64,000 nt of DNA, taken from positions 105,228 through 169,227 of the forward strand of contig NZ_LMRV01000033.1 in NCBI RefSeq assembly GCF_001428245.1, written 5' to 3'. The notes under the pieces were generated by a model. The model was not told the DNA's origin and made no database searches. It saw only the letters and a list, made by a program, of their open reading frames with translations. The stretch comes from Paenibacillus sp. Soil522 (GTDB taxonomy: Bacteria > Bacillota > Bacilli > Paenibacillales > Paenibacillaceae). Below are positions 1 to 64,000 of this stretch, piece by piece. Position numbers and translations under genes: made by a program. Position 1 is the first letter of the stretch. Every line of letters begins with the position of its first letter.

Positions 1-101
1 TGGCGGCGATGGTTATCTCGTCGATTCCGATGGTAATTATGTACCCGTTTGCGCAGAAGTTTTTTATAAAAGGCGTGCTGCTCGGTTCTATAAAAGAATA
101 G
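1..101 (+). CDS. ABC sugar permease, C-terminal end (partial)
   Basis: The open frame enters from the left edge and stops at 99-101. The last 32 codons read as a membrane segment followed by a KGVLLGSIKE-type end. This is the characteristic C-terminus of YtcP/LplC-type permeases of oligosaccharide ABC importers; the two complete YtcP-like permeases in this window end in GVMIGSVKG and GVMVGSLK. The 5' part lies outside the window, so substrate and partners cannot be judged. Confidence 0.8.
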   Translation, partial: AAMVISSIPMVIMYPFAQKFFIKGVLLGSIKE

Positions 102-206
102 TTGCAGGATTTCAATTGGTTAATCGTGGACGAGTGGAGAGGGCAGGAAGTTTACCGTTCCGATGATTTGATCAACTGGGAATGGTACGGGCTCATTCTC
201 GATTAG
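102..206 (+). pseudogene. Glycosidase fragment fused behind the permease
   Basis: Directly after the permease stop, in the same frame, 34 codons run to a TAG at 204-206. They read as VDEWRGQEVYRSDDLINW followed by a short tail. The VYRSDDL-NW pattern is typical of the first propeller blade of GH43/GH32-like five-bladed glycosidases. There is no start codon, no ribosome site and no downstream remainder. I read it as the scrap of a deleted glycosidase gene that followed the transporter. The family assignment rests on a short stretch. Confidence 0.45.
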
Positions 207-263
207 TCGGGAACCAGGGAAGATGATGGCAAGATTGGCCTGCATGCAGGCCTGTTATATGCG

Positions 264-313
264 AAAAAAGACGACTTCTCATCCCAAATAACGGGATGAG
301 CGTCGTCTTTTTT
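264..313 (+). terminator. Rho-independent terminator
   Basis: An A6 tract, then GACGAC, then CTCATCCC pairing with GGGATGAG, then GTCGTC and T6. The long symmetrical hairpin with A and T flanks could work in both directions. It ends the truncated transporter transcript. Confidence 0.85.
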
Positions 314-380
314 GATCCATAATTCAGACACTCCGTAAAACATGTAAGTTTATCGCGCCCCAAGCATAATTGATGCCATT

Positions 381-417
381 AAGGTCAGCCGGAATTATAA
401 TCTGGTTGGCCTTTTTG
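381..417 (+). terminator. Rho-independent terminator
   Basis: AAGGTCAGCCGGA pairs with TCTGGTTGGCCTT through G-U wobbles across a 7-base loop, followed by a T run. It has no intact gene in front of it, so it is probably left over from a deleted gene. Between it and the TetR promoter (about 418-534) I see only a short AGCAGAAGA microrepeat. Confidence 0.6.
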
Positions 418-534
418 CAGCTTTCCGGTTAGCAGAAGAAGCAGAAGAAGCAGTACGAAATCAAGCGCAGCCAGCAGCACCAAGGACGAGCAGAATTTTA
501 GAATTAGGCTTGGTCTGCCTCTAGTGGGAGAAAA

Positions 535-584
535 TTGACGTTGCAGAAAATATAGAATATAGTTATTATACACTTGTGTAATAA
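535..584 (+). promoter_or_regulatory. Promoter and overlapping operator of the TetR gene
   Basis: TTGACG at 535-540 and TATAGT at 558-563 are 17 bases apart, a near-consensus sigma-A promoter. An inverted repeat, TTATTA-T-ACAC-TT-GTGT-AATAA at 563-584, starts at the -10 box and covers the expected transcription start. Its position suggests autorepression by the TetR-type protein encoded next. Confidence 0.6.
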
Positions 585-610
585 GAATAACTGTTTTTGG
601 AGGGCGAGTG

Positions 611-1165
611 ATGAATGAGCAAGATTTACGGGTAATCAAAACAAAAAACAATTTAAAAAATGCATTGATTATTTTATTAAAGGAAAAGCCGTTAGAAAAA
701 ATTACGGTTACGGAATTGTGTAACGCGTCTGGCATTACGAGAAAAACCTTTTATTTACATTATGAAAGTATTTCAAAATTGTTTGAAGAAAAAGTTGAGC
801 AATTATTGGTTGATTTAGAGTCATCATTATTAGCAACTTCCAGATATCGTCAAAAGACAGACCGTTATCGTTTAGAACCCCAAATGATTCATCTATTCCA
901 ACATGTATACGATAATCAAGATTTTTATCGTTTCATGTTCCGTACAGGTTCAAATTTTGCTTATTATGAGATGTTTTTTTTGCAAATGAAAAAACTTGTG
1001 AAACGGTCATTGGATTCTATGGCGACGATTAGACAGGTAAGCGATTTTGAAATATCTTATCAAGCGAATGCAATTCTAGGTGTAATCATGGAATGGTATT
1101 ACCATAATTTTCAAGAAACAATTGATGACATGAATCAATTATTAATTAAAGCTTTAAAACTTTAG
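611..1165 (+). CDS. TetR/AcrR family transcriptional regulator
   Basis: A 184-residue repressor. Residues about 8-55 form the TetR helix-turn-helix, with TVTELCNASGITRKTFYLHY as recognition region. The C-terminal half is the helical ligand-binding domain of the type seen in DhaS-like Firmicute regulators. ATG 611 is preferred over GTG 608 because GGAGGG at 599-604 leaves only three bases before the GTG. The gene is followed after 18 bases by the alcohol dehydrogenase remnant, which it probably controlled together with itself. The pair is clearly more AT-rich than the flanking transporter genes, which suggests acquisition from elsewhere. Confidence 0.85.
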   Translation: MNEQDLRVIKTKNNLKNALIILLKEKPLEKITVTELCNASGITRKTFYLHYESISKLFEEKVEQLLVDLESSLLATSRYRQKTDRYRLEPQMIHLFQHVYDNQDFYRFMFRTGSNFAYYEMFFLQMKKLVKRSLDSMATIRQVSDFEISYQANAILGVIMEWYYHNFQETIDDMNQLLIKALKL

Positions 1166-1183
1166 TCTAAGGAGCGAACCGAT

Positions 1184-2204
1184 ATGATGAAAGCAGCAAT
1201 TTATTATGGAAAAAATGAAATTCGTGTAGAAGAAAGACCAATTCCTGCGGTGGGCAGTAAAGATGTGTTAGTTCGTAACTTGCGAGGCGGAATTTGTGGC
1301 ACGGATATTAATATCGTGAAAGTTGGCGCAGGCAATATGGGTATTAGTTTGGGTGCAGAGTTTGGACATGAAATGGTCGGGGGAAGTCGTCCAGGTAGGA
1401 GCAGACATATCTGCTGATATTAAAGTCGGAATGCGTGTTGGCATTAACCCAATTACGGCGAAACGAGTAGGGCGTCGCAAATCACTGGAATGCTCAGGTT
1501 TTTCTCAATATGTCCTGATAGAGGATGCGGCATTGAATTATAACTTATACGAAATGGATCAAAATATTCCATTAGAAGCAGCTGTTTTAATGGAGCCTTT
1601 AAGTGTCGGGCGACACGGTGCTTTCCGTGTAAACCCTCAGCGGGCAGATAAAGTCGTTGTTTTAGGCGCTGGTCCGATTGGCCTTTCAGCTACGGCAAGC
1701 TTGATTGCAGAAGGCATTACGAATGTTTGTGTCGTCGACATTGAAGATTGGCGTTTACAAAAAGCGACAGAACTAGGCGCCGTTACAGTGAACACCAAGA
1801 AAGAGGATTTAGCAGAAGGTTTAACAAAGCATTTCGGCGCAGTAAACGTTTATGGTCAAACCGTCCCGGATGTTGATGTTTTTATCGATGCGGCCGGTGC
1901 ACCCGTTCTATTCGAAAATGTAATGAAAATTGTTAAATCTCAAGCGAAAATTTCGATTATTGCGGTTTATAAAAATGAAGTACCCGTCAGTTTATCCCAA
2001 ATCATGTCAAAAGAACTGCAAATTCAAGGTGCAAGCGGTTATACGCATGAAGATATTACAAAGGTAGTCGATCACCTGACTAATAAAAAAACTAATATTG
2101 CAAATATCGTCACACAGGTCTATAAACTGGATGATATCCAAGAAGCGTTCAACGCAGCAATCGAAGCCAAAGAGGCTATCAAGGTTGTCGTTGATTTATC
2201 ATAA
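1184..2204 (+). pseudogene. Zinc-type alcohol dehydrogenase, frameshifted
   Basis: A medium-chain dehydrogenase of about 339 residues, related to sorbitol/butanediol dehydrogenases. The N-terminal frame (from ATG 1184, AAGGAG at 1169-1174) carries catalytic zinc ligands in GGICGTD and EFGHEMVG. The rest, including the Rossmann motif VVLGAGPIGL, is in another frame. The frames join without loss if one G is removed from the G5 run at 1379-1383. The four-cysteine structural zinc loop is absent; a short NPITAKRVGRRKS loop replaces it, which may be native to the subfamily. Without correction the product is a 77-residue fragment. A sequencing error in the homopolymer is possible. Confidence 0.8.
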
Positions 2205-2240
2205 CTTAATTGCAGTTCATGAATGTTACGAAGTAATGTT

Positions 2241-2275
2241 AAAGCCACAGTCGATCGGACGATTGTGGCTTTTTC
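2241..2275 (+). terminator. Rho-independent terminator
   Basis: AAGCCACAGTCG pairs with CGATTGTGGCTT around a 6-base loop and is followed by T5. It closes the TetR-dehydrogenase transcript. Confidence 0.85.
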
Positions 2276-2515
2276 ATATACAAAACGATGAATAGGATAG
2301 GGACAGCGAAGGCCAGGATAAGCGTAAGTATGAGGCTAAGTATGAATCTAATCATGATTGCCATCACAAGATTGCCCATTATAAGCAGCGGGGCGCGGAT
2401 CGTACGCAGGCCAAGTAAGTTTGTAATCTAGCCATAGTTATTGTAGTTTTGTCGAATACTTGTTTCAGCGCGGACAAGTTATGATTAAGTAGAAAACAAA
2501 CACAGGAGGGTTAAC
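2276..2515. other. Intergenic stretch, no recognised gene
   Basis: Plus-strand codons from about 2293 to a TAA at 2416-2418 form a short open stretch without a start codon, rich in Lys, His and Tyr and with a KYEAKYE repeat. I do not recognise it. No clear promoter with good spacing is visible before the solute-binding gene, although AGGAGGG sits just upstream of its start. Confidence 0.3.
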
Positions 2516-3898
2516 ATGAAAAAGAGAATTTTGACATCGCTCGCAGCAATCATTGCAACATGCGTGCTCATAACCGGATGCGGAGCGTCTACCGGCAATG
2601 GCAATGAAAATCAGGGCGGCAAGACCGCGGAAGAGCCGACAACGGCCCCTAAAACCAATGAGCCGGTTACGATTCGGGTCGCGCTGAATAAGGGCGAGGT
2701 TTCGGATGACGAAGTGAAAGAATTTGAGACGAATAATCCCGGCATTAAAATTAAACTTGAAGAGCTCAATCCGCAGAAGCTGGCTGCCCAAATCGCCACG
2801 AACGATGCGCCGGACCTGATTCGGGCGCAGGGTGCAGTCGACCTGACCTCTTATGTCGTCAAGGGTCTGGCTTTGGACCTTACTCCGTATCTGCAGAAGA
2901 GCCAAGTACTTAAAGAAGACGATTTCCTTCCTCCGGTGAATCTGTTCCGCTTCGACGGGAAGGTTCAAGGACAAGGACCTCTATACGGCATGCCGAAAGA
3001 TTGGTCGCCGGATTTTACAATCTTCTACAACAAAACCTTGTTTGACGCTGCTGGCGTGAAAGTTCCGGATTCGAAAACGCCGCTCACGTGGAACGAATTG
3101 ATGGAACTGGGCAAAAAATTGACCCTAACGGAAGACGGCAAGGTGAAGCAATACGGCCTCGCGTTGGGTTCGAAAACGCAAGCGGACCTTCCGTCCATCA
3201 TGCTCGATCTGGCAAGTAAAGGCGTCAAGGTTTTCTCCGAAGATATGAAAACAGTCGATTTTACAAAACCGGAAGTGAAGGAAGCTGTTTCCATGTGGGT
3301 GGATGCCGTCAAGAATAATCTGGGTAAAAACGACGTGAACCAGGATCCCGCTACATGGGGCGGAGATTTGTTTATGAACAATAAAGCCGCCATGATCATG
3401 GCAGGCTACTGGTTCTCCGGCATGATTCGCGGCGACGAGAAGATGAAGACGCACCTCGACGATTTCGGCATGCTTGCGGCGCCTATTGCCGAGAATGGTG
3501 ATCGAGTGTCGCCGACGGGCGCAGCTACCGGATTTATCATTAGCAAGAATACAAAGAATCCGGATCAGGCCTGGAACGTGTTCGAATATATTATGGCGGG
3601 CACTCCGGCGAAAAACCGCGCATCCGGCGGCTGGGGAGTACCGGCGCTTAAATCGCTGATTCCTCTAATGCCGCAGGTAACCGATTTCGACAAAAGGGTG
3701 TACAACCAGCTTCAGGAAGAATTGAAGTACTCGAACGTTCCTTTGGAAAGCAATCCGTTCTTGCTTAACGGCCAAACCCTTCTGGACAAATACGTGACGC
3801 CGGTTTATTTCGGCAAAGCGGATCTGGATGACGCCTTGAATGAGCTGACGAAAAACATGAACCTGATTATTCAAGAGAATATGAATGCCACGCAGTAA
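2516..3898 (+). CDS. Sugar ABC transporter solute-binding lipoprotein (family 1)
   Basis: A 460-residue extracellular binding protein that would capture an oligosaccharide and deliver it to the two permeases downstream. The N-terminus is a lipoprotein signal with lipobox LITG-C and Cys22 as the lipidated residue, followed by a Gly/Asn/Glu/Thr-rich linker to about residue 50. The remainder follows the MalE-like family 1 fold, including the GYWFSGM and NPDQAWNVFEYI regions usual in CUT1 binding proteins. AGGAGGG lies upstream of ATG 2516. The transporter has no ATPase gene nearby, as is normal for CUT1 systems that share an MsmX-type ATPase. The ligand cannot be read from sequence; two GH43 modules downstream suggest an arabinose- or xylose-containing oligosaccharide. 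Confidence 0.9.
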   Translation: MKKRILTSLAAIIATCVLITGCGASTGNGNENQGGKTAEEPTTAPKTNEPVTIRVALNKGEVSDDEVKEFETNNPGIKIKLEELNPQKLAAQIATNDAPDLIRAQGAVDLTSYVVKGLALDLTPYLQKSQVLKEDDFLPPVNLFRFDGKVQGQGPLYGMPKDWSPDFTIFYNKTLFDAAGVKVPDSKTPLTWNELMELGKKLTLTEDGKVKQYGLALGSKTQADLPSIMLDLASKGVKVFSEDMKTVDFTKPEVKEAVSMWVDAVKNNLGKNDVNQDPATWGGDLFMNNKAAMIMAGYWFSGMIRGDEKMKTHLDDFGMLAAPIAENGDRVSPTGAATGFIISKNTKNPDQAWNVFEYIMAGTPAKNRASGGWGVPALKSLIPLMPQVTDFDKRVYNQLQEELKYSNVPLESNPFLLNGQTLLDKYVTPVYFGKADLDDALNELTKNMNLIIQENMNATQ

Positions 3899-3917
3899 AA
3901 GCTGTTAGTTAAAGAAG

Positions 3918-3945
3918 GGAAAGGGAGAAGGCATTCTCCCTTTCC
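3918..3945 (+). promoter_or_regulatory. Intercistronic hairpin
   Basis: GGAAAGGGAGAA pairs perfectly (12 bp) with TTCTCCCTTTCC across a 4-base loop, with no T run behind it. It lies between the binding-protein gene and the first permease. Such hairpins typically stabilise the upstream message or attenuate readthrough, giving more binding protein than permease. That role is inferred. Confidence 0.65.
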
Positions 3946-3965
3946 GTTTATGGGAGTGACGAATC

Positions 3966-4871
3966 ATGCTGCAAACAAAAAAATGGAAACAATACGGGAC
4001 TTTTTACGCCTTCGTTTCGCCCTGGCTTATTATCTTTATCACCCTTGGGGTATTCCCGCTGCTGTACGGCCTATATCTGAGTTTTACGAATTACACGGGC
4101 TTTAACATGGACAAATTGAAATTTGTCGGGTTGAACAATTACAAAACGGTGTTTGAGGATTCCGAATCGATGTATGCGCTCGGACGCACGCTGCTGGTTA
4201 CGGCGATTAACGTCCCGCTCAGTCTCGCCATCGGCCTGCTTCTGGCAATCCTGTTAAACCTGAAGATCAAAGGGCTTTCCTGGTACAGAACCGCTTTCTA
4301 TATGCCTTCCGTTGTGCCGGTCGTTTCCACCGTATTGATGTGGAAATTTATTTTTTCCGGCGAAGGGCTGCTTAATACTTTTTTCACCCGTCTTCATCTT
4401 CCGCAGGTCAGCTGGCTCGGCTACGATTATGCGACAACCGCGCTGATCGTGATGCTGTTATGGGGAGCGGGCAGCAGTCTGCTCATCAATCTCGCAGGCT
4501 TGAAGGGTATTCCCGCCGATTTGTATGAGGCGGCCGAGATTGACGGAGCAAGTCCGATCCGCAAATTTTTTGCGGTCACTTTGCCGCTAATGACCCATAT
4601 CCTGTTCTTAAATTTAATTATGGGCATCATAGCGTCGCTTCAAATGTATATCCAACCAATCCTGTTGACAGGCAAAACGCTTCTGGATGCGCCGATTAAG
4701 CCCAATTATTTATATTTGGTACACGCTTTTCAGCAAATCTTTGCGTTTCAACGGTTCGGTTACGGCTTGGCGCTCATGTGGGTCTTGTTTATCGCGATCC
4801 TGCTGCTGACCGTATTAGTCTTTTATTCAAGCCGTTACTGGGTCTATTATGAGACCGAGCAGGAGGTGTAG
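3966..4871 (+). CDS. ABC sugar permease, MalF/UgpA type
   Basis: A 301-residue inner-membrane permease with six predicted membrane segments. The first is PWLIIFITLGVFPLLYGLYL near residues 18-38. The EAA loop that docks the ATPase reads YEAAEIDGASPIRKFFAVTLP near residues 183-203. Length and motif match CUT1 permeases. It is preceded by the solute-binding gene and followed after two bases by the second permease, with which it should form a heterodimer. Confidence 0.92.
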   Translation: MLQTKKWKQYGTFYAFVSPWLIIFITLGVFPLLYGLYLSFTNYTGFNMDKLKFVGLNNYKTVFEDSESMYALGRTLLVTAINVPLSLAIGLLLAILLNLKIKGLSWYRTAFYMPSVVPVVSTVLMWKFIFSGEGLLNTFFTRLHLPQVSWLGYDYATTALIVMLLWGAGSSLLINLAGLKGIPADLYEAAEIDGASPIRKFFAVTLPLMTHILFLNLIMGIIASLQMYIQPILLTGKTLLDAPIKPNYLYLVHAFQQIFAFQRFGYGLALMWVLFIAILLLTVLVFYSSRYWVYYETEQEV

Positions 4872-4873
4872 GG

Positions 4874-5713
4874 ATGGTTAACTCTGGAATCAACAAGCTG
4901 CCGCTTCGAATTGCAGTGTACGGCCTAATCGCTTTATTTACGGTCATTTTCGCTTATCCTTTCGTTCTGACGGTCGTCAATTCTCTCAATCCGCTGGGTT
5001 CCCTGCCGACCCTACTGCCGACTGGTTTCGATTGGAATAACTACGTATTGGCCGTGACCATGATCGAGTTTCCTGCCTTTCTGAAAAACTCGTTCATCAT
5101 TTGCGCCATCTATGTGCCTTTGACGACAATGTCCAGCGCGTTGGCCGGGTTTGCGTTCGCGAGACTTCACGCGCCGGGGAAGAAACTGTTCTTTCTGGTG
5201 ATTACTTCCACCATGATGCTTCCCCAGATCGTGACCCAAATCCCGACTTATATTCTCTTCAATAAGCTGGATTTTAATAATACGTTTTATCCATGGCTCC
5301 TATGGGGCATTGGCGGGGCGCCGTTCTTTATTTTTCTTTACCGGCAGTTCTTTTCCTCGATCCCGAGGGAGCTGGAAGAAGCTGCGCGGATCGACGGCTG
5401 CTCCACGCTCAGAATTTACTGGACTATTTTTCTGCCTTTGGCAACGCCGGCAACCTGGACGGCGGCGATTATGTGTTTCCAGTGGACCTGGGGCGACTTC
5501 ATTACGCCTTTCATGTTTTTGAAGGACGAGAATTATCCGCTTGCCACAGCCCTGGCTACGATTGGCTATCACCTGCCTGACAACCCGAACGTCGTGCTGC
5601 AGCAGCCGAGCTCGGCTGCGGCGATTCTGTTCATGCTTCCAACGATTGCCGCCTTCTTCTTCGGGCAGAGGTATTTGGTGGATGGTATTGCCGCGGGAGC
5701 TGTTAAAGGTTAA
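4874..5713 (+). CDS. ABC sugar permease, MalG/UgpE type
   Basis: A 279-residue permease, the second half of the importer channel. The EAA loop reads ELEEAARIDGCSTLRIYWTI near residues 170-190, and the C-terminus ends GIAAGAVKG as in MalG-like proteins. AGGAGGTG overlaps the 3' end of the preceding gene and serves ATG 4874, so the two permeases are translationally coupled. The next gene, a response regulator, starts 68 bases later in the same direction and is probably cotranscribed. Confidence 0.92.
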   Translation: MVNSGINKLPLRIAVYGLIALFTVIFAYPFVLTVVNSLNPLGSLPTLLPTGFDWNNYVLAVTMIEFPAFLKNSFIICAIYVPLTTMSSALAGFAFARLHAPGKKLFFLVITSTMMLPQIVTQIPTYILFNKLDFNNTFYPWLLWGIGGAPFFIFLYRQFFSSIPRELEEAARIDGCSTLRIYWTIFLPLATPATWTAAIMCFQWTWGDFITPFMFLKDENYPLATALATIGYHLPDNPNVVLQQPSSAAAILFMLPTIAAFFFGQRYLVDGIAAGAVKG

Positions 5714-5781
5714 ACTGGAACTGAATGTCGATTATTGTCGATTAATGTCTGTTTAATTTTCAACAAGAAGCAGGTGCAGCT

Positions 5782-7083
5782 ATGTTTACCATTTTAATCG
5801 TGGATGATGAAGCGGGAATACGCGATGGTCTTGCATCGCTGAATTGGCAGACGATCGGCTATGAAGTTGCCGGAGTCGCCGCGCATGGTTTGGAAGCTCT
5901 GGCTTTCATGGAGGAAAGGCCCGTCGATGTCATTCTCACCGATATCCGTATGCCGTTTATGGACGGCCTACAACTCCTTGGGGCCGTAAAAGAAAAGTAT
6001 CCCTTTGTCAAAGTCATCATACTCTCCGGGTATGATGACTTTGAATATGCCAAGCAAGCGCTAAAGTTAGGGGCGGCGGATTATTTGTTAAAGCCGACGA
6101 TTATCGAGGATCTTTTCGCCATATTTAACACGCTTCACCGGACAATGGTTAATGAGAAGCAAATCGAATATCGGCAGGCGACCCTTGAACGCAAAGAAAG
6201 ACTTCTTTCCCGGATGCTCCGGGTGAATTTTTTGAAAGAACTGTTAGCCGGGATGGTTAGCCCGGAGGACATCGAACAATCGGCTGCAGAAGCCGAATTC
6301 ATCTTCTCGCAGGAATCCGACTATCAAGTATCCATCTTGTCTCTGGACCGCATGCAAAAGGGAGTTTCCGGCATCAGCAAGAAAGAGCTGCGGTTGATTA
6401 CTTTCTCTCTAGACAACATGCTGTCGGAGCTGTGGGAAGCCAGAGATCTCGGTTATCATTATGTTGATCCAGAAACCGCCCGATGCTACTTCATCGGACG
6501 GGATATCGACTCGCAGGACGAAATGCTCCAGGTGAAGAAGCAGCTCGGCTCATGCATGGGGCTGTGGCAATCGACATTCACGATCAGTATTGGAGTTACC
6601 GTTACGAGTATAAAGCAGTTGCACGGTTCATGCCGCTCTGCCGAGCTCGCCCTGGTTTCCTCCGATGAAGGAAATCGGCTTTGTCTGGGCACATATGTAG
6701 AGGTTGACAGCCGTAGCGATACGCAGGAGCCGGTGGAGCAGGATCCGCCGGTACCCAAAGGTACGCATTACATCATCGAGGAAGCTAAAAATTATCTCCG
6801 CCAAAACTATTCAAAGAACGTCACTTTGAAGAAAGTGGCTGAGCATGTCCATGTGACGCCGAATTATTTAAGCGCCTTATTCAAAGAAACAGGCGAAAAT
6901 TACATTCAGTATCTGACTGTCCTGCGAATTGAGCAGTCGAAGACGCTGCTTAAAGACCCCAGGAACAAGATTTATGAAATCGTAGAGATGGTCGGCTACT
7001 CGGACCCGGCCTATTTCTCGGCGACATTCAAGAAATATGTCGGAAAAACGCCACTGGAATACAGGTTGTCAATGGAACAATAA
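5782..7083 (+). CDS. Response regulator, YesN-like with AraC output domain
   Basis: A 433-residue cytoplasmic DNA-binding regulator. Residues 1-120 form the receiver: acidic pair VDDE at 8-10, phosphoacceptor Asp54 in ILTDIRMP, and the later KP pair in LLKPTII. A helical middle follows. Residues about 330-433 form the two-helix AraC domain, with LKKVAEHVHVTPNYLSALFK and IVEMVGYSDPAYFSATFKK. It follows the transporter and precedes the cognate kinase by 44 bases. By analogy with YesMN systems it should activate the transporter and glycosidase genes around it. Confidence 0.92.
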   Translation: MFTILIVDDEAGIRDGLASLNWQTIGYEVAGVAAHGLEALAFMEERPVDVILTDIRMPFMDGLQLLGAVKEKYPFVKVIILSGYDDFEYAKQALKLGAADYLLKPTIIEDLFAIFNTLHRTMVNEKQIEYRQATLERKERLLSRMLRVNFLKELLAGMVSPEDIEQSAAEAEFIFSQESDYQVSILSLDRMQKGVSGISKKELRLITFSLDNMLSELWEARDLGYHYVDPETARCYFIGRDIDSQDEMLQVKKQLGSCMGLWQSTFTISIGVTVTSIKQLHGSCRSAELALVSSDEGNRLCLGTYVEVDSRSDTQEPVEQDPPVPKGTHYIIEEAKNYLRQNYSKNVTLKKVAEHVHVTPNYLSALFKETGENYIQYLTVLRIEQSKTLLKDPRNKIYEIVEMVGYSDPAYFSATFKKYVGKTPLEYRLSMEQ

Positions 7084-7127
7084 TTCGGAGAGGATTCATA
7101 AAAGACATCAAACGGAGACGAGCATCC

Positions 7128-9923
7128 ATGAGAGAACTGCTGAGACCTAATATGTTTGAACCTACGGTTAAACGCATCACCGTGCTCGCGCTGCTGTTAA
7201 GCCTGATCGCGCAGCTGATTCTGGTATGGACCGGATTTTTCTATTTGAATAAAAACAGCCAAGTCATTCAAGCGAATGAAAAACAAGGTTTTCAGACGTT
7301 TTATCAACAAAACCTGACAACGATTATTTCCGAAATCAACAACACGATGGACCTGTTTGAGAAAAACGACCTGCGCAAATACTCGACCAGTTTCCTGCCG
7401 TTAAGGGATAAGGATACGATTCATCAGGCGACGGAGGAGCTTAACGAGAAATTAAACGCGCTGAACCTGTCGCCTTCCTTTTATAAAACCGTTTATTTGA
7501 TCGGCTCCGACCGAAACCAGTATTCCTTCATGAAGGAGATTGGCGAGCCGGATCTTCATGTGCTGCCGGGTTTGAATAAGGACGCCTTCGATTCGCAGGG
7601 CTGGACAAATGCTCTGATCGAAAACATGCGTAAAATTGTAAGATTCGATCAGGATGAGCTTCAGGCGAATAATCAAGCGCTGATGAACGATGATATGAAA
7701 GACTTTATATCCCAAACCTCCGGCAACCTGGTGATCAATAACGGAAATATAGGGATCTTTGTCATCTTTGTATTGCAGGATGGCTTGTTTAATGCCGCAG
7801 AAGAAGCCCACGGAGACGCTCACACACCCGTTGTGGTGAGCGATGATAACGGCCAGCCGATATGGAGCAGCATAGCCGATCCAGACCTGGTGTCTCACGC
7901 CACGGCAGTCGGCAGCGGCAGGCTCTCGAAGGGAAACGAAACCTACGTTGCAGTAAGAAACAAGCTGGACCTGTTTCCTTATCAGGTCACTTATCTTTAT
8001 GCTGCAAATGACCTCAATCCCCCTGTACTCAGAGTAGCGGTCACCTTTATAGCGATTGCGGCAACCGCCCTTCTGCTCACCTTCGGATTCAGTTTCGTGC
8101 GCTCCAAGAAAATGTTTCTTCCCTTCCGCAAGTTTTCCATGGCGGTACGCAGACAGTCCTTGTCGGATGACCTGAACCTGAATTCCGTCACGGCCGATTT
8201 GTCCAAAAGCGGTGCCGGGGAAATGTCGTTAAAGAATAAAATCCTGATCACCTTTATCATATCCGTCCTTGTTCCGACGCTTGCGGGCGGACTGCTGTAT
8301 TCCTTCATGCTGACGCAAAGCATCAATAACACCGCCGACCAGTTTCTGAGCCGTATCGGCGAGCTGACGAAAACGTCCGCCCACATCAATGTCCAGCGGC
8401 TGGAAAATACGATCAACCGGCTGACGATCAGCCAGGAGCTGAAGGAGTTTCTGACGAAGCAGAACAACCTGCTTAATATCCCTTACTATAAAGAAAGGGA
8501 GGTCAATTATGCCTCTATAGCCGCTTTTCCTGGAGTCAATAATTTTTCTTATATTGTTCTGTATGACAATAAAGGATCGGCGATTTATTCTTCTATATTT
8601 TCAAACAATCTCAATTTGTTTACGGTCAATAAATCGCTCTTCAAGGATACCGATTCATCCTACTGGGTGTCGGATTATGTGGACATCACAAACCATAATA
8701 ATACTGCGATCGTGAAGAGGATTCCGCTTTTGAACAAAGATCTCGACACAGGGCAGTCCTATTACTTGCTGGCCGTTCCTAAAGACGACCTGTTCAAAAA
8801 TATGGATTTCGGATCCTCCGGATTTTTTGTGACAAATGGCCAGAACAAAGAACTGTTTCATATTCACCGTTACTCGAGCAATTACAAATCGAAGCTGTTC
8901 TCCTATTCTTATCCGATAGCCAATACAGGAATGATCGCAACCTTTCAGTATCCGAAAGAGGAGTTCGAGGCCCAGTACCGGGAATACTTTTATCGTTTTT
9001 TATTTGTACTGTTAGGTGTATCCTTGTTTTCCTTCCTGCTCGCGAGCTTGCTGAGCAATCTGCTGTCGAAACCGATCGAACGGCTGATGGGCTCGATTAA
9101 CCATATTTCAGAGGTTCATTTCGACCATCTGGTCCAAGGGGGCTCGAAGAGCGAAGTCGGACAGCTGATTGAAAATTACAATGAGATGGTTCAAAAAATG
9201 AATCATCTTATTCATGAAAACATACGGATTCTCGAAGAAAACGCTCAATCGAAGCTGAAGGAAAAAGAGATGAACACACTTAAAGTGAAGGCCGAGCTGG
9301 ACATGCTGCAGTCGCAAATTAATCCGCATTTTCTTTACAATACCTTGGAGTCTATCAACATGAAAAGCATCCGCTACGGCATGCACGACGTCAGCATCAT
9401 GATCCGTAATTTATCGGATATGTTTCGCTACAGTGTGGGCAAAGGTTCCGTTATGGTTCCGCTGCAGAAAGAAATCGATCACGTAAAGAACTTTATCGCC
9501 ATCCACAATATGCGGCTCGGCCATATCGTCGATTTAATGATTGAAGTTCCGGAGCCTTTAATGAACGCGTCCGTCCTGAGATTCTCCCTTCAACCAATCG
9601 TAGAGAACAGCATGAAGCACGCTTTTGTCGGATATAAAGAAGGGGCCAGCATTCTCATTCGCGCTAGACGCGACGAGCAATTTTTGTATCTCGAAATTCG
9701 CGATAACGGTATCGGAATGGACGAGGAACGATTAGCGGAGGTCGAAGCCGTTCTGAACGGAACGGATGACGGATTGGGTCCGCAGGAAGGGTCGGGCGGC
9801 ATCGGGCTGAAAAATGTGTACGCGCGGCTGAAGCTTCATTTTCCGGATAATCCAGGGTTCCGGATCGAAAGCGAACTGATGGGTGGCACAACGGTCCGGC
9901 TTTGTTTGCCCCTTCGGCAGTAG
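7128..9923 (+). CDS. YesM-like sensor histidine kinase with two sensor modules
   Basis: A 931-residue membrane kinase; YesM-like kinases are usually about 560-620 residues. Two membrane-extracellular-membrane modules occur in tandem. The first has segments near residues 18-40 and 299-322, the second near 370-395 and 620-645. A HAMP-like linker and coiled coil follow. The phosphorylated His is about His734 in SQINPHFLYNTLE, and the ATPase domain has DNGIGM and GSGGIGLKNV. Between the modules lies a short charged cytoplasmic stretch (about 323-369) that lacks kinase motifs. It pairs with the preceding regulator. The doubled input suggests a gene fusion or an added ligand input. The frame is intact throughout. 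Confidence 0.88.
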   Translation: MRELLRPNMFEPTVKRITVLALLLSLIAQLILVWTGFFYLNKNSQVIQANEKQGFQTFYQQNLTTIISEINNTMDLFEKNDLRKYSTSFLPLRDKDTIHQATEELNEKLNALNLSPSFYKTVYLIGSDRNQYSFMKEIGEPDLHVLPGLNKDAFDSQGWTNALIENMRKIVRFDQDELQANNQALMNDDMKDFISQTSGNLVINNGNIGIFVIFVLQDGLFNAAEEAHGDAHTPVVVSDDNGQPIWSSIADPDLVSHATAVGSGRLSKGNETYVAVRNKLDLFPYQVTYLYAANDLNPPVLRVAVTFIAIAATALLLTFGFSFVRSKKMFLPFRKFSMAVRRQSLSDDLNLNSVTADLSKSGAGEMSLKNKILITFIISVLVPTLAGGLLYSFMLTQSINNTADQFLSRIGELTKTSAHINVQRLENTINRLTISQELKEFLTKQNNLLNIPYYKEREVNYASIAAFPGVNNFSYIVLYDNKGSAIYSSIFSNNLNLFTVNKSLFKDTDSSYWVSDYVDITNHNNTAIVKRIPLLNKDLDTGQSYYLLAVPKDDLFKNMDFGSSGFFVTNGQNKELFHIHRYSSNYKSKLFSYSYPIANTGMIATFQYPKEEFEAQYREYFYRFLFVLLGVSLFSFLLASLLSNLLSKPIERLMGSINHISEVHFDHLVQGGSKSEVGQLIENYNEMVQKMNHLIHENIRILEENAQSKLKEKEMNTLKVKAELDMLQSQINPHFLYNTLESINMKSIRYGMHDVSIMIRNLSDMFRYSVGKGSVMVPLQKEIDHVKNFIAIHNMRLGHIVDLMIEVPEPLMNASVLRFSLQPIVENSMKHAFVGYKEGASILIRARRDEQFLYLEIRDNGIGMDEERLAEVEAVLNGTDDGLGPQEGSGGIGLKNVYARLKLHFPDNPGFRIESELMGGTTVRLCLPLRQ

Positions 9924-10047
9924 CAGAATAAAGCGTAATATTGCCCGATTAAATCGTAACTTCACCCTATACCTGCGATAGTATTATCTCGATACAATGA
10001 ATATGTTACGGTAACCGAACAATAAGCAGCGAGCAAGAGGTCAGGTG

Positions 10048-10088
10048 GCTAGCCCCGGTTTCATGACCGACGGGCTAGCTTTTTTTTC
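10048..10088 (+). terminator. Rho-independent terminator
   Basis: GCTAGCCC pairs with GGGCTAGC and is followed by a T8 run. It ends the transporter/two-component transcript. Confidence 0.88.
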
Positions 10089-10168
10089 TGCAGATTAAGC
10101 ATTCCTTAAAGCCTCTGTTGTAATCATTATAAACCATTATACTGTTTCTTAAAGATAAGGAGTGTGCC

Positions 10169-11092
10169 ATGCTGACCAAAGAACAAATTCAAATCCGCGA
10201 TCCGTTCGTACTGGCTGTCAAAGTTGAAAAGAAATATTACCTCTACGGGACAACGGATAAAAATGTATGGGAAGGAAAAGCGACCGGCTTTGATGTGTAT
10301 GTGAGCAACGACCTTGATCGCTGGGAAGGGCCATTCCCCGCTTTTCGGCCGGAAGAGGACTTCTGGGCGGACAGGCATTACTGGGCACCGGAAGTGTACC
10401 TTTATGACGGCAAGTATTATATGTTCGCCAGCTTTAAGGCGGACCGCAAATTCAGGGGCACGCAAATTCTCGTATCCGACGATCCGGTCGGCCCCTTCCG
10501 GCCTCATTCGGCCGGATCTGTTACACCCGGGGATTGGGAATGCTTGGACGGCACGCTGTACGTCGACGGGGCTGGCCATCCTTGGATGATATTTTGCCAT
10601 GAATGGCTGCAGGTGCAGGATGGCGAAATATGCGCCATCCCCCTCACCAAGGACTTGAAATCGGCTGCCGGAGAACCAGTGCTGTTATTTCATGCCTCCG
10701 ATGCGCCGTGGGCAGTCCAAAGCGGTGCTGCTTCTAGCGGGAAAAAGAACTTCGTAACGGACGGACCTTTCTTGCACCGCGCGGCAAACGGGGATCTCCT
10801 GATGCTATGGTCAAGTCACGGAGTGAACGGTTATGCGATCGGTATCGCCCGTTCCGAGACAGGCGATATCAGCGGGCCTTGGGTGCAGGACCGCGAGCCG
10901 CTATTCGGACAAGACGGCGGTCACGGCATGCTGTTCACCACGTTCGAAGGGGAATTGATGCTGGCTATTCACAGGCCCAATAAGACTCCGAATGAAAGGC
11001 CGCTATTTTTGCCGCTTGCCGAGAAGAATGGCAGGCTAAGCATTAAGCGGCAATTCCGCAATCCGATTGTCCTGCAGCGCGCGGACCCTTAG
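10169..11092 (+). CDS. GH43-type glycosidase, first module of a split two-module protein
   Basis: A 307-residue five-bladed propeller enzyme without signal peptide, so probably cytoplasmic. The catalytic base Asp sits near residue 11 in QIRDPFVLA. Further propeller motifs are WAPEVYLYDGKYYMF, ECLDGTLYVDG with the pKa-tuning Asp, and HEW with the candidate acid Glu. Family members probably cleave arabinofuranosyl or xylosyl residues. AAGGAG precedes ATG 10169. After the domain should end, near residue 295, the frame runs on without linker into the beginning of a second GH43 domain (NPIVLQRADP) and stops at TAG 11090-11092, where relatives have Trp. See the next entry. The first module may still be functional. 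Confidence 0.8.
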   Translation: MLTKEQIQIRDPFVLAVKVEKKYYLYGTTDKNVWEGKATGFDVYVSNDLDRWEGPFPAFRPEEDFWADRHYWAPEVYLYDGKYYMFASFKADRKFRGTQILVSDDPVGPFRPHSAGSVTPGDWECLDGTLYVDGAGHPWMIFCHEWLQVQDGEICAIPLTKDLKSAAGEPVLLFHASDAPWAVQSGAASSGKKNFVTDGPFLHRAANGDLLMLWSSHGVNGYAIGIARSETGDISGPWVQDREPLFGQDGGHGMLFTTFEGELMLAIHRPNKTPNERPLFLPLAEKNGRLSIKRQFRNPIVLQRADP

Positions 11093-11986
11093 ATTTACAA
11101 GCATACGGACGGCTACTATTATTTTACCGCTTCGGTTCCCGCGTTCGACTGCATCGAGCTCAGAAGGGCAAGAACGATCCAGGAGCTCGAGGCTGCCGAA
11201 CCGGCCGTCATTTGGCGAAAACACGCGAAGGGCAGAATGAGCGCACATATTTGGGCGCCTGAAATCCATTATATCGACGGCAAATGGTACATCTATTTCG
11301 CCGCCGGAGGCTCGGATGAGGACGAGAAGGAAGTATGGCAGCACCGCATGTACGTCCTTGAAAATGATGCGGCCAATCCGCTGGAGCCGACATGGGTGGA
11401 AAAAGGTCAGACCCGGACAAATTGGGATTCCTTCTCTTTGGATGCCACAACCTTCGAGCATGGAGGCGTAAGGTATTTAGTTTGGGCTCAGCAGGGTCCC
11501 GACAATCAAGGGAACTCCAATCTGTATATCGCCGAAATGTCCGATCCATGGACGATTCGAGGCAAGCAGGTCCTGCTTTCGAAACCGGAATATGCGTGGG
11601 AAATCGTAGGCTTCCATGTGAATGAAGGGCCTGCGGTACTCAAGAAGAACGGCAAAATATTTATCAGCTTCTCGGCAAGCGCCACGGATAGCAATTATTG
11701 CATGGGGCTGCTTACAACTCTGGACACCAGCGATTTGTTAGACCCGAATTCATGGACGAAATCCCCGGAGCCTGTTTTCCAAACGAGCGAAGAAACCGGA
11801 CAATACGGCCCTGGCCATAACTGTTTCACCGTATCGGAAGACGGTGCAGCCGATATTCTGATCTATCATTCAAGGGATTATAAAAAAATCGTCGGAGATC
11901 CGCTTTACGAACCCAATCGTCATACACGTGCTAAAGTATTGAATTGGAATGCGGAGGGGTTGCCCATTTTTGACAAACCCGAGTGA
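11093..11986 (+). pseudogene. GH43 second module, cut off by an in-frame amber codon
   Basis: Codons directly after the TAG at 11090-11092 continue in the same frame, reading IYKHTDGYYYFTASVP and then a full GH43 domain to TGA 11984-11986. This looks like the GH43 group of alpha-L-arabinofuranosidases. Later motifs are APEIHYIDGKWYIYFAA, the Asp-bearing DATTFEHGG and NEGPAVLKKNG with the acid Glu. The catalytic base Asp (GAC 11084-11086) lies before the stop. A protein begun at ATG 11237 (weak GAAGGG site) would therefore lack the base and the first blade. I read it as a TGG-to-TAG nonsense mutation in a two-module protein; readthrough or a sequencing error are alternatives. Confidence 0.75.
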
Positions 11987-12043
11987 AGGGTCAAAGCACG
12001 GCGGCGATGAGCGGACGCAGCGGGAGATTGCGAAAGTGCTTGA

Positions 12044-12139
12044 GATCTCACACGGGTTGCTTTGTTCCTGGCCTCTGATGAAGCAAGCTTCGTCAACGGT
12101 ACCACGATTACGGCAGATGCCGGCTGGACGGCCTATTAA
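12044..12139 (+). pseudogene. Short-chain dehydrogenase (SDR) C-terminal remnant
   Basis: Codons from 12044 to TAA 12137-12139 encode DLTRVALFLASDEASFVNG and then TTITADAGWTAY. The pattern ALFLASDEASFVNG-T-DAGW is the conserved C-terminus of classical SDR oxidoreductases. A stop codon lies just upstream in frame (12041-12043), and the Rossmann and YxxxK parts are missing. About 31 codons survive, immediately in front of a terminator. Confidence 0.8.
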
Positions 12140-12145
12140 TGTAAC

Positions 12146-12178
12146 AAGACGCTAGTCAGTTTATGACTAGCGTCTTTT
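12146..12178 (+). terminator. Rho-independent terminator
   Basis: AAGACGCTAGTCA pairs perfectly with TGACTAGCGTCTT around a 5-base loop and is followed by a T run. It ends the GH43/SDR-remnant transcript and separates it from the convergent exporter gene. Confidence 0.9.
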
Positions 12179-12216
12179 TACTTAGTTAATAAGTCATATG
12201 CTCTTACTATCAATCC

Positions 12217-13713
12217 TCAGGCTTCTTTGAGTATTGCCTTTTTCAACGCTACTTTGGACTTTTCCTCTGGGGCTTGTGCAACACGTTTGATGAAGAAGGA
12301 AAGCAGTAAACCGATTATGCCGATTCCAACAATAACGAGATATGCGTCATTTATCCCCTGGATGGAAGCTTCCATAATCATATGCTCCTGCGTTGCGCCC
12401 GTTGCTCCGCCTGCCGCCATCATATCCTGAAAATGAGTTTGGGTACGGTTCGTCATCACGGTCACGAGCAGAGAAGTGCCTACGGCGCCAGCCACTTGTC
12501 TAATGGTATTGGAAATAGCCGTACCATGCGCATTGAGCCTGGCCGGTAATTGATTTAAACCTGCAGTTTGTACGGGCATAAGAAGCAAAGCCATCCCGAT
12601 ACGGCGACCCGTAGACATGAGAACCAGATAGGTATAGCTGGTTGAGTCCGTCAAGTTAATAAAGCCGATGGTGGTGACGATCGTAATGACCATTCCGATG
12701 ATGGAAAGCCATTTCGCCCCAAACTGATCGAACAGCTTTCCGGCGACTGGCATCAGGAAGCCCATCAGAAGCGCACCGGGGAGCAGCAGCAAACCTGATT
12801 CCAGCGCGGTATAGCCGCGGGCACTCTGAAGGTACAGAGGAAGCAGCATCATATCCGCATACATAACCATGGTAACCGCGATATTTATGATGGTAGTTAA
12901 GGAGAACATGTTGTATTTGAAGGCCCGGAGATCCAGCAGCGGATTCTGGGAAACCAGCTGCCGCCAAGTAAACAGAGCGAGGGCAAGGATGCCCGTAAGA
13001 ATAGACACGAGTACCTCTGCGCTCGACCACCCTTCGCTGCCGGCCCGGCTGAAGCCGTAAAGCAGAGTACCGAATCCGACCGTGGAAAGGACGACACTGA
13101 TAACGTCGATTTTGGTACAGCCCCGTTCCGATACATTCTTCAAATAAATAAAGCCGCAGATGATAACAAGGACAGCAAGCGGAATCATGACGTAAAACAT
13201 CGTTTCCCAAGCATAATTTTCCAGAGTATAGCCGGCAAGAGTAGGTCCAATCGCAGGGGCGAAAATAACGGCGAACCCGACCATACCCATGGCAGCTCCT
13301 CTTTTCTCGGGAGGGAAGAGCGTTAAAATGACATTCATGAGCAGCGGCATAATAATGCCGGCGCCGGCTGCCTGAATCATACGCCCCGTCAGCAGAACAG
13401 GGAAGGTGGATGCGATGGCCGATACGATCGTTCCGGCAAGAAAAATAAACATCGAAGCTTGAAAAAGCTCACGCGTAGTAAACCGCTGCATCAAATAGGC
13501 CGTGATCGGAATCAGAACCCCGTTTACCAACATGTAGCCTGTTGTCAGCCACTGGGCCGTTGCAGCCGAAATATTGAAATCAATCATTAATTCCGGGACG
13601 GCAACGCTCATGATCGTTTGATTCAGCGTCGCAAGAAAGGCACCCAAGATCATGATGAACAAGATCGGTCCTTTGTTGATGGAACTGCTGTTTGTTTCCC
13701 TACTACTACTCAC
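12217..13713 (-). CDS. DHA2-family MFS multidrug efflux transporter
   Basis: A 14-helix proton-driven exporter of the EmrB/QacA (DHA2) subfamily, about 498 residues. DHA2 hallmarks are visible: LATLNQTIMSVAVPEL in helix 1, WLTTGYMLVNGVLIPITAYL in helix 2 and GRMIQAAGAGIIMPLLMNVI in helix 4. The upstream ATG at 13740 has no ribosome site; GTG 13713 has GGATGGAG five bases upstream, so I start there. The gene is divergent from a TetR regulator, with operators in between, the common layout of an inducible drug exporter. Substrate unknown. Confidence 0.9.
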   Translation of the reverse strand: MSSSRETNSSSINKGPILFIMILGAFLATLNQTIMSVAVPELMIDFNISAATAQWLTTGYMLVNGVLIPITAYLMQRFTTRELFQASMFIFLAGTIVSAIASTFPVLLTGRMIQAAGAGIIMPLLMNVILTLFPPEKRGAAMGMVGFAVIFAPAIGPTLAGYTLENYAWETMFYVMIPLAVLVIICGFIYLKNVSERGCTKIDVISVVLSTVGFGTLLYGFSRAGSEGWSSAEVLVSILTGILALALFTWRQLVSQNPLLDLRAFKYNMFSLTTIINIAVTMVMYADMMLLPLYLQSARGYTALESGLLLLPGALLMGFLMPVAGKLFDQFGAKWLSIIGMVITIVTTIGFINLTDSTSYTYLVLMSTGRRIGMALLLMPVQTAGLNQLPARLNAHGTAISNTIRQVAGAVGTSLLVTVMTNRTQTHFQDMMAAGGATGATQEHMIMEASIQGINDAYLVIVGIGIIGLLLSFFIKRVAQAPEEKSKVALKKAILKEA

Positions 13714-13750
13714 TCTACTCCATCCTTTCGATTCAACCATGGACTAAATT

Positions 13751-13814
13751 TACAACGTGTTGTATAGTTGACATTGTATAAATTAGATTATATACAGAAC
13801 CCTTCGGTTTACAA
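13751..13814 (-). promoter_or_regulatory. Exporter promoter with TetR operator candidates
   Basis: On the minus strand TTGTAA (13809-13814) and TATAAT (13787-13792) are 16 bases apart. Downstream, in the leader, TACAAC-GT-GTTGTA at 13751-13764 is a perfect palindrome. TTGTATA occurs twice in direct orientation, at 13760-13766 and 13774-13780. Binding there would block exporter transcription. Confidence 0.6.
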
Positions 13815-13932
13815 GCGACGGTTATGGAGAAAGTGTATATTAGTTTACATTAAAACCTTTTTTGTCGCCTAACTTGAAGATATACCACGTAAGCTTGGAA
13901 ATTGTAGCTTATTATAAAGAGAGGAAAGGATT

Positions 13933-14526
13933 ATGATGGATAATAAAAAGCCTCATACAGATCCCCGCATACTCCGAACGCGCCAATTGATTAGAGATGC
14001 CTTTGTTGAATTGCTTCAAGAAATGGATATCGAGAAATTATCGGTAAATCGCATCGCAGAGCGCGCTACCATCAATCGCGTTACCTTTTATCTGCATTAT
14101 CGGGATATACCGGATATGCTTGAAAAGATGGCGGAAGACATGGCCAGGGACATAGAGCGGATTCTAAACGATACGCCAGCGAATCCGAATTCCGCAGAAG
14201 AAGCGGACTGGAAAATGATGGTGAGCTTGCTAGAGCACATTGCCGAACACGTAAAATTTTATAAAGTCATTCTCGCGACGAAACGAACCCCAATCTTTAC
14301 GGAACGTCTATTAAAGCTGTTGACGGGAATTATGATCACAAGGCTGGAGAGAATGGGGGTCGATTCCTTCATCTCAACCGCAGGTATTCAAAAGGACATT
14401 GCCATTTGGTACTGTTCTTCAGCCTTGATCGGCACGATCATTTCCTGGCTTCGAAACGACATGCCTTATACACCGCTATTTCTTGCCAGACAATTTTCTT
14501 TGCTGCTGCCTCATCACCAAAAGTGA
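13933..14526 (+). CDS. TetR/AcrR family regulator, divergent from the exporter
   Basis: A 197-residue repressor. The helix-turn-helix is at residues about 15-60, with VNRIAERATINRVTFYLHYRD as recognition part, closely similar in layout to the regulator at 611-1165. The C-terminal domain is helical and binds an unknown inducer. GAGGAAAGG precedes two adjacent ATGs. Gene order and shared intergenic operators point to control of the DHA2 exporter and of itself. Confidence 0.9.
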   Translation: MMDNKKPHTDPRILRTRQLIRDAFVELLQEMDIEKLSVNRIAERATINRVTFYLHYRDIPDMLEKMAEDMARDIERILNDTPANPNSAEEADWKMMVSLLEHIAEHVKFYKVILATKRTPIFTERLLKLLTGIMITRLERMGVDSFISTAGIQKDIAIWYCSSALIGTIISWLRNDMPYTPLFLARQFSLLLPHHQK

Positions 14527-14646
14527 AAACCTATTGAGAGGTAATTCTCATACAGCTGCTCAGCAAGCATCCAGCTCAGTACGTTTAGGTTTAACGGGAT
14601 TGACAACGAAATGAACGAAGTATGGAATAAAAAGGAGGACGCTGCA

Positions 14647-14961
14647 ATGAGCAGATTGAACGTATGGGAAAACGCCGAGCCGGGCGTGAGACGGAAAATA
14701 TTTACTCCAGGCCAGACGATCATGATGATTGAGGTTCATTTTGAGGAGGGAGCTGAAGGTTATTTGCACAGTCATGTGCATGAGCAGCTTTCTTACTGTA
14801 TGGAAGGGCAGCTGGAGTTTTCAGTCAACGGAGAGAAAGTCGTCGTTTCGGCGGGAGAGACGATCTACATTCCGAGTCTTGCCGAGCATGGATGCCGCGC
14901 CCTTCAGAAGAGCATACTGCTGGACACTTTCACTCCGCTCAGGCAGGATTTAATCGAATAG
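14647..14961 (+). CDS. Small cupin-domain protein
   Basis: A 104-residue single-domain beta-barrel protein. Cupin motif 1 appears as HSHVHEQLSYCMEGQLEFSV, with metal-binding His, His and Glu. Motif 2 reads GETIYIPSLAEHGCRAL with the last His. Small cupins of this form are usually metal-dependent sugar- or small-molecule-binding proteins; the substrate is unknown. ATG 14647 is chosen because AAGGAGG lies at 14629-14635; the upstream ATG 14611 has no ribosome site. Confidence 0.85.
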   Translation: MSRLNVWENAEPGVRRKIFTPGQTIMMIEVHFEEGAEGYLHSHVHEQLSYCMEGQLEFSVNGEKVVVSAGETIYIPSLAEHGCRALQKSILLDTFTPLRQDLIE

Positions 14962-15331
14962 TTGCATTTAAGGTCTTTGAGGTGCAGCATTTCATCAGAA
15001 TAACCATGTTTTTTTCCAATGTCTATTCTAAGGGGTGCACATCAGATCTTAGGGAGGCTTTTTTTGCCTATATGCTTAAAAAACCGCACATAATGCTGAA
15101 ATAAGTACATATCTCTGCTTGCAGCCGCATGCTAACCTATTTGGAGACAACGTTCCGGGGGATGATAGGGGAATAGTGGTCAATATCGATCAAGTCGACG
15201 TAACCGTGGAACTGACAGCATATATGGGCGATCAAATGATCCGTAAGGAATCGGCTTCCGGGTAGTAACTGCGTTACATATCAGCGTTTTCTGGCCTCGG
15301 AGCTAATAAATCCGCCTAAGGAGGTACAACG
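14962..15331. other. Intergenic stretch with an unrecognised open remnant
   Basis: On the plus strand the frame from about 15122 to TAG 15263-15265 reads sensibly for 47 codons (PHANLFGDNVPGDDRG, then VVNIDQVDVTVELTAYMG). It has no start codon and no ribosome site. It has normal coding composition and looks like the end of a deleted gene, but I cannot name the family. AAGGAGG at 15318-15324 serves the next gene. No terminator with a proper T run was found. Confidence 0.35.
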
Positions 15332-18300
15332 ATGACACAAATAAAACCAAGCGAACATTTAAGAGAGCTGGTAAATAGGGCAAAGTTTCTGCTATCAGCC
15401 CAGAGCGATTATTACACGGACGGGGCAAAGCTGGCTCTGACCGATATGGTTGAGGCTGCCGAAACGGCATTGGAAGGCAACGAGCAGATTCCTTTCATCA
15501 GAAACCGCAAATTTATAGAGCCGGAAGCGGATGGAGCGATCCGATTTGCAACGCGGCGCTTCACGATGGCCCCGTCCTATAACGGGGAAGGGCGTGTGTA
15601 CCATGAATACGGCTTGGAGCCGGCGCTGTCGTGGTTCGAGCAGCAGGACATACGCTATATAGGCGAAAGGGAGCTTCCCGCCAAAGCCGATTTCGTCATC
15701 GCCAAAGCCGAAGCTCTGCTTGCCGAAGCTGAAATAGGACGTGAGATCGGAAGCTATGATGCCGATGCTCGAGACAAGCTCGTCCGGTCCGTCGAACGCG
15801 TGAAGGCGGCTAGGGCTGCTGCTGCAGGGGAGGATCGCAGTGACTTGTTGGCCCGTGCGATCGTACAGTGCTTTAACCGGATTAGAGACTTCCGCTATTC
15901 CAAAGTGCTGCGGACGGATACCGATTTCTCATCAACGCTCTATTTGACGAAAAACGAGCTGCAAAAAGTGAAGGAAAACGCGGAAAAGGACGAATTGATC
16001 CGGGAGCAGCGGGAACAAATTAAGCGGATCGCGAACAGCAACGATTTGGCTTATATTGAGCGGGCTGCGGCTTTGATCATGAACGAAGAGACGGATTACG
16101 GCGAAATCAACAAGCAATTCTACGTCTGGAGCTCGACGGATAAAATCGTCAACTTCGCCGCCCCGGAGAAAGCGGTTAAGGCGGAGCTTTCGTTTATTCT
16201 TCCCTCGGAAGAGAACGAACGGGACGGTCTCGGCCATGTGTGGATTGACAATTTGGACATTCTATCCGAAAGTGGGAGCAGTCTGGACATTCGCAACGGC
16301 GGCTTTGAAGAAGGAGAGGGCATGCCGTTTCATTGGAAACCGGAATCGCGCAAGGGCAGTCCGGTAGTGAAATGGGAGGATGCCTATCCCTTCAGCGGAG
16401 GCGGCGACAGGTCTGGCTCGAATACGGCGAATCCCTCCTCGCAGGTGTCTTTTTCCTGCAAGGAGGGGGTGCTGAATCGGTCGATTTATTTATGCAATCC
16501 GACGCATGAGGATGAAGGTGCCTGGACGTATGACGGAGAGTTTGCCGTTGATGGTGGAACCGGATATACGCTCACGTTTGCCGCTAAAATAGACGGCAAG
16601 CTGAAGAAGGGCTTAAAGACTGTCATCGTCTTCAAGGATGAGGATGGTCATGTCGTCGGTCAGTTCGAGTACCTGTTCAACCGGAAATCGTCGCTCGCCA
16701 ACTCATGTTTTCTATTGACGATGCAGTGCGATGCGATCCAATATGCCTTTACGGAAGACCGAACCTATGCCTTAAAAGCAAAACATGAAATATTATTTAC
16801 GATGAACGACTTTTGCCAGGGTGCCGAGCATTGGCTCGTGACAAATTCGCGGCCCCAGGGCAGCGACTCTTACGGAGCCGTACAGGGCGGACGCTTGCTA
16901 TGCAGCGTAGCCGTAACGTATTCCTTGATCAAGGAAGCGGGCCTGTTCACTATAGAGGAGAAGCATCGCTTGTACGCCATGGTCGAATATTTGCTGCGCT
17001 ACATGCTTGATCTTAGAGACCGGACGGAACTTTCACCGCAAGAGGCCCAGTATGGAAGCGGCAACTGGCAGACCGATATGTGCGCAGGGACGGCTTATAT
17101 GATGCTTGTACTCGACGATTTTCCGAATCGGAAAGCATGGCTGTACAACGCGCATATGGTCCTGCATTCCCAATTGATTCTGACCGTCAATCTCGATTAT
17201 TCCTGGCCGGAATCTATCCGCTACCACCATGCGGCACTGGAGAGGTTTGCCGGTTACGCCAAAGTGGTTGCGCATGTCATGGGAGAAAACTGGTTCGAAA
17301 CTACGCCGCTGGCCGGCATGTTCGGATTCAGCTTGCGGACGCAAACGCCGTCATACCGTTATTTCGGCGGGCGCATCGCAACGCCGCCGTTCGGCGATCA
17401 CGCATTAAGCGGAGGCTCGGAATTCGGCAGTTTTGGCACGTATTTGGGCGATATCGAACGAATCGACAAGCCGCTCGCGGACCGGATGTACCATACTTGG
17501 CGTTTCGCAGGCAAGCCGTTCAAGCATCTTTGGGGCGAAGGAATCGTCCTGGAAAATATTCTAGGCAAAGGCGATTCGTATGTATCGGAGAGCCCGCTTG
17601 TTATGGGCTCAACGAATGATTTGACCCATGCTGGCATTTATATATTCCGCAATAACTTCGGCAGCGCGGAGCAGAGCTATTTCGCTATAATGTCCAGCCC
17701 TGAACCGATCGGCCACGGCCATCTCGACCAAGGCTCGTTTATCATCTACAAGGACTCCATTCCGATCGTTATGGATTCCGGAATCGAGGGCTATTTCGAC
17801 AGCAGCACAAGCTGGCATATCAGTTCATATTCACATGCGTGCATGCAGTTTTCGACGAAGCGGACGCATATCGGGAAGAGCGGGCTCGGAGAGATTAATT
17901 TATCTGCGGGCACATACAGCCTGAATCGAGGCTGGGTCGACGTCCCTCGTACCAGCAAGGTTATCGAATGCAGTATTGGCGGCGACGTGGAGACGATTAC
18001 GATCGAGATCCTGAACCCGGAAGGAAGCGGCAGACATATCCGTCATGTGCGGTATTTTAAAGGAGTGGATTTGTATCTCATTCGCGACACCGTGGACGAT
18101 TTTGACGGCGAGGTGTTGTTCAACTTGCCAGTCGCGGCTAAACAATCCGACGTTGTTCACGGCAGCCGGGTATACTCGAAAGGGGTATATAACGTGGATT
18201 TGGAAACGGTGTTTATTAGTCCAATAAACGGGATCCGGCTGGAAAAAGGCCGCTCGACGCCATTTTTCGAGAGCGGGCATAAGCAGGTAAGCATGATGGA

Positions 18301-18466
18301 CTATATTAGGGCCACGGCGGATGCAAAGGACGGATTTACCGTGCTGCTCTATCCGAAACGGCCATCCGACCGCCGGCTTCAGGTTACGATGAAAGATAAG
18401 CGTACGGCAATCCTTTCCCTGGAAAATGAGACGCTGGAAATCGAGTTATTTGGCCGATATGCTTGA
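15332..18466 (+). CDS. Heparinase II/III-family polysaccharide lyase, probably cytoplasmic
   Basis: A 1044-residue protein. The N-terminal third is helical. Residues about 270-490 look like a beta-sandwich carbohydrate-binding insertion (NGGFEEGEGMPFHW region). An alpha-toroid follows, with PESIRYHHAALERFAGYAKVV and WLYNAHMVLHSQL. The C-terminal part is the heparinase II/III-like beta-sandwich with its signature GHGHLDQGSFIIYKDSIPI near residues 792-810. Such lyases cleave uronic-acid-containing polysaccharides by beta-elimination. No signal peptide is visible, so it would act on imported oligosaccharides. AAGGAGG precedes the ATG, and a terminator follows, so it is a single-gene unit. Substrate not predictable. 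Confidence 0.8.
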   Translation: MTQIKPSEHLRELVNRAKFLLSAQSDYYTDGAKLALTDMVEAAETALEGNEQIPFIRNRKFIEPEADGAIRFATRRFTMAPSYNGEGRVYHEYGLEPALSWFEQQDIRYIGERELPAKADFVIAKAEALLAEAEIGREIGSYDADARDKLVRSVERVKAARAAAAGEDRSDLLARAIVQCFNRIRDFRYSKVLRTDTDFSSTLYLTKNELQKVKENAEKDELIREQREQIKRIANSNDLAYIERAAALIMNEETDYGEINKQFYVWSSTDKIVNFAAPEKAVKAELSFILPSEENERDGLGHVWIDNLDILSESGSSLDIRNGGFEEGEGMPFHWKPESRKGSPVVKWEDAYPFSGGGDRSGSNTANPSSQVSFSCKEGVLNRSIYLCNPTHEDEGAWTYDGEFAVDGGTGYTLTFAAKIDGKLKKGLKTVIVFKDEDGHVVGQFEYLFNRKSSLANSCFLLTMQCDAIQYAFTEDRTYALKAKHEILFTMNDFCQGAEHWLVTNSRPQGSDSYGAVQGGRLLCSVAVTYSLIKEAGLFTIEEKHRLYAMVEYLLRYMLDLRDRTELSPQEAQYGSGNWQTDMCAGTAYMMLVLDDFPNRKAWLYNAHMVLHSQLILTVNLDYSWPESIRYHHAALERFAGYAKVVAHVMGENWFETTPLAGMFGFSLRTQTPSYRYFGGRIATPPFGDHALSGGSEFGSFGTYLGDIERIDKPLADRMYHTWRFAGKPFKHLWGEGIVLENILGKGDSYVSESPLVMGSTNDLTHAGIYIFRNNFGSAEQSYFAIMSSPEPIGHGHLDQGSFIIYKDSIPIVMDSGIEGYFDSSTSWHISSYSHACMQFSTKRTHIGKSGLGEINLSAGTYSLNRGWVDVPRTSKVIECSIGGDVETITIEILNPEGSGRHIRHVRYFKGVDLYLIRDTVDDFDGEVLFNLPVAAKQSDVVHGSRVYSKGVYNVDLETVFISPINGIRLEKGRSTPFFESGHKQVSMMDYIRATADAKDGFTVLLYPKRPSDRRLQVTMKDKRTAILSLENETLEIELFGRYA

Positions 18467-18499
18467 TTGCGTGTCATTGAAATAGGAACGCAAACGGGG

Positions 18500-18542
18500 A
18501 AATAGCCCTGGGATCCAGTTGGATTCCGGGGCTATTCGTTTT
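18500..18542 (+). terminator. Rho-independent terminator
   Basis: AATAGCCCTGGGATCC pairs with GGATTCCGGGGCTATT (wobbles included) around AGTT and is followed by a T-rich tract. It ends the lyase transcript. Confidence 0.85.
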
Positions 18543-18582
18543 ATTTGGTCAACCTTCATTTCGGGCTGATCGAACTATTCGG

Positions 18583-18768
18583 TTAGATCATGACTTTAAT
18601 GCTAGTACCCTCCCGTGTGTACGCCGTCTCCACCGCTTCTTTGATATCCGCCAGTCCGTAACGGTGCGTTATGATGGACTCGATGTCTGCGTAAGAGTGC
18701 TGCAAGGCCTGGATAACTGCAGGATAGGTGTTTGCATACCGGAACACCAAGTCCGGATACCGGCTCAA
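18583..18768 (-). pseudogene. Zinc alcohol dehydrogenase, C-terminal remnant
   Basis: About 61 minus-strand codons read YPAVIQALQHSYADIESIITH, then a DIKEAVETAY helix and the end IKVMI. The pattern DIESIITHRYGLADIKEAVETA is the conserved C-terminal segment of medium-chain zinc dehydrogenases (sorbitol/xylitol type). The catalytic and Rossmann parts are missing. It abuts and slightly overlaps the 3' end of the Nif3-like gene, which suggests that a deletion joined the two. Confidence 0.75.
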
Positions 18769-19559
18769 ACCACCTGAAATACCGGATTAACCGGTATAAA
18801 GTGAACAGGCAGATCAGGATACGATTCCTGCAGTTGTTCTGCCAAATAACGCATGCCGGGCTCTTCGCTCTCTGCATGTCCCATGACAAGCAGCGATTTC
18901 GGAACACCCTGATAGGCAGAGTCCCTTGCGTATTCGGGTGTTTCCCACTCAGGTCCCTCGCCGGCAATAATCAGGTCGAGCCTCTTCTCGCGGTAGAGAG
19001 GAATGGCGTTAGCGCCTCCGCCTCTGTAGCCCACAAGAATTCCAATGCGGCTGCAAGTCATGTACGGATCACCAGCGATCCGTACATAGGGGATGGATAG
19101 CTGTGTTTTGATGTATTCCGCGATTTCCGTCGCACGTTTTTCAGGTAAACGAAGCACTGCCGCCGCAGGAAGCATTTCCTCTACGCAAGCTTCCCACTTC
19201 AGACTTTGAAGCAAACCGGTCATGATAGGATCGGGCTCCATCCTATGGCAATAATCATGATGCCGGTAGATGGCGAGGCCGGATTGCTGAAGAAGACTTT
19301 GCTTGTTTCGATAGACCGGATCGCCGGTTAGAAGCCCGTTCGTCATCCGGTGGCTGTAGTAGGCGGCCTCATGGGAAATAAGCAAATTCACACCCAAGGA
19401 CATAGCCTGCTCGATGACCTGCTGTGTTGCCATAAACGTCGTCGCGATTCCACGCACTTCGGTATCCGGGCTGCCTGGATCCAAATCGTCGACCGTATTC
19501 TCAATCGGTTGGACGGTCGAGCGCAGCAGATCGATTACATTTTGAATAGTTACCGTCAT
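18765..19559 (-). CDS. Nif3-like dinuclear metal-centre protein
   Basis: A 264-residue member of the Nif3/YqfO (DUF34) family, which forms hexameric toroids with a two-metal site. Metal-ligand motifs are visible: LLISHEAAYYSH near residues 59-70 and GHAESEEPGMRYLAEQL near the C-terminus. The biochemical role of the family is unsettled. Paralogues of this size in Paenibacillus-type genomes often sit among sugar-metabolism genes, as here next to dehydrogenase and GH2 remnants. A GAAAGGAAT sequence precedes ATG 19559, and a short upstream frame overlaps the start. Confidence 0.85.
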   Translation of the reverse strand: MTVTIQNVIDLLRSTVQPIENTVDDLDPGSPDTEVRGIATTFMATQQVIEQAMSLGVNLLISHEAAYYSHRMTNGLLTGDPVYRNKQSLLQQSGLAIYRHHDYCHRMEPDPIMTGLLQSLKWEACVEEMLPAAAVLRLPEKRATEIAEYIKTQLSIPYVRIAGDPYMTCSRIGILVGYRGGGANAIPLYREKRLDLIIAGEGPEWETPEYARDSAYQGVPKSLLVMGHAESEEPGMRYLAEQLQESYPDLPVHFIPVNPVFQVV

Positions 19560-19612
19560 TGATCCAATTCCTTTCTACATGAGTGGATTCGTCTCCTTAC
19601 ACTTCGCTGCAT
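19556..19612 (-). CDS. Possible 18-codon leader ORF overlapping the Nif3-like start
   Basis: On the minus strand AAAAAGGAG stands nine bases before an ATG (19610-19612). This opens an Arg-rich 18-codon frame (MQRSVRRRIHSCRKELDQ) whose TGA overlaps the next ATG as ATGA. A strong ribosome site plus a four-base overlap would couple translation of the two frames. It may be a real leader or the start of a gene shortened by deletion. The peptide itself is unrecognised. Confidence 0.3.
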   Translation of the reverse strand: MQRSVRRRIHSCRKELDQ

Positions 19613-19677
19613 GGAGACATACTCCTTTTTCTCATTTCGTCATTCTTAAATAATGGCGATCAGTTTCGAATTGTAGA

Positions 19678-20339
19678 TTGAATGGTTTCGAAATTGTCGG
19701 CTGGGAGGTTGAAATCGAGACGGAAATGATCCTTGATCAGGATGCTCATATTGCGCATTCGATTTTGTACAAGGATCTAGTTATCGTTGCCGCTTCCGAA
19801 AGGGTCGCCGCGGAAAGGGATTCGATTTCACGGCATCGGCTAAGTCTATCTGTGGAAAATCCCTTATTATGGAATACGGATGATCCGGAGTTGTATCAGC
19901 TTGTAACGGAATTGTAGATGGATGCAGCGGATGGGGACGCAAATTCGAATAGGGAAGTCATTGAAACCGTAACGAAAAGGATCGGGTTCGGTGAAATCGT
20001 GCTTCGTCCTGATCAAGGGTTTCTGTTAAACGGAAAAAAAATGAAATTAAACGGGGTTTGTGAGCATCATGATTTGGGAGCCCTCGGATCAGCCTTTCAC
20101 AAAGAGGCGCTGAGAAGAAGGTTTCTGATCTTGAAAGAAATGGGCGTTAACGCGATTCGTACGGCGCACAATATGCCGGCAAAGGAACTTATGGAATTGG
20201 CGGACGAGATGGGCATGCTTGTTGTCTCAGAAGCTTACGATATGTGGGAAGACCAAAAACGCCTTATGATTACGCGAGATTTTTTAAGGATTGGGCTCCT
20301 ATCGATGTTTATGTTATTTCGATTGTCATTTTCCTTTTA
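19678..20339 (+). pseudogene. GH2 glycosidase (beta-galactosidase-like) remnant
   Basis: The sequence starts inside the second beta-sandwich domain of a GH2 enzyme (SVENPLLWNTDDPELYQL). It hits TAG at 19915-19917 and continues in frame with DQGFLLNGKKMKLNGVCEHH and GVNAIRTAHNMPAKELMELADEMG, which are hallmark GH2 segments. After EAYDMW one base is missing near 20250; the correct continuation (RPKTPYDYARFFKDWAP) is in another frame. The sequence then loses homology before the acid/base Glu. The 5' sugar-binding domain, catalytic core and C-terminus are missing. At least four lesions make it a clear pseudogene. Confidence 0.88.
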
Positions 20340-20340
20340 A

Positions 20341-20673
20341 ATTATATGAACGTATAAATTTGAAACTTATATGATTCACTCACCGCTATAGCGAGCCTTA
20401 GCCGCCTAGGACGGCACGAGCTGATTATGTTTGTTTGAAGCTATTGAATGACTCAGTCGTACAAATTGTTGAGTGAACAAATCGAACTTATATGCACATT
20501 TCAACTCTAAATCAGCCGTTATACTGCGGAAAGACGGCAGTTCATTCCCCTCCACATTGTTCAGTTGAAGATGCTTTGGAACTCCGTTATCATTCGGAGT
20601 GACGTTCGAGTCAGCAAGAATGGAAACGCATACATTCGGGGCGGTCAAAAAACTTTTTTGAGGAGGAGTACTA
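20341..20673. promoter_or_regulatory. Long leader and promoter of the secreted GH43 gene
   Basis: TTGTTG at 20466-20471 and TATATG at 20489-20494 are 17 bases apart, a plausible sigma-A promoter. The implied leader is about 170 bases. It contains small hairpins, GCCG-CGGC near 20515-20545 and ACTCCG-CGGAGT near 20580-20600, but no class of riboswitch that I can recognise. AGGAGGAG lies at 20661-20668. I see no gene in this stretch. Confidence 0.5.
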
Positions 20674-23600
20674 TTGTTATTTCCACTTTCGAAGAAATGG
20701 GTATCTGCAGCACTTGGTTGTATGCTGGCATTGTCAGCACCTTTATCGATCCCTTTAGCCCATGCTTCAGATGCAGAGGTGAATGCCATTAACCCAAATC
20801 TGCCTTTCACGAATGAAGAGCTCAAAAATAATGACTATATTCTGTACTTCGTGAATGCCGGCGACTCGACGCCAGCAACGGTAGAAGGCACGGATAAGTT
20901 TGGTCTGCTGTCGTCTGTAACAGAGCAGGTGTACGGTATTGATCCAGTGTCAGGCAAGTATTGGGGCTTAAATAATCCGGCTGCAAGCAAGACTTCTGTA
21001 AGCGATTCGAGTAGTAAGTCTGGTTCACTACGGTATTACAGCGGTACTCAAGTAAGAGATAAAGCTTTAAAGTACAGCTTCGAGCTCCCTGAAGGCGATT
21101 ATGATGTAACTTTCGGTTACAAGAATCCTTGGAGCGGCAGAAGCGTAAACATGTTTGCTGAAGGTACTAATCTCTCCGGCGATTATGCGATCGGATCGTA
21201 CAGTGCAGAGACTGAAGTTACTTACAATAAAATCCATGTCTCCGATGGACAGTTAAACGTGGCCATTCAAGGACCGGCAACTGCGGCCTTGACCAATCAC
21301 AATGATCCATTGATCAACTACTTGATTATTCGCCAGAATGTCACGATTCCTTTGTCCGACCTGGAAGACAAGCTCGCAGAGGCGCTTGTTTATTCGGCAG
21401 ATGCAACCTACACGAAGTACAGCGTTAATTTTTTAAACACGGTTATTGATGCTGCGCAATATGTCGCACGAACGCTTTCTGCAAGCGGAACAGACATTTC
21501 CTCCGAAAGTAATCAAAAGCAAATTCGCAGCAGTATTGCGAGTTTAAATGAGGCAATAGCGTCTCTTGTAGTGTTCAAAGTAAATACTTCCTTTAGCCCA
21601 GGAGATGTATGGACGGATACGAATGGTGCGCCTATCCAAGCACATGGCGGGGGTATCATTTACGACGAAAAAACTTCGAAGTACTACTGGTACGGAGAGG
21701 ATAAAACAGACGGATACCTTCCTGCCCGCGGGGTGCATGTCTATTCTTCTACAGATCTTTATAACTGGACGGATGAGGGTTTAGCTCTTAGGGCAATCGC
21801 TTCAATGGAGGCGTTCGAGACAGACCCGCAATTCTCTCAGCTTTATGCTGGCCGAGATGACAAGGCAGAGATTTTGAATGATATCGGTACGAATCGTATT
21901 ATTGAGCGTCCGAAAGTAATCTACAACGAAACAACCGGCAAGTACGTGATGTGGATGCATACAGACGGGCCTACTGCAACATCGACGGCTAATTACGCAA
22001 AAGCAGAGGCTGGTTATGCGCTCAGCGACTCTCCGACGGGACCGTTTGTTTATGGAGAGAGCTTCCGTATGGACCGGGCTCCTAAGGACGCAACCTATAA
22101 CGGGCAGCCGAATCAGCCGGGGATGGCACGTGACATGACGTTATTCAAGGATGATGACGGCACAGCCTACCTCATTTATTCAAGCGAAGAAAACCTGACG
22201 ATGTATATTTCCAAATTAAACGACACGTACACTGACGTTGTCGGCTGGCATAAAGATGGTAATCTTGAGCGCGACACGGAGTATAAAGCCGTGTACGGAG
22301 AGGATTACGTTCGCGTTTTCCCGGGTGCGCAACGTGAAGCGCCTCAAGTATTTAAGTACGAAGGCAAGTACTACATGGTATCATCGGGAGCAACAGGCTG
22401 GGACCCGAATGCTGCGAAGTATACGGTAGCTGACGATATTTTCGGAGAATGGAAAGCATTGCGTTACTTTGCGCCTAGCAGTTCGACGACATTCGGTTCC
22501 CAAGGAACAGCGATCATCCCTGTCGATGCAGAGGAAGGAAAATTCATCTACATGGGTGACAGATGGAAGTCATCTGACTTGGCGGATTCGCGCTACATTT
22601 GGCTGCCGATTGAATTTGGAAACGACGATGAAATTGTACTGAACTGGTACGATGAGTGGGAATTATCCGAATTAGACCGCATGGGTAAAATTACAGTAAA
22701 CACAGAATTGCCTAGTCAGACTATTTTGGGTGAACAACCTCAATTCCCTTCCACTGTTAATGTTACAAAGTCTAATGGTGAGGTCATTAATTCACCGGTA
22801 GTCTGGAATATAACAGCTTCTACTTTTGCTAAACCGGGAGTAGTGAATGTAACAGGTACACTTTCTAACCTGGCGGATAAAGTCATCAACACGACGGTCT
22901 ACATTGTGCCGGATACCTACTCTTACTTTGTACATGCCGGCGGAGCAGCAACAAGTGATTATCTGACTATGACTTCCTACATGCAGGATGTGCTGTTGAA
23001 TCCGGGTACTATCGATCAAGCATACGATCCGGCAAAGGGACAAACATGGGGGTACGTTGGTACGGGGACGAATTCTTCCGGCTCGGCAGGCGATGATTTG
23101 TATTCTGCGCTTCGTTATCTGAAAAGCAACAGCGGCGATGATTTAACTTACCAGTTCGATCTGGAGAATGGTGTTTATCATGTTTATACCGGACTTTATG
23201 ATCCTTGGTACCAGTATACGAATGGCAGCCGTAAAGCGAATATCGTGATCAACGGTGAAACGAAAACCAGCAATTATGTATTTACTTCAGCGAAAGACAC
23301 GCTTGGTTATATGAACGTTAAAGTTACAGACGGTAAATTGACGGTTACTGTGCATCGTGTAGCAGGAGCGCCAGAACCGCAAATCAGCTGGATTATGGTT
23401 TCCAATGCAGAGAAAACGGCGGGACAGGCAGCAAATACCGTAACGAATGTTGACGCTCCTGCTCAAGATGCAACGGCTTTGATTTTGCCGGCTGTTGAAG
23501 AGGGTTTTGAAATCGCCATAAAGAGCTCTGATAGCGAGATTATCACTGCTGATGGAACAATTGCTCCGCCTAAAGCCGATACTACTGTAACATTGGTATT

Positions 23601-23985
23601 TACTGTAACGAGAGCCTCTGATGGTTCAGTGGCGGATACTCGCGAGATTCAAGTGGTTGTGCCTGCAAGAACGGTAACAGCAGCAGATGTAGCTGAGACG
23701 ATCACAAGCATTGCAGAACCTGAGAGAAAAGCTGCGCAGTTGGCTTTACCTGCTGTTCCTGAAGGCTTCGCAATTGTGATCAAAAGCTCCGACAGCGCAG
23801 TTGTTACCACTGATGGGGTGATCGATCCTCCTAAGTTGGATACCGTTGTTCATTTCGTTTTAGAGGTTACCCGTTTGTTGGATGGAACAACATCCGCTGT
23901 ATCTATTGCTGTAACTATTCCTTCCCAAAATAACGGTAACCACAACGGTATGGTTAAGGGTAACAGCAATGAGAACAGTATCTAA
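20674..23985 (+). CDS. Secreted multidomain GH43 glycosidase
   Basis: A 1103-residue exported enzyme. Translation starts at TTG 20674, ten-odd bases after AGGAGGAG. The signal peptide ends AHA near residue 31. Order: beta-sandwich carbohydrate-binding-like module (about 45-225), helical linker (226-300), GH43 propeller (305-660), Ig-like module of the Big_4 type (670-747), a second binding-like module (750-910) that mirrors the first, and two tandem Ig-like repeats (920-999, 1000-1082), each with IKSSDS and a DGTIAPPK/DGVIDPPK motif. The propeller opens with PIQAHGGGIIYDEKTSKYYWYGE, so the usual Asp base motif is replaced by an AHGGG region, as in galactanase-like GH43 groups. No cell-wall anchor is seen. 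It probably debranches plant polysaccharide outside the cell. Confidence 0.85.
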   Translation: MLFPLSKKWVSAALGCMLALSAPLSIPLAHASDAEVNAINPNLPFTNEELKNNDYILYFVNAGDSTPATVEGTDKFGLLSSVTEQVYGIDPVSGKYWGLNNPAASKTSVSDSSSKSGSLRYYSGTQVRDKALKYSFELPEGDYDVTFGYKNPWSGRSVNMFAEGTNLSGDYAIGSYSAETEVTYNKIHVSDGQLNVAIQGPATAALTNHNDPLINYLIIRQNVTIPLSDLEDKLAEALVYSADATYTKYSVNFLNTVIDAAQYVARTLSASGTDISSESNQKQIRSSIASLNEAIASLVVFKVNTSFSPGDVWTDTNGAPIQAHGGGIIYDEKTSKYYWYGEDKTDGYLPARGVHVYSSTDLYNWTDEGLALRAIASMEAFETDPQFSQLYAGRDDKAEILNDIGTNRIIERPKVIYNETTGKYVMWMHTDGPTATSTANYAKAEAGYALSDSPTGPFVYGESFRMDRAPKDATYNGQPNQPGMARDMTLFKDDDGTAYLIYSSEENLTMYISKLNDTYTDVVGWHKDGNLERDTEYKAVYGEDYVRVFPGAQREAPQVFKYEGKYYMVSSGATGWDPNAAKYTVADDIFGEWKALRYFAPSSSTTFGSQGTAIIPVDAEEGKFIYMGDRWKSSDLADSRYIWLPIEFGNDDEIVLNWYDEWELSELDRMGKITVNTELPSQTILGEQPQFPSTVNVTKSNGEVINSPVVWNITASTFAKPGVVNVTGTLSNLADKVINTTVYIVPDTYSYFVHAGGAATSDYLTMTSYMQDVLLNPGTIDQAYDPAKGQTWGYVGTGTNSSGSAGDDLYSALRYLKSNSGDDLTYQFDLENGVYHVYTGLYDPWYQYTNGSRKANIVINGETKTSNYVFTSAKDTLGYMNVKVTDGKLTVTVHRVAGAPEPQISWIMVSNAEKTAGQAANTVTNVDAPAQDATALILPAVEEGFEIAIKSSDSEIITADGTIAPPKADTTVTLVFTVTRASDGSVADTREIQVVVPARTVTAADVAETITSIAEPERKAAQLALPAVPEGFAIVIKSSDSAVVTTDGVIDPPKLDTVVHFVLEVTRLLDGTTSAVSIAVTIPSQNNGNHNGMVKGNSNENSI

Positions 23986-24032
23986 GTAGGAACTTATATT
24001 CATGAAATTGATTTTATTTACCGTTAAACTCA

Positions 24033-24041
24033 TGGTATAAT
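24033..24041 (+). promoter_or_regulatory. Extended -10 promoter
   Basis: TGGTATAAT fits the TG-N-TATAAT extended -10 element. The -35 region is poor (TTATTT or similar). It lies about 90 bases in front of the next gene and just after the GH43 stop. Confidence 0.5.
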
Positions 24042-24131
24042 TTGGTTCTGTTATAACTTAAATCCACTCTATCAAAATGCCTTGCCGAGTTTCAGTTAAA
24101 TATTTTAATGATTTAGGAGGCCATAATTGCA

Positions 24132-24656
24132 ATGAGTGAGTTTAGTGAAAGCTATCATCTTTATACAAACAACCCCAAAGAGGCTATTTCGCTGATTAAC
24201 GAGTCTGGAAAAAAGGGGTACGTATTTAAAGAAAGCAATGGTTGGGTGACGTTTGTAATAAAAGGCAGTGAATTCAATTCAGATCCTGCAATTGTTGAAA
24301 ATAACATGGGTATACTACTACACTATGTGTATGCAGAAGATCATGGGTGGGCTGCTAAGATATTCAAAGGAAATGAATTAGTATTTGATTATAGTTGCGA
24401 ATGGGATGAGGATTTCCTTGTACAGAAAAATATATTCAACATGGAGATCATAAAAGAGTTATTTAAAAATCAAAGTATAAATATAGAAGAGTTTGAAAAA
24501 TGCTTTGAGATTGATAGCGAAGAGGAATGGTTTGATCTCGAAAATCCTCCAGCTTATCAATTCGCTGAAAATATTGGTCTGGTTAATTACGCATGGATTT
24601 CTGTAGATTATGTGAGTCAGGATGAAGTACCAGGCGAGTTTACGGTTATAGATTAA
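24132..24656 (+). CDS. Hypothetical acidic protein
   Basis: A 174-residue soluble protein with no signal peptide or membrane segment. It is strongly acidic, with clusters such as DSEEEWFDLENPP near residues 127-139, and rich in aromatic residues (Trp at GWVTF, HGWAAKI, YAWISVD). I do not recognise the family. Size and composition resemble SUKH/Imm-type immunity or antitoxin-like proteins, but no toxin gene is adjacent, so that is only a suggestion. AGGAGG lies ten bases before the ATG. The gene is AT-rich relative to its neighbours and has its own promoter and terminator, consistent with recent acquisition as a single unit. Confidence 0.7.
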   Translation: MSEFSESYHLYTNNPKEAISLINESGKKGYVFKESNGWVTFVIKGSEFNSDPAIVENNMGILLHYVYAEDHGWAAKIFKGNELVFDYSCEWDEDFLVQKNIFNMEIIKELFKNQSINIEEFEKCFEIDSEEEWFDLENPPAYQFAENIGLVNYAWISVDYVSQDEVPGEFTVID

Positions 24657-24670
24657 ATAGATAAATGAGA

Positions 24671-24704
24671 ATGAACCCTGGATTTTTCCAGGGTTCATTT
24701 TTTT
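24671..24704 (+). terminator. Rho-independent terminator
   Basis: ATGAACCCTGG pairs with CCAGGGTTCAT around a short T-rich loop, followed by T7. It ends the hypothetical gene. Confidence 0.88.
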
Positions 24705-24734
24705 GGAAAAGCTTACTCCTGCCATCATGGATTG

Positions 24735-25688
24735 CTAGGTCGGGGAATCCGTGATGGGCTGCATCGCTTCCATCGTAACTTTGGACTCGCTTCGCATGCG
24801 CTGTTTGAATTCTCTGGGCGAGCACTGGTTATGTCGCTTGAAAAGCTTATAGAACTGGGCCATGTTAGAGATGCCGACCTCGAAGCTCACGTCCATAATG
24901 CTAAGCTCAGTCGTCAGCAATAAAAGCTCGGACCGCTTGATCCGTTTGTAGTTGACGTAGTCTACGAACGAGACGCCCATCGTTTTCTTGAAATATTTTA
25001 TAAAGTAGTGGTAGCTCAAATTAAGCAAATGACAAGCATCCTCTACGCATAGTTTATCATTCAAATGAGAGTTTATATAATCAAGAACCGGTCTTAACCG
25101 ATTTAATTCGGTTTCCTCCGTATAGTTCAGCACGTTGCGGCTGTCGCTTCTCAGCAGAAGCAGCAGCAGTCTTTTGATAGTTGAGCTGATAGCAATTTCG
25201 TAGCCTCTCGACCGCGTTTGGGATTCTTTGAAAATTTCCATGATGAAAGCATATGCTTCCCGTTTTGCCGGCTCGTTGACTTCAAAAATATAGTTTAGTT
25301 CATCCAGCGGCAGAGTCAGTTCCGAGAAGCAGTACAAATACGGCATGGTGCTTTGGTCAAAATGCTTGACCAGATCGATCTGAAACACCACGTAGTGCAG
25401 TGCCTCCGTAAGCGGCTTATGGGAACGGTGCGGCTGGGAAGCTCCCAGAACCATCACGTCGCCCGGACCGAGCACAACGTAATCGCGTTTGCTTTGTATG
25501 CCTAAGTGGCCTTCCATGACGGCAAGAAATTCTACTTCTTTATGATAATGCCAAGGGTGTTTCTCCAATATGCTCGTTTGTTGATCTGCGATTTCCCATA
25601 TTTTTAGAAACAGCAGCGGATTCTGATAGATGACTTTTTCGTTGATCGCGTCGGAATGCGTATCAATAGCGGTTTCTTTTACGGGCAT
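24735..25688 (-). CDS. AraC-family regulator with N-terminal cupin domain
   Basis: About 317 residues. The N-terminal part is an AraC-type sugar-binding cupin (HPWHYHKEVEFLAVMEGHLG and GPGDVMVLGASQPHRSH). Two C-terminal helix-turn-helix motifs bind DNA: VEDACHLLNLSYHYFIKYFKK and IMDVSFEVGISNMAQFYKLFK. The frame is open to 25811, but ATG 25688 is preferred because AAAGGAG lies nine bases upstream of it. The gene is divergent from the ThuA-like/oxidoreductase operon, which it probably controls in response to a sugar. Confidence 0.88.
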   Translation of the reverse strand: MPVKETAIDTHSDAINEKVIYQNPLLFLKIWEIADQQTSILEKHPWHYHKEVEFLAVMEGHLGIQSKRDYVVLGPGDVMVLGASQPHRSHKPLTEALHYVVFQIDLVKHFDQSTMPYLYCFSELTLPLDELNYIFEVNEPAKREAYAFIMEIFKESQTRSRGYEIAISSTIKRLLLLLLRSDSRNVLNYTEETELNRLRPVLDYINSHLNDKLCVEDACHLLNLSYHYFIKYFKKTMGVSFVDYVNYKRIKRSELLLLTTELSIMDVSFEVGISNMAQFYKLFKRHNQCSPREFKQRMRSESKVTMEAMQPITDSPT

Positions 25689-25885
25689 GAGCATCATCTC
25701 CTTTTGGGAGTATACCACTTTTGGAAATACAGGATCAATAAACTTATCGATACGCTGTGTCTTTTCAAGTAGTCCGGAAAAGGAGGACACTTTTGAATAC
25801 AAAAGGGGCATGATTTAGCATTCCCTTAATGGCACCGCTTTCTTATACTGAGAATAGTTCAAATCACGAAGGAGTGTTCATAATA

Positions 25886-26614
25886 ATGGCTAAAGTAACG
25901 GTATGGAACGAAAATCGTCATGAGAAAAAAAATCCGCTTGTAAGTGAAATATATCCAAAAGGCATTCACGGTGCGATTGCAGCATTTTTGACGGAAGCAG
26001 GATTTGAAGCGGGTACGGCTACTTTGGATGAGCCAGAACACGGTTTGACTGATGAAGTATTAAACAATACGGATGTATTGATTTGGTGGGGACATCTTGC
26101 GCATGGAGAAGTAACGGATGAAGTTGTCCAAAAAGTACAGCAGCGCGTGCTTGATGGAATGGGTCTGATTGTCCTACACTCCGGTCATTTCTCAAAAATC
26201 TTTAAAACATTAATGGGCACAAGCTGCGATTTGAAATGGCGCGAAGCAGATGAAAAAGAGCGTCTTTGGGTTGTAGCGCCAAGCCATCCGATCGTGGAAG
26301 GTATTGGGGAATATATCGAGCTGGAAAAAGAAGAGATGTACGGCGAGCATTTTGATATCCCGGCACCGGACGAGCTTATTTTTACAAGCTGGTTCGAAGG
26401 CGGAGAAGTGTTCCGCAGCGGATGCACCTTTACGCGCGGAAACGGCAAAGTGTTTTATTTCAGACCGGGGCATGAAACTTATCCGACATATTATAACAAG
26501 AGCATTCAACGCGTCATTGTGAATGCCGTGAAATGGGCGCAGCCGGTGGACCGCAATCGTCCGGTTTACGGAAATGCGCAGCCGCTGGAAAAAATCGCGG
26601 TAAAAGTAAACTAA
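25886..26614 (+). CDS. ThuA-like trehalose-utilisation domain protein
   Basis: A 242-residue protein with the class I glutamine-amidotransferase-like fold of ThuA. Visible family stretches are [14 protein letters not shown] at the start, [13 protein letters not shown] and [19 protein letters not shown] in the middle, and [16 protein letters not shown] near the C-terminus. ThuA with a Gfo/Idh/MocA partner (ThuB) is linked to 3-keto disaccharide metabolism in rhizobia. The gene next door is such an oxidoreductase, so a keto-glycoside route is plausible. ATG 25886 is chosen because GAAGGAG lies at 25868-25874; the longer frame from 25829 has no ribosome site. Confidence 0.88.
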
Positions 26615-26647
26615 TATACGAAAATACAACTCAAAGGGGAAGAAACG

Positions 26648-27673
26648 ATGGGCACTTTAAAAGTTGGCGTAATCGGCTGCGGCAGCATAGCACAGCACCG
26701 TCATTTACTGGAATATGCATTAAATCCAAATGTGGAGCTTGTTGCCGTATGCGACATTAATAAGGAACGCGCAGAAGAAGTAGCTGAAAAGTATGGTGTT
26801 AAGGCGTATACAAGCTATGAAGAGCTATTACAAAGCGGTGGAGTGGATGCGGTAAGCGTTTGTACGCCAAACTACCTGCATGCCCCTATCTCGATTGCTG
26901 CTTTAAATGCGGGCATACACGTTTTGTGTGAAAAGCCGATGGCGACTTCAGAGGATGAAGCAAAGGCCATGATTGCAGCGGCGGCTCTAAGCGGCAAAAA
27001 ATTAATGATTGCCCACAACCAACGCTTTGTTCCGTCTCACCAGAAAGCGCGCCAGCTTATTGAAAGCGGAGAAATCGGAAAGATCTACAGCTTCCGTACA
27101 GCATTCGGACACGGCGGTCCGGAAGGATGGAGCGTGGAAGGGAAGGAAGGCTGGTTTTTCCAAAAAGAAAAAGCGTTCGTTGGTGCGATGGGCGATTTAG
27201 GTGTTCATAAAACAGACCTGCTCCGTTATCTGCTTGGGGAAGAAATTGCTGAAGTTGGAGCTTTTGTTGAAACAAGCGCCAAAGATTTTGCCGATGTGGA
27301 CGATAACGCGGTTTGTGTTTTGAAAACAGAAAGCGGCATTATCGGTACGCTTGCCGCGAGCTGGGCATATGTGGCCAAGGAAGATAATTCAACGATCATT
27401 TACGGCAGCAAAGGGATTATTCGTTTAGAGGACAACCCAGCGTATTCCTTAGTGGTGCAGTATGCAACCGGAGAAGTTATAAATTATGAGCTTGGCAAAA
27501 TTCAGTCGAATAAAGACGGCGGGCAAAATAACACGCATATCGTTGAAAAATTTGTCGACTCCATCGTTCTGGATACAGAACCGCCGGTTTCCGGTGAGGA
27601 AGGCATGAAATCATTGGCGGTTATTTTGGCAGCGCTGAAGTCGAAGGAAACCAAACAAATTACACGCGTTTAA
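26648..27673 (+). CDS. Gfo/Idh/MocA-family NAD(P)-dependent oxidoreductase
   Basis: A 341-residue cytoplasmic dehydrogenase. The N-terminal Rossmann motif is GVIGCGSIAQHRHL (residues 6-19), and the catalytic-lysine motif is CEKPMATS near residues 97-104. GDLGVHKTDLLRYLLGE is the substrate-side helix with a conserved His. Such enzymes oxidise or reduce hydroxyl groups of sugars and inositols. It lies 33 bases behind the ThuA-like gene with AAGGGGAAG as ribosome site, in one operon that ends at the terminator at 27732. Confidence 0.92.
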   Translation: MGTLKVGVIGCGSIAQHRHLLEYALNPNVELVAVCDINKERAEEVAEKYGVKAYTSYEELLQSGGVDAVSVCTPNYLHAPISIAALNAGIHVLCEKPMATSEDEAKAMIAAAALSGKKLMIAHNQRFVPSHQKARQLIESGEIGKIYSFRTAFGHGGPEGWSVEGKEGWFFQKEKAFVGAMGDLGVHKTDLLRYLLGEEIAEVGAFVETSAKDFADVDDNAVCVLKTESGIIGTLAASWAYVAKEDNSTIIYGSKGIIRLEDNPAYSLVVQYATGEVINYELGKIQSNKDGGQNNTHIVEKFVDSIVLDTEPPVSGEEGMKSLAVILAALKSKETKQITRV

Positions 27674-27731
27674 CATAAAAGGCGGAAATAGTCAGCTCGC
27701 TTTGATCAACAATGACGCGAAAAGATGAGAA

Positions 27732-27775
27732 AATGGCGGTGCAGGGGTTAGTCCTGTACCGCCATTTCTTGATTT
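27732..27775 (+). terminator. Rho-independent terminator
   Basis: AAATGGCGGTGCAGG pairs with CCTGTACCGCCATTT (one wobble) across a 7-base loop. The tail is only moderately T-rich. Confidence 0.75.
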
Positions 27776-27849
27776 CGATCGATTACTGCTTTCTTAGACA
27801 CAATCCAATGGGATTCCTCTTTTTCCAACTATTTTCTCCTGCGCTTTCA

Positions 27850-27878
27850 TTCCCAATAGAATAGGTAAACGCTACAAT
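27850..27878 (+). promoter_or_regulatory. Promoter of the second two-component operon
   Basis: TTCCCA at 27850-27855 and TACAAT at 27873-27878 are 17 bases apart, about 45 bases before the regulator start. The -10 box is good and the -35 box weak, as expected for a promoter under activator control. Confidence 0.5.
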
Positions 27879-27922
27879 AAGAAGAGATGATTGTTTCGTA
27901 TTACATCTAAGGGGATGCTGCT

Positions 27923-29527
27923 ATGATTTCAAATAAAATGGAGATCTTGGTGGTCGACGATGAGCCCAAGCAGCGGCGCGGCTTGGCCGCAATGGTTCGC
28001 TCGCTGCGGCCGGAATATAAGGTTCACGAGGCGAAGAATGGGAAGGAAGCGCTTGAGGTTGCGCAGAACCGTGAGCTGGATATTGTTTTTACGGATATCC
28101 AGATGCCAATCGTTAACGGTATAGATTTCCTGAAAGCACTGAACAATGCCGGTCCAAGGATTCCGAAGGTTGTTTTTGTAAGCGTATTCCATGAATTTGA
28201 TTATGCACAGCAGGCACTTCGGCTCGGAGCGAAGGATTATCTGGTTAAGCCGGTCATAACCGAGCAGCTTGAACCGATTATTTCCGATTTGGAGATGCAG
28301 CTTAAGCGGGAGAGCAGCCTTCAATTGGAAACGAAGAGCCTGAACGATCAGCTGGCACATACGAAACCCGTTTATATGGAGCATCTGTTGTACAAGTGGA
28401 TGACGGAAGAGCTGCAGCCGGGTGAAAGGAGTGAAGTGAAGCGCCACTTTACATTCAATGGACACGGAACGGTACTGATTCTCGAAACGAAGTCCTGTGA
28501 CCAGATGGAACATGAGCTCGAGTGGAAGAGCATCTTGAAGCGGGCTATTTTGCAAACGTATTCGAATGGCGCAGAGGCAGTGGTCATGGCTCCTGAGCAT
28601 GAGAAAGACCGGCTTTATGTCATTACGGTATGGAGGCATGATGTGCCTTGTTCGGAATTTGTGGACAATCTTCGGAAGACGCTGCTCCAGTTGGAGAACG
28701 TATACAGCCGTTCCATTAGTGCAGTGATAGGGAAGGAATCCGTCAACATTGAAACCGATCTCCGCGAGTGCTGCGAAAGCGCAAAGCATGCGCTGCAGTA
28801 CCTGTACTATTTTCCCGAGGGCAAATGGCTGTCCGCAATTGAGCTGCAAAATCTGCTGAAGAACGACGCGAACGCTCCTGTCACAACCAAAGATACCGAT
28901 GCTTTGGAAAAGGCGGTTACAGAGAACCAGCTAGAGATGGCTGTACCGATGCTTGCTTCCATATTGGATAAAATGGCGGCAGCCTATCGGGCGCCTTTTC
29001 GGTTGAAGTGCAGTGCAATTCAGCTGCTATTAACATGCTTGAAGCGCGTCGAACTAGTCATTGACGATGGCGTATACCGCGTTCTCGCTAACCGGATCGA
29101 ACAGGAGCTGTTCGCGTCCAAATCTTTTCGGGATACCCAAGACACTGCGGCGCTGCTGCTTACTGACATAGTAAAGCAGATGAAGAAAGATAAATCTTCA
29201 CGCAGTGAGATGATTATGCAGAAATGCCGGGAGTTTGTCGAGGATAATTTGCACGAGGATTTGGGGCTGGAAATGATTGCGCAGCGATTTTTCTACAATC
29301 CGTCTTACTTTAGTATTTTGTTCAAAAATAATTTTGGCATTTCATTTACCGATTTTCTTGTGAAAACGCGAATGCAGAAGGCCCGCAGCCTATTGCTGCA
29401 ATCGGATCTAAAAGTTGTAGATATCGCAAGGCAAGTCGGCTATAAGGACATCAAGTATTTCAACAAGGTTTTCAAAAAAATGTTTTTATACTCACCTGAA
29501 GAATTTCGTAGAATGTTCTCATCCTGA
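27923..29527 (+). CDS. Response regulator, YesN-like with AraC output domain
   Basis: A 534-residue regulator. The receiver spans residues 1-125, with VVDDEPKQ at the start, phosphoacceptor Asp in IVFTDIQMP near residue 56, and KPVIT later. A long helical middle (about 130-420) follows. The AraC-type domain at about 430-534 contains LEMIAQRFFYNPSYFSILFK and VVDIARQVGYKDIKYFNKVFKK. It lies 18 bases from the cognate kinase and belongs to an operon with a solute-binding protein. The likely role is activation of the transporter operon at 33 kb. Confidence 0.92.
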   Translation: MISNKMEILVVDDEPKQRRGLAAMVRSLRPEYKVHEAKNGKEALEVAQNRELDIVFTDIQMPIVNGIDFLKALNNAGPRIPKVVFVSVFHEFDYAQQALRLGAKDYLVKPVITEQLEPIISDLEMQLKRESSLQLETKSLNDQLAHTKPVYMEHLLYKWMTEELQPGERSEVKRHFTFNGHGTVLILETKSCDQMEHELEWKSILKRAILQTYSNGAEAVVMAPEHEKDRLYVITVWRHDVPCSEFVDNLRKTLLQLENVYSRSISAVIGKESVNIETDLRECCESAKHALQYLYYFPEGKWLSAIELQNLLKNDANAPVTTKDTDALEKAVTENQLEMAVPMLASILDKMAAAYRAPFRLKCSAIQLLLTCLKRVELVIDDGVYRVLANRIEQELFASKSFRDTQDTAALLLTDIVKQMKKDKSSRSEMIMQKCREFVEDNLHEDLGLEMIAQRFFYNPSYFSILFKNNFGISFTDFLVKTRMQKARSLLLQSDLKVVDIARQVGYKDIKYFNKVFKKMFLYSPEEFRRMFSS

Positions 29528-29545
29528 TTAAACGAGGCCAAACCG

Positions 29546-31402
29546 ATGCGCATCCTGAGAAAAATGGCTGATATGGCCGCCAATGCAAAATTCCGGATCA
29601 AATTGCTTGCAACCTATTTTTTGTTGGTAAGCTTTATCATATTAATTCTTGGTTTTGCTTACTACCAGATCAGTGCACGAAATATGCTGTCAAATGTCAG
29701 GGAAAGCCTGGGGAATGTGCTCATTAACAACAACCAGCTCTTGGATGAAAAGCTTCAGGCGATCCGCGATAAAAGCGAAATGCTCCCAATCGACAATGAA
29801 TTGTACCAGATGATCACCGAAGTGGATCCGTCCGATAATGAATCCCTGTTGAAAGCAGACCGGCGCATTACGCAGATTTTGTTCCAATATTTTGGCGGCG
29901 ATACAGACATTTATGCTTCATTTATCCTGACGCCCGAATACAACTTTGGGAACACGGCGAGAATGTTCGTTATGCCTGAAGGTTTTTTTAAATCCTCCTT
30001 GTATAACAAGTCGCTCTCAGGCCAAGGGGATCTGGTGTGGATTCCGACGTACCGGTATGCCGAAACCTTGGGCGAGAAAGATATGTCCAACCTGAGCTTT
30101 GAGTTCAGCAAGCTGGTGTCGGCTGTAAAGCTGCTGAATCTGACTTATATCGACGAGAAGGGCATTTTCCATACGCTTCCACAGACGATGACGAAGCCGA
30201 TATTGATGGTCAATTTGACTACCGATTATGTGGGAAGACTGTTCGCCGATTATGCGCGGAAAAGCGAGTTTCATCATTTGTCATACGGGATTGTTGACGA
30301 GGACGGGACAGTCGTCATTGATTCCGATTCGAACCGGGTCGCTAGGCGTGAACCGCCTCCGTGGCTTGACGAAGCGATAAAGATGAAGTATGGCAGCATC
30401 CAGAAAGTGATAGACGGACGCAGCATGCTGATCAGCTTTCACCGCATGCAAAGCACCGGCTGGATGTCCTATATTGAAATCCCGGTGGAAGACGCCTTGC
30501 AGGATCTGAATGCGCTGCGTTTATATTCTAATCTTTTTCTGGTTGTCATGCTGATGGTATCTATCCTCCTCGCATATGTCATGTCGGTATTTATTACGAA
30601 GCCGATCAGCCGGATTAAGAAGGCTATGAAGCTGATGGAGCGGGGCAATTTTCACATTCATATTCCAGAGCATGGCCGTGACGAGTTCGGCCACTTAATC
30701 CACATGTTCAATCATATGAACGGTCGTATTCAGACGCTGATTGAAGAAAATTACGCTTCGCGCCTAAGAGAAAAGGAAGCGGAACTGATGGCGCTGAATC
30801 TTCAGCTCAATCCCCATTTCCTCTACAATACGCTAACGACGCTGTACTGGATTGCCCTTGAGAATAACCAGCGGGAAATGAGCCTGATTATCCATAATCT
30901 GGCGGATATGCTGCAGACGTCGACGAGAAACAAGAAAGAAACATGGCCGCTCCGAACCGATTTGGATTGGCTGAACAAGTATATTTATATTATGTCGAGC
31001 CGGTTTGAGAACCTGTTCCATGTCCAGATCGATGTGGAAGAAGGGCTTCAGGATATGGAAGTGCCTAAGCTTTTCTTGCAGCCGTTTGTTGAAAATGCGA
31101 TCATTCACGGGCTTGTCGAGAAGGAGCATGGCGGGACAATCAAGATCAAAGGGTGGAAGGATGGCGGCATGGTATTGTTCTCCGTCGCGGATAACGGCAT
31201 CGGTATCGGCAAAGACCAGATCGATAATATGAAGACAGGCAAGGTTCACTCAACAGGTATGCCCAACGTGGAGAAAAGGATCAAGCTGCTTTATGGCCCC
31301 CAATATGGATTTGATATTTATTCTTCCGAAGGCAGCGGCACGACGATTCAGATTCGCATGGGCATGCGCCCCGGCCATCAGGACAAAACTGAAATCGAAT
31401 GA
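29546..31402 (+). CDS. YesM-like sensor histidine kinase
   Basis: A 618-residue membrane kinase of normal length for the family. One membrane segment lies near residues 20-42 (LLATYFLLVSFIILILGFAY), an extracellular sensor of about 270 residues follows, and a second segment near 325-347 leads to a HAMP domain. The phosphorylated His is in LNLQLNPHFLYNTLTTLYW. The ATPase domain has PFVENAIIHG, ADNGIGIG and GSGTTIQI. It pairs with the preceding response regulator and is followed after a few bases by a binding-protein gene, suggesting that ligand-loaded binding protein may contribute to sensing. Confidence 0.92.
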   Translation: MRILRKMADMAANAKFRIKLLATYFLLVSFIILILGFAYYQISARNMLSNVRESLGNVLINNNQLLDEKLQAIRDKSEMLPIDNELYQMITEVDPSDNESLLKADRRITQILFQYFGGDTDIYASFILTPEYNFGNTARMFVMPEGFFKSSLYNKSLSGQGDLVWIPTYRYAETLGEKDMSNLSFEFSKLVSAVKLLNLTYIDEKGIFHTLPQTMTKPILMVNLTTDYVGRLFADYARKSEFHHLSYGIVDEDGTVVIDSDSNRVARREPPPWLDEAIKMKYGSIQKVIDGRSMLISFHRMQSTGWMSYIEIPVEDALQDLNALRLYSNLFLVVMLMVSILLAYVMSVFITKPISRIKKAMKLMERGNFHIHIPEHGRDEFGHLIHMFNHMNGRIQTLIEENYASRLREKEAELMALNLQLNPHFLYNTLTTLYWIALENNQREMSLIIHNLADMLQTSTRNKKETWPLRTDLDWLNKYIYIMSSRFENLFHVQIDVEEGLQDMEVPKLFLQPFVENAIIHGLVEKEHGGTIKIKGWKDGGMVLFSVADNGIGIGKDQIDNMKTGKVHSTGMPNVEKRIKLLYGPQYGFDIYSSEGSGTTIQIRMGMRPGHQDKTEIE

Positions 31403-31426
31403 TCGATGAGAGGAGGCAGACTGCGG

Positions 31427-32809
31427 GTGAAGAGAGACAGGCGCGGTATGGCGGTGATGCTGATCATTTGCGCGTTGCTGCTGCTGGCCGGATGCCGGGA
31501 AGCAGGCAGCACACCATCTAATGATGCGACAGAACATGAACCGGCTGATGGGAATAGGGATAAAGTTGTCTTGACCTACGCTTCCTGGGGTTCTCCAAAC
31601 GAGAAGGAGGCCAAGGAACGTATGATTGAAAAATTCATGGAGAAGTATCCATGGATTACCGTCAAGTATGTGTATGAGCCCGGCGACTATATAGCGAAGC
31701 TTACGACGATGTACGCAAGCAACAAAGCGCCTGATGTATTTATGCTGCACAAGCATACCGCTCTTCAATGGGCGGAACAGGGTAAGCTTTATAATCTAAA
31801 ACATTTTTTGGCCGCCGATACGGAAATTAATGAGGATTCTCTGATCCCTAACGCGGTGATGTATTGGGAGCAGGGGAAAGTAGCCGGGGTCAAGGTAGCC
31901 GAAGAATCGTTTGCTCTCTACTATAATGCCGATATGCTTCATGAAGCCGGAATCGAGCTGCCGCCGGTAAAAGCCGAAGATGCCTGGTCATGGGACCAAT
32001 TCCTGCTGGCAGCGAAGAAGCTGACGATCGACCGTAACGGTCATAATGCTTTAAGCCGGGATTTTGATCCCCATCATATTACGCAATTCGGTGTACGCTT
32101 CAATACGTGGATGTGGCACTTAATGGTGCCTTCCAACGATACTAGCGTCATCGCGCCTGACGGCAGCAGGATGAATCTGGATGATCCTGCCGTAATCGAT
32201 GCCGTCCAAAAGCTGGCGGACCTGATTTACGTTCATCATGTTGCGCCATCCCCGATTCAAGAGAAGAACCTGCCGCAGCCTGCGCTCGCCCTGCAAAGCA
32301 GAAAAGTCGCCATGGATCTCGATGGGCAATGGGTTCAGCTTGATCTTGGCGCGGCGGGCGTAAACTACGGCGTCGGCATACTGCCGAAGTTGAAGACAAG
32401 CAGGACAATCCAGTTCGGAGAACCTTTGGTCATGTCCAAGGCAACCAAACATCCGAACGAAGCATGGCTGTTTTACAAGTGGCAGCTCGATTCAGAGAAT
32501 GCAATCGATTTGCACGCCAGCGGCTTGTGGATGCCTCTGCTTAAGGACTATTACACAAAACCTGAGCTGATCGCACGTTGGGCGGATGTGAAGCCGGGGC
32601 ATCCGGACGGCTACCAGGATGCAGTAATGCGTCAGACGATCGAGAATGGGGTTAATTCGTACGATTACTATATCAAAGACAATGCAAACATAAGGGCGAT
32701 TTTACAGCCGGCACTCGATCAAATATGGCTGGGCAAGAAAAACGTCAAAGAAGCATTTCAAAGCGTTTCAACGAAGATCGATGCTGCTTTTAGAGGAACG
32801 TATCCGTAA
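31427..32809 (+). CDS. Sugar-binding lipoprotein encoded with the YesMN system
   Basis: A family 1 extracellular binding protein of about 460 residues. The lipobox is LLAGC, lipidated Cys near residue 23, after a KRDRR signal-peptide head. A canonical binding-protein body follows (LTYASWGSPNEKEAKERMIEKF; KATKHPNEAWLFYKWQL). GTG 31427 is chosen because AGGAGG lies at 31411-31416; the ATG at 31406 would overlap that site. No permease genes follow; a hairpin terminator closes the operon. It may work as a sensor co-receptor for the kinase, or feed a transporter elsewhere. Confidence 0.88.
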   Translation: MKRDRRGMAVMLIICALLLLAGCREAGSTPSNDATEHEPADGNRDKVVLTYASWGSPNEKEAKERMIEKFMEKYPWITVKYVYEPGDYIAKLTTMYASNKAPDVFMLHKHTALQWAEQGKLYNLKHFLAADTEINEDSLIPNAVMYWEQGKVAGVKVAEESFALYYNADMLHEAGIELPPVKAEDAWSWDQFLLAAKKLTIDRNGHNALSRDFDPHHITQFGVRFNTWMWHLMVPSNDTSVIAPDGSRMNLDDPAVIDAVQKLADLIYVHHVAPSPIQEKNLPQPALALQSRKVAMDLDGQWVQLDLGAAGVNYGVGILPKLKTSRTIQFGEPLVMSKATKHPNEAWLFYKWQLDSENAIDLHASGLWMPLLKDYYTKPELIARWADVKPGHPDGYQDAVMRQTIENGVNSYDYYIKDNANIRAILQPALDQIWLGKKNVKEAFQSVSTKIDAAFRGTYP

Positions 32810-32821
32810 CGAGCTGAAGGG

Positions 32822-32853
32822 GCCCGCGGCATAGCCGGGGCTTCTTCTTTTTG
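32822..32853 (+). terminator. Rho-independent terminator
   Basis: GCCC-GC-GGC pairs with GCC-G-GGGC around ATA and is followed by TTCTTCTTTTT. It closes the two-component/binding-protein operon. Confidence 0.7.
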
Positions 32854-32929
32854 CGTGCGCCCATTAAAGGGGGTTAATCGTTTTCCCTAGTATCTAATGA
32901 AAATCACCGGAATCCAATGATTTTCCGTA

Positions 32930-32958
32930 TTGTTCCTTATGTAACCGCTTGCTAAGAT
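32930..32958 (+). promoter_or_regulatory. Promoter of the LplA-type transporter operon
   Basis: TTGTTC at 32930-32935 and TAAGAT at 32953-32958 are 17 bases apart. The leader to the start codon is about 115 bases. Upstream sequence (32870-32930) would be the place for YesN-type activator sites, but I see no clear repeat. Confidence 0.55.
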
Positions 32959-33079
32959 AGATCCAGTCAAGCGCTGCAGCCGAGACAACCGAGCCACAAC
33001 CATTTTGGGGGCTAAAAATGAGGGTCCTATTCATTGGAATGAAAGCGATATCAAAATAGAAAAGGGAGGCGAATGTAAT

Positions 33080-34699
33080 ATGAAAAAAGCGTTGAAGCTT
33101 GTTCTTACAGCATGTTTATGCACTGCATTAATTGCGGGGTGCAGTAATAACGGAGGCAATCAGCAATCCCCTGAAGCAGGAAACGCTGGCGGCAATACTG
33201 GCGGTGCGAAGGTTAAATTAACGGCTATCATAGCGAAACATCCATTGACGAAGCCGCTGGCTGAAATGGAATGGCTGCAAAAGGCGGAGGATGCCGCTGG
33301 GGTGGATATCGAGTGGCAAGAGATCACAGCGGATTGGGGCCAGAAGAAAGGGACAATGCTGGCCAGCGGTGATACGCCGGATTTATTTGTCGGAGCCAAT
33401 GTCATTACGGACGCTGATTTTGCGCAATTCCAAGGTCTATTCCAGGATTTGACCGGGCTGCTCGATCAAGCGCCAAATGTGCAAGAGATGTTCACCTCCA
33501 AACCGGAAACGAAAATAATTGCGACCCAGCCCGATGGCAAAATCTACGGCTTGCCTAAATATCAAAGATTTTGGCCGGCGTCCGCAACGAGACAATATAT
33601 CAATCAAACATGGCTGGACAACCTGGGACTCGCAATGCCGACGAACTGGGATGAATTATATAACGTGTTAGTCGCATTCAAAGAGAAGGATGCGAACGGA
33701 AACGGTGATCCGAATGATGAAATCCCGATGGACTGGCCGGGCGGTATTGGCGGATTTTTCAACCCTGCTGTCCTTCTAGGCGGATTGGGCATTACGCTGT
33801 CAGACGGAAGCGGTCAAGGTTATTTTGTGGAAGACGGCAAAGTGAAAAACTTCTTAACCGATGAACGTTATGAAAAAATGGTCGTTTTTCTCAACAAGCT
33901 TTATAAAGCCGGTTTGATTAATCCGGAGGTCTTTACCCATGATTATTCGAAATTTCAGTCTGTTGCCCGCGGTGAAGGTGATAAAGCGAAGGTCGGCTTT
34001 ACTTGGGGCTGGGTCGCTTCGGACAGATTTGGCGAGCAGCTCGCGCCGCAGTATACTTCGATGTCTCCGCTCAAAGAGTCTGCCGGTTTTTCAGGGAAAT
34101 TATCGTGGAGCTATGATTTCTCTACTTTGAACTATGGCGTGAATCATATTGTAATGTCGGCGAAAACGAAAAATAAAGAAGCAGCGATGAGATTCATCAA
34201 TGAATTGTATAAGCAAGAAGTCAGTATGCAGGTATTATTCGGCTCGCTAGGCACGAATATCAAGGACAATGGCGACGGTTCATACAGCGTGCTGCCGCCG
34301 GCCGATTCAAAAATGGATCCGGGTACATGGAAATGGACCTCCACCTGGGCAGATAGCGGACCGATGTATATTGCCGATTCGTTAAATTTGACGCTAGGTA
34401 AAGATATGCAAGAGGTTCTCGTGCAGTCGGAGCCGTTAAAAGATGCTTTAAGTGTCGATACAGAAAAAGATGTGTTCCCGGGCATGTTTATCAAGTATAC
34501 GACGGCAGATAATAACGCGATGAGCCTCAGCAACACAAACGTGATGAATTTAGCCAATACCAATTTTGCCAAATGGGTGACCAAAGGCGGAGTGGAAGCG
34601 CAGTGGGACGAATACGTAAAACAAAGCAAAAAAGCAGGCTTGGACCAAAATATTGAGATCATGCAAAAATACTATGATGAGTACATGAGCAAGAAGTAA
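33080..34699 (+). CDS. LplA-like oligosaccharide-binding lipoprotein
   Basis: A 539-residue binding protein of the large LplA type. The lipobox is LIAGC, with lipidated Cys near residue 21, followed by an Asn/Gly-rich linker. A calcium-loop-like motif, DANGNGDPNDEIP, lies near residue 210 and is characteristic of this binding-protein group. ATG 33080 is preferred: GGGAGG lies at 33064-33069, whereas the upstream TTG 33005 gives no signal peptide at its N-terminus. The gene heads an operon with two permeases and is probably activated by the YesMN pair upstream. Ligand unknown; the GH32 enzyme beyond it might hint at fructans. Confidence 0.92.
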   Translation: MKKALKLVLTACLCTALIAGCSNNGGNQQSPEAGNAGGNTGGAKVKLTAIIAKHPLTKPLAEMEWLQKAEDAAGVDIEWQEITADWGQKKGTMLASGDTPDLFVGANVITDADFAQFQGLFQDLTGLLDQAPNVQEMFTSKPETKIIATQPDGKIYGLPKYQRFWPASATRQYINQTWLDNLGLAMPTNWDELYNVLVAFKEKDANGNGDPNDEIPMDWPGGIGGFFNPAVLLGGLGITLSDGSGQGYFVEDGKVKNFLTDERYEKMVVFLNKLYKAGLINPEVFTHDYSKFQSVARGEGDKAKVGFTWGWVASDRFGEQLAPQYTSMSPLKESAGFSGKLSWSYDFSTLNYGVNHIVMSAKTKNKEAAMRFINELYKQEVSMQVLFGSLGTNIKDNGDGSYSVLPPADSKMDPGTWKWTSTWADSGPMYIADSLNLTLGKDMQEVLVQSEPLKDALSVDTEKDVFPGMFIKYTTADNNAMSLSNTNVMNLANTNFAKWVTKGGVEAQWDEYVKQSKKAGLDQNIEIMQKYYDEYMSKK

Positions 34700-34714
34700 A
34701 ACAAATCACTTGAT

Positions 34715-34756
34715 GGAAGGAGCTATGCCGCTCTTAGGCAGGGTATAGCTTCTTTC
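34715..34756 (+). promoter_or_regulatory. Intercistronic hairpin
   Basis: A 12-bp stem (arms 34715-34726 and 34745-34756, core AGCTAT/ATAGCT, two G-U pairs) lies between the binding protein and the first permease. It is followed by CAAAAAAAAGGG, not by T's. It takes the same operon position as the hairpin at 3918-3945 and may set a high binding-protein to permease ratio. Confidence 0.6.
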
Positions 34757-34779
34757 TCAAAAAAAAGGGAGAATTTCTT

Positions 34780-35691
34780 ATGGGCTCTCGGACGATACTC
34801 GGCACCTTCAAACGGGATATTCAATTATGGATCATGATATTTCCGGCAATTGCCGCAATCTTCGTGTTTAACTACATTCCGATGTACGGCATTCAATTAG
34901 CTTTCAGAGATTTCGATTTCAGCAAGGGGCTTACTGGAGGGGAATGGAGAGGCTTATTTTATTTTAAACAATTTATCGAGAGCTTTTTGTTTACTGATTT
35001 ATTGACAAATACGTTTTTAATTAGTTTCACAACCATTATTGTCGGATTTCCAGCACCGATCATATTGGCACTCGTCCTCAATCAAATTCAAAGAAAAAAA
35101 ATGAAGCAGCTGATGCAAACGACGGTTTATTTGCCTCACTTTATATCGATTATTGTACTGGTGGGTATGATGAATGTCCTGTTATCGCCGGAAACAGGCA
35201 TTGTCGGATATTTTATGAAATCCATCGGTTTTGGGGATATCAACTTACTCGCTTCTACCTCTACCTTTATACCGGTCAATATCGTATCCGACATTTGGCA
35301 GCATTGCGGCTGGAACAGCATTATCTATCTGGCTGCACTTTCGACTGTCGATCCTCAGCTTTATGATTCGGCAAAAATAGACGGAGCGAGCAGATGGCAG
35401 ACGATACGCTATATCGACTTCCCAGCTCTTGTCCCGACGATCGTGATCCTGTTTATACTTAGTATGGGGAATATACTCAGCACGGGCTTTGAAAAAATCT
35501 TCTTGATGCAAAATTCTTTAAACCTGCCTGTTTCAGAGGTTATCGCCACTTATGTTTACAAGATCGGTATTGTATCCAATCAGTTCAGTTATGCTTCGGC
35601 CATTGGCTTGTTCAATACGGTCATAAATTTTATCTTCTTGTTTGCCATGAATGCGATTTCAAAGAAAGCTTCCAATACGAGCTTATTCTAG
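34780..35691 (+). CDS. LplB-like ABC sugar permease
   Basis: A 303-residue permease of the LplB type. The N-terminal segment contains FNYIPMYGIQLAFRDFDF, a hallmark of this subfamily. The EAA-like loop reads YDSAKIDGASRWQTIRYIDFP, and the C-terminal part contains LPVSEVIATYVYKIG. Six membrane segments are expected. It partners with the YtcP-like permease 24 bases downstream. No ATPase is encoded; a shared MsmX-type ATPase is usual for this family. Confidence 0.92.
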   Translation: MGSRTILGTFKRDIQLWIMIFPAIAAIFVFNYIPMYGIQLAFRDFDFSKGLTGGEWRGLFYFKQFIESFLFTDLLTNTFLISFTTIIVGFPAPIILALVLNQIQRKKMKQLMQTTVYLPHFISIIVLVGMMNVLLSPETGIVGYFMKSIGFGDINLLASTSTFIPVNIVSDIWQHCGWNSIIYLAALSTVDPQLYDSAKIDGASRWQTIRYIDFPALVPTIVILFILSMGNILSTGFEKIFLMQNSLNLPVSEVIATYVYKIGIVSNQFSYASAIGLFNTVINFIFLFAMNAISKKASNTSLF

Positions 35692-35715
35692 TTAGCTGCC
35701 GAAGGAGGATTGGTT

Positions 35716-36609
35716 ATGGGCGGTACCCGTTTAAACGTTAGTGAAATATTATTTAAGCTCCTTTTATTTGTCATGTGCGTACTGATCTTTTTGTCGATTG
35801 TATATCCGCTGTATTTTATTGTCATTGCCTCTATTAGTGACTCTACGCTTGTATCGACCGGAAAAGTGCTTTTTATGCCGAAAAATATTAGCATGTTCGG
35901 ATACAATCAAATTTTTCAGGATGACCGGATTTGGACCGGATACCGCAATACTGTTTTTTATACGTTTGCCGGAACGCTAGTCAATTTATTAATCACATTG
36001 CCGGCAGCCTATGTGCTTTCCAGACGGGAATTTCGGGCAAGACGCTTCATCATGCTTGCCTTTGTCATCACCATGTTCTTTAACGGCGGCTTGATTCCGA
36101 CTTATTTGCTGATGAAGGATCTGCACTTTACAAATACGATGTGGATGTTTATCCTGCCGTTTTGCGTGAATGTGTTTTATCTGATTATCGCACGAACGTT
36201 TTTTGAATCGTCTTTGCCGTCTGAATTGTATGAAGCGGCCGCAATCGACGGCTGCTCTCATTTCGGTTTTTTTATTAAAGTTGCGCTGCCCTTGTCAAAA
36301 GCGTTGATCTCAGTTGTCGGACTTTATTACTTGGTCGGTCATTGGAATGATTTCTTTACGGGATTGATTTATATACGCGATAATCAATTACAGCCGCTGC
36401 AGATCGTCCTAAGAGATATTTTATTGTCAAATCAGGTATTTCAAAATGGGGCGGGCACTGGCGGAGATGCTGGAGGTTATGCGCAAAAATATGCGGATCA
36501 AATCAAATACGGCGTTATTATCGTATCTACTCTGCCGATTTTAGTTCTTTATCCTTTCTTGCAAAAATATTTTGAAAAAGGGGTTATGATCGGCTCTGTC
36601 AAAGGCTGA
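35716..36609 (+). CDS. YtcP-like ABC sugar permease
   Basis: A 297-residue permease with EAA loop YEAAAIDGCSHFGFFIKVALP and the typical end YFEKGVMIGSVKG. ATG 35716 is preferred over TTG 35710, as AAGGAGG at 35702-35708 is then seven bases away. It is the last gene of the operon and is followed directly by a terminator. The closest relatives in this window are the permease at 62083 and the truncated one at position 1. Confidence 0.92.
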   Translation: MGGTRLNVSEILFKLLLFVMCVLIFLSIVYPLYFIVIASISDSTLVSTGKVLFMPKNISMFGYNQIFQDDRIWTGYRNTVFYTFAGTLVNLLITLPAAYVLSRREFRARRFIMLAFVITMFFNGGLIPTYLLMKDLHFTNTMWMFILPFCVNVFYLIIARTFFESSLPSELYEAAAIDGCSHFGFFIKVALPLSKALISVVGLYYLVGHWNDFFTGLIYIRDNQLQPLQIVLRDILLSNQVFQNGAGTGGDAGGYAQKYADQIKYGVIIVSTLPILVLYPFLQKYFEKGVMIGSVKG

Positions 36610-36624
36610 TGAAGATAATAGAGC

Positions 36625-36667
36625 AAAAGCAGCCCGCCCTCGGTTGAGGATGGACTGCTTTTTTTCT
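36625..36667 (+). terminator. Rho-independent terminator
   Basis: AAAGCAGCCCGCCCTC pairs with GAGGATGGACTGCTTT (with mismatches) around GGTT and is followed by T7. It lies between the convergent permease and IclR genes. Confidence 0.85.
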
Positions 36668-36675
36668 GCACAATT

Positions 36676-37452
36676 TTATGGGCCAAAATAGCCGAGGTTT
36701 TTGGAGATCTCATTTGCCGCCTTCATGATTTTTTTCTGTACGTTTATTAGTGGTTGATGCTGCAGGCGTTGAACTGGAACTACCAACGTTAACGCCGCGA
36801 CCACGCCTTTCGAGTAATCCTTGATGGGGGCTGCGTAGGAAACAATGTCCTCCATGTACTCGGATTCACAATAGCAAAAGCCGGTTTCGCGGATGTCGGC
36901 TAGCTGCTTTCGTAAAATGCGCGGATCGGTGACGGTTTTTGGAGTGTAGGCCGTCAAACCGTTCGCCAAAATCCGTTTGATATTTGCCGCTTCGTGAAAG
37001 GCCAATAACAGTTTTCCTTCGCTAGTACAATGGACCGGGTTTCGGCCGCCAACGTATGTCAAAACGGGATCCGGATGAGAGCCCTCCATTTGCTCTATAT
37101 AAACGACCTCATCCTCCAATATGGAAATGAGAGCAGCCTCCCCTGTATCCCGGACCAATTCTTTCAATACAGGAAGTGCCGCATGGTTAATCTCCAATTG
37201 GGAAGTGACAATGCTATTTAACGCTAATATCTGGAGCCCCAACCGATATTTCTGGTTATCTCCTTCCTTCATGACATAACCTTCGCTGGCCAATGTGCTT
37301 AATAAGCGGCTCACGGTGCTTTTGCCTATGCCGAGCTCGAAAGCCAAGTCGCTGACCCGTTTCTCTGGAGTCTCTATCGAGAAGCTGTTCAGGATGCGAA
37401 GCGCATTTTTAACGGAAGACAACATATAATTTTTTTTGGATTTGTCCGGCAT
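36676..37452 (-). CDS. IclR-family transcriptional regulator
   Basis: A 258-residue regulator. The N-terminal winged helix-turn-helix (about 12-70) contains ALRILNSFSIETPEKRVSDL and IGKSTVSRLLSTLASEGYV. The C-terminal IclR effector domain has VHCTSEGKLLLAF and SYAAPIKDYSKGVVAALTL. The frame is open to 37521, but ATG 37452 has AAGGAAGG eight bases upstream. It is divergent from the GH32 gene across about 225 bases and is the obvious candidate to regulate it. Confidence 0.88.
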   Translation of the reverse strand: MPDKSKKNYMLSSVKNALRILNSFSIETPEKRVSDLAFELGIGKSTVSRLLSTLASEGYVMKEGDNQKYRLGLQILALNSIVTSQLEINHAALPVLKELVRDTGEAALISILEDEVVYIEQMEGSHPDPVLTYVGGRNPVHCTSEGKLLLAFHEAANIKRILANGLTAYTPKTVTDPRILRKQLADIRETGFCYCESEYMEDIVSYAAPIKDYSKGVVAALTLVVPVQRLQHQPLINVQKKIMKAANEISKNLGYFGP

Positions 37453-37591
37453 CGTGCAGACCTTCCTTACCCTTGTTTTGTTCCGATTTACGATCGTCGG
37501 CTCTGACATAAATTCTACCATGCATGACGAGGTGAGGATATGGGGCTATCCCAATGAAATTTTATTTGTTGCATATAGAAGAATACTGGTA

Positions 37592-37620
37592 TTGTTGAGA
37601 ATAAATTTTGCCATTACTAT
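37592..37620 (+). promoter_or_regulatory. Promoter of the GH32 gene
   Basis: TTGTTG at 37592-37597 and TACTAT at 37615-37620 are 17 bases apart, about 58 bases before the chosen start. A second TTGTTG occurs 15 bases upstream (37577-37582). Confidence 0.5.
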
Positions 37621-37678
37621 TTAGATGACTTCAATCCGTAAAGATAAAAAATTCAAGTTTCGAAAGGAAGAAGAGGGT

Positions 37679-39928
37679 ATGGAAGATAATCGGGGATTAC
37701 TCGCACATTGGTCTTTTGATGAGGAAGAAGGAAAGTATGCGACGGATGCTGCAACCGGTATTGAGGATAAGATCGAATATGTGTTTAACGAAGTGCGGTA
37801 TATGGATTCGCAGGATCCGTTGAGGAAAAAAGGGGTCAGCGGCAATGCTCTGCTTTTTGATGGTTATTCCACATGGATCTCTAGACCGGTGGAGAAATTA
37901 ACCCGTTCTCTGGATGCGCTTACGATCGAGGCTTGGGTGGCACCACGTTCTTTTGAGAAAGGAATAGATTCCAGGCTTTCTCCCATTGTCAATCAGCATA
38001 ACCGGGAAATGAAGGAAGGTTATATTTTTGGCATCTTCCGTCACGGAACCTGGTCGCTGCAGCTCGGGCTGAACGGTGAATGGGTCGAAGTTTGGGCGGA
38101 GGGCCATCCGATTCCGCTGAACCAGTGGTCTTATCTGGTGGCAACTTATGACCGCAGGGATTGCGTAATCAAACTTTACCTCAACGGCCAGGAGGTTACC
38201 GCGAAGTACATAGCCAGCGATGCCCCGATAACGCCAAGCGGAGCGGATTTTCTTATCGGAAAAAACAACCAGGGGGTTGTGCTGGGTGACACTCCGTATA
38301 CCTTGAACATGTACAGTGGTTTGATCGACGAACTGAAAATTTTCGGCAGAGCACTATCCCCGGAGGAAGTGGGACAGGCTTTCCTGGATTACGTTGCTCC
38401 TCACGGAGGTACGATCCCGGCTTTACCATACGACGACATCAAGCTTGACCGCGGTGTGCTGAAAAACGACAGGCACCACCCACAGTATCACCTTAGTCCG
38501 CCGCAGCATTGGATGAACGAGCCGCACGCCCCGATTTATTTTAACGGCCAATACCACTTGTTCTACCAGCACGATCCGCATGGGCCATATATGCATACCA
38601 TTCACTGGGGCCATTGGGTCAGTGATGATTTGGCACACTGGCGAGACCTGCCCTTTGCTCTTGCTCCGGAGGACAACGGCCTTGATCCAGACGGAGATTG
38701 GTCGGGAAGCGCCGTTTACGACGAGAATGGCATTCCGGCCCTGTTCTTTACCGCAGGTAACGACAGTGAGGTACCGAACCAACGGGTTGGGCTTGCGAGA
38801 AGCACATTTCCGAAAGACGGGGACAACGATCTGGTCCATTGGGAAAAACATCCTGTTCCCGTCATCGTCCAGGAGAAAGGGCAAGGAATGTTCGGCGATT
38901 TCCGCGATCCTTTCGTATGGAAGGAGGGTAATATCTGGTATCTGCTGATCGGTTCGGGCACCGACGGACAAGGAGGAACCGCTCTCGCTTATACGTCCGG
39001 GAACATGATCGACTGGGATTACAAAGGACCTTTCTATATAAGTGATCCGGAGAAATATCCTTACCTCGGTAACATGTGGGAGCTTCCTGTTTTTCTTCCA
39101 CTAGGCAAGGACAACAGCGGAAAGGAAAAGCATATTTTGCTGATCAGTCCTCTCGGTCCGGAGGCCGACGTAGAAGTATTCTACTGGATCGGCACCTTTG
39201 ACAGAGAGGCGATGCGGTTTATCCCGGATGTTAACGAGCCTCAGTTGATCGATGTCGGCGACTTCCATTTTACGGGCCCCAGCGGGATGGTCGATCCGAA
39301 AACGGGACGGAAGCTTATCTTTACCATATCTCAAGGAGTCCGGACGGCCCAGATCAATTATGATGCGGGTTATGCCCACAACGCGGGGATACCCGTCAGT
39401 ATCTTTCTTCGTGAAGACGGCCGTCTCGGAGTGAGGCCGATTGAAGAGCTGGAACAATTGCGGGGAGAAAAGATGATCTCGATTCAGAATAAAGCGATTG
39501 ATCAGGCCAACGATTTATTGATAAATGTAAAAGGCGATATGCTGGAAATCCGTCTGGAGCTGGAGAGCGGCACATCCGATTGTTGGGGAATCAAATTTCG
39601 CCGTTCGCCGGGAGGCGAAGAGGAAACCCTAATATATTACAACATGATGGAATCGGCATTGAAGGTAAACCGCAACAAGTCTTCCCTGGACGATTTGGCG
39701 GATTGGGACCGGGGGATTCAAGGTGGACGGTTGGATTTGAACGGCGAAAATTTGAAGCTTCATATGTATTTGGACCGTTCGATGGTAGAGGTATACGCCA
39801 ACGAGTTGAAAAGCCTGACGACCCGGGTTTACCCGAGCCGCCCGGATGCTCTCGGGCTGCAAATTTTGGGTGATGTCAGCGTGACGGTCAAATCGATGGA
39901 AGTATGGGCAATGAAACCGGCTTTCTAA
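37679..39928 (+). CDS. LamG-GH32 fructosidase-like enzyme
   Basis: A 749-residue protein without signal peptide. Residues about 5-230 form a concanavalin-like LamG domain (LTIEAWVAP, NQWSYLVATYDR, SGLIDELKIFGRALS). From about 270 a GH32 propeller follows, then a C-terminal beta-sandwich. GH32 landmarks are QHWMNEPHAPIYFNGQYHLFYQ, FRDPFVW (Asp near 410) and MWELPVF (acid/base Glu near 468). The nucleophile position, Asp in the usual WMNDPNG, is Glu (about 281). Canonical members hydrolyse sucrose, inulin or levan; here the changed site leaves specificity and mechanism open. AAAGGAAG supports ATG 37679 over ATG 37625. Regulated probably by the divergent IclR gene. Confidence 0.82.
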   Translation: MEDNRGLLAHWSFDEEEGKYATDAATGIEDKIEYVFNEVRYMDSQDPLRKKGVSGNALLFDGYSTWISRPVEKLTRSLDALTIEAWVAPRSFEKGIDSRLSPIVNQHNREMKEGYIFGIFRHGTWSLQLGLNGEWVEVWAEGHPIPLNQWSYLVATYDRRDCVIKLYLNGQEVTAKYIASDAPITPSGADFLIGKNNQGVVLGDTPYTLNMYSGLIDELKIFGRALSPEEVGQAFLDYVAPHGGTIPALPYDDIKLDRGVLKNDRHHPQYHLSPPQHWMNEPHAPIYFNGQYHLFYQHDPHGPYMHTIHWGHWVSDDLAHWRDLPFALAPEDNGLDPDGDWSGSAVYDENGIPALFFTAGNDSEVPNQRVGLARSTFPKDGDNDLVHWEKHPVPVIVQEKGQGMFGDFRDPFVWKEGNIWYLLIGSGTDGQGGTALAYTSGNMIDWDYKGPFYISDPEKYPYLGNMWELPVFLPLGKDNSGKEKHILLISPLGPEADVEVFYWIGTFDREAMRFIPDVNEPQLIDVGDFHFTGPSGMVDPKTGRKLIFTISQGVRTAQINYDAGYAHNAGIPVSIFLREDGRLGVRPIEELEQLRGEKMISIQNKAIDQANDLLINVKGDMLEIRLELESGTSDCWGIKFRRSPGGEEETLIYYNMMESALKVNRNKSSLDDLADWDRGIQGGRLDLNGENLKLHMYLDRSMVEVYANELKSLTTRVYPSRPDALGLQILGDVSVTVKSMEVWAMKPAF

Positions 39929-39976
39929 AGAATTATTCATTTTGAATAATATTTGTTCAATAATCTCATAAATTTC

Positions 39977-39985
39977 TGATATAAT
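39977..39985 (+). promoter_or_regulatory. Extended -10 promoter
   Basis: TGATATAAT matches the extended -10 consensus, about 40 bases before the acyltransferase start. Upstream, ATTATTCA pairs with TGAATAAT (39932-39950) as an AT-rich hairpin that may be a weak terminator for the GH32 gene. Confidence 0.5.
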
Positions 39986-40023
39986 ATGCGATAAGCGTAC
40001 TATAGGGAATAGGGGGTTGTCAT

Positions 40024-40551
40024 ATGCAGTTGATCAGCGTACTTTATAAGCTTAAAGGGATGTACAAATTCGGGAAAGTAGCAAGGCTGCGGGGAAAAGT
40101 GTTCGTCAACAAATTTGGGGAAATCCGGGTCGGAAAAAATCTTTCCATCGTCGGGCATCCTTGGGCCGTTCAAATTACGAGCACCAAAGGCGCCAACCTG
40201 ACCTTCGGGGATAATGTGTACGTTAATGCCGGCGTAGGAATTGCGGCCAATACAAAAATCGTCATCGGAGATAACGTCAAAATCGGTCCAAGAACGAGTA
40301 TTTTTGACAGCAATTACCACCGTGTGGACTCTGCCGATAAAAGCGAGCTCAGCAAACCGATAACGATCGGCAATAATGTTTGGATCGGTGCGGACTGCAC
40401 CATTCTTCCCGGCGTCTCCATAGGAGATAACTCCGTTATTGCGGCTAAAAGCACCGTTAATAAAAATGTGCCAAACAATGTGTTGGTCGGCGGCAGCCCC
40501 GCAAAGATCATCCGCGAGCTGGAAATAGAGGACGGCTGGGTTAGGGAGTAA
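40024..40551 (+). CDS. Hexapeptide-repeat acyltransferase
   Basis: A 175-residue left-handed beta-helix acyltransferase of the WbbJ/maltose-acetyltransferase type. Hexad repeats run from about residue 35 to 155, for example GDNVYVNAGVGIAANTKIVIG and PITIGNNVWIGADCTILPGV. A catalytic-His region is DSNYHRVD. The end SPAKIIRELE is typical. It probably transfers an acetyl group from acetyl-CoA to a sugar, for surface glycans or detoxification; the acceptor is unknown. It is a single-gene unit with its own promoter and terminator. Confidence 0.88.
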   Translation: MQLISVLYKLKGMYKFGKVARLRGKVFVNKFGEIRVGKNLSIVGHPWAVQITSTKGANLTFGDNVYVNAGVGIAANTKIVIGDNVKIGPRTSIFDSNYHRVDSADKSELSKPITIGNNVWIGADCTILPGVSIGDNSVIAAKSTVNKNVPNNVLVGGSPAKIIRELEIEDGWVRE

Positions 40552-40568
40552 ATTGATTTTCAGAGAAG

Positions 40569-40601
40569 GGAAGCGGTTGTTCACGCCGCTTCCTTTTTTT
40601 A
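40569..40601 (+). terminator. Rho-independent terminator
   Basis: GGAAGCGG pairs with CCGCTTCC around a short loop and is followed by T7. It lies between the acyltransferase and the convergent oxidoreductase. Confidence 0.9.
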
Positions 40602-40631
40602 GTTGAACGTCGCTTAGCAGGTAGATCTGAA

Positions 40632-41786
40632 CTAAGCTTTGTAATCACTTCCGGTCGTAATTTTACTAACCGGAAAGTTCTCAACCGTATTTTTCTTCTC
40701 GAAGAAATGAACAGCCTGCGCTTGAATGCCTGCCCTCGTATAAAATGGATCCTTCGGGCTAATCGGAAATTGTACCTTCTCTCCGAGACTGGCGGACTTA
40801 TAAATGCCAACGATCAGCTCCAGCGTATCGCGTCCGCTAACCCCGTCGATAAGTACAGGCGAACCGGTTTCAATCGCGGTCAGCACATTATCGATTTGGC
40901 CGGCATGCCCTTCATGCTTGACCGCTGGCAAACGATCATAGATACTTTGAATTTCTTCTTCAAGCGATTCGTTCGGCTCAGGGAAGCCGTTTGCCGTAGA
41001 ATGAGATGCCGTTACGCGCCAAGGCGCAGAAATTCTCGCTTTAGAGCCTTGGAAGATGAGCTGCTGCTCCTGGCCATGATGAACAACGGAGCTTGTGATT
41101 TGTGCCAGCGCGCCATCGGAATATCGCAGCATAGCAATGGATAGATCCTCTACTTCAGCATTATCATGCGACACATTGGTCATAAAAGACTGCAATTCCT
41201 TCGGCTTGCCCATCATCCACAGCAGCGCATCGATATGATGAACCGCATGGTTCAACGTACAGCCTCCGCCTTCCTTCTCCCACGTGCCCCGCCACCACAA
41301 ATCATAATAGCAGTGACCGCGCCACCAGAAGGAGTCCACCTGCGCATGAACGATTTTGCCGATTAGATCACGGTCAAGCACTGATTTAAGCTTCATCATT
41401 GGCGGTTTAAACCGGTTTTGAGCGACAACGGATAGGATGCTGCCGCTGCGCTTTGCCGCTTCATTCATTTGATCGCATTCTTCAAGCGAAGAGGCCATCG
41501 GCTTCTCGACGATGACATGCTTGCCGGCGTCAAGGAAATCAACGGCAATTGGAGCGTGAGTGTAAGGCGGCGTGCAGACCGATACCAGATCGATATCCTC
41601 ATGAAGCAGCTCTTTATATTCCTTTACCGCTTTCGCGCTCAGATTGAAGCGCTCGATAAGCTGCTGTGCTTTCTCTTGGTAAATGTCCGAAACCGCAACG
41701 ATTTCACAGCGGTCCCCGAATTTTAAATAAGCTTCAATATGTGCGCCCGAAATGGCGCCCGCGCCAATAATAGCAACTTTTAACAT
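40632..41786 (-). CDS. Gfo/Idh/MocA-family oxidoreductase
   Basis: A 384-residue NAD(P)-dependent sugar dehydrogenase-like protein. The Rossmann motif is AIIGAGAISGAHIEAY at residues 5-20. The catalytic Lys motif is VEKPMASSLEE near residues 93-103, and GCTLNHAVHHIDALLWMMG holds the conserved His. The ribosome site GGAGG precedes ATG 41786. It is divergent from an AraC-type regulator 168 bases away, which is likely to control it. The substrate is not predictable. Confidence 0.92.
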   Translation of the reverse strand: MLKVAIIGAGAISGAHIEAYLKFGDRCEIVAVSDIYQEKAQQLIERFNLSAKAVKEYKELLHEDIDLVSVCTPPYTHAPIAVDFLDAGKHVIVEKPMASSLEECDQMNEAAKRSGSILSVVAQNRFKPPMMKLKSVLDRDLIGKIVHAQVDSFWWRGHCYYDLWWRGTWEKEGGGCTLNHAVHHIDALLWMMGKPKELQSFMTNVSHDNAEVEDLSIAMLRYSDGALAQITSSVVHHGQEQQLIFQGSKARISAPWRVTASHSTANGFPEPNESLEEEIQSIYDRLPAVKHEGHAGQIDNVLTAIETGSPVLIDGVSGRDTLELIVGIYKSASLGEKVQFPISPKDPFYTRAGIQAQAVHFFEKKNTVENFPVSKITTGSDYKA

Positions 41787-41953
41787 GCATTAAATCCTCC
41801 GATACCGAGTTTTTGTAATCAGCCGTAGAGGCGGCCATTCCATTGCATTGTTGCTCTTACTATAACTATAATTGGAGTGGAAATGTCGTTTTCTATTGTG
41901 GGAAAAATAACGCTGCTTTGCGGTAATGGCAGCGTGATGAACGGAGTGGAATC

Positions 41954-42835
41954 GTGGTTCGAATGGCCAGCCTGAATCAAACGGACAGCAGTGATGTTCC
42001 CCTATATTTTGCATACAAGAGAACCAGCGAGCATGATGGTTACATGGAAACCTTTCACTCTCACCAAGGAATTGAAATATTGCTTATCCACCGGGGAAGC
42101 GGAACAATGGTTGTCAATCATAAAAGATACGAGATTACGCCCGGCATGCTCTGCGTGTTTCAACCGTATCAGCTTCATCATCTTCAGCTCAATTACTCGG
42201 ATAACGAGCCCTTTGAGCGTTCCATTGCGATATTTGAACCGACGATGTTTGAAGCGTATTTTGAACAATGGCAGGGCTTGCATGCTTTCTACAAACATAT
42301 CTACTTAAGCAGGCTGGCATTCCCATGCCTCTATGGGCTCGGAGATGCCATAGAATTATCTAACGTATTTCATAGCATGGAAGAGCGGATCGGATTTTTG
42401 TCTAAGAAGGATCAGGTCGAGGAAATTTCATTGTTTCTCGTGGCTCTGTTTCGTGCTCTCAAACCGGTCTGGCAGAAGCGTGAAGGGCAGGCTGTTCCGT
42501 CCGATACACGGAAAACCCATCAAGCGGAACGGATCTTAAAATGGATTGAATTGCATTATGCAGAACCATTCCGGTTAGAAATGATGTCTAAGGACCTTCA
42601 CTTGTCGCCTTATCATCTATCCCATTTATTTAAGGAGGCTATCGGTATCAGTATTACCGAATATATAGCGGCGCGAAGAGTACATCAAGCCGTCATGCTG
42701 TTGACCGCGACCAGTAAACCGGTCTCCCTGATTGCGGAAGAAATCGGCATTACGAACAGCTCTTATTTTTGCTCGTTCTTCAAAGCTCAAATGGGCATTA
42801 CACCTCATCAATACCGAAAAAGATGGCGCCGTTAA
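41954..42835 (+). CDS. AraC-family regulator
   Basis: A 293-residue regulator with an N-terminal cupin-like ligand domain (FHSHQGIEILLIHRGSGTMVV; PGMLCVFQPYQLHHL). Two C-terminal helix-turn-helix motifs follow: LEMMSKDLHLSPYHLSHLFK and VSLIAEEIGITNSSYFCSFFK. The start is taken as GTG 41954, seven bases behind CGGAG; ATG 41963 is possible. It is divergent from the Gfo/Idh oxidoreductase, the likely target. The glycosidase downstream has its own promoter. Confidence 0.88.
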   Translation: MVRMASLNQTDSSDVPLYFAYKRTSEHDGYMETFHSHQGIEILLIHRGSGTMVVNHKRYEITPGMLCVFQPYQLHHLQLNYSDNEPFERSIAIFEPTMFEAYFEQWQGLHAFYKHIYLSRLAFPCLYGLGDAIELSNVFHSMEERIGFLSKKDQVEEISLFLVALFRALKPVWQKREGQAVPSDTRKTHQAERILKWIELHYAEPFRLEMMSKDLHLSPYHLSHLFKEAIGISITEYIAARRVHQAVMLLTATSKPVSLIAEEIGITNSSYFCSFFKAQMGITPHQYRKRWRR

Positions 42836-42843
42836 CCTAAATT

Positions 42844-42958
42844 TTTAGTTATTTATAATTAAGTTTAGTTTATTTTATATAAAAAACCTTAAAAAACATT
42901 GACTATTATGATTATCAGATGCTACTATGATTTGTGTAGATAAACAGTTTAGTTGTTT
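42844..42958 (+). promoter_or_regulatory. Promoter and TTTAGTT operators of the apiosidase-like gene
   Basis: TTGACT at 42899-42904 and TACTAT at 42923-42928 are 18 bases apart. TTTAGTT occurs at 42844-42850, within AGTTTAGTTTA at 42862-42872, and at 42948-42954 inside AAACA-N7-TGTTT. The same heptamer recurs in front of the LacI gene and the isomerase operon (49740-49945), suggesting that one LacI protein binds all three. The stretch 42836-43041 holds no gene. Confidence 0.5.
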
Positions 42959-43041
42959 TCGGAATAATTCAGTTGGTGGAAAATAAGCCGATGAATATGA
43001 AGTTAGAGTGACAGCCGCAAAACACTAAGGAGGCTATCATA

Positions 43042-44781
43042 GTGGCATTTACCGAGAATACCAAAGTCGGCGAGATTTGGGCGAATGAGAAGGCCCGGGC
43101 CGTTCTGCTTGCTTATGTTCCGCATCTTGCAGAGTCCCCTTATCTGTCGTTTATGAAAATGTATACGCTGCCACAGCTGGCCGCCGTGAATCAGACATGG
43201 TCTTGGACGCCGGAGATGCTGAAGGCTGCGCTTAGCGAGCTTGCACAAATACCGGATGACAAGACTGCAGAGATTGATGCGAAGCCTTCTACTGATTACG
43301 AAAGCGAGGCTGTGGCAGTTGGCTCGGCTGCAGCTGAAGCGCCTGAGCACGCTGAAAAATGGGGCATTTATGAGCTGGTCCTGTACGGACCGGCACATGG
43401 CAACCCGTTTATTGACGTATCGCTAAGCGCCATATTTACACATGAAGGACAAGGGCGGCAAGTGCTTGGCTTCTATGACGGGAATGGTATTTACCGTATT
43501 AGGTTTATGCCGGACGCCGAGGGAACATGGACATTTTGCACGAAGAGCACGGCGCGTTCGCTCGATAGCATTAAGGGAACGTTAATCTGTACAGCGCCTT
43601 CTTCAGGCAATCATGGTCCTGTTCGGGTGAAAAATACGTTTCATTTTGCTTACGAGGACGGCACGCCTTACTATCCGGTCGGAACAACCTGCTACGTATG
43701 GTCCCATCAAGAGACGGAATTGCAGGAGCAGACGCTTGAGACGTTGGAAGCATCGCCTTTTAACAAGCTTCGCATGTGTGTTTTTCCGAAATCATACCAA
43801 TTCAATACGAATGAACCGATTCATTATCCGTTTGAAGGTTCTTTGGAAAAGGGCTGGGATTACACCCGGTTCAATCCGGTCTTTTTCCGGCATTTAGAGA
43901 ACCGGATCTCGGATCTCGGAAGGCTGGGCATTGAAGCGGATCTTATTTTGTTCCATGCCTACGACCACTGGGGATTTTCAGAGATGAACCAATCAGTCGA
44001 CGACCGCTACTTGCGATACCTTGCCGCCCGGCTGTCTGCTTACCGCAACGTCTGGTGGTCGCTGGCCAACGAGTATGACTTAATGTGGTCGAAGGAGCAG
44101 GAGGACTGGGAGCGGTTTGCGCAGATTGTCACGGAGAACGATCCGGCCCGGCACTTGATCTCGATTCATAACTGCTTTGCCTTTTACGATTACAGCCGTC
44201 CGTGGGTGACGCACTGCAGCGTGCAGAGAATCGATGTGTACAGGACTGCGGAGAATACGAATGACTGGCGGAACGAGTGGAACAAGCCTATCGTCATTGA
44301 TGAATGCGCCTACGAGGGTGACATTGACATGGGATGGGGAAACATTACCGGTCAGGAGATGGTGCGCAGGTTTTGGGAAGGGGCCATTCGCGGCGGTTAT
44401 GTTGGACACGGCGAAACCTATGTGCATCCCGGGGATATTTTATGGTGGTCCAAGGGGGGGAAGCTGTACGGAAGCAGCCCGGATCGTATCGCTTTCCTTC
44501 GCAAAATATTGGAAGCGGGTCCCGCAGGCGGGCTGAATCCGCTGAAATCGGAATGGGATGTGCCGTCGGCAGGAATTCAAGATGAATATTATTTGTTCTA
44601 TTACGGCTTCAACCAGCCGCGCTACAGACATTTCAATATGAAGCCGGGAATTCGCTATAAGGTTGAAGTGATCGATACGTGGAATATGACCATTGAGGAG
44701 CGGGAAGGTATCTTCGAAGGCGCATTCCGCGTTGAGCTGCCTGGTCGTTCCTATATGGCTGTTACGCTGAAGAAGGCTTAA
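43042..44781 (+). CDS. DUF5060/apiosidase-like/DUF5605 glycosidase
   Basis: A 579-residue protein without signal peptide. Residues about 1-55 form a small helical domain. From about 105 a DUF5060-like beta-sandwich follows (WGIYELVLYGPAHGNPF). A TIM barrel of the DUF4038 apiosidase-like group starts near 215 (YYPVGTTCYVWSHQ; SPFNKLRMCVFPK). The C-terminal beta-domain is DUF5605-like. Candidate acid/base and nucleophile are Glu344 in SLANEYD and Glu421 in VIDECAYEG. Relatives include GH140 apiosidase, which releases apiose from rhamnogalacturonan II; the assignment here is by family, not proof. It starts at GTG behind AAGGAGG and shares upstream repeats with the isomerase/kinase operon. It probably acts on imported glycosides. 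Confidence 0.78.
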   Translation: MAFTENTKVGEIWANEKARAVLLAYVPHLAESPYLSFMKMYTLPQLAAVNQTWSWTPEMLKAALSELAQIPDDKTAEIDAKPSTDYESEAVAVGSAAAEAPEHAEKWGIYELVLYGPAHGNPFIDVSLSAIFTHEGQGRQVLGFYDGNGIYRIRFMPDAEGTWTFCTKSTARSLDSIKGTLICTAPSSGNHGPVRVKNTFHFAYEDGTPYYPVGTTCYVWSHQETELQEQTLETLEASPFNKLRMCVFPKSYQFNTNEPIHYPFEGSLEKGWDYTRFNPVFFRHLENRISDLGRLGIEADLILFHAYDHWGFSEMNQSVDDRYLRYLAARLSAYRNVWWSLANEYDLMWSKEQEDWERFAQIVTENDPARHLISIHNCFAFYDYSRPWVTHCSVQRIDVYRTAENTNDWRNEWNKPIVIDECAYEGDIDMGWGNITGQEMVRRFWEGAIRGGYVGHGETYVHPGDILWWSKGGKLYGSSPDRIAFLRKILEAGPAGGLNPLKSEWDVPSAGIQDEYYLFYYGFNQPRYRHFNMKPGIRYKVEVIDTWNMTIEEREGIFEGAFRVELPGRSYMAVTLKKA

Positions 44782-44911
44782 CATGCTTGGTATTAATGAT
44801 GCCGGTTTAGCATTTTATTTTCAAGTTCCCGACTGCCATTATTTTCTGGGTAATTTATGATGCATAGAAAAAGAATCCAAAGGCAAAATAAACAAAAAGA
44901 AAGGGGACAAT

Positions 44912-45493
44912 ATGATGTCAAAAAACAAAATGGCTGTAAAAATAGTGACGGTTGTCACCACAAGCTTATTTTTAGTGATAACTGGCTGTACAAACATTCC
45001 GAATAGAGAGGTACGACAACAAACCGTTAGAGACAATAATCGCGAACCTCAGGCGTTGGTTGATCGTAACCTTGATAATCGCGGACCGAGAGCTCTTCGC
45101 GATGAGAACAATGTTGATAATCGCGGACCGAGAGCTCTTCGCGATGAGAACAATGTTGATAATCGAATCGAGGTTGCCGACAAGGCTGCCGAAAAAATCA
45201 CGAACGTGAAGGGCGTCGATCAAGCCAATGTGCTCATCACCCGTCGAAACGCTTATGTTGCTGCCGCGCTTGATAGCAATCAAAATCAGCTGACCAAACA
45301 GATTGAGGATCAGATTGCGCAGCAAGTAAGAGCAGTAGATCCTGATATCCAAAATGTATATGTATCGACCAATCCGGAATTTATTGACCGGATTAACGGA
45401 TATGTCAATGATGTTGGGCAAGGAAGACCGGTTGCAGGTTTTGTCGAACAGTTTAATGAAATGGTCGAGCGAATATTTCCTAATGCGAGATAG
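44912..45493 (+). CDS. YhcN/YlaJ-type sporulation lipoprotein
   Basis: A 193-residue lipoprotein with lipobox VITGC, lipidated Cys near residue 26. The C-terminal half (about 85-190) matches the YhcN/YlaJ domain: KITNVKGVDQANVLITRRNAYVA and NVYVSTNPEFIDRINGY. Relatives are forespore or spore-cortex-associated lipoproteins. Between signal and domain lies a 14-residue repeat (DNRGPRALRDENNV) in two full copies. Two terminators follow. It is a single-gene unit between the glycosidase and gapB. Confidence 0.87.
   Translation: MMSKNKMAVKIVTVVTTSLFLVITGCTNIPNREVRQQTVRDNNREPQALVDRNLDNRGPRALRDENNVDNRGPRALRDENNVDNRIEVADKAAEKITNVKGVDQANVLITRRNAYVAAALDSNQNQLTKQIEDQIAQQVRAVDPDIQNVYVSTNPEFIDRINGYVNDVGQGRPVAGFVEQFNEMVERIFPNAR
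45074..45165 (+). repeat. 42-bp in-frame tandem repeat
   Basis: Two exact 42-bp units (45074-45115, 45116-45157) plus 8 bases of a third. Each encodes DNRGPRALRDENNV. Identity at DNA level suggests a recent duplication by slippage; copy number may vary between strains. Confidence 0.9.
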
Positions 45494-45507
45494 TTGAATC
45501 AGTTGAT

Positions 45508-45545
45508 AAAACCCATCTTGATTGCCAAGATGGGTTTAATTTTTA
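45508..45545 (+). terminator. Rho-independent terminator
   Basis: ACCCATCTTG pairs perfectly with CAAGATGGGT around a 5-base loop and is followed by TTAATTTTT. Confidence 0.88.
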
Positions 45546-45556
45546 CAATTTTATGG

Positions 45557-45590
45557 AAGACACGGCCTTTAGGGCATGTGTCTTTTTTTC
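45557..45590 (+). terminator. Second terminator in tandem
   Basis: AAGACAC pairs with GTGTCTT, with an inner GCC-GGG pairing, and T7 follows. Together with the preceding hairpin it insulates the gapB operon. Confidence 0.75.
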
Positions 45591-45750
45591 GTCTTCATTT
45601 ATAGTGTGTACTATATATTATTTATGATGTATTATATCCTGCATTAGGCGTGATAAAATTTTATATATTGTGCAATAAAAAATAAGTATTATGCATTAAA
45701 AGAAAAATGGTGTACGCTGTTAACAAATAGATCAAAGGAGGAATGCTAAT

Positions 45751-46782
45751 ATGTTTCGTGGCGTAGGCATTAGCGGGATGGGAAGAATCGGACGGCTGTT
45801 GGTAAGAAAAATTTTCTCGAATCCGACACCATCCATTTCACTGAAAGCCATTAACAGCACGTATCCGATTGAAACCATTGCTCATCTCTTGAAATATGAC
45901 TCTGTGCACGGAAGATGGGATGCGGATATTGGTATTCGCGATAACGATCTTGTGATTAACGGACATAGGATCTCTGTTGTATTTGAAAGAGAGCCGGAAA
46001 ACATTTTGTGGAGCCGATACGGTGTCGATCTTGCCATCGATGCAACGGGGAAATTCAACAACAGGGAGGGATCGCTCAAGCATGTCGTTTCTGGCGCATC
46101 TAACGTATTGATTACGGCGCCTGGGGAGCATATGGATTTGACCGTCGTCATGGGCGTAAATGATCATCTATACGACCCGAAAAAACATAAACTGCTGTCG
46201 GCGGCATCGTGCACCACGAATTGCCTTTCTCCCGTTCTTCAAATATTGGACAAGACGCTTGGCGTACAGTCAGGCTGGCTAACCACAGTACATTCGTATA
46301 CTTCAGACCAAAATCATCTGGATAATCCGCATAAAGATTTACGAAGAGCAAGAGCGTGCACGGAATCGATTGTCCCTACGACGACAGGAGTCGGGAAGGC
46401 GCTTGCAGATGTGCTGCCGCACTTGGCATCCCGCATTCAGGGACTGTCCTTGAGGGTTCCGACACAGGATGTCTCTCTACTAGATTTGAATATCAAAGTG
46501 TCCAGAAATACAAGCGTGAAGGAAGTAAATGCCGTCATTCAAGCCGCAGCCGAAGGAAGCAGCTCCCCATATATTGGATTCTCGTCTGAGCCGCTCGTGT
46601 CCGCCGACTATATCGGCTGCACCAAATCGGCTGTTGTGGATGGACTTTCGACAATGGTTATGAACGATGAAATTAAGGTGCTTGCATGGTATGACAACGA
46701 GTGGGCATATGCCAGCCGCGTATTGGACATTGCATATATGGTAAAAGAAAGGGTGAATCGCACATGGGAAATAACGGTATAG
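45751..46782 (+). CDS. gapB: Glyceraldehyde-3-phosphate dehydrogenase, gluconeogenic GapB type
   Basis: A 343-residue enzyme that interconverts glyceraldehyde 3-phosphate and 1,3-bisphosphoglycerate. The N-terminal Rossmann motif is GISGMGRIGRLLVRK. The catalytic Cys is 154 in SAASCTTNCLSP. The second beta strand ends AINSTYP without the Asp that binds NAD in glycolytic GapA, in line with NADP preference and a gluconeogenic role. Overlap with the SR1P-like gene and then pckA makes it the head of a gluconeogenic operon. AAAGGAGG precedes the ATG. In Bacillus gapB and pckA are repressed by CcpN during growth on glucose; the upstream AT-rich stretch could hold such sites, but I cannot assign one. 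Confidence 0.93.
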   Translation: MFRGVGISGMGRIGRLLVRKIFSNPTPSISLKAINSTYPIETIAHLLKYDSVHGRWDADIGIRDNDLVINGHRISVVFEREPENILWSRYGVDLAIDATGKFNNREGSLKHVVSGASNVLITAPGEHMDLTVVMGVNDHLYDPKKHKLLSAASCTTNCLSPVLQILDKTLGVQSGWLTTVHSYTSDQNHLDNPHKDLRRARACTESIVPTTTGVGKALADVLPHLASRIQGLSLRVPTQDVSLLDLNIKVSRNTSVKEVNAVIQAAAEGSSSPYIGFSSEPLVSADYIGCTKSAVVDGLSTMVMNDEIKVLAWYDNEWAYASRVLDIAYMVKERVNRTWEITV

Positions 46783-46961
46783 ATTTAGGGGTTATTATTT
46801 GTAAGCATTGTATGTCGGTCATCGATACTCTTCCAACAGAGAGAGTAACGACCTATTACTCGGATTGCCAAGAACAAGATTGTTTAATAACGAGAGGGAC
46901 AAATGATTCGAAGTTTGGAAGCGTTATCAATTTGATGCCTGCAACGGGCGGGAAGGAATGA
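46764..46961 (+). CDS. SR1P-like GapA-binding peptide homologue
   Basis: A 65-residue peptide with a Cys motif [11 protein letters not shown], then [10 protein letters not shown] and CQEQDC. The pattern CxxC-x-EKVTTLY-C is the signature of SR1P, the peptide encoded within B. subtilis regulatory RNA SR1 that binds GapA. This one is longer than the 39-residue Bacillus peptide, with extra residues at both ends. It starts within gapB, overlapping by 19 bases, and its stop overlaps the pckA start by four bases. Translation of the three genes is thus coupled. Four or more Cys could hold a metal. Family call is by motif only. Confidence 0.72.
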
Positions 46962-48523
46962 ATAGTATGGAGACAATGGTACAGCTGGCTTCGAACATAC
47001 ACTATAATTTGCCGGTATCCGCTTTAATTGAGAAATCGCTGCTGCGCAATGAAGCGGTTCAAACGGCAACGGGAGCTCTGCAGGTTTTTACGGGAAATTT
47101 TACCGGACGCTCTCCTAAAGATAAATATGTCGTAAACGAACCTTCTGTCTCAGAACACATAGCGTGGGGAAACGTTAATCAGCCACTATCCCAAGAACAT
47201 TTTCACCAGTTGTATCAAAAGGCAAAAAGGTATATGGAGGAACGCGAGCTGTTCGTATTCGATGGGTTTGCAGGAGCTGATCCGCAGTACCGCTTGCCGA
47301 TTCGAGTCGTGAACGAGTATGCATGGCATAACCTGTTTGCCCGTCAGCTGTTTATCCGTCCTACACAGGACGAATTGGCGGCTCATGTACCTGAATTTAA
47401 CGTAATCGCCCTTCCTGGATTAAAGGCTGATCCGGAAATAGACGGAACGCATTCGGAAACGTTCATCTGCATCTCGTTTGAAGAGAAGGTTGTCCTTATC
47501 GGCGGTACAGAATATGCTGGCGAAATGAAAAAATCAATCTTCAGTGTATTGAATTATATACTGCCGTTCAAAGGCGTTCTCCCTATGCATTGCTCCGCTA
47601 ATGTCGGCGAGGGCGGCGATACGTCACTCTTCTTCGGATTATCGGGCACGGGCAAAACAACGCTTTCCGCCGATCCTGACCGCAGCTTAATTGGGGACGA
47701 CGAGCACGGCTGGTCAGAGCAGGGCATTTTCAACTTTGAGGGCGGCTGCTATGCCAAATGTATCGGTCTGAGTGAGAAGAAAGAACCGCAAATATGGCAG
47801 GCAATACGGTACGGAACCTTATTGGAAAATGTCGTGCTGGATGCGGCGACAGGAGTTCCCGATTATAACGATAATCGGATTACCGAAAACACGCGGGCTG
47901 CTTATCCGATTGAGAACATTCCGGGAGCTGTCCAACCTTCTATGGCAGGCCATCCGAATGTGATCCTTTTTCTGACAGCAGACGCTTGCGGCGTTCTTCC
48001 CCCAATCTCGAGGCTTACTAAGGAGCAAGCGATGTATCACTTCTTGTCCGGGTATACATCAAAGCTGGCCGGTACGGAGAGAGGGGTCATAGAACCGGAG
48101 TCAACATTCTCCGCCTGCTTCGGCGCTCCGTTTCTGCCGCTCCCGCCTTCCGTATATGCTGAAATGCTGGGCAACAAAATCGAGCAGTTCCAGGCTAAAG
48201 TATACTTGGTTAACACGGGCTGGTTCGGGGGCCCATACGGAGTGGGACAACGCATGAATTTAACCCATACGAGAGCAATGGTAACGGCTGCTATTAACGG
48301 AACAATCGAGGACTCGGGGTTTACGGTCGATCCTATCTTCGGCTTGCATTGCCCGCAAACAGTAGAGGGAGTTCCAAGCGAATTGCTGTTTCCGCGGAAC
48401 GCATGGCAGAACAAGGGAGCATATGAAGCAAAAGCGGAGGATTTGGCAAATCAGTTTAAGCGGAATTTCAGTAAATTTAAGAATGTAAGCAAGCAGATTG
48501 CAGAAGCAGGTCCGCTGGTTTAA
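46958..48523 (+). CDS. pckA: Phosphoenolpyruvate carboxykinase (ATP)
   Basis: A 521-residue enzyme that makes phosphoenolpyruvate from oxaloacetate and ATP, the entry reaction of gluconeogenesis. Family motifs are [12 protein letters not shown] near residue 50, the P-loop [16 protein letters not shown] with Lys233, the metal-binding IGDDEHGW, and [15 protein letters not shown]. Full length for the family. ATG 46958 overlaps the preceding stop as ATGA; a terminator follows the gene. Confidence 0.96.
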
Positions 48524-48557
48524 CTATTCATCTCGGTAGGCGGCAGCGAAATAAGCA

Positions 48558-48597
48558 AAAAGGATTGATGGATGCTCTCATCAATCCTTTTCTTTTT
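48558..48597 (+). terminator. Rho-independent terminator
   Basis: AAAGGATTGATG pairs with CATCAATCCTTTT across a short loop and is followed by a T-rich tail. It ends the gapB-pckA operon. Confidence 0.88.
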
Positions 48598-48639
48598 ACT
48601 CAGATTGGAGACTGCCGACCGCCGCTGCCGTGTTTTTAT

Positions 48640-49698
48640 TTAAATGTGATGGACTGATTCCTTAACGGGAGCGCGCGATGATAGCCGCTCGATAAACTGC
48701 GTATCAACAGTAATCTTCGTTTTTACAAGATCGTCTGTCTCGATGGATTGCATGATTAAATCTACGGCTAAGTGAGCCATACGCTCTTTCTCGACATGAA
48801 CGGTCGTCAGTTCGGGAGAAACGATAACGGCCTCGGATATGTTGTCAAACCCGACCACGGATACGTCTTCCGGAACGCGGTAACCAAGCTCGCTCAATGT
48901 TTTAATGGCGCTGATGGCGATATAGTCACACTCGCAGAACAAAGCCGTAGGCAAGGCATTTCCCGCATCCAAATAGGCGTCCAGCTGACTTTTTAGCGCT
49001 TCCTGCGAAGAAAGAATGGTAGGCGCTACCGAGAATACACATTGGTCGTTAACTTCTATGTCTCTTTCGTGCAATGCTGTCGTAAATCCGCGTTTTCTTT
49101 CATCAAAATTGTGAATTCTTACTTTTGAGGCTATGTATCCGATATTTTGGTGTCCAAGCGCACATAAGTGAGAACCCGCCTGGTAAGCCCCCATCACATT
49201 ATTGATTTCAACAAAATGGACCGGAAGTGTTTCAAAACAATTGTCGAGTACGACAAGCGGTGTTGTAAGCTGCTCTGCTACAGCTGCGATTTGTGAATGA
49301 TTCAGATTGGTTCCGAGCAGAATGACGCCGTCACTGCGCTTTTCCTCCGCCAAGGCTTTAATATTCTCATGAAAATGGTCCATATCGACCGAAGTGAAAA
49401 TGAGCGAGAAACCATTCGTCCGGCATCTTTCCTCGATGTAATGAATCAGCTCTCGAAAAAATGGCTGTTGATAATATTGTTCCAGTACGATTCCAGAGTT
49501 GGCGAATGCAAGAAAGGTAAGAGATTTCGTCGCCGTCTCCGTAACCGCTGCTCTGGACTTCGGCATGTAGCCGTTTTCTTTTGCAATCTGCAATATTCGA
49601 TCGCGAGTTTCGGAACTGATGCCTTGCTTCCCGCTGAAAGCAAACGAAACAGCAGATTTTGAAACTCCCGCAATTCTAGCGATATCCTCCATTTTCAC
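48640..49698 (-). CDS. LacI-family repressor of the sugar catabolic operon
   Basis: A 352-residue repressor. The N-terminal LacI helix-turn-helix is MKMEDIARIAGVSKSAVSFA and continues FSGKQGISSETRDRILQIAK. The periplasmic-binding-protein-like effector domain follows (DGVILLGTNLNHSQIAAV; LCALGHQNIGYIAS; VSVVGFDNISEAVIVSP). It is divergent from the isomerase operon, with repeats of TTTAGTT in the 275-base interval. It is the best candidate to control that operon and the apiosidase-like gene. Confidence 0.93.
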   Translation of the reverse strand: MKMEDIARIAGVSKSAVSFAFSGKQGISSETRDRILQIAKENGYMPKSRAAVTETATKSLTFLAFANSGIVLEQYYQQPFFRELIHYIEERCRTNGFSLIFTSVDMDHFHENIKALAEEKRSDGVILLGTNLNHSQIAAVAEQLTTPLVVLDNCFETLPVHFVEINNVMGAYQAGSHLCALGHQNIGYIASKVRIHNFDERKRGFTTALHERDIEVNDQCVFSVAPTILSSQEALKSQLDAYLDAGNALPTALFCECDYIAISAIKTLSELGYRVPEDVSVVGFDNISEAVIVSPELTTVHVEKERMAHLAVDLIMQSIETDDLVKTKITVDTQFIERLSSRAPVKESVHHI

Positions 49699-49739
49699 GA
49701 TTAAGAATCCCTCTTCCCGTTTAAGATCAGTTTAGTAAG

Positions 49740-49945
49740 TTTAGTTTACACTGAGCGGAGAATAGAAGCAAGCGCGAATGGCGTTATTGCTAAATATTTA
49801 GTTTGTTTAACTAAATTTAAAGATAAAAATATATAAACTGATTGACCAAACCGCTTTATGGTGTTAAATTTATGTTCGTAAGCACTTATTCGAAAATAAA
49901 TTGTTAAGTTAGTTTAGTTTAATTACAATTTTTTTAGTTTAGTTT
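49740..49945. promoter_or_regulatory. LacI operator cluster and operon promoter
   Basis: TTTAGTT occurs at 49740-49746, at 49797-49803 as the left arm of the inverted repeat TTTAGTT-N5-AACTAAA (49797-49815), at 49913-49919, and twice overlapping at 49933-49944. AGTTTAGTTT is repeated 25 bases apart at 49911-49920 and 49936-49945. TTGACC at 49842-49847 and TAAATT at 49865-49870 (17 bases apart) form a candidate promoter for the isomerase operon. The operators thus flank it on both sides, an arrangement that would allow looping. Confidence 0.6.
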
Positions 49946-49973
49946 CATAAGTGTAGCTGGAGGAGAAGTTCAG

Positions 49974-51407
49974 ATGAAAAAAATTAAATTAGGATATGCG
50001 CCAACACGCCGTTTCGTATTTAGCGCTGAGGATGCCTTTAAGTACAAGGTATTGATTAAAGAGAAAATTGAAAGCTTCGGTATGGATATCGACATCGTTG
50101 ACCTTGAAGGCATTAACAATGAAGGACTGCTTTACGACGACAATATTAATGCGGATCTTATTGCGGATCGTTTCAGGAAGGAAAATGTGGATGCCGTGTT
50201 TTTCCCGCATTGTAACTTCGGGACGGAGGATACCGTCGCCCGTGTAGGCAAGGCGCTTGGTAAGCCGGTGCTTCTATGGGGCCCGCGTGATGAATCGCCG
50301 CTCGAAGACGGTATGCGGCTGCGTGATACCCAATGCGGATTATTCGCGACAGGTAAAGTGCTTCGCCGATTTAACGTACCTTTCACCTATGTAACGAACA
50401 GCCGGGTGGACGATCCTGTATTCGAGCGGGGATTCACGAACTTTATTGCGGCATCGAATGTAGTAAAACAGTTCCGCAGCCTGCGAATTTTGCAGATCGG
50501 GCCGCGTCCTTCATCCTTTTGGACCATGATGTGCAACGAAGGGGAGCTGCTGGAAAGATTCGGTATCGAAATTCATCCGATTACGCTAGTCGACATCCAG
50601 AGAGCGTCGAAACGCATCGAGAATGGAAACAGCTCCGAGCTGGCGGAGGCAATCGATTTTATTAAAGCAAAGCTGGACTGGTCGGAAGTAACGGAGGCTG
50701 ATGTGAAGCGCATCGCCGCTTTGAAAGTCGCGATGAAGCAGTATGCCGTTCAGACAGGCAGCTCCGCAATCGCGATTCAATGCTGGTCATCCCTGCAGGA
50801 TGCGATGGGCATTATGCCATGCCTCGCAAATGCGATCTTAACCGATGAACAAATTCCGGTTACTTGTGAAACGGATATTCATGGGGCGATCACCTCTGTC
50901 ATGGTGCAGGCGGCGACGATGAATCAGCATCCTACCTTTTTTGCCGATCTCACGGTCCGGCATCCGGAAAATCCGAACGGCGAGCTGCTGTTCCACTGCG
51001 GTAACTTCCCTGTATCGCTATCGGTGGAAAACAAGCCAAAGCTGCGTAAGCACTTTCTCTTTGACGATCACGCTCCGGGCACGCACGAAGGCGAAATCAA
51101 AGGCGGCAATATGACGCTTGCACGTTTTGACGGCGACCACGGCGAATATCAGCTTTTCCTCGGCAAAGCCCGCGGCATTGAAGGGCCTTATACTCGCGGT
51201 TCTTACGTGTGGGTTGAGGTGAACGATTGGCCATTGTGGGAAGAAAAATTAGTTAAGGGACCTTACGTGCATCACTCCGTAGGCATCCATGCCAATGCAA
51301 TACCTGCTTTGTACGAAGCATGCCATTATATTCCGGGTCTTACAACGGATGCTGTTGATCCGACTGAACGTGAAATTCAGGCTTGGCTGCGCGGCGCAGG
51401 CCTTTAA
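49974..51407 (+). CDS. L-fucose/L-arabinose isomerase-family sugar isomerase
   Basis: A 477-residue aldose-ketose isomerase-like enzyme. It has family stretches KENVDAVFFPHCNFGTEDTVA in the first domain, SSAIAIQCWSSLQDAMGIMPC and PVTCETDIHGAITSVM with acidic metal-ligand candidates, and a late VHHSVGIHAN. Known members isomerise free pentoses or deoxyhexoses with Mn2+. Followed by split transketolase and an FGGY kinase, it would generate the ketose that the kinase phosphorylates. The D-apiose isomerase role is an inference from this context. AGGAGAAG precedes the ATG. Confidence 0.85.
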   Translation: MKKIKLGYAPTRRFVFSAEDAFKYKVLIKEKIESFGMDIDIVDLEGINNEGLLYDDNINADLIADRFRKENVDAVFFPHCNFGTEDTVARVGKALGKPVLLWGPRDESPLEDGMRLRDTQCGLFATGKVLRRFNVPFTYVTNSRVDDPVFERGFTNFIAASNVVKQFRSLRILQIGPRPSSFWTMMCNEGELLERFGIEIHPITLVDIQRASKRIENGNSSELAEAIDFIKAKLDWSEVTEADVKRIAALKVAMKQYAVQTGSSAIAIQCWSSLQDAMGIMPCLANAILTDEQIPVTCETDIHGAITSVMVQAATMNQHPTFFADLTVRHPENPNGELLFHCGNFPVSLSVENKPKLRKHFLFDDHAPGTHEGEIKGGNMTLARFDGDHGEYQLFLGKARGIEGPYTRGSYVWVEVNDWPLWEEKLVKGPYVHHSVGIHANAIPALYEACHYIPGLTTDAVDPTEREIQAWLRGAGL

Positions 51408-51425
51408 ACAAGGAGGAGTTTAGAA

Positions 51426-52271
51426 ATGGAAACGGTAGCATTGAAAGCGAAAGCGGCGCAAATCCGAATGGATCTGCTTCGCATGATTCACGGCGCAAAG
51501 ACAGGTCATACCGGCGGCTCGCTAAGCAACACGGACATTTTGACGGCATTGTATTACCGGGTGATAAACATCGATCCGCAAAACCCGAAATGGGAAAAAC
51601 GCGACCGGTTTATTGCCAGCAAAGGACATTCTGTCGAATCGTTATGGTGTATACTCGCCGATCTCGGATTTTTCCCGAAAGAGGAGCTGGAGTCGTTCAG
51701 CCAATTTGGAACAAGACTAATCGGTCACCCCAACAACAAAGTAGCAGGCATTGAGATGAATACGGGGGCACTCGGACACGGGCTGGCGATATCGGTCGGC
51801 ATGGCTTTGGCGTCCAAGCGGGATTCAAATAGCTACCGGGTTTTTTGCTTGATGGGGGATGGCGAACAAGCAGAAGGGTCGGTATGGGAAGCGGCAATGG
51901 CGGGCGCGCACTATAAGCTGGACAATTTGGTCGGGATTATCGATCGTAACCGTCTGCAAATAAGCGGTTCGACCGAAGAAGTAATGGGTCTTGATCCGCT
52001 GGAGGATAAGTGGGCATCGTTCGGCTGGAACGTTGTATCGATTGACGGGAACGATATGGATTCGCTCGTAGAAGCACTGGAAGCAGTAGCGTCAGTGAAG
52101 AATAAACCGACTCTCATTATGGCGAATACCATCAAAGGCAAAGGCGTTTCTTTTGCGGAAAACGTACCGCACTGGCATCATCATGTACCGAATGACGAGC
52201 AGCTGGAGATGGCTTTAAACGAGCTTACAGCATTGATAGAAAGCTATAAACAGGAAGGGCAGGTGCGATAA
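51426..52271 (+). CDS. Transketolase, N-terminal (TPP-binding) subunit
   Basis: A 281-residue protein equal to the first domain of transketolase. It has GHTGGSLSNTDILTALYY, the substrate-site SKGHSVESLW, and the thiamin-diphosphate motif GDGEQAEGSVWEAAMAGAHY continuing to IDRNRLQ. The second domain is a separate gene three bases on. Split transketolases in sugar operons commonly serve specialised substrates, such as apulose 4-phosphate in the D-apiose pathway (AptA). That substrate is inferred here. Confidence 0.92.
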   Translation: METVALKAKAAQIRMDLLRMIHGAKTGHTGGSLSNTDILTALYYRVINIDPQNPKWEKRDRFIASKGHSVESLWCILADLGFFPKEELESFSQFGTRLIGHPNNKVAGIEMNTGALGHGLAISVGMALASKRDSNSYRVFCLMGDGEQAEGSVWEAAMAGAHYKLDNLVGIIDRNRLQISGSTEEVMGLDPLEDKWASFGWNVVSIDGNDMDSLVEALEAVASVKNKPTLIMANTIKGKGVSFAENVPHWHHHVPNDEQLEMALNELTALIESYKQEGQVR

Positions 52272-52274
52272 TTT

Positions 52275-53213
52275 ATGGCTAACAAAATTCCAAACCGGCA
52301 AGTGATTTGCGACACGCTTCTGGAACTGGCAAAAGACGACAGCAATATCATGGTGCTGGCCAGCGATTCGCGCGGCTCGGCTGCTATGGCTCCATTCGCG
52401 AGTACGTATCCTGATCAATTCGTAGAGGTGGGCATTGCCGAGCAAAATATTGTCGGCATTTCTGCCGGTCTGGCGCACAGCGGCAAGAAGCCTTTCGTCA
52501 CTTCGCCTGCTTGCTTCTTGAGCATGCGCAGCATCGAGCAGATCAAGGTAGATGTTGCCTATTCCGCAACGAATGTTAAATTGGTCGGAATCAGCGGCGG
52601 CGTAAGCTATGGAGCACTCGGTATGTCGCATCACTCCGTCCAGGATTTGGCGGTCATGCGGGCTATCCCCGGACTTGCGGTCGTCCTGCCTGCCGACCGG
52701 CATGAAACGAAAAAAATGACCGAAGCGCTTGTGAAGCATGAGGGAGGCGCCTATGTTCGAATCGGAAGAAATCCCGTGGAGGATGTATATGACTCCGATG
52801 ACTACGAATTCGTTATCGGCAAAGCGGTCACGATGCGCGAAGGATCGGATATTACGATCATCGCGGCAGGGGAAACGGTGCGGGTTGCGCTTGACGCGGA
52901 AGCTGCACTCAAAGAGGCTGGCGTGTCCTGCAGAGTAATCAACATGCATACGATCAAGCCGCTGGACGAAGCAGTGATCATCCAAGCTGCGCGCGAAACC
53001 GGACGGATCATTACAATCGAAGAGCACAGCATTCACGGCGGGCTTGGCGCCGCCGTTGCAGAAGTGGTCGTTCAGGAGCATCCGGTACCCGTAAAAATAG
53101 TCGGCATTCCCGATGAACCGGCAATTGCCGGCAAGACGTCGGAAGTGTTTGACCATTACGGAATCAGCGCAGACAACATCAAGAAGATTGCCTTGGAGTT
53201 GCTGGGCGGATAA
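52275..53213 (+). CDS. Transketolase, C-terminal subunit
   Basis: A 312-residue protein with the pyrimidine-binding domain of transketolase (VEVGIAEQNIVGISAGLAHS with the TPP-activating Glu; RSIEQIKVDVAYSATNVKLV) and the C-terminal regulatory-like domain (DITIIAAGETVRVALDAEAAL). It starts three bases behind the N-terminal subunit and must assemble with it at the shared active site. It corresponds in gene order to AptB of apulose-4-phosphate transketolase; the substrate is inferred. Confidence 0.92.
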   Translation: MANKIPNRQVICDTLLELAKDDSNIMVLASDSRGSAAMAPFASTYPDQFVEVGIAEQNIVGISAGLAHSGKKPFVTSPACFLSMRSIEQIKVDVAYSATNVKLVGISGGVSYGALGMSHHSVQDLAVMRAIPGLAVVLPADRHETKKMTEALVKHEGGAYVRIGRNPVEDVYDSDDYEFVIGKAVTMREGSDITIIAAGETVRVALDAEAALKEAGVSCRVINMHTIKPLDEAVIIQAARETGRIITIEEHSIHGGLGAAVAEVVVQEHPVPVKIVGIPDEPAIAGKTSEVFDHYGISADNIKKIALELLGG

Positions 53214-53225
53214 GGACGGCAAACG

Positions 53226-54710
53226 ATGGAAAAATATATTTTGGCGGTCGATCAAAGCACATCGGGAACGAAAGCGCTTATTGTCAACCGGGACGGCAGC
53301 GTGATCGCAAGGAGCTCGGCGGAGCATAAGCAATCGTATCCGGCACCCGGCTGGGTGGAGCATGATCCGCTTGAAATTTATAATAACGTAATGAAGGTTG
53401 CTCTTGATGTGCTCGAAAAAACAGGCATCTCTCCCGGCAGCCTTGCCGCTTTAACAGTTACGAACCAGCGTGAAACGGCTGTCATGTGGGATAGGGAAAC
53501 CGGTATTCCCGTGTACAATGCGATTGTGTGGCAGTGCCAACGAACGGCTGAACAGTGCGCCAGCTTGAAAGCGGCTGGACATGAGGAGATTGTAAGGGAG
53601 AAAACGGGGTTAATGCTTGACCCCTATTTCTCGGCGGCCAAGTGGAGATGGATGCTGGAGCATGCGGATGGCACAGCCAAAAAGCTGGATGAAGGGAAGC
53701 TGCTAGCCGGAACAATCGACAGTTGGCTCATTTGGAAGCTTACTGGGGGACAGGTTCATGCTACCGATTACACGAATGCGAGCCGAACGTCGCTGTTTAA
53801 TATCCATTCGCTGGAATGGGATGAAGAGATGTGTTCCTTATTCGGGGTGCCTTCGATCCTGCTTCCGGAAGTAAAGTCCTCCGATGACTTGTTTGGTTAC
53901 ACGGAAGAGTCCGGCTGGCTGGGAGCCCGCGTTCCGGTATCAGGTATTATTGGCGATTCTCAAGCGGCGTTGTTTGGCAACCTGTGCTTGGAAGAAGGGT
54001 CGGCCAAAGCGACATATGGAACGGGAACATCGGTGCTAATGAACGTAGGCAGTAAGCCGGCTTTTTCCGGTAATGGGCTGGTTCAAGCGATTGCATGGGG
54101 AAGAGGCGGAGAAGTCACTTATGCGCTCGAGGCTGTCATTCGAATTTCCGGCGATAGTATAAAATGGATTCGGGATAATTTGGGCCTATTTGATACCTTT
54201 GACGAAATGGAGCGTTTGCTGGAGAGTGTCCGGGGCAACGAAGGCGTTTATCTCATTCCGGCATTCGTCGGCCTTGGAGTGCCATATTGGCAGCCGAACG
54301 CCAGAGCTGCTATTACAGGAATGAACCGGGGAACCGGCAAGGCGCATATTATTCGGGCGGCTCTGGAAAGCATAGCTTACCAAGTAAGGGATGCGGTTGA
54401 GGTTCTTCAAGCCGCATCTGGCATTACGCTGCGTGAACTGCGCGCGGACGGAGGCGCGGCGGATAATAGCTTCCTGATGCAGTTCCAATCCGACATGCTC
54501 AGCAAAAAGGTTATAAGGTCGGGCGTTGCGGAACTTTCGGCTATGGGGTCCGTGTATATGGGCGGCCTTTCGGTCGGCTATTGGTCGTCGCTTGAGGAAA
54601 TTGTCAAGCAGCAAACGACGCCTCTCAGCTATGAACCACAAATGGAACCGGATGAGGTCGAGCGTTATTGCACGGGATGGAAACAAGCTGTAGCATCCGT
54701 TTTAGGATGA
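53226..54710 (+). CDS. FGGY-family carbohydrate kinase
   Basis: A 494-residue sugar kinase with two actin-like ATPase domains. Family motifs are AVDQSTSGTKALIVNRDG (phosphate 1), TVTNQRETAVMWDRETG and NAIVWQCQRT in the first domain, and GTGTSVLMNVG, AFVGLGVPYWQPNARA and LRADGGAADNSFLMQFQSDM in the second. It looks close to glycerol kinase in these motifs, but in an isomerase-transketolase operon a ketopentose such as D-apulose is the more likely substrate. It is the last gene of the operon; I found no strong terminator behind it, only short G/C hairpins near 54730-54775. Confidence 0.9.
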   Translation: MEKYILAVDQSTSGTKALIVNRDGSVIARSSAEHKQSYPAPGWVEHDPLEIYNNVMKVALDVLEKTGISPGSLAALTVTNQRETAVMWDRETGIPVYNAIVWQCQRTAEQCASLKAAGHEEIVREKTGLMLDPYFSAAKWRWMLEHADGTAKKLDEGKLLAGTIDSWLIWKLTGGQVHATDYTNASRTSLFNIHSLEWDEEMCSLFGVPSILLPEVKSSDDLFGYTEESGWLGARVPVSGIIGDSQAALFGNLCLEEGSAKATYGTGTSVLMNVGSKPAFSGNGLVQAIAWGRGGEVTYALEAVIRISGDSIKWIRDNLGLFDTFDEMERLLESVRGNEGVYLIPAFVGLGVPYWQPNARAAITGMNRGTGKAHIIRAALESIAYQVRDAVEVLQAASGITLRELRADGGAADNSFLMQFQSDMLSKKVIRSGVAELSAMGSVYMGGLSVGYWSSLEEIVKQQTTPLSYEPQMEPDEVERYCTGWKQAVASVLG

Positions 54711-54961
54711 GCGGATGGGAATCCTCCCCATTTTAAAGGGGTAGATGAAATTCCGCTTTGACCGAAATCCCCGTGTGGGGGTATAAGGGCAAAATATTGT
54801 TTTAGGTGTAACGTAATATGAGCAAGTTTTTCCGGATTGGCTGGATCGGTGAAAGGATAAAGTGAATCAGATGGCGTTAATTTGTTCCAATTAATGTTCC
54901 TCTAATATTTGTCCTCTATAATCAGAGTATCTTTTGCCGCACTGAGAATAGAGGTGTTAAC

Positions 54962-56230
54962 ATGAGTATTATGCAAGCGGAAATGGTACGAAAAGTGCGT
55001 GAGCCGGAGGTTCGCCACAAAAAAGAGCGGATCGAAGAAGTGACGCTGCTGCGCGCGTTTGCCTTTTTGGCGGTGGCGCTTCAGCACTGCATAGCGGAGT
55101 TTATTTATCGGCCGGATATCCTGCCGGCTGACTCGATCATGCTGGCGATGCTGTTTCATTTCACCCGGTTCGGCACGCCGACGTTCGTGTTCCTGTCCGG
55201 TCTAATACTGTTTTACAATTACAGCGGGAAGCTGCATTACCGTTCGTTTATCCGAAAAAGGTCCGGCGATATCTTTATTCCTTTTCTAAGCTGGACGATC
55301 ATTTACTGGATAGCGGTGGAGGGGGTATTCGGCGGAAAACTGATGCAGCCATCGGCTTGGACGAGTATCTTTCTGCAGCTGATCAAGCCGACATACGGCT
55401 ACCATTTGTGGTTTATCCTTATGATTTTTCAGTTTTACCTGTTATTCCCGTTGTTTTCCCGGATGGTCGGATCGTTCCGGTCGCGGCTGCAGCCCAATTC
55501 GGAAGGGGATTTATTCCACAGGGCTGCGGGGATATCCCTGGCGCTTGGTCTGCTGCATGGAGCGCTGATGTGGCTGTCCTATTACAAAATGCCGGGCTGG
55601 GCCGCTTCCGCAGGCGGTTTTTGGGCGGAGTTGATCGCGAACCGTTCTTATTATTTTGTCATGTACGTTTTTTATTTCCTGATGGGGAGCGTATGCGCCT
55701 TCGGCTTGAACCGGTTTCGGAAGTTCGTGGGAGATGCTATGGGCTGGACGATGATTGCGTTCATCGGGGCATACATTTGGCTCGGTTACGATGTTTTGCG
55801 CTTCTCGTCTGAGCGGATCAATTTGAATCTTTCCACCTATTTGAAGCCTTCCACCTTCGCGATCATCGTCTCCCAGCTGCTTCTGCTGTACGGGTTCGCG
55901 CTTCTGCTGCAAAGACGGAAAGGCGCGCTTTACCGCATTTTGCGGTTTATCGGACGGCATTCGTTCGGCGGTTTTCTGGCCCATGCATTTGTGCTCATGC
56001 TGGCGAGTGGGGTAACGCGGCCAATGCAACTCGCCGGGTATCATCTGCCGGCGGCGTTGATTACGTTTATTTTGGTTGCGGCAGGCGCGATCGGATTAGC
56101 CAGTTTGCTGGAAAAACTGCCGTTCGGGCGATGGCTGGTCGGTCCAACGGGGCGCCGAAAGCCGAAGGCGTCGGAGACATCAGGCAGGTCCGTCATGCAA
56201 AATAAACGCCAGCTGAATTTAGAAAAATAG
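54962..56230 (+). CDS. Acyltransferase family 3 membrane protein
   Basis: A 422-residue integral membrane acyltransferase of the OafA/YrhL type with about ten membrane segments. Family features are EVTLLRAFAFLAVALQHC with the proposed catalytic His near residue 41, FLSGLILFYNY, and GYHLWFILMIFQFYLLFPLF. Such enzymes O-acetylate extracellular polysaccharides, peptidoglycan or exported compounds. TATAAT at 54917-54922 may be its -10 box, with a poor -35. It is a single-gene unit. Confidence 0.9.
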   Translation: MSIMQAEMVRKVREPEVRHKKERIEEVTLLRAFAFLAVALQHCIAEFIYRPDILPADSIMLAMLFHFTRFGTPTFVFLSGLILFYNYSGKLHYRSFIRKRSGDIFIPFLSWTIIYWIAVEGVFGGKLMQPSAWTSIFLQLIKPTYGYHLWFILMIFQFYLLFPLFSRMVGSFRSRLQPNSEGDLFHRAAGISLALGLLHGALMWLSYYKMPGWAASAGGFWAELIANRSYYFVMYVFYFLMGSVCAFGLNRFRKFVGDAMGWTMIAFIGAYIWLGYDVLRFSSERINLNLSTYLKPSTFAIIVSQLLLLYGFALLLQRRKGALYRILRFIGRHSFGGFLAHAFVLMLASGVTRPMQLAGYHLPAALITFILVAAGAIGLASLLEKLPFGRWLVGPTGRRKPKASETSGRSVMQNKRQLNLEK

Positions 56231-56467
56231 TTTTGGTATTCTCGCTATAGTTGTACCCTATCTTGGATTTTCTATCGGTATTATTTCTATCGTGTTTAGC
56301 CCACTTATTTGAACGGCGGACCGGCCAGATATACACTTGAATAAAGTGTCCGTCTGACCGGTCTTTTGCGTTTATCTGGCAGGTCTAATTGACTCGTTTA
56401 GTGGTTATAGTGGTCAAGTACCTATACATATACTGACTTGAAGAACATCGCGAAAGGAGACATCATC

Positions 56468-56692
56468 GTGAATGATCAGGTGCGATATTATAAAACTTTC
56501 GTCAGTCCGTTAGATCCTTGTCCGCCAATACGAGTGAAAAGCTACAGTACGCCGCCGCAATTGTTTATCCCCTTTCAACCTCCTAATTTACCGCAGTTTA
56601 CACCTTTCGAGGCACTCAAATATGGAACCCTTTGGCCTATGCTGTATAGTCCTTACGACTCGAAAAATGTCAGGCAGGAAGAAGGTGATTAA
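56468..56692 (+). CDS. cotJA: Spore coat-associated protein CotJA
   Basis: A 74-residue Pro-rich protein (PPQLFIPFQPPNLPQF) ending in an EALKYGTLWPMLYSPY motif that is typical of CotJA. CotJA is needed for assembly of CotJC into the spore coat. The frame is open upstream to 56438, but GTG 56468 has AAAGGAG eight bases before it. Its stop overlaps the cotJB start (TAATG). In Bacillus the operon is transcribed by sigma-E in the mother cell; I see no convincing sigma-E boxes. Confidence 0.88.
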   Translation: MNDQVRYYKTFVSPLDPCPPIRVKSYSTPPQLFIPFQPPNLPQFTPFEALKYGTLWPMLYSPYDSKNVRQEEGD

Positions 56693-56958
56693 TGGTGGCC
56701 ATCGTGCTGAACGAGGAATATTACAAGCTGCTGCATGAATTGCAGGCAGTCGATTTCGTTCTAGTGGAGTTGAATTTATATTTGGATACCCATCCGATGG
56801 ATACGAATGCGATTCAACAATACAATCAATGCGCCCAATTAAGGCAGCAAATTGCACATCGCTACGAGTCGCAATACGGTCCCTTGAAAAATTTCGGACA
56901 AAGCTATTCCACTACGCCTTGGTCATGGAATGATGCACCATGGCCATGGCAGGTTTGA
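56692..56958 (+). CDS. cotJB: Spore coat protein CotJB
   Basis: An 88-residue helical protein (YYKLLHELQAVDFVLVELNL; DTHPMDTNAIQQYNQC). The C-terminus is Trp/Pro-rich (WSWNDAPWPWQV). Family matches CotJB by sequence and position. It begins at the TAATG overlap with cotJA and is followed by cotJC. Confidence 0.92.
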   Translation: MVAIVLNEEYYKLLHELQAVDFVLVELNLYLDTHPMDTNAIQQYNQCAQLRQQIAHRYESQYGPLKNFGQSYSTTPWSWNDAPWPWQV

Positions 56959-57000
56959 ATAACGGAGCTGGCTGCCACGTAATGTAGAGGAGGACCGTGC

Positions 57001-57570
57001 ATGTGGGTATATGAGAAAAAATTGCAATATCCAGTTCGCGTCAGCAAATGCGATCCTTTAATGGCCAAGTTCCTAATGGAGCAGTATGGCGGTGCCGACG
57101 GGGAGCTTGCGGCGGCGCTGCGTTATTTGAACCAGCGCTACGCGATACCGGACAAAGTAATCGGTTTACTAACGGATATAGGAACAGAAGAATTTGCCCA
57201 TTTAGAAATGATTGCAACGATGATCTACAAGCTGACGAAGGATGCGACGCCTGAGCAGATGCGGGCAGCAGGTTTAGGCGATCATTACGCTGCTCATGAC
57301 AATGCATTGTTTTATCAGAATGCATCGGGCATCCCGTGGACGGCTTCCTACATTCAAGCCAAAGGCGATCCAATTGCCGACCTTTACGAGGATATTGCCG
57401 CTGAGGAGAAAGCTAGGGCGACTTATCAATGGCTGATCGATCTGACGGATGATGTTGATCTGCAGGACAGCCTGAAGTTTTTGCGTGAGCGGGAGATTGT
57501 CCATTCGCTGCGGTTTCGGGAAGCGGTGGAGATACTTAAGGAAAAACGCGATGAGAAGATTTTTTATTAG
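57001..57570 (+). CDS. cotJC: Spore coat protein CotJC, manganese-catalase-like
   Basis: A 189-residue ferritin-like protein related to manganese catalase. Metal-ligand motifs are GADGELAAALRYLNQR, DIGTEEFAHLEMIATMI and DIAAEEKARATYQWLID, plus a last EIVHSLRF with Glu and His. GAGGAGGACC precedes ATG 57001. Last gene of the cotJABC operon. It is a component of the inner spore coat in relatives; peroxide breakdown is plausible but not shown by sequence. Confidence 0.95.
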   Translation: MWVYEKKLQYPVRVSKCDPLMAKFLMEQYGGADGELAAALRYLNQRYAIPDKVIGLLTDIGTEEFAHLEMIATMIYKLTKDATPEQMRAAGLGDHYAAHDNALFYQNASGIPWTASYIQAKGDPIADLYEDIAAEEKARATYQWLIDLTDDVDLQDSLKFLREREIVHSLRFREAVEILKEKRDEKIFY

Positions 57571-57572
57571 GT

Positions 57573-57619
57573 TAAAACCTCTCTACAGTAAAGAAATTTT
57601 ACTGCGGGGAGGTTTTTTC
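57573..57619 (+). terminator. Rho-independent terminator
   Basis: AAAACCTCTCTACAGTAAA pairs imperfectly with TTTTACTGCGGGGAGGTTTT around a short loop, T run behind it. It ends cotJABC and may also serve the convergent HAD gene. Confidence 0.82.
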
Positions 57620-57627
57620 ATTACATA

Positions 57628-58269
57628 TCATGATCCTCCTTCGCGAAGAAGATCAGTGAATGATTGAGGAGAATGACATAAGAAGTCTGGTTTAGCAGCA
57701 GCAAGTAAAGGAGCGGAATCAAACCCCCACGTCACTGCAACTATCTTCACGCCAATTTTTTTGCAAGCTTGAACATCTCGCAGCTCATCGCCAACGTAAA
57801 GCATTTGGTTGCAATCAATCTGAAACTTTCGAGCCATGCTTGTAATTGCTTTATGTTTTCCGAAAAGATTTGTGGCTGAATAGATGAAATCAAAGACGGT
57901 TAAGTCGTAAAAATCAAGAAACCGCTGAATATTTTCTGTTGTATTAGATGAAAGAATCCCTAACGGGTAACCATTGTCTTTAAGTTCAAAAAGAAGATCC
58001 CGTACTCCCTCCACCGGTTGAAGGTCAACAGCTGCTGTTTTATATTCGCGTTTTCCTTCGATAATCAAAGCCGGAAGCTTATGTAGAGGGACATTTAAAG
58101 CTCGTAAACGATCAGGAATCGATAAGTCCGATAGATAAGCAATTTCTTCTATGTCTATCTTTCGACCGCCATACTTTTCAGAAAGCTCATTAAAAAGTTG
58201 GATAGCTAATATTTTTGATTGTACTATCGTCCCGTCAAAGTCGAAGATAAGGTATGTTTTTATAATCAT
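57628..58269 (-). CDS. HAD-family hydrolase, phosphoglycolate-phosphatase-like
   Basis: A 213-residue soluble phosphatase-like protein. HAD motifs are all visible: motif I FDFDGTIV with the nucleophile Asp near residues 9-11, motif II LSSNTT, motif III Lys in FGKHKAI, and motif IV VGDELRDVQ. A helical cap (about 17-85) fits the PGP/Gph group. The substrate is a small phosphorylated metabolite, not predictable. The gene is convergent with cotJABC. Confidence 0.88.
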   Translation of the reverse strand: MIIKTYLIFDFDGTIVQSKILAIQLFNELSEKYGGRKIDIEEIAYLSDLSIPDRLRALNVPLHKLPALIIEGKREYKTAAVDLQPVEGVRDLLFELKDNGYPLGILSSNTTENIQRFLDFYDLTVFDFIYSATNLFGKHKAITSMARKFQIDCNQMLYVGDELRDVQACKKIGVKIVAVTWGFDSAPLLAAAKPDFLCHSPQSFTDLLREGGS

Positions 58270-58318
58270 TCACCTATTTCCATGTTTTTTTTATTCACTT
58301 TACTAGAAAGCCTTAGAT

Positions 58319-58618
58319 TTGAAAAGCAGCATGGAAATATGGGATGATATTTACGGGCATGGGCATACGACGGTTAAAGTAAAAGATAAGTCGTTTATTA
58401 TCATGAGCGACCACGGAATCACTTTCAAGTCGGATCTAGAGAACCATGAGATTTTATTGCAGCAGGATCGATTCTTCAAGCCGGCCTACATCGGTCATCG
58501 CGGCTGGGTGTCTATTAGCGATCCTAAGGACTGGGAAGAGATGAGCCTCCTCCTTAAAGAAGCTTATATGCGTGCTGCGCCCAAACGTCTGTTGATGCAA
58601 TTGAAGGCAGCCGAATAA
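58319..58618 (+). CDS. MmcQ/YjbR-family protein, possibly 5'-shortened
   Basis: Up to 99 residues; ATG 58331 gives 95. Conserved MmcQ/YjbR features are GHGHTTVKVKDKSF, then YIGHRGWVSI, and a C-terminal DWEEMSLLLKEAYMRAAPKRL. Family members have about 15 more N-terminal residues (helix 1), which are absent here, and no good ribosome site precedes TTG 58319 or ATG 58331. The gene may thus be truncated or begin at an unusual codon. The family has a CyaY-like fold and unknown function. Confidence 0.65.
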   Translation: MKSSMEIWDDIYGHGHTTVKVKDKSFIIMSDHGITFKSDLENHEILLQQDRFFKPAYIGHRGWVSISDPKDWEEMSLLLKEAYMRAAPKRLLMQLKAAE

Positions 58619-58706
58619 TAGAAGGCACTCATTTTCGGGTAAACAATCTGATCTTGCATTCGCGAATGTGATCGACATAGTTTAGAGAATAGGAGATGTG
58701 TATCTG

Positions 58707-59465
58707 ATGAAACAAAACAAATATGATGATTTAAATTTCTTTTCTGCCTATAAGAAAATGCCACGTTCAATCAATGGGCTTGAAGGTGCAGGAGAGTGGC
58801 ATGTGTTCAAATCATTATTGCCAGAGTTGCGAAATAAAAGTGTGCTTGATTTAGGGTGCGGTTTCGGTTGGTATTGTCGATTTGCCCGTGAGCAACAAGC
58901 AAGTTCAGTGGTAGGTGTTGATCTTTCTGAAAAAATGCTTCAAAAGGCTCGTGAACTAACAGATGATCCTGCAATTTCATATATACAAATGCCGATTGAA
59001 GACATCGTTTTCTCAGATTCACAATTTGATACAGTTATCAGTTCATTAGCTTTTCACTATATCGAATCATTTCAAGTCATCTGCAATAAGGTACATCATT
59101 GTTTAAAGCCAGGAGGAACTTTCATTTTTTCAGTTGAACATCCCATATTTACTTCTCGAAATGAACAAGATTGGTATCTCGATGATCAGGGAAACCACCT
59201 GCATTGGCCAGTAGATCATTATCAGTCAGAGGGAGTACGGGATACAACATTTTTAACGGAAAATGTAATTAAATATCACCGTACAATCTCAACATATATC
59301 AATGACTTAATTGGGGCCGGATTTGCATTAAAAGCCATTAAGGAACCAATGCCCTCCGATGAAATGTTGAAAAATGATTCAGTGATGAAAGATGAAATTC
59401 GAAGACCAATGTTTATGATTATTGCAGCAGATAAGCTATGCTACAGTAATAATATCTGTTCATAG
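58707..59465 (+). CDS. Class I SAM-dependent methyltransferase
   Basis: A 252-residue methyltransferase. SAM motif I is VLDLGCGFGWYCRFA near residues 48-62, the acidic loop VGVDLSEKML follows, and QFDTVISSLAFHYI and LKPGGTFIFSVEHP are motifs II-III. Similar small-molecule methyltransferases are often annotated UbiE/COQ5-like without known substrate. AGGAG lies at 58691-58695; ATG 58707 is used rather than GTG 58698. AT-rich compared with neighbours, as often seen in exchanged single genes. Confidence 0.88.
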   Translation: MKQNKYDDLNFFSAYKKMPRSINGLEGAGEWHVFKSLLPELRNKSVLDLGCGFGWYCRFAREQQASSVVGVDLSEKMLQKARELTDDPAISYIQMPIEDIVFSDSQFDTVISSLAFHYIESFQVICNKVHHCLKPGGTFIFSVEHPIFTSRNEQDWYLDDQGNHLHWPVDHYQSEGVRDTTFLTENVIKYHRTISTYINDLIGAGFALKAIKEPMPSDEMLKNDSVMKDEIRRPMFMIIAADKLCYSNNICS

Positions 59466-59512
59466 TGTTGTTTTAAATGGATACAATATAAGGTTCGAAT
59501 AATATATCGGAG

Positions 59513-59546
59513 GAGCCTGCCAACAGCAGGCTCTTTTGCGTTTTTT
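59513..59546 (+). terminator. Rho-independent terminator
   Basis: GAGCCTGC pairs with GCAGGCTC around CAACA and is followed by TTTTGCGTTTTTT. It ends the methyltransferase gene. Confidence 0.88.
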
Positions 59547-59606
59547 ATCGTCAGAACAGACTACTAGTATCAAGAAGTGTTCAGCAGTGATTAACCGGAG
59601 TATGGA

Positions 59607-60653
59607 TTATTCTTTTGATAAAAATTTGCCTGTCGATTCTCTAAAAACAAGCTCTGTTTTGACATGCGTAATTTGATAAGGCTTTGTTGGATTTTTTATT
59701 CGGGAAAGCAGCATGTCTGCGGCAATATTCCCCATTTCGCTGTTGAATATATGGACTGTCGTCAAGTGAGGCTCTACGATCCTTGATTCAGGAGCATCAT
59801 CGAAACCACAGACAGCAATATCATTCGGGATTTGTATGTTTTTATTTCTTAGAGCTTTCATTACGCTTACCGCGATAAAATCATTTGCACAAACAAAAGC
59901 TGTAGGCAGTTCCTTCATCTTGTTAAGCTGTCTATCTATCCAGTTAGGTTCTGAAAAATAGCGATCTTCCTCGATTACACAAAAAGACATATTTGTCTCA
60001 AGCTTTGACATCGTCAATGCCCTATTGAATCCTACCCATCTTTCATTAAAGCTCTTACAGTGGTTGTAATCACCGATGAAGCCTAATTTAGTATGGCCAT
60101 CTTCTATGAGCTTTTTTGTTACCGAATATGTCCCGTATTCATTTTCCATAAGAAGGAGATCTGCTTTCAGGTCGCTGTAAAAAACGTCAGCAGCAGCATC
60201 TATAAAAATGGTAGGGATTCCTAAATTGCAGATCATCTCACTGTATTTCTTGTCAAACATCTCAATGCATATAATTCCATCCACCTTGGACAGCTCAAAG
60301 TTGTTCGGAAGGCTTAAGGTGTTAATGTCCGCTTCGCGGACAATATGAATGGACAAGTTATAGCCTTCGGAGCTGATCTTAATTTCTAGACCGTTTAACA
60401 GCGTGTATCCAAAGTGTGTGCTCATGGGCAAATTGCATGTTAATAGAGTAATATTTCCTGGATTTTTTGGCATAATACTTTCTGAGTCTACAAAAGCAAA
60501 CTGTTTGTACTTTAATTCAATCGCTTTTTTGATTACTTTATTTCGTGTTTCATCCGGTATGCCTTCGACTCCATTTAAGGCTTTGGAGGCGGTGTTTCTT
60601 GATATTCCTAATGAATCGGCAATGTCTTGTATGGTAATTTTTTCTTTGGCCAT
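59607..60653 (-). CDS. LacI-family transcriptional regulator
   Basis: A 348-residue regulator. The helix-turn-helix is ITIQDIADSLGISRNTASKA and continues LNGVEGIPDETRNKVIKKAI. The effector domain contains DGIICIEMFDKKYSEMI, KLGFIGDYNHCKSFNERW, PTAFVCANDFIAVSVMKAL and IAVCGFDDAPESRIVEP. It is divergent from the LplB/YtcP/LplA-type transporter operon at 61 kb, and TTTACAAATG repeats lie in between. Probably represses that operon until its sugar appears. Confidence 0.92.
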   Translation of the reverse strand: MAKEKITIQDIADSLGISRNTASKALNGVEGIPDETRNKVIKKAIELKYKQFAFVDSESIMPKNPGNITLLTCNLPMSTHFGYTLLNGLEIKISSEGYNLSIHIVREADINTLSLPNNFELSKVDGIICIEMFDKKYSEMICNLGIPTIFIDAAADVFYSDLKADLLLMENEYGTYSVTKKLIEDGHTKLGFIGDYNHCKSFNERWVGFNRALTMSKLETNMSFCVIEEDRYFSEPNWIDRQLNKMKELPTAFVCANDFIAVSVMKALRNKNIQIPNDIAVCGFDDAPESRIVEPHLTTVHIFNSEMGNIAADMLLSRIKNPTKPYQITHVKTELVFRESTGKFLSKE

Positions 60654-61085
60654 TTCAACAGTTCCACCTTTATAGATAGATAACGGTAATTGCAGATTTG
60701 TAATCTAAATGTATTATAGTTTGACTGAAATATCAATTTAATTTTACAAATGAATAATTGGAATAATGCATTTGCTCCTGAAGAGTAAGTTTACAAATGT
60801 AAAAATATCAAGTGTGCATTTGAATATAATCTCTATGAAAGAATAGAGTCTTGAAGACTGAAAAAAGGGGGGGCAATAGAAAATAGCTGATTTAGTGTAC
60901 ATATTCGAGGGAAAACTACTAAAATTATTATTTATTGACAAAATATTTTTTACAAATGACAAAAATTATTTTGTTAAATGTATTGACGTATGAAGCTTTT
61001 ATTTGTTAAATTGTATTTGCAGATGCGAATGTAAGCCCTTTCTAAAGGTGCGAATGTTTACTTATCGTTTCTTTAAATATTTAGA
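60654..61085. promoter_or_regulatory. Divergent regulatory region with TTTACAAATG repeats
   Basis: No gene. TTTACAAATG occurs at 60744-60753, at 60791-60800 as part of the palindrome TTTACA-AA-TGTAAA (60791-60804), and at 60949-60958. These are candidate LacI operators. TTGACG at 60983-60988 and TTAAAT at 61006-61011 (17 bases apart) form a possible promoter for the transporter operon. A stronger -35, TTGACA at 60935-60940, has no good -10 at the right distance. The stretch is very AT-rich. Confidence 0.5.
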
Positions 61086-62066
61086 ATGGGGGATAAAGGA
61101 GTGCAAAAGGTATTGTCAAACCTGAGTGGTAAAAAAAACGGAATAAGGAGTCAATACGGCATTAAAAGTAAAGCACAGTTCATAAAGAATAACTATTTTC
61201 TTTATTTGCTGATGGCGCCGGCTGTTATTCTTACACTTATCTTTAAATACGTACCGATGTACGGCGTAGTCATCGCATTTAAAGATTACAGCTACAGCAA
61301 AGGAATTTTAGGCAGTGAATGGGTAGGGTTCGAATATTTTATGAAATTTTTAAATGCTCCCAATTTTGAACCTATTTTCTGGAACACGCTTAAATTAAGT
61401 GCCTATGGACTTATCCTATCGTTTCCTATTCCGATCATATTGGCGCTTATGTTAAATCAATTGCGAAAAGTGGGCATTAAGAAAAATATTCAGTTAATCT
61501 TATACGCTCCGAATTTTATTTCCGTAGTCGTTATTGTAGGTATGCTGTTTGTCTTTTTGTCTCCAACCGGGCCGGTTAATAAAATCATTGCCTTAACAAC
61601 CGGTCATCCAATTACGTTTATGTCAGATCCAGAGTATTTCCGCAGCATTTATATTTTGTCGGGAATCTGGCAAGCGGCAGGCTGGTCCTCGATTATCTTT
61701 GTAGCGGCGTTAGCAGGGGTTGATCCAGAGCTCCACAACGCTGCGAACATTGACGGGGCAAATCTGCTGCAACGGATATGGCATATTGATTTGCCTACAT
61801 TAAAACCGGTTATGGCTATATTGTTTATTTTGTCTGCAGGCGGAATTATGGCAATTGGATTTGAGAAAGCATTTCTAATGCAAACCGCATTGAATTTGCC
61901 GACATCTGAAATCATAGCAACCTATGTGTATAAAGTGGGCTTAAAAGCAGGCGACTACTCTTACTCAGCAGCCATCGGTTTGTTTAATTCCGTAATTAAT
62001 ATTATTTTGCTTGTCCTAGTCAACTTCGTCGTAAAGAAATTAAACGAAGGCGACGGGCTCTATTAA
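61086..62066 (+). CDS. LplB-like ABC sugar permease
   Basis: Up to 326 residues. After a basic cytoplasmic N-terminus, FKYVPMYGVVIAFKDYSYSKG marks the LplB group. The EAA-like loop is LHNAANIDGANLLQRIWHIDLP and the late motif is LPTSEIIATYVYKVG. ATG 61086 lacks a ribosome site; TTG 61113 has AAAGGAG about 11 bases upstream and may be the real start. It forms the channel with the permease 16 bases downstream. Confidence 0.9.
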   Translation: MGDKGVQKVLSNLSGKKNGIRSQYGIKSKAQFIKNNYFLYLLMAPAVILTLIFKYVPMYGVVIAFKDYSYSKGILGSEWVGFEYFMKFLNAPNFEPIFWNTLKLSAYGLILSFPIPIILALMLNQLRKVGIKKNIQLILYAPNFISVVVIVGMLFVFLSPTGPVNKIIALTTGHPITFMSDPEYFRSIYILSGIWQAAGWSSIIFVAALAGVDPELHNAANIDGANLLQRIWHIDLPTLKPVMAILFILSAGGIMAIGFEKAFLMQTALNLPTSEIIATYVYKVGLKAGDYSYSAAIGLFNSVINIILLVLVNFVVKKLNEGDGLY

Positions 62067-62082
62067 AGAAAGGAGTCGCTTT

Positions 62083-62964
62083 ATGACTATTAAGCCTACG
62101 CGATTGGACCGCGTTGTTCTGACGATCACCTATATCTTGTTAACACTTGCTGTATTGCTGGTGTTAGGTCCTTTGTTGTACGTAGCCATGGCGTCTTTCA
62201 TGGAACCGACGGCATTGCTGAATAAAGGAATTTCTTTTAATCTCGCTGATTACAGCGTCGAAGGCTATAAGCTCATCTTGGGTAATGAGGCCATGCTGCG
62301 CGGTTTTATAAACGCTATTTATTATTCGGCTGCTTTTACGATTGTTACCGTGCTTATATCAGTATTTGCAGGATACCCGTTATCGATTGATGATTTTGTC
62401 GGAAAAAAATGGTTTATGTCCTTGTTTATTGTCACCATGTTTTTTGGCGGGGGACTGATTCCTACATTCCTCGTGGTCAAGCAATTGGGAATGCTGAATA
62501 CGGTTTGGGCGATCATTCTTCCAACGGCTATCAATGTTTGGAACATTATTTTGGCAAGAACCTTTTTCAAAGGAATACCAAAAGAGCTGAAAGAGGCTGC
62601 TAAAGTTGATGGCGCGTCCGAGTTGCTCATTTTTTTAAGAATCGTAATGCCGCTTTCTAAGCCAATTGTTTTCGTGCTGGCGCTCTATGCTTTCGTAGGT
62701 CAATGGAATTCCTATTTCGACGCCATGATCTATCTGGAAGACCAAAAATTATATCCGTTGCAGCTCGTACTAAGATCTATCCTCATTCAGAATCAAGTGG
62801 ATCCGGGGATGATAACCGATCGTTTGGCCATGGCTGAAATGAAAAGGTTGTCTGAGATCATTAAATATGCATCCATCGTTATTTCAAGTCTGCCGTTGAT
62901 CGTTATGTATCCATTTTTCCAAAAGTATTTTGAGAAGGGTGTCATGGTCGGTTCATTAAAGTAA
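62083..62964 (+). CDS. YtcP-like ABC sugar permease
   Basis: A 293-residue permease with MFFGGGLIPTFLVVKQLGML, EAA loop LKEAAKVDGASELLIFLRIVMP and end YFEKGVMVGSLK. GAAAGGAG precedes ATG 62083. Second channel subunit of the same transporter; the binding protein follows after 45 bases, so here the binding-protein gene is last, unlike the operon at 33 kb where it is first. Confidence 0.92.
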   Translation: MTIKPTRLDRVVLTITYILLTLAVLLVLGPLLYVAMASFMEPTALLNKGISFNLADYSVEGYKLILGNEAMLRGFINAIYYSAAFTIVTVLISVFAGYPLSIDDFVGKKWFMSLFIVTMFFGGGLIPTFLVVKQLGMLNTVWAIILPTAINVWNIILARTFFKGIPKELKEAAKVDGASELLIFLRIVMPLSKPIVFVLALYAFVGQWNSYFDAMIYLEDQKLYPLQLVLRSILIQNQVDPGMITDRLAMAEMKRLSEIIKYASIVISSLPLIVMYPFFQKYFEKGVMVGSLK

Positions 62965-63009
62965 TGAATCGATTGACATATATAGAGCTAAAAATGAGGA
63001 GGGTTTAGT

Positions 63010-64000
63010 TTGAAAAATTTAAAGAAAACAGCAGCAGTCATTTCTCTAGCGACAATTATGGCAGTAACAGGGTGCAGCGGCAATTCGAATTCCAAAAATG
63101 CCGATTCTGCATCGGGCAACAGCGGTTCAAAGCCTACACTCAATTTCATGACGCAAAGCGCTGTATTGGCACCGGCAGATCCTAACGAAAAGCTTATCTT
63201 TAAACGTATGGAAGAGAAGACGGGTATTCATATCAATTGGAAAAACTATACAAACGATGTGTTTGCAGAAAAGAGAAATTTGGCGCTTGCTACAGGTGAG
63301 CTTCCAGATGCTATTTTTGATGCGGGACTAGCCGATTTTGACATATTGAAGCTGGCTAAGGACGGGACAATCATTCCGCTTGACGTTATTATTGAAAATC
63401 AAATGCCTAATTTTAAAAAGGTGCTGGAGCAAGCGCCGCAATATAAAGCAATGATTACAGCGCCTGATGGTCACATTTATTCGCTGCCATGGATCGAAGA
63501 GCTAGGTGCTGGCAAGGAAAGCATTCATACCGTTAACAATATTCCTTGGATTAATGTGGAATGGCTTAAGAAACTTGGTCTGAAAATGCCAACGACTACT
63601 GAAGAGCTGAAGCAAGTGCTGATTGCCTTTAAAACAAAAGATCCGAACGGCAACGGAAAAGCCGACGAAATTCCAGTGTCCTTTATCAACACGAATGGCG
63701 GCGGCGAAGATATCGGATTTTTATTCGGGTCGTTTGGTCCGGGACTGAACTGGGATATGACGCTTGTAAGCGACGACGGCAAAGTTAATTTTGCTGCAAA
63801 TAATAATGGCTTTAAAGAAGGAGTCAAATATTTTAATGAGCTGTACAAGGAAGGTTTAATTGATGTCGAGTATATGACGCAAGACTGGAATACTTATATC
63901 GCTAAAGGTAAAGAAAATCTCTTTGGGCTATATTTCACTTGGGATAAAGCGAACGTTACCGGCATGAACGATAAATATGAGCCAATGCCTGCGCTTGTTG
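63010..64000 (+). CDS. LplA-like sugar-binding lipoprotein (3' end beyond window)
   Basis: The frame opens at TTG 63010, six bases behind GAGGAGGG, and stays open to the window edge (330 codons seen of an expected 500 or so). The signal peptide KNLKKTAAVISLATIMAVTG leads to a lipidated Cys near residue 23 and then a Ser/Asn-rich linker. DPNGNGKADEIP, near residue 215, is the calcium-loop-like motif also present in the binding protein at 33080. It is the ligand-capturing part of the transporter encoded upstream. Start is not ATG, which is why it is easily missed. Confidence 0.9.
   Translation, partial: MKNLKKTAAVISLATIMAVTGCSGNSNSKNADSASGNSGSKPTLNFMTQSAVLAPADPNEKLIFKRMEEKTGIHINWKNYTNDVFAEKRNLALATGELPDAIFDAGLADFDILKLAKDGTIIPLDVIIENQMPNFKKVLEQAPQYKAMITAPDGHIYSLPWIEELGAGKESIHTVNNIPWINVEWLKKLGLKMPTTTEELKQVLIAFKTKDPNGNGKADEIPVSFINTNGGGEDIGFLFGSFGPGLNWDMTLVSDDGKVNFAANNNGFKEGVKYFNELYKEGLIDVEYMTQDWNTYIAKGKENLFGLYFTWDKANVTGMNDKYEPMPALV

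Follow-up and report, generated by a model that had tools for sequence, protein, structure and literature searches.

Apiose occurs in rhamnogalacturonan II and in many plant glycosides, and OiaX and OiaK take part in the breakdown of apionate. The scheme for degrading D-apiose itself, through ApsI, AplK and AptAB, was reportedly set out by Carter et al. in 2018. According to a report (PMC13001218), the genes aplK, aptA and aptB are named in E. coli SE15 and the tested strains that bear the cluster grow on D-apiose; the same report proposes two oxidoreductases, with which Escherichia may solve the isomerase step otherwise. In plasmid-borne clusters of Rahnella and Sodalis, whose aplK and aptA are 72% and 78-79% identical to those of E. 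coli, a protein of the L-fucose/L-arabinose isomerase family adjoins aplK, and we identified ApsI by this position only. Among open-licence titles and the opening lines of abstracts, none evidently dealt with a pathway for apiose in either Paenibacillus or Listeria, and a Paenibacillus polymyxa genome paper mentions apiosidase once (PMC6465253).

We analyzed a stretch of 64,000 nucleotides (C33:105228-169227, hereafter the window) from a 6.4-Mb Paenibacillus genome in 120 contigs. As in the original prediction, which had described a glycosidase, a LacI regulator, an isomerase-like enzyme, a split transketolase and an FGGY kinase as one apiose regulon, all of these genes are present as open reading frames with clear domains (Table 1). 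The isomerase, transketolase and kinase genes form an operon (49974-54710) with gaps of 18, 3 and 12 bases, and the glycosidase gene lies about 5.2 kb upstream. We estimate a probability of about 85% that the region encodes a D-apiose regulon, with D-apiose as the best candidate substrate. The locus very probably represents a variant form of the transketolase pathway known for D-apiose, and the original prediction is supported with corrections concerning the kinase subfamily, the isomerase lineage and the glycosidase family.

Table 1. Genes and candidate regulatory elements of the region (window coordinates)
Feature	Position	Strand	Remarks
AraC-family gene	41954-42835		Directly upstream of the glycosidase gene
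TTTAGTT, three copies before the glycosidase gene	42844, 42864, 42948 (span 42844-42954)		
Promoter-like TTGACT-18-TACTAT, extended TG	42899-42928	+	Between repeat copies; weak consensus match
Glycosidase	43042-44781	+	DUF5060, apiosidase-like PF13204 and DUF5605; no signal peptide (by eye)
LacI-family regulator	48640-49698	-	Divergent from the operon
TTTAGTT, six copies before the isomerase gene	49740, 49797, 49809 (reverse), 49913, 49933, 49938 (span 49740-49944)		
Promoter-like TTGACC-17-TAAATT, extended TG	49842-49870	+	Between repeat copies; weak consensus match
Isomerase, L-fucose/L-arabinose isomerase superfamily	49974-51407	+	Predicted D-apiose isomerase, second lineage
Transketolase N-terminal subunit, AptA-like	51426-52271	+	48% identity to E. 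coli SE15 AptA
Transketolase C-terminal subunit, AptB-like	52275-53213	+	36% identity to E. coli SE15 AptB
FGGY kinase (profile match to the GlpK subfamily)	53226-54710	+	AplK-like pocket; predicted apulose kinase

We compared the window with 34 regions carrying orthologues, taken from 33 genomes of the family and chosen for spread (35 loci in all), and with six regions carrying distant paralogues. Among 295 family genomes, 72 had an isomerase match at 1e-10, and 62 of these, the source genome included, had an orthologue of at least 82% identity (partial or broken in G225 and G294); the best 120 protein relatives of the isomerase bore mostly the source names Paenibacillus and Cohnella. The operon was kept as a unit, with relatives of both transketolase halves in all 35 loci, in keeping with a two-subunit AptA/AptB enzyme, and relatives of the kinase and of the LacI protein in 34 and 31 loci, respectively. 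Among 12 loci of distant Bacillota (one from Listeria, one from Monoglobus and ten others), transketolase and kinase genes accompanied the isomerase gene in seven. In the other five (L188-L192), the isomerase is 50-60% identical to that of the window and has neither transketolase nor kinase genes beside it, which counts against the apiose reading; the isomerase family alone therefore does not fix the substrate, which is fixed by the operon context. By eye, the neighbours in L191 resembled DhaK, TPI, RpiB and transaldolase.

The kinase is 39% identical to AplK of E. coli SE15. It exceeds the cut-off of the glycerol-kinase model NCBIfam TIGR01311 (612.8 versus 590.35 bits), as do the kinases of three relatives (L036, L045 and L058), and its closest solved relatives are glycerol kinases. 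These matches would fit a pathway for glycerol, dihydroxyacetone or another short-chain substrate served by a second glycerol kinase. However, E. coli AplK also has the glycerol-kinase model as its best match (495 bits), and another gene of the source genome scores 705 bits as GlpK. We surveyed the pocket in 97 kinases from the loci, with only four true GlpKs. In E. coli GlpK numbering, the window kinase has Lys17, Ser246 and Ser270; Ser246 and Ser270 were found in all 93 aligned cluster kinases, E. coli AplK included, and Lys17 in 91, the other two being truncated there; a few of the 93 are one gene occurring in two loci. In contrast, the four true GlpKs (from the source genome, E. coli K-12, Listeria and a Paenibacillus relative; >700 bits each) have Arg17, Gln246 and Phe270. 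Phe270 is listed as one of five GlpK signature residues (PMC3245297), and Gln247 and Phe271 of the Plasmodium glycerol kinase, which we equate with Gln246 and Phe270, have been shown to touch glycerol (PMC2680290). A glycerol pathway appears very unlikely. In a phylogenetic tree, monophyly of the 33 cluster kinases included was neither shown nor rejected (p-AU 0.451), and a grouping of the window type with GlpK was not rejected either (p-AU 0.392), so the tree provides no tie to AplK. The original prediction had named a grouping of the kinase with enzymes of another proven substrate as evidence against itself; by profile the enzyme does fall among glycerol kinases, whereas its pocket, with Ser246 and Ser270, is of the AplK type.

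The isomerase had been assigned to the fucose/arabinose-isomerase family, and this holds at the superfamily level, although the Pfam fucose-isomerase score (25.0 bits) is below the cut-off of 29.3. Two adjacent His residues and a Glu and an Asp 24 residues apart are invariant in the alignment; such residues bind the metal in FucI. Searches for solved relatives by sequence returned none at 0.001 (single sequence) or 0.01 (profile). The best NCBIfam match is the sulfoquinovose isomerase SftI (NF048012, 112.6 bits), and a transketolase follows the isomerase, as might be expected of a sulfosugar transketolase pathway. This score is far below the cut-off of 700, the ApsI-position enzyme of Rahnella scores the same way (116.5 bits), and none of the scanned proteins was recognisable as the product of a sulfonate gene. 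We accordingly discarded SftI as a family-level match and consider a sulfoquinovose pathway the least probable of the alternatives, with hardly any weight. The window isomerase is only 26.6% identical to the Rahnella/Sodalis-type protein beside aplK, and a tree built from hand-chosen rows, with one very long branch flagged, separated two deep lineages, that of the window and that of the ApsI-position enzymes, so that the window enzyme does not appear to be an ApsI orthologue. The second lineage was sampled as the best 80 of 592 candidates together with Rahnella and Sodalis; in this sample, transketolase N- and C-terminal subunits were found in at least 53 and 52 loci, a kinase in at least 49 and a DUF5060 glycosidase in at least four.

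The separate isomerase lineage, together with the relatives L188-L192, which lack transketolase and must use another substrate or route, raises the possibility that the operon serves a different rare or branched sugar that fits the same isomerase, kinase and transketolase. The transport genes of relatives argue against this and provide the strongest link to apiose. In L045, from a genome of the family, the isomerase, transketolase N and C subunits and kinase share 90%, 85%, 87% and 72% identity, respectively, with their counterparts in the window, and the kinase gene is followed after 120 bases, on the same strand, by genes for a binding protein, a DUF2291-like protein, an ATPase and a permease. 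The clusters of E. coli and Rahnella contain this ABC set, and the L045 binding protein shares 70% identity with its Rahnella apiose-cluster counterpart and 50% with that of E. coli, compared with 31% for RbsB. The same set lies beside the kinase gene in L187 and L183 of the distant Bacillota, where the binding protein is 67% and 59% identical to that of Rahnella. Other neighbours point in the same direction: apiosidase-like proteins occur in three of the 35 loci (L058, with 306 bits for PF13204 in the scan, and relatives in L050 and L052), OiaK-like proteins in three and OiaX-like proteins in two. In L057, and by clustering also in L053, a RuBisCO-like protein has OiaX as its best NCBIfam match (470.7 bits) and a kinase has OiaK (492.9 bits), each with a cut-off of 700. 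Moreover, the kinase pocket equals that of AplK at positions 17, 246 and 270, although Tyr135 is kept where the enteric AplK has Leu. Another sugar therefore seems unlikely, if less remote than glycerol or sulfoquinovose. These neighbours, together with the AptA/AptB homology and the kinase pocket, support the predicted apiose use. A GH1 gene (L052) and cellobiose or beta-glucoside PTS genes (L058 and L064) fit as well, and the relatives also carry rhamnosidase and GH78, GH106, GH3 and GH43 glycosidase genes.

We further analyzed the TTTAGTT repeat, which had been reported before both transcription units. Across the window it is weakly enriched (14 copies versus 8.9 expected; as many in 6 of 100 shuffles), and it is strongly clustered. 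Counting both strands, the stretch before the glycosidase gene (42836-43041) contains three copies, a number reached in 3 of 5000 dinucleotide shuffles, and that between the isomerase and LacI genes (49699-49973) contains six, reached in none of 5000. No copy was present in the five further intergenic stretches that we checked. The repeats are also absent from the genes between the two units (44912-48523), which we did not count in the regulon. Among the six copies, the palindrome ATTTAGTTTGTTTAACTAAAT is found at 49796, but the copies are direct and inverted with irregular spacing and do not form one palindromic operator. The promoter-like sites between the copies are weak evidence, because 24 such sites were found in the region versus 16.6 expected.

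The clustering before the operon is conserved. After exclusion of L064, in which the isomerase frame is broken, TTTAGTT or its complement preceded the orthologous isomerase gene in 30 of 34 loci and GTTTAGT in 29, whereas first-order Markov sequences led us to expect 5.6 and 2.6, respectively. In the remaining four loci (L034, L035, L038 and L039) the glycosidase gene sits between the LacI and isomerase genes and is itself preceded by three or four copies. Of 15 glycosidase gene copies, six had at least three upstream repeats (those four loci, the window and L049) and nine had none, four of the latter immediately following the kinase gene (L032, L036, L048 and L051). By comparison, 17 of 335 other genes in the 35 loci had a copy within 320 bases, seven had at least two and four at least three. 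As these last four share the intergenic stretch of the isomerase or the LacI gene, the only genes outside these stretches with at least three copies are the two stand-alone DUF5060 glycosidase genes, in the window and in L049. The repeats before a PTS regulator gene (L058) and a GH1 gene (L064) are not independent instances, as both share the isomerase's own intergenic stretch. On a genome-wide scale, two copies within 26 bases were found at five places, two of them those described here and three apparently unrelated by eye; this count alone proves nothing, since a reversed-pattern control gave 17 places. The spaced motif TTTAGTT-7-TTTAGTT had no match in the genome, and GTTTAGTTTA occurred at 15 places (32 for the reversed control), three of them in the two regulon regions, with no likely further regulon member at ten other places inspected by eye.

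Co-variation of repeats and recognition helix across relatives favours the LacI protein as the binder. The protein exceeds the cut-offs of PF00356 (helix-turn-helix) and PF13377 (sugar-binding), and its recognition helix VSKSAVS, replaced by VSKAAVS in some Paenibacillaceae, is the same in the Listeria protein (41-42% identity), which is accompanied by four repeat copies. The LacI proteins of the distant loci L183, L184, L186 and L187 (32-35% identity; that of L183 is encoded about 8 kb away from the operon) have other helices and one or no repeat. Counting against this assignment, the repeats occur in L045 and L047 with no LacI gene beside the operon, and the spacing is irregular. The repeat distribution, together with the Listeria helix, agrees with the prediction that both units belong to one regulon, and we regard the glycosidase as a member with considerable confidence.

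What the glycosidase hydrolyzes is a separate matter. DUF5060, PF13204 and DUF5605 each exceed their Pfam cut-offs (for PF13204, 64.5 versus 26.5 bits), and the protein is the sole PF13204 match in the genome; the one solved relative (4n0r) is named 'putative glycoside hydrolase' and carries no functional assignment. The prediction had likened it to GH140, and we rejected this assignment: of the candidate catalytic residues Glu344 and Glu421, the latter aligns with a conserved Glu of GH140-like proteins, whereas the former is Glu in all 11 DUF5060 proteins (the window and ten relatives) and Asp in all five GH140-like proteins, an Asp that we take to be the GH140 catalytic residue, presumably the acid/base. 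The glycosidase could thus act on another linkage or sugar and merely share the regulator of a genuine apiose operon. This differing active site, the distance of 5.2 kb, the adjoining AraC gene and the GH78, GH106, GH3 and GH43 glycosidases beside the operon in relatives are consistent with such an arrangement. A DUF5060 glycosidase lies near the operon in only 13 of the 35 loci, which we counted against the apiose reading. On the other hand, the gene directly follows the kinase gene in four loci and separates the LacI and isomerase genes in four others, belongs to the Monoglobus operon and is found near clusters of the ApsI lineage in at least four loci. We consider a different glycosidase substrate the less probable case, though one of substantial weight, and the odds that the enzyme is an apiosidase to be about even.

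We infer that this intracellular glycosidase would free apiose from an imported plant apioside, that the isomerase would convert apiose to apulose and that the GlpK-like kinase would form apulose 4-phosphate. The two-subunit transketolase would then transfer a C2 unit from apulose 4-phosphate to glyceraldehyde 3-phosphate, yielding xylulose 5-phosphate and dihydroxyacetone phosphate. Bound at the TTTAGTT repeats, the LacI protein would repress both transcription units until the sugar, or a compound derived from it, releases it. A broader reading is that the DUF5060/DUF5605 proteins, with their Glu/Glu pair, are a separate intracellular apiosidase family, the isomerase a second, independently specialised D-apiose isomerase and the GlpK-like enzymes apulose kinases, together forming a Bacillota-wide apiose regulon that includes Listeria and is annotated as 'glycerol kinase' and 'fucose isomerase'; we hold this tentatively, at slightly less than even odds. 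If true, checking two or three residues would suffice to rename many such genes of Paenibacillaceae, of Listeria and of a pectin-degrading gut bacterium, the DUF5060 family would gain a precise candidate substrate, a regulon with a defined repeat would become testable and the isomerase step would have a second solution.

Compared with the known D-apiose transketolase pathway, the locus shares an isomerase, a GlpK-like kinase with Ser246 and Ser270 and a two-subunit transketolase, and its relatives share the ABC importer type. It differs in the isomerase lineage (about 26% identity), in having a LacI regulator rather than one of the SorC type ('sugar-binding'), and in the added DUF5060 glycosidase. 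No apiose-type importer was found in this genome (best binding protein, 34%), and the simplest supposition is that a different transporter takes up the apioside. Relative to GlpK, the kinase keeps the profile match, Arg83, Glu84, Trp103, Tyr135 and Asp245, but has Ser for Gln246 and Phe270 and Lys for Arg17. With the GH140-like apiosidases (PF13204, BT_1012 type), the glycosidase shares the catalytic-domain match, but it has Glu for their presumed acid/base Asp and a DUF5060 domain, and it carries DUF5605 instead of the BT_1012-type C-terminal domain. In Monoglobus pectinilyticus (L075), genes for a LacI protein, an isomerase (54% identity), both transketolase halves, a kinase named glycerol kinase and a DUF5060 glycosidase (45%) stand in a row, although the LacI protein is only about 30% identical and the two repeat copies are scattered. 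The operon of Listeria monocytogenes (L074), which we take to be lmo1030-1036, is similar in its LacI protein, isomerase (55%), transketolase (61-63%), GlpK-like kinase and TTTAGTT repeats; in place of the DUF5060 glycosidase, it carries genes for a beta-glucoside PTS and for a GH140-like DUF4038 protein.

Between the two predicted apiose units of the window, the stand-alone DUF5060 glycosidase and the operon, lies a gluconeogenic gene pair, both members of which also occur in L031, one of the loci compared. No Pfam model matched the N-terminal stretch of the glycosidase, which is absent from shorter relatives in Monoglobus pectinilyticus (L075) and a distant Bacillota locus (L186).

Coordinates of the features discussed
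Feature	Position	Sequence	Remark
N-terminal stretch of glycosidase	43042-43340	window	~100 residues ahead of DUF5060 domain
Glyceraldehyde-3-phosphate dehydrogenase gene and adjoining phosphoenolpyruvate carboxykinase-like gene	45751-48523	window	names by eye
Listeria monocytogenes counterpart operon (L074)	4004-13086	L074, from NZ_LR134403	

Among relatives, the operon neighbours in L050, L052, L058 and L064 comprise GH140-like or GH1 genes together with cellobiose or beta-glucoside PTS genes, which suggests the uptake of apiosyl-glucosides. In L057 (1967-7125) and L053, OiaX-like and OiaK-like genes and a gene for a 575-aa protein lie beside the operon; this protein, which matched nothing in Pfam or NCBIfam and has relatives in L044 and L061, is a candidate apionate-pathway enzyme.

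Isomerases of Paenibacillaceae loci L065-L069 share ~50% identity with the Rahnella ApsI-position enzyme, and no transketolase or kinase relative was found near them; one genome (G288) contains both this kind and the window kind. Relatives of the window isomerase at 50-60% identity occur without transketolase in L188-L192; in L191 the neighbours are DhaK-, TPI-, RpiB- and transaldolase-like, which would fit another rare-sugar route.

The Listeria cluster encodes LacI, isomerase, split transketolase, a 'glycerol kinase', a beta-glucoside PTS and a DUF4038 protein, and is likely an apiosyl-glucoside operon; TTTAGTT repeats of the window type are also present. We tentatively take it to be lmo1030-1036. 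PMC2996996 describes lmo1030-1036 as patchily distributed and labels lmo1030 BglG-family, which makes the equation uncertain. PMC10711310 describes a gene cluster of Lactobacillus jensenii, interpreted there as amylase-like, that contains a fucose isomerase gene along with DUF4038, DUF5060, rhamnosidase and GH1 genes; this cluster may share the same apiose theme.
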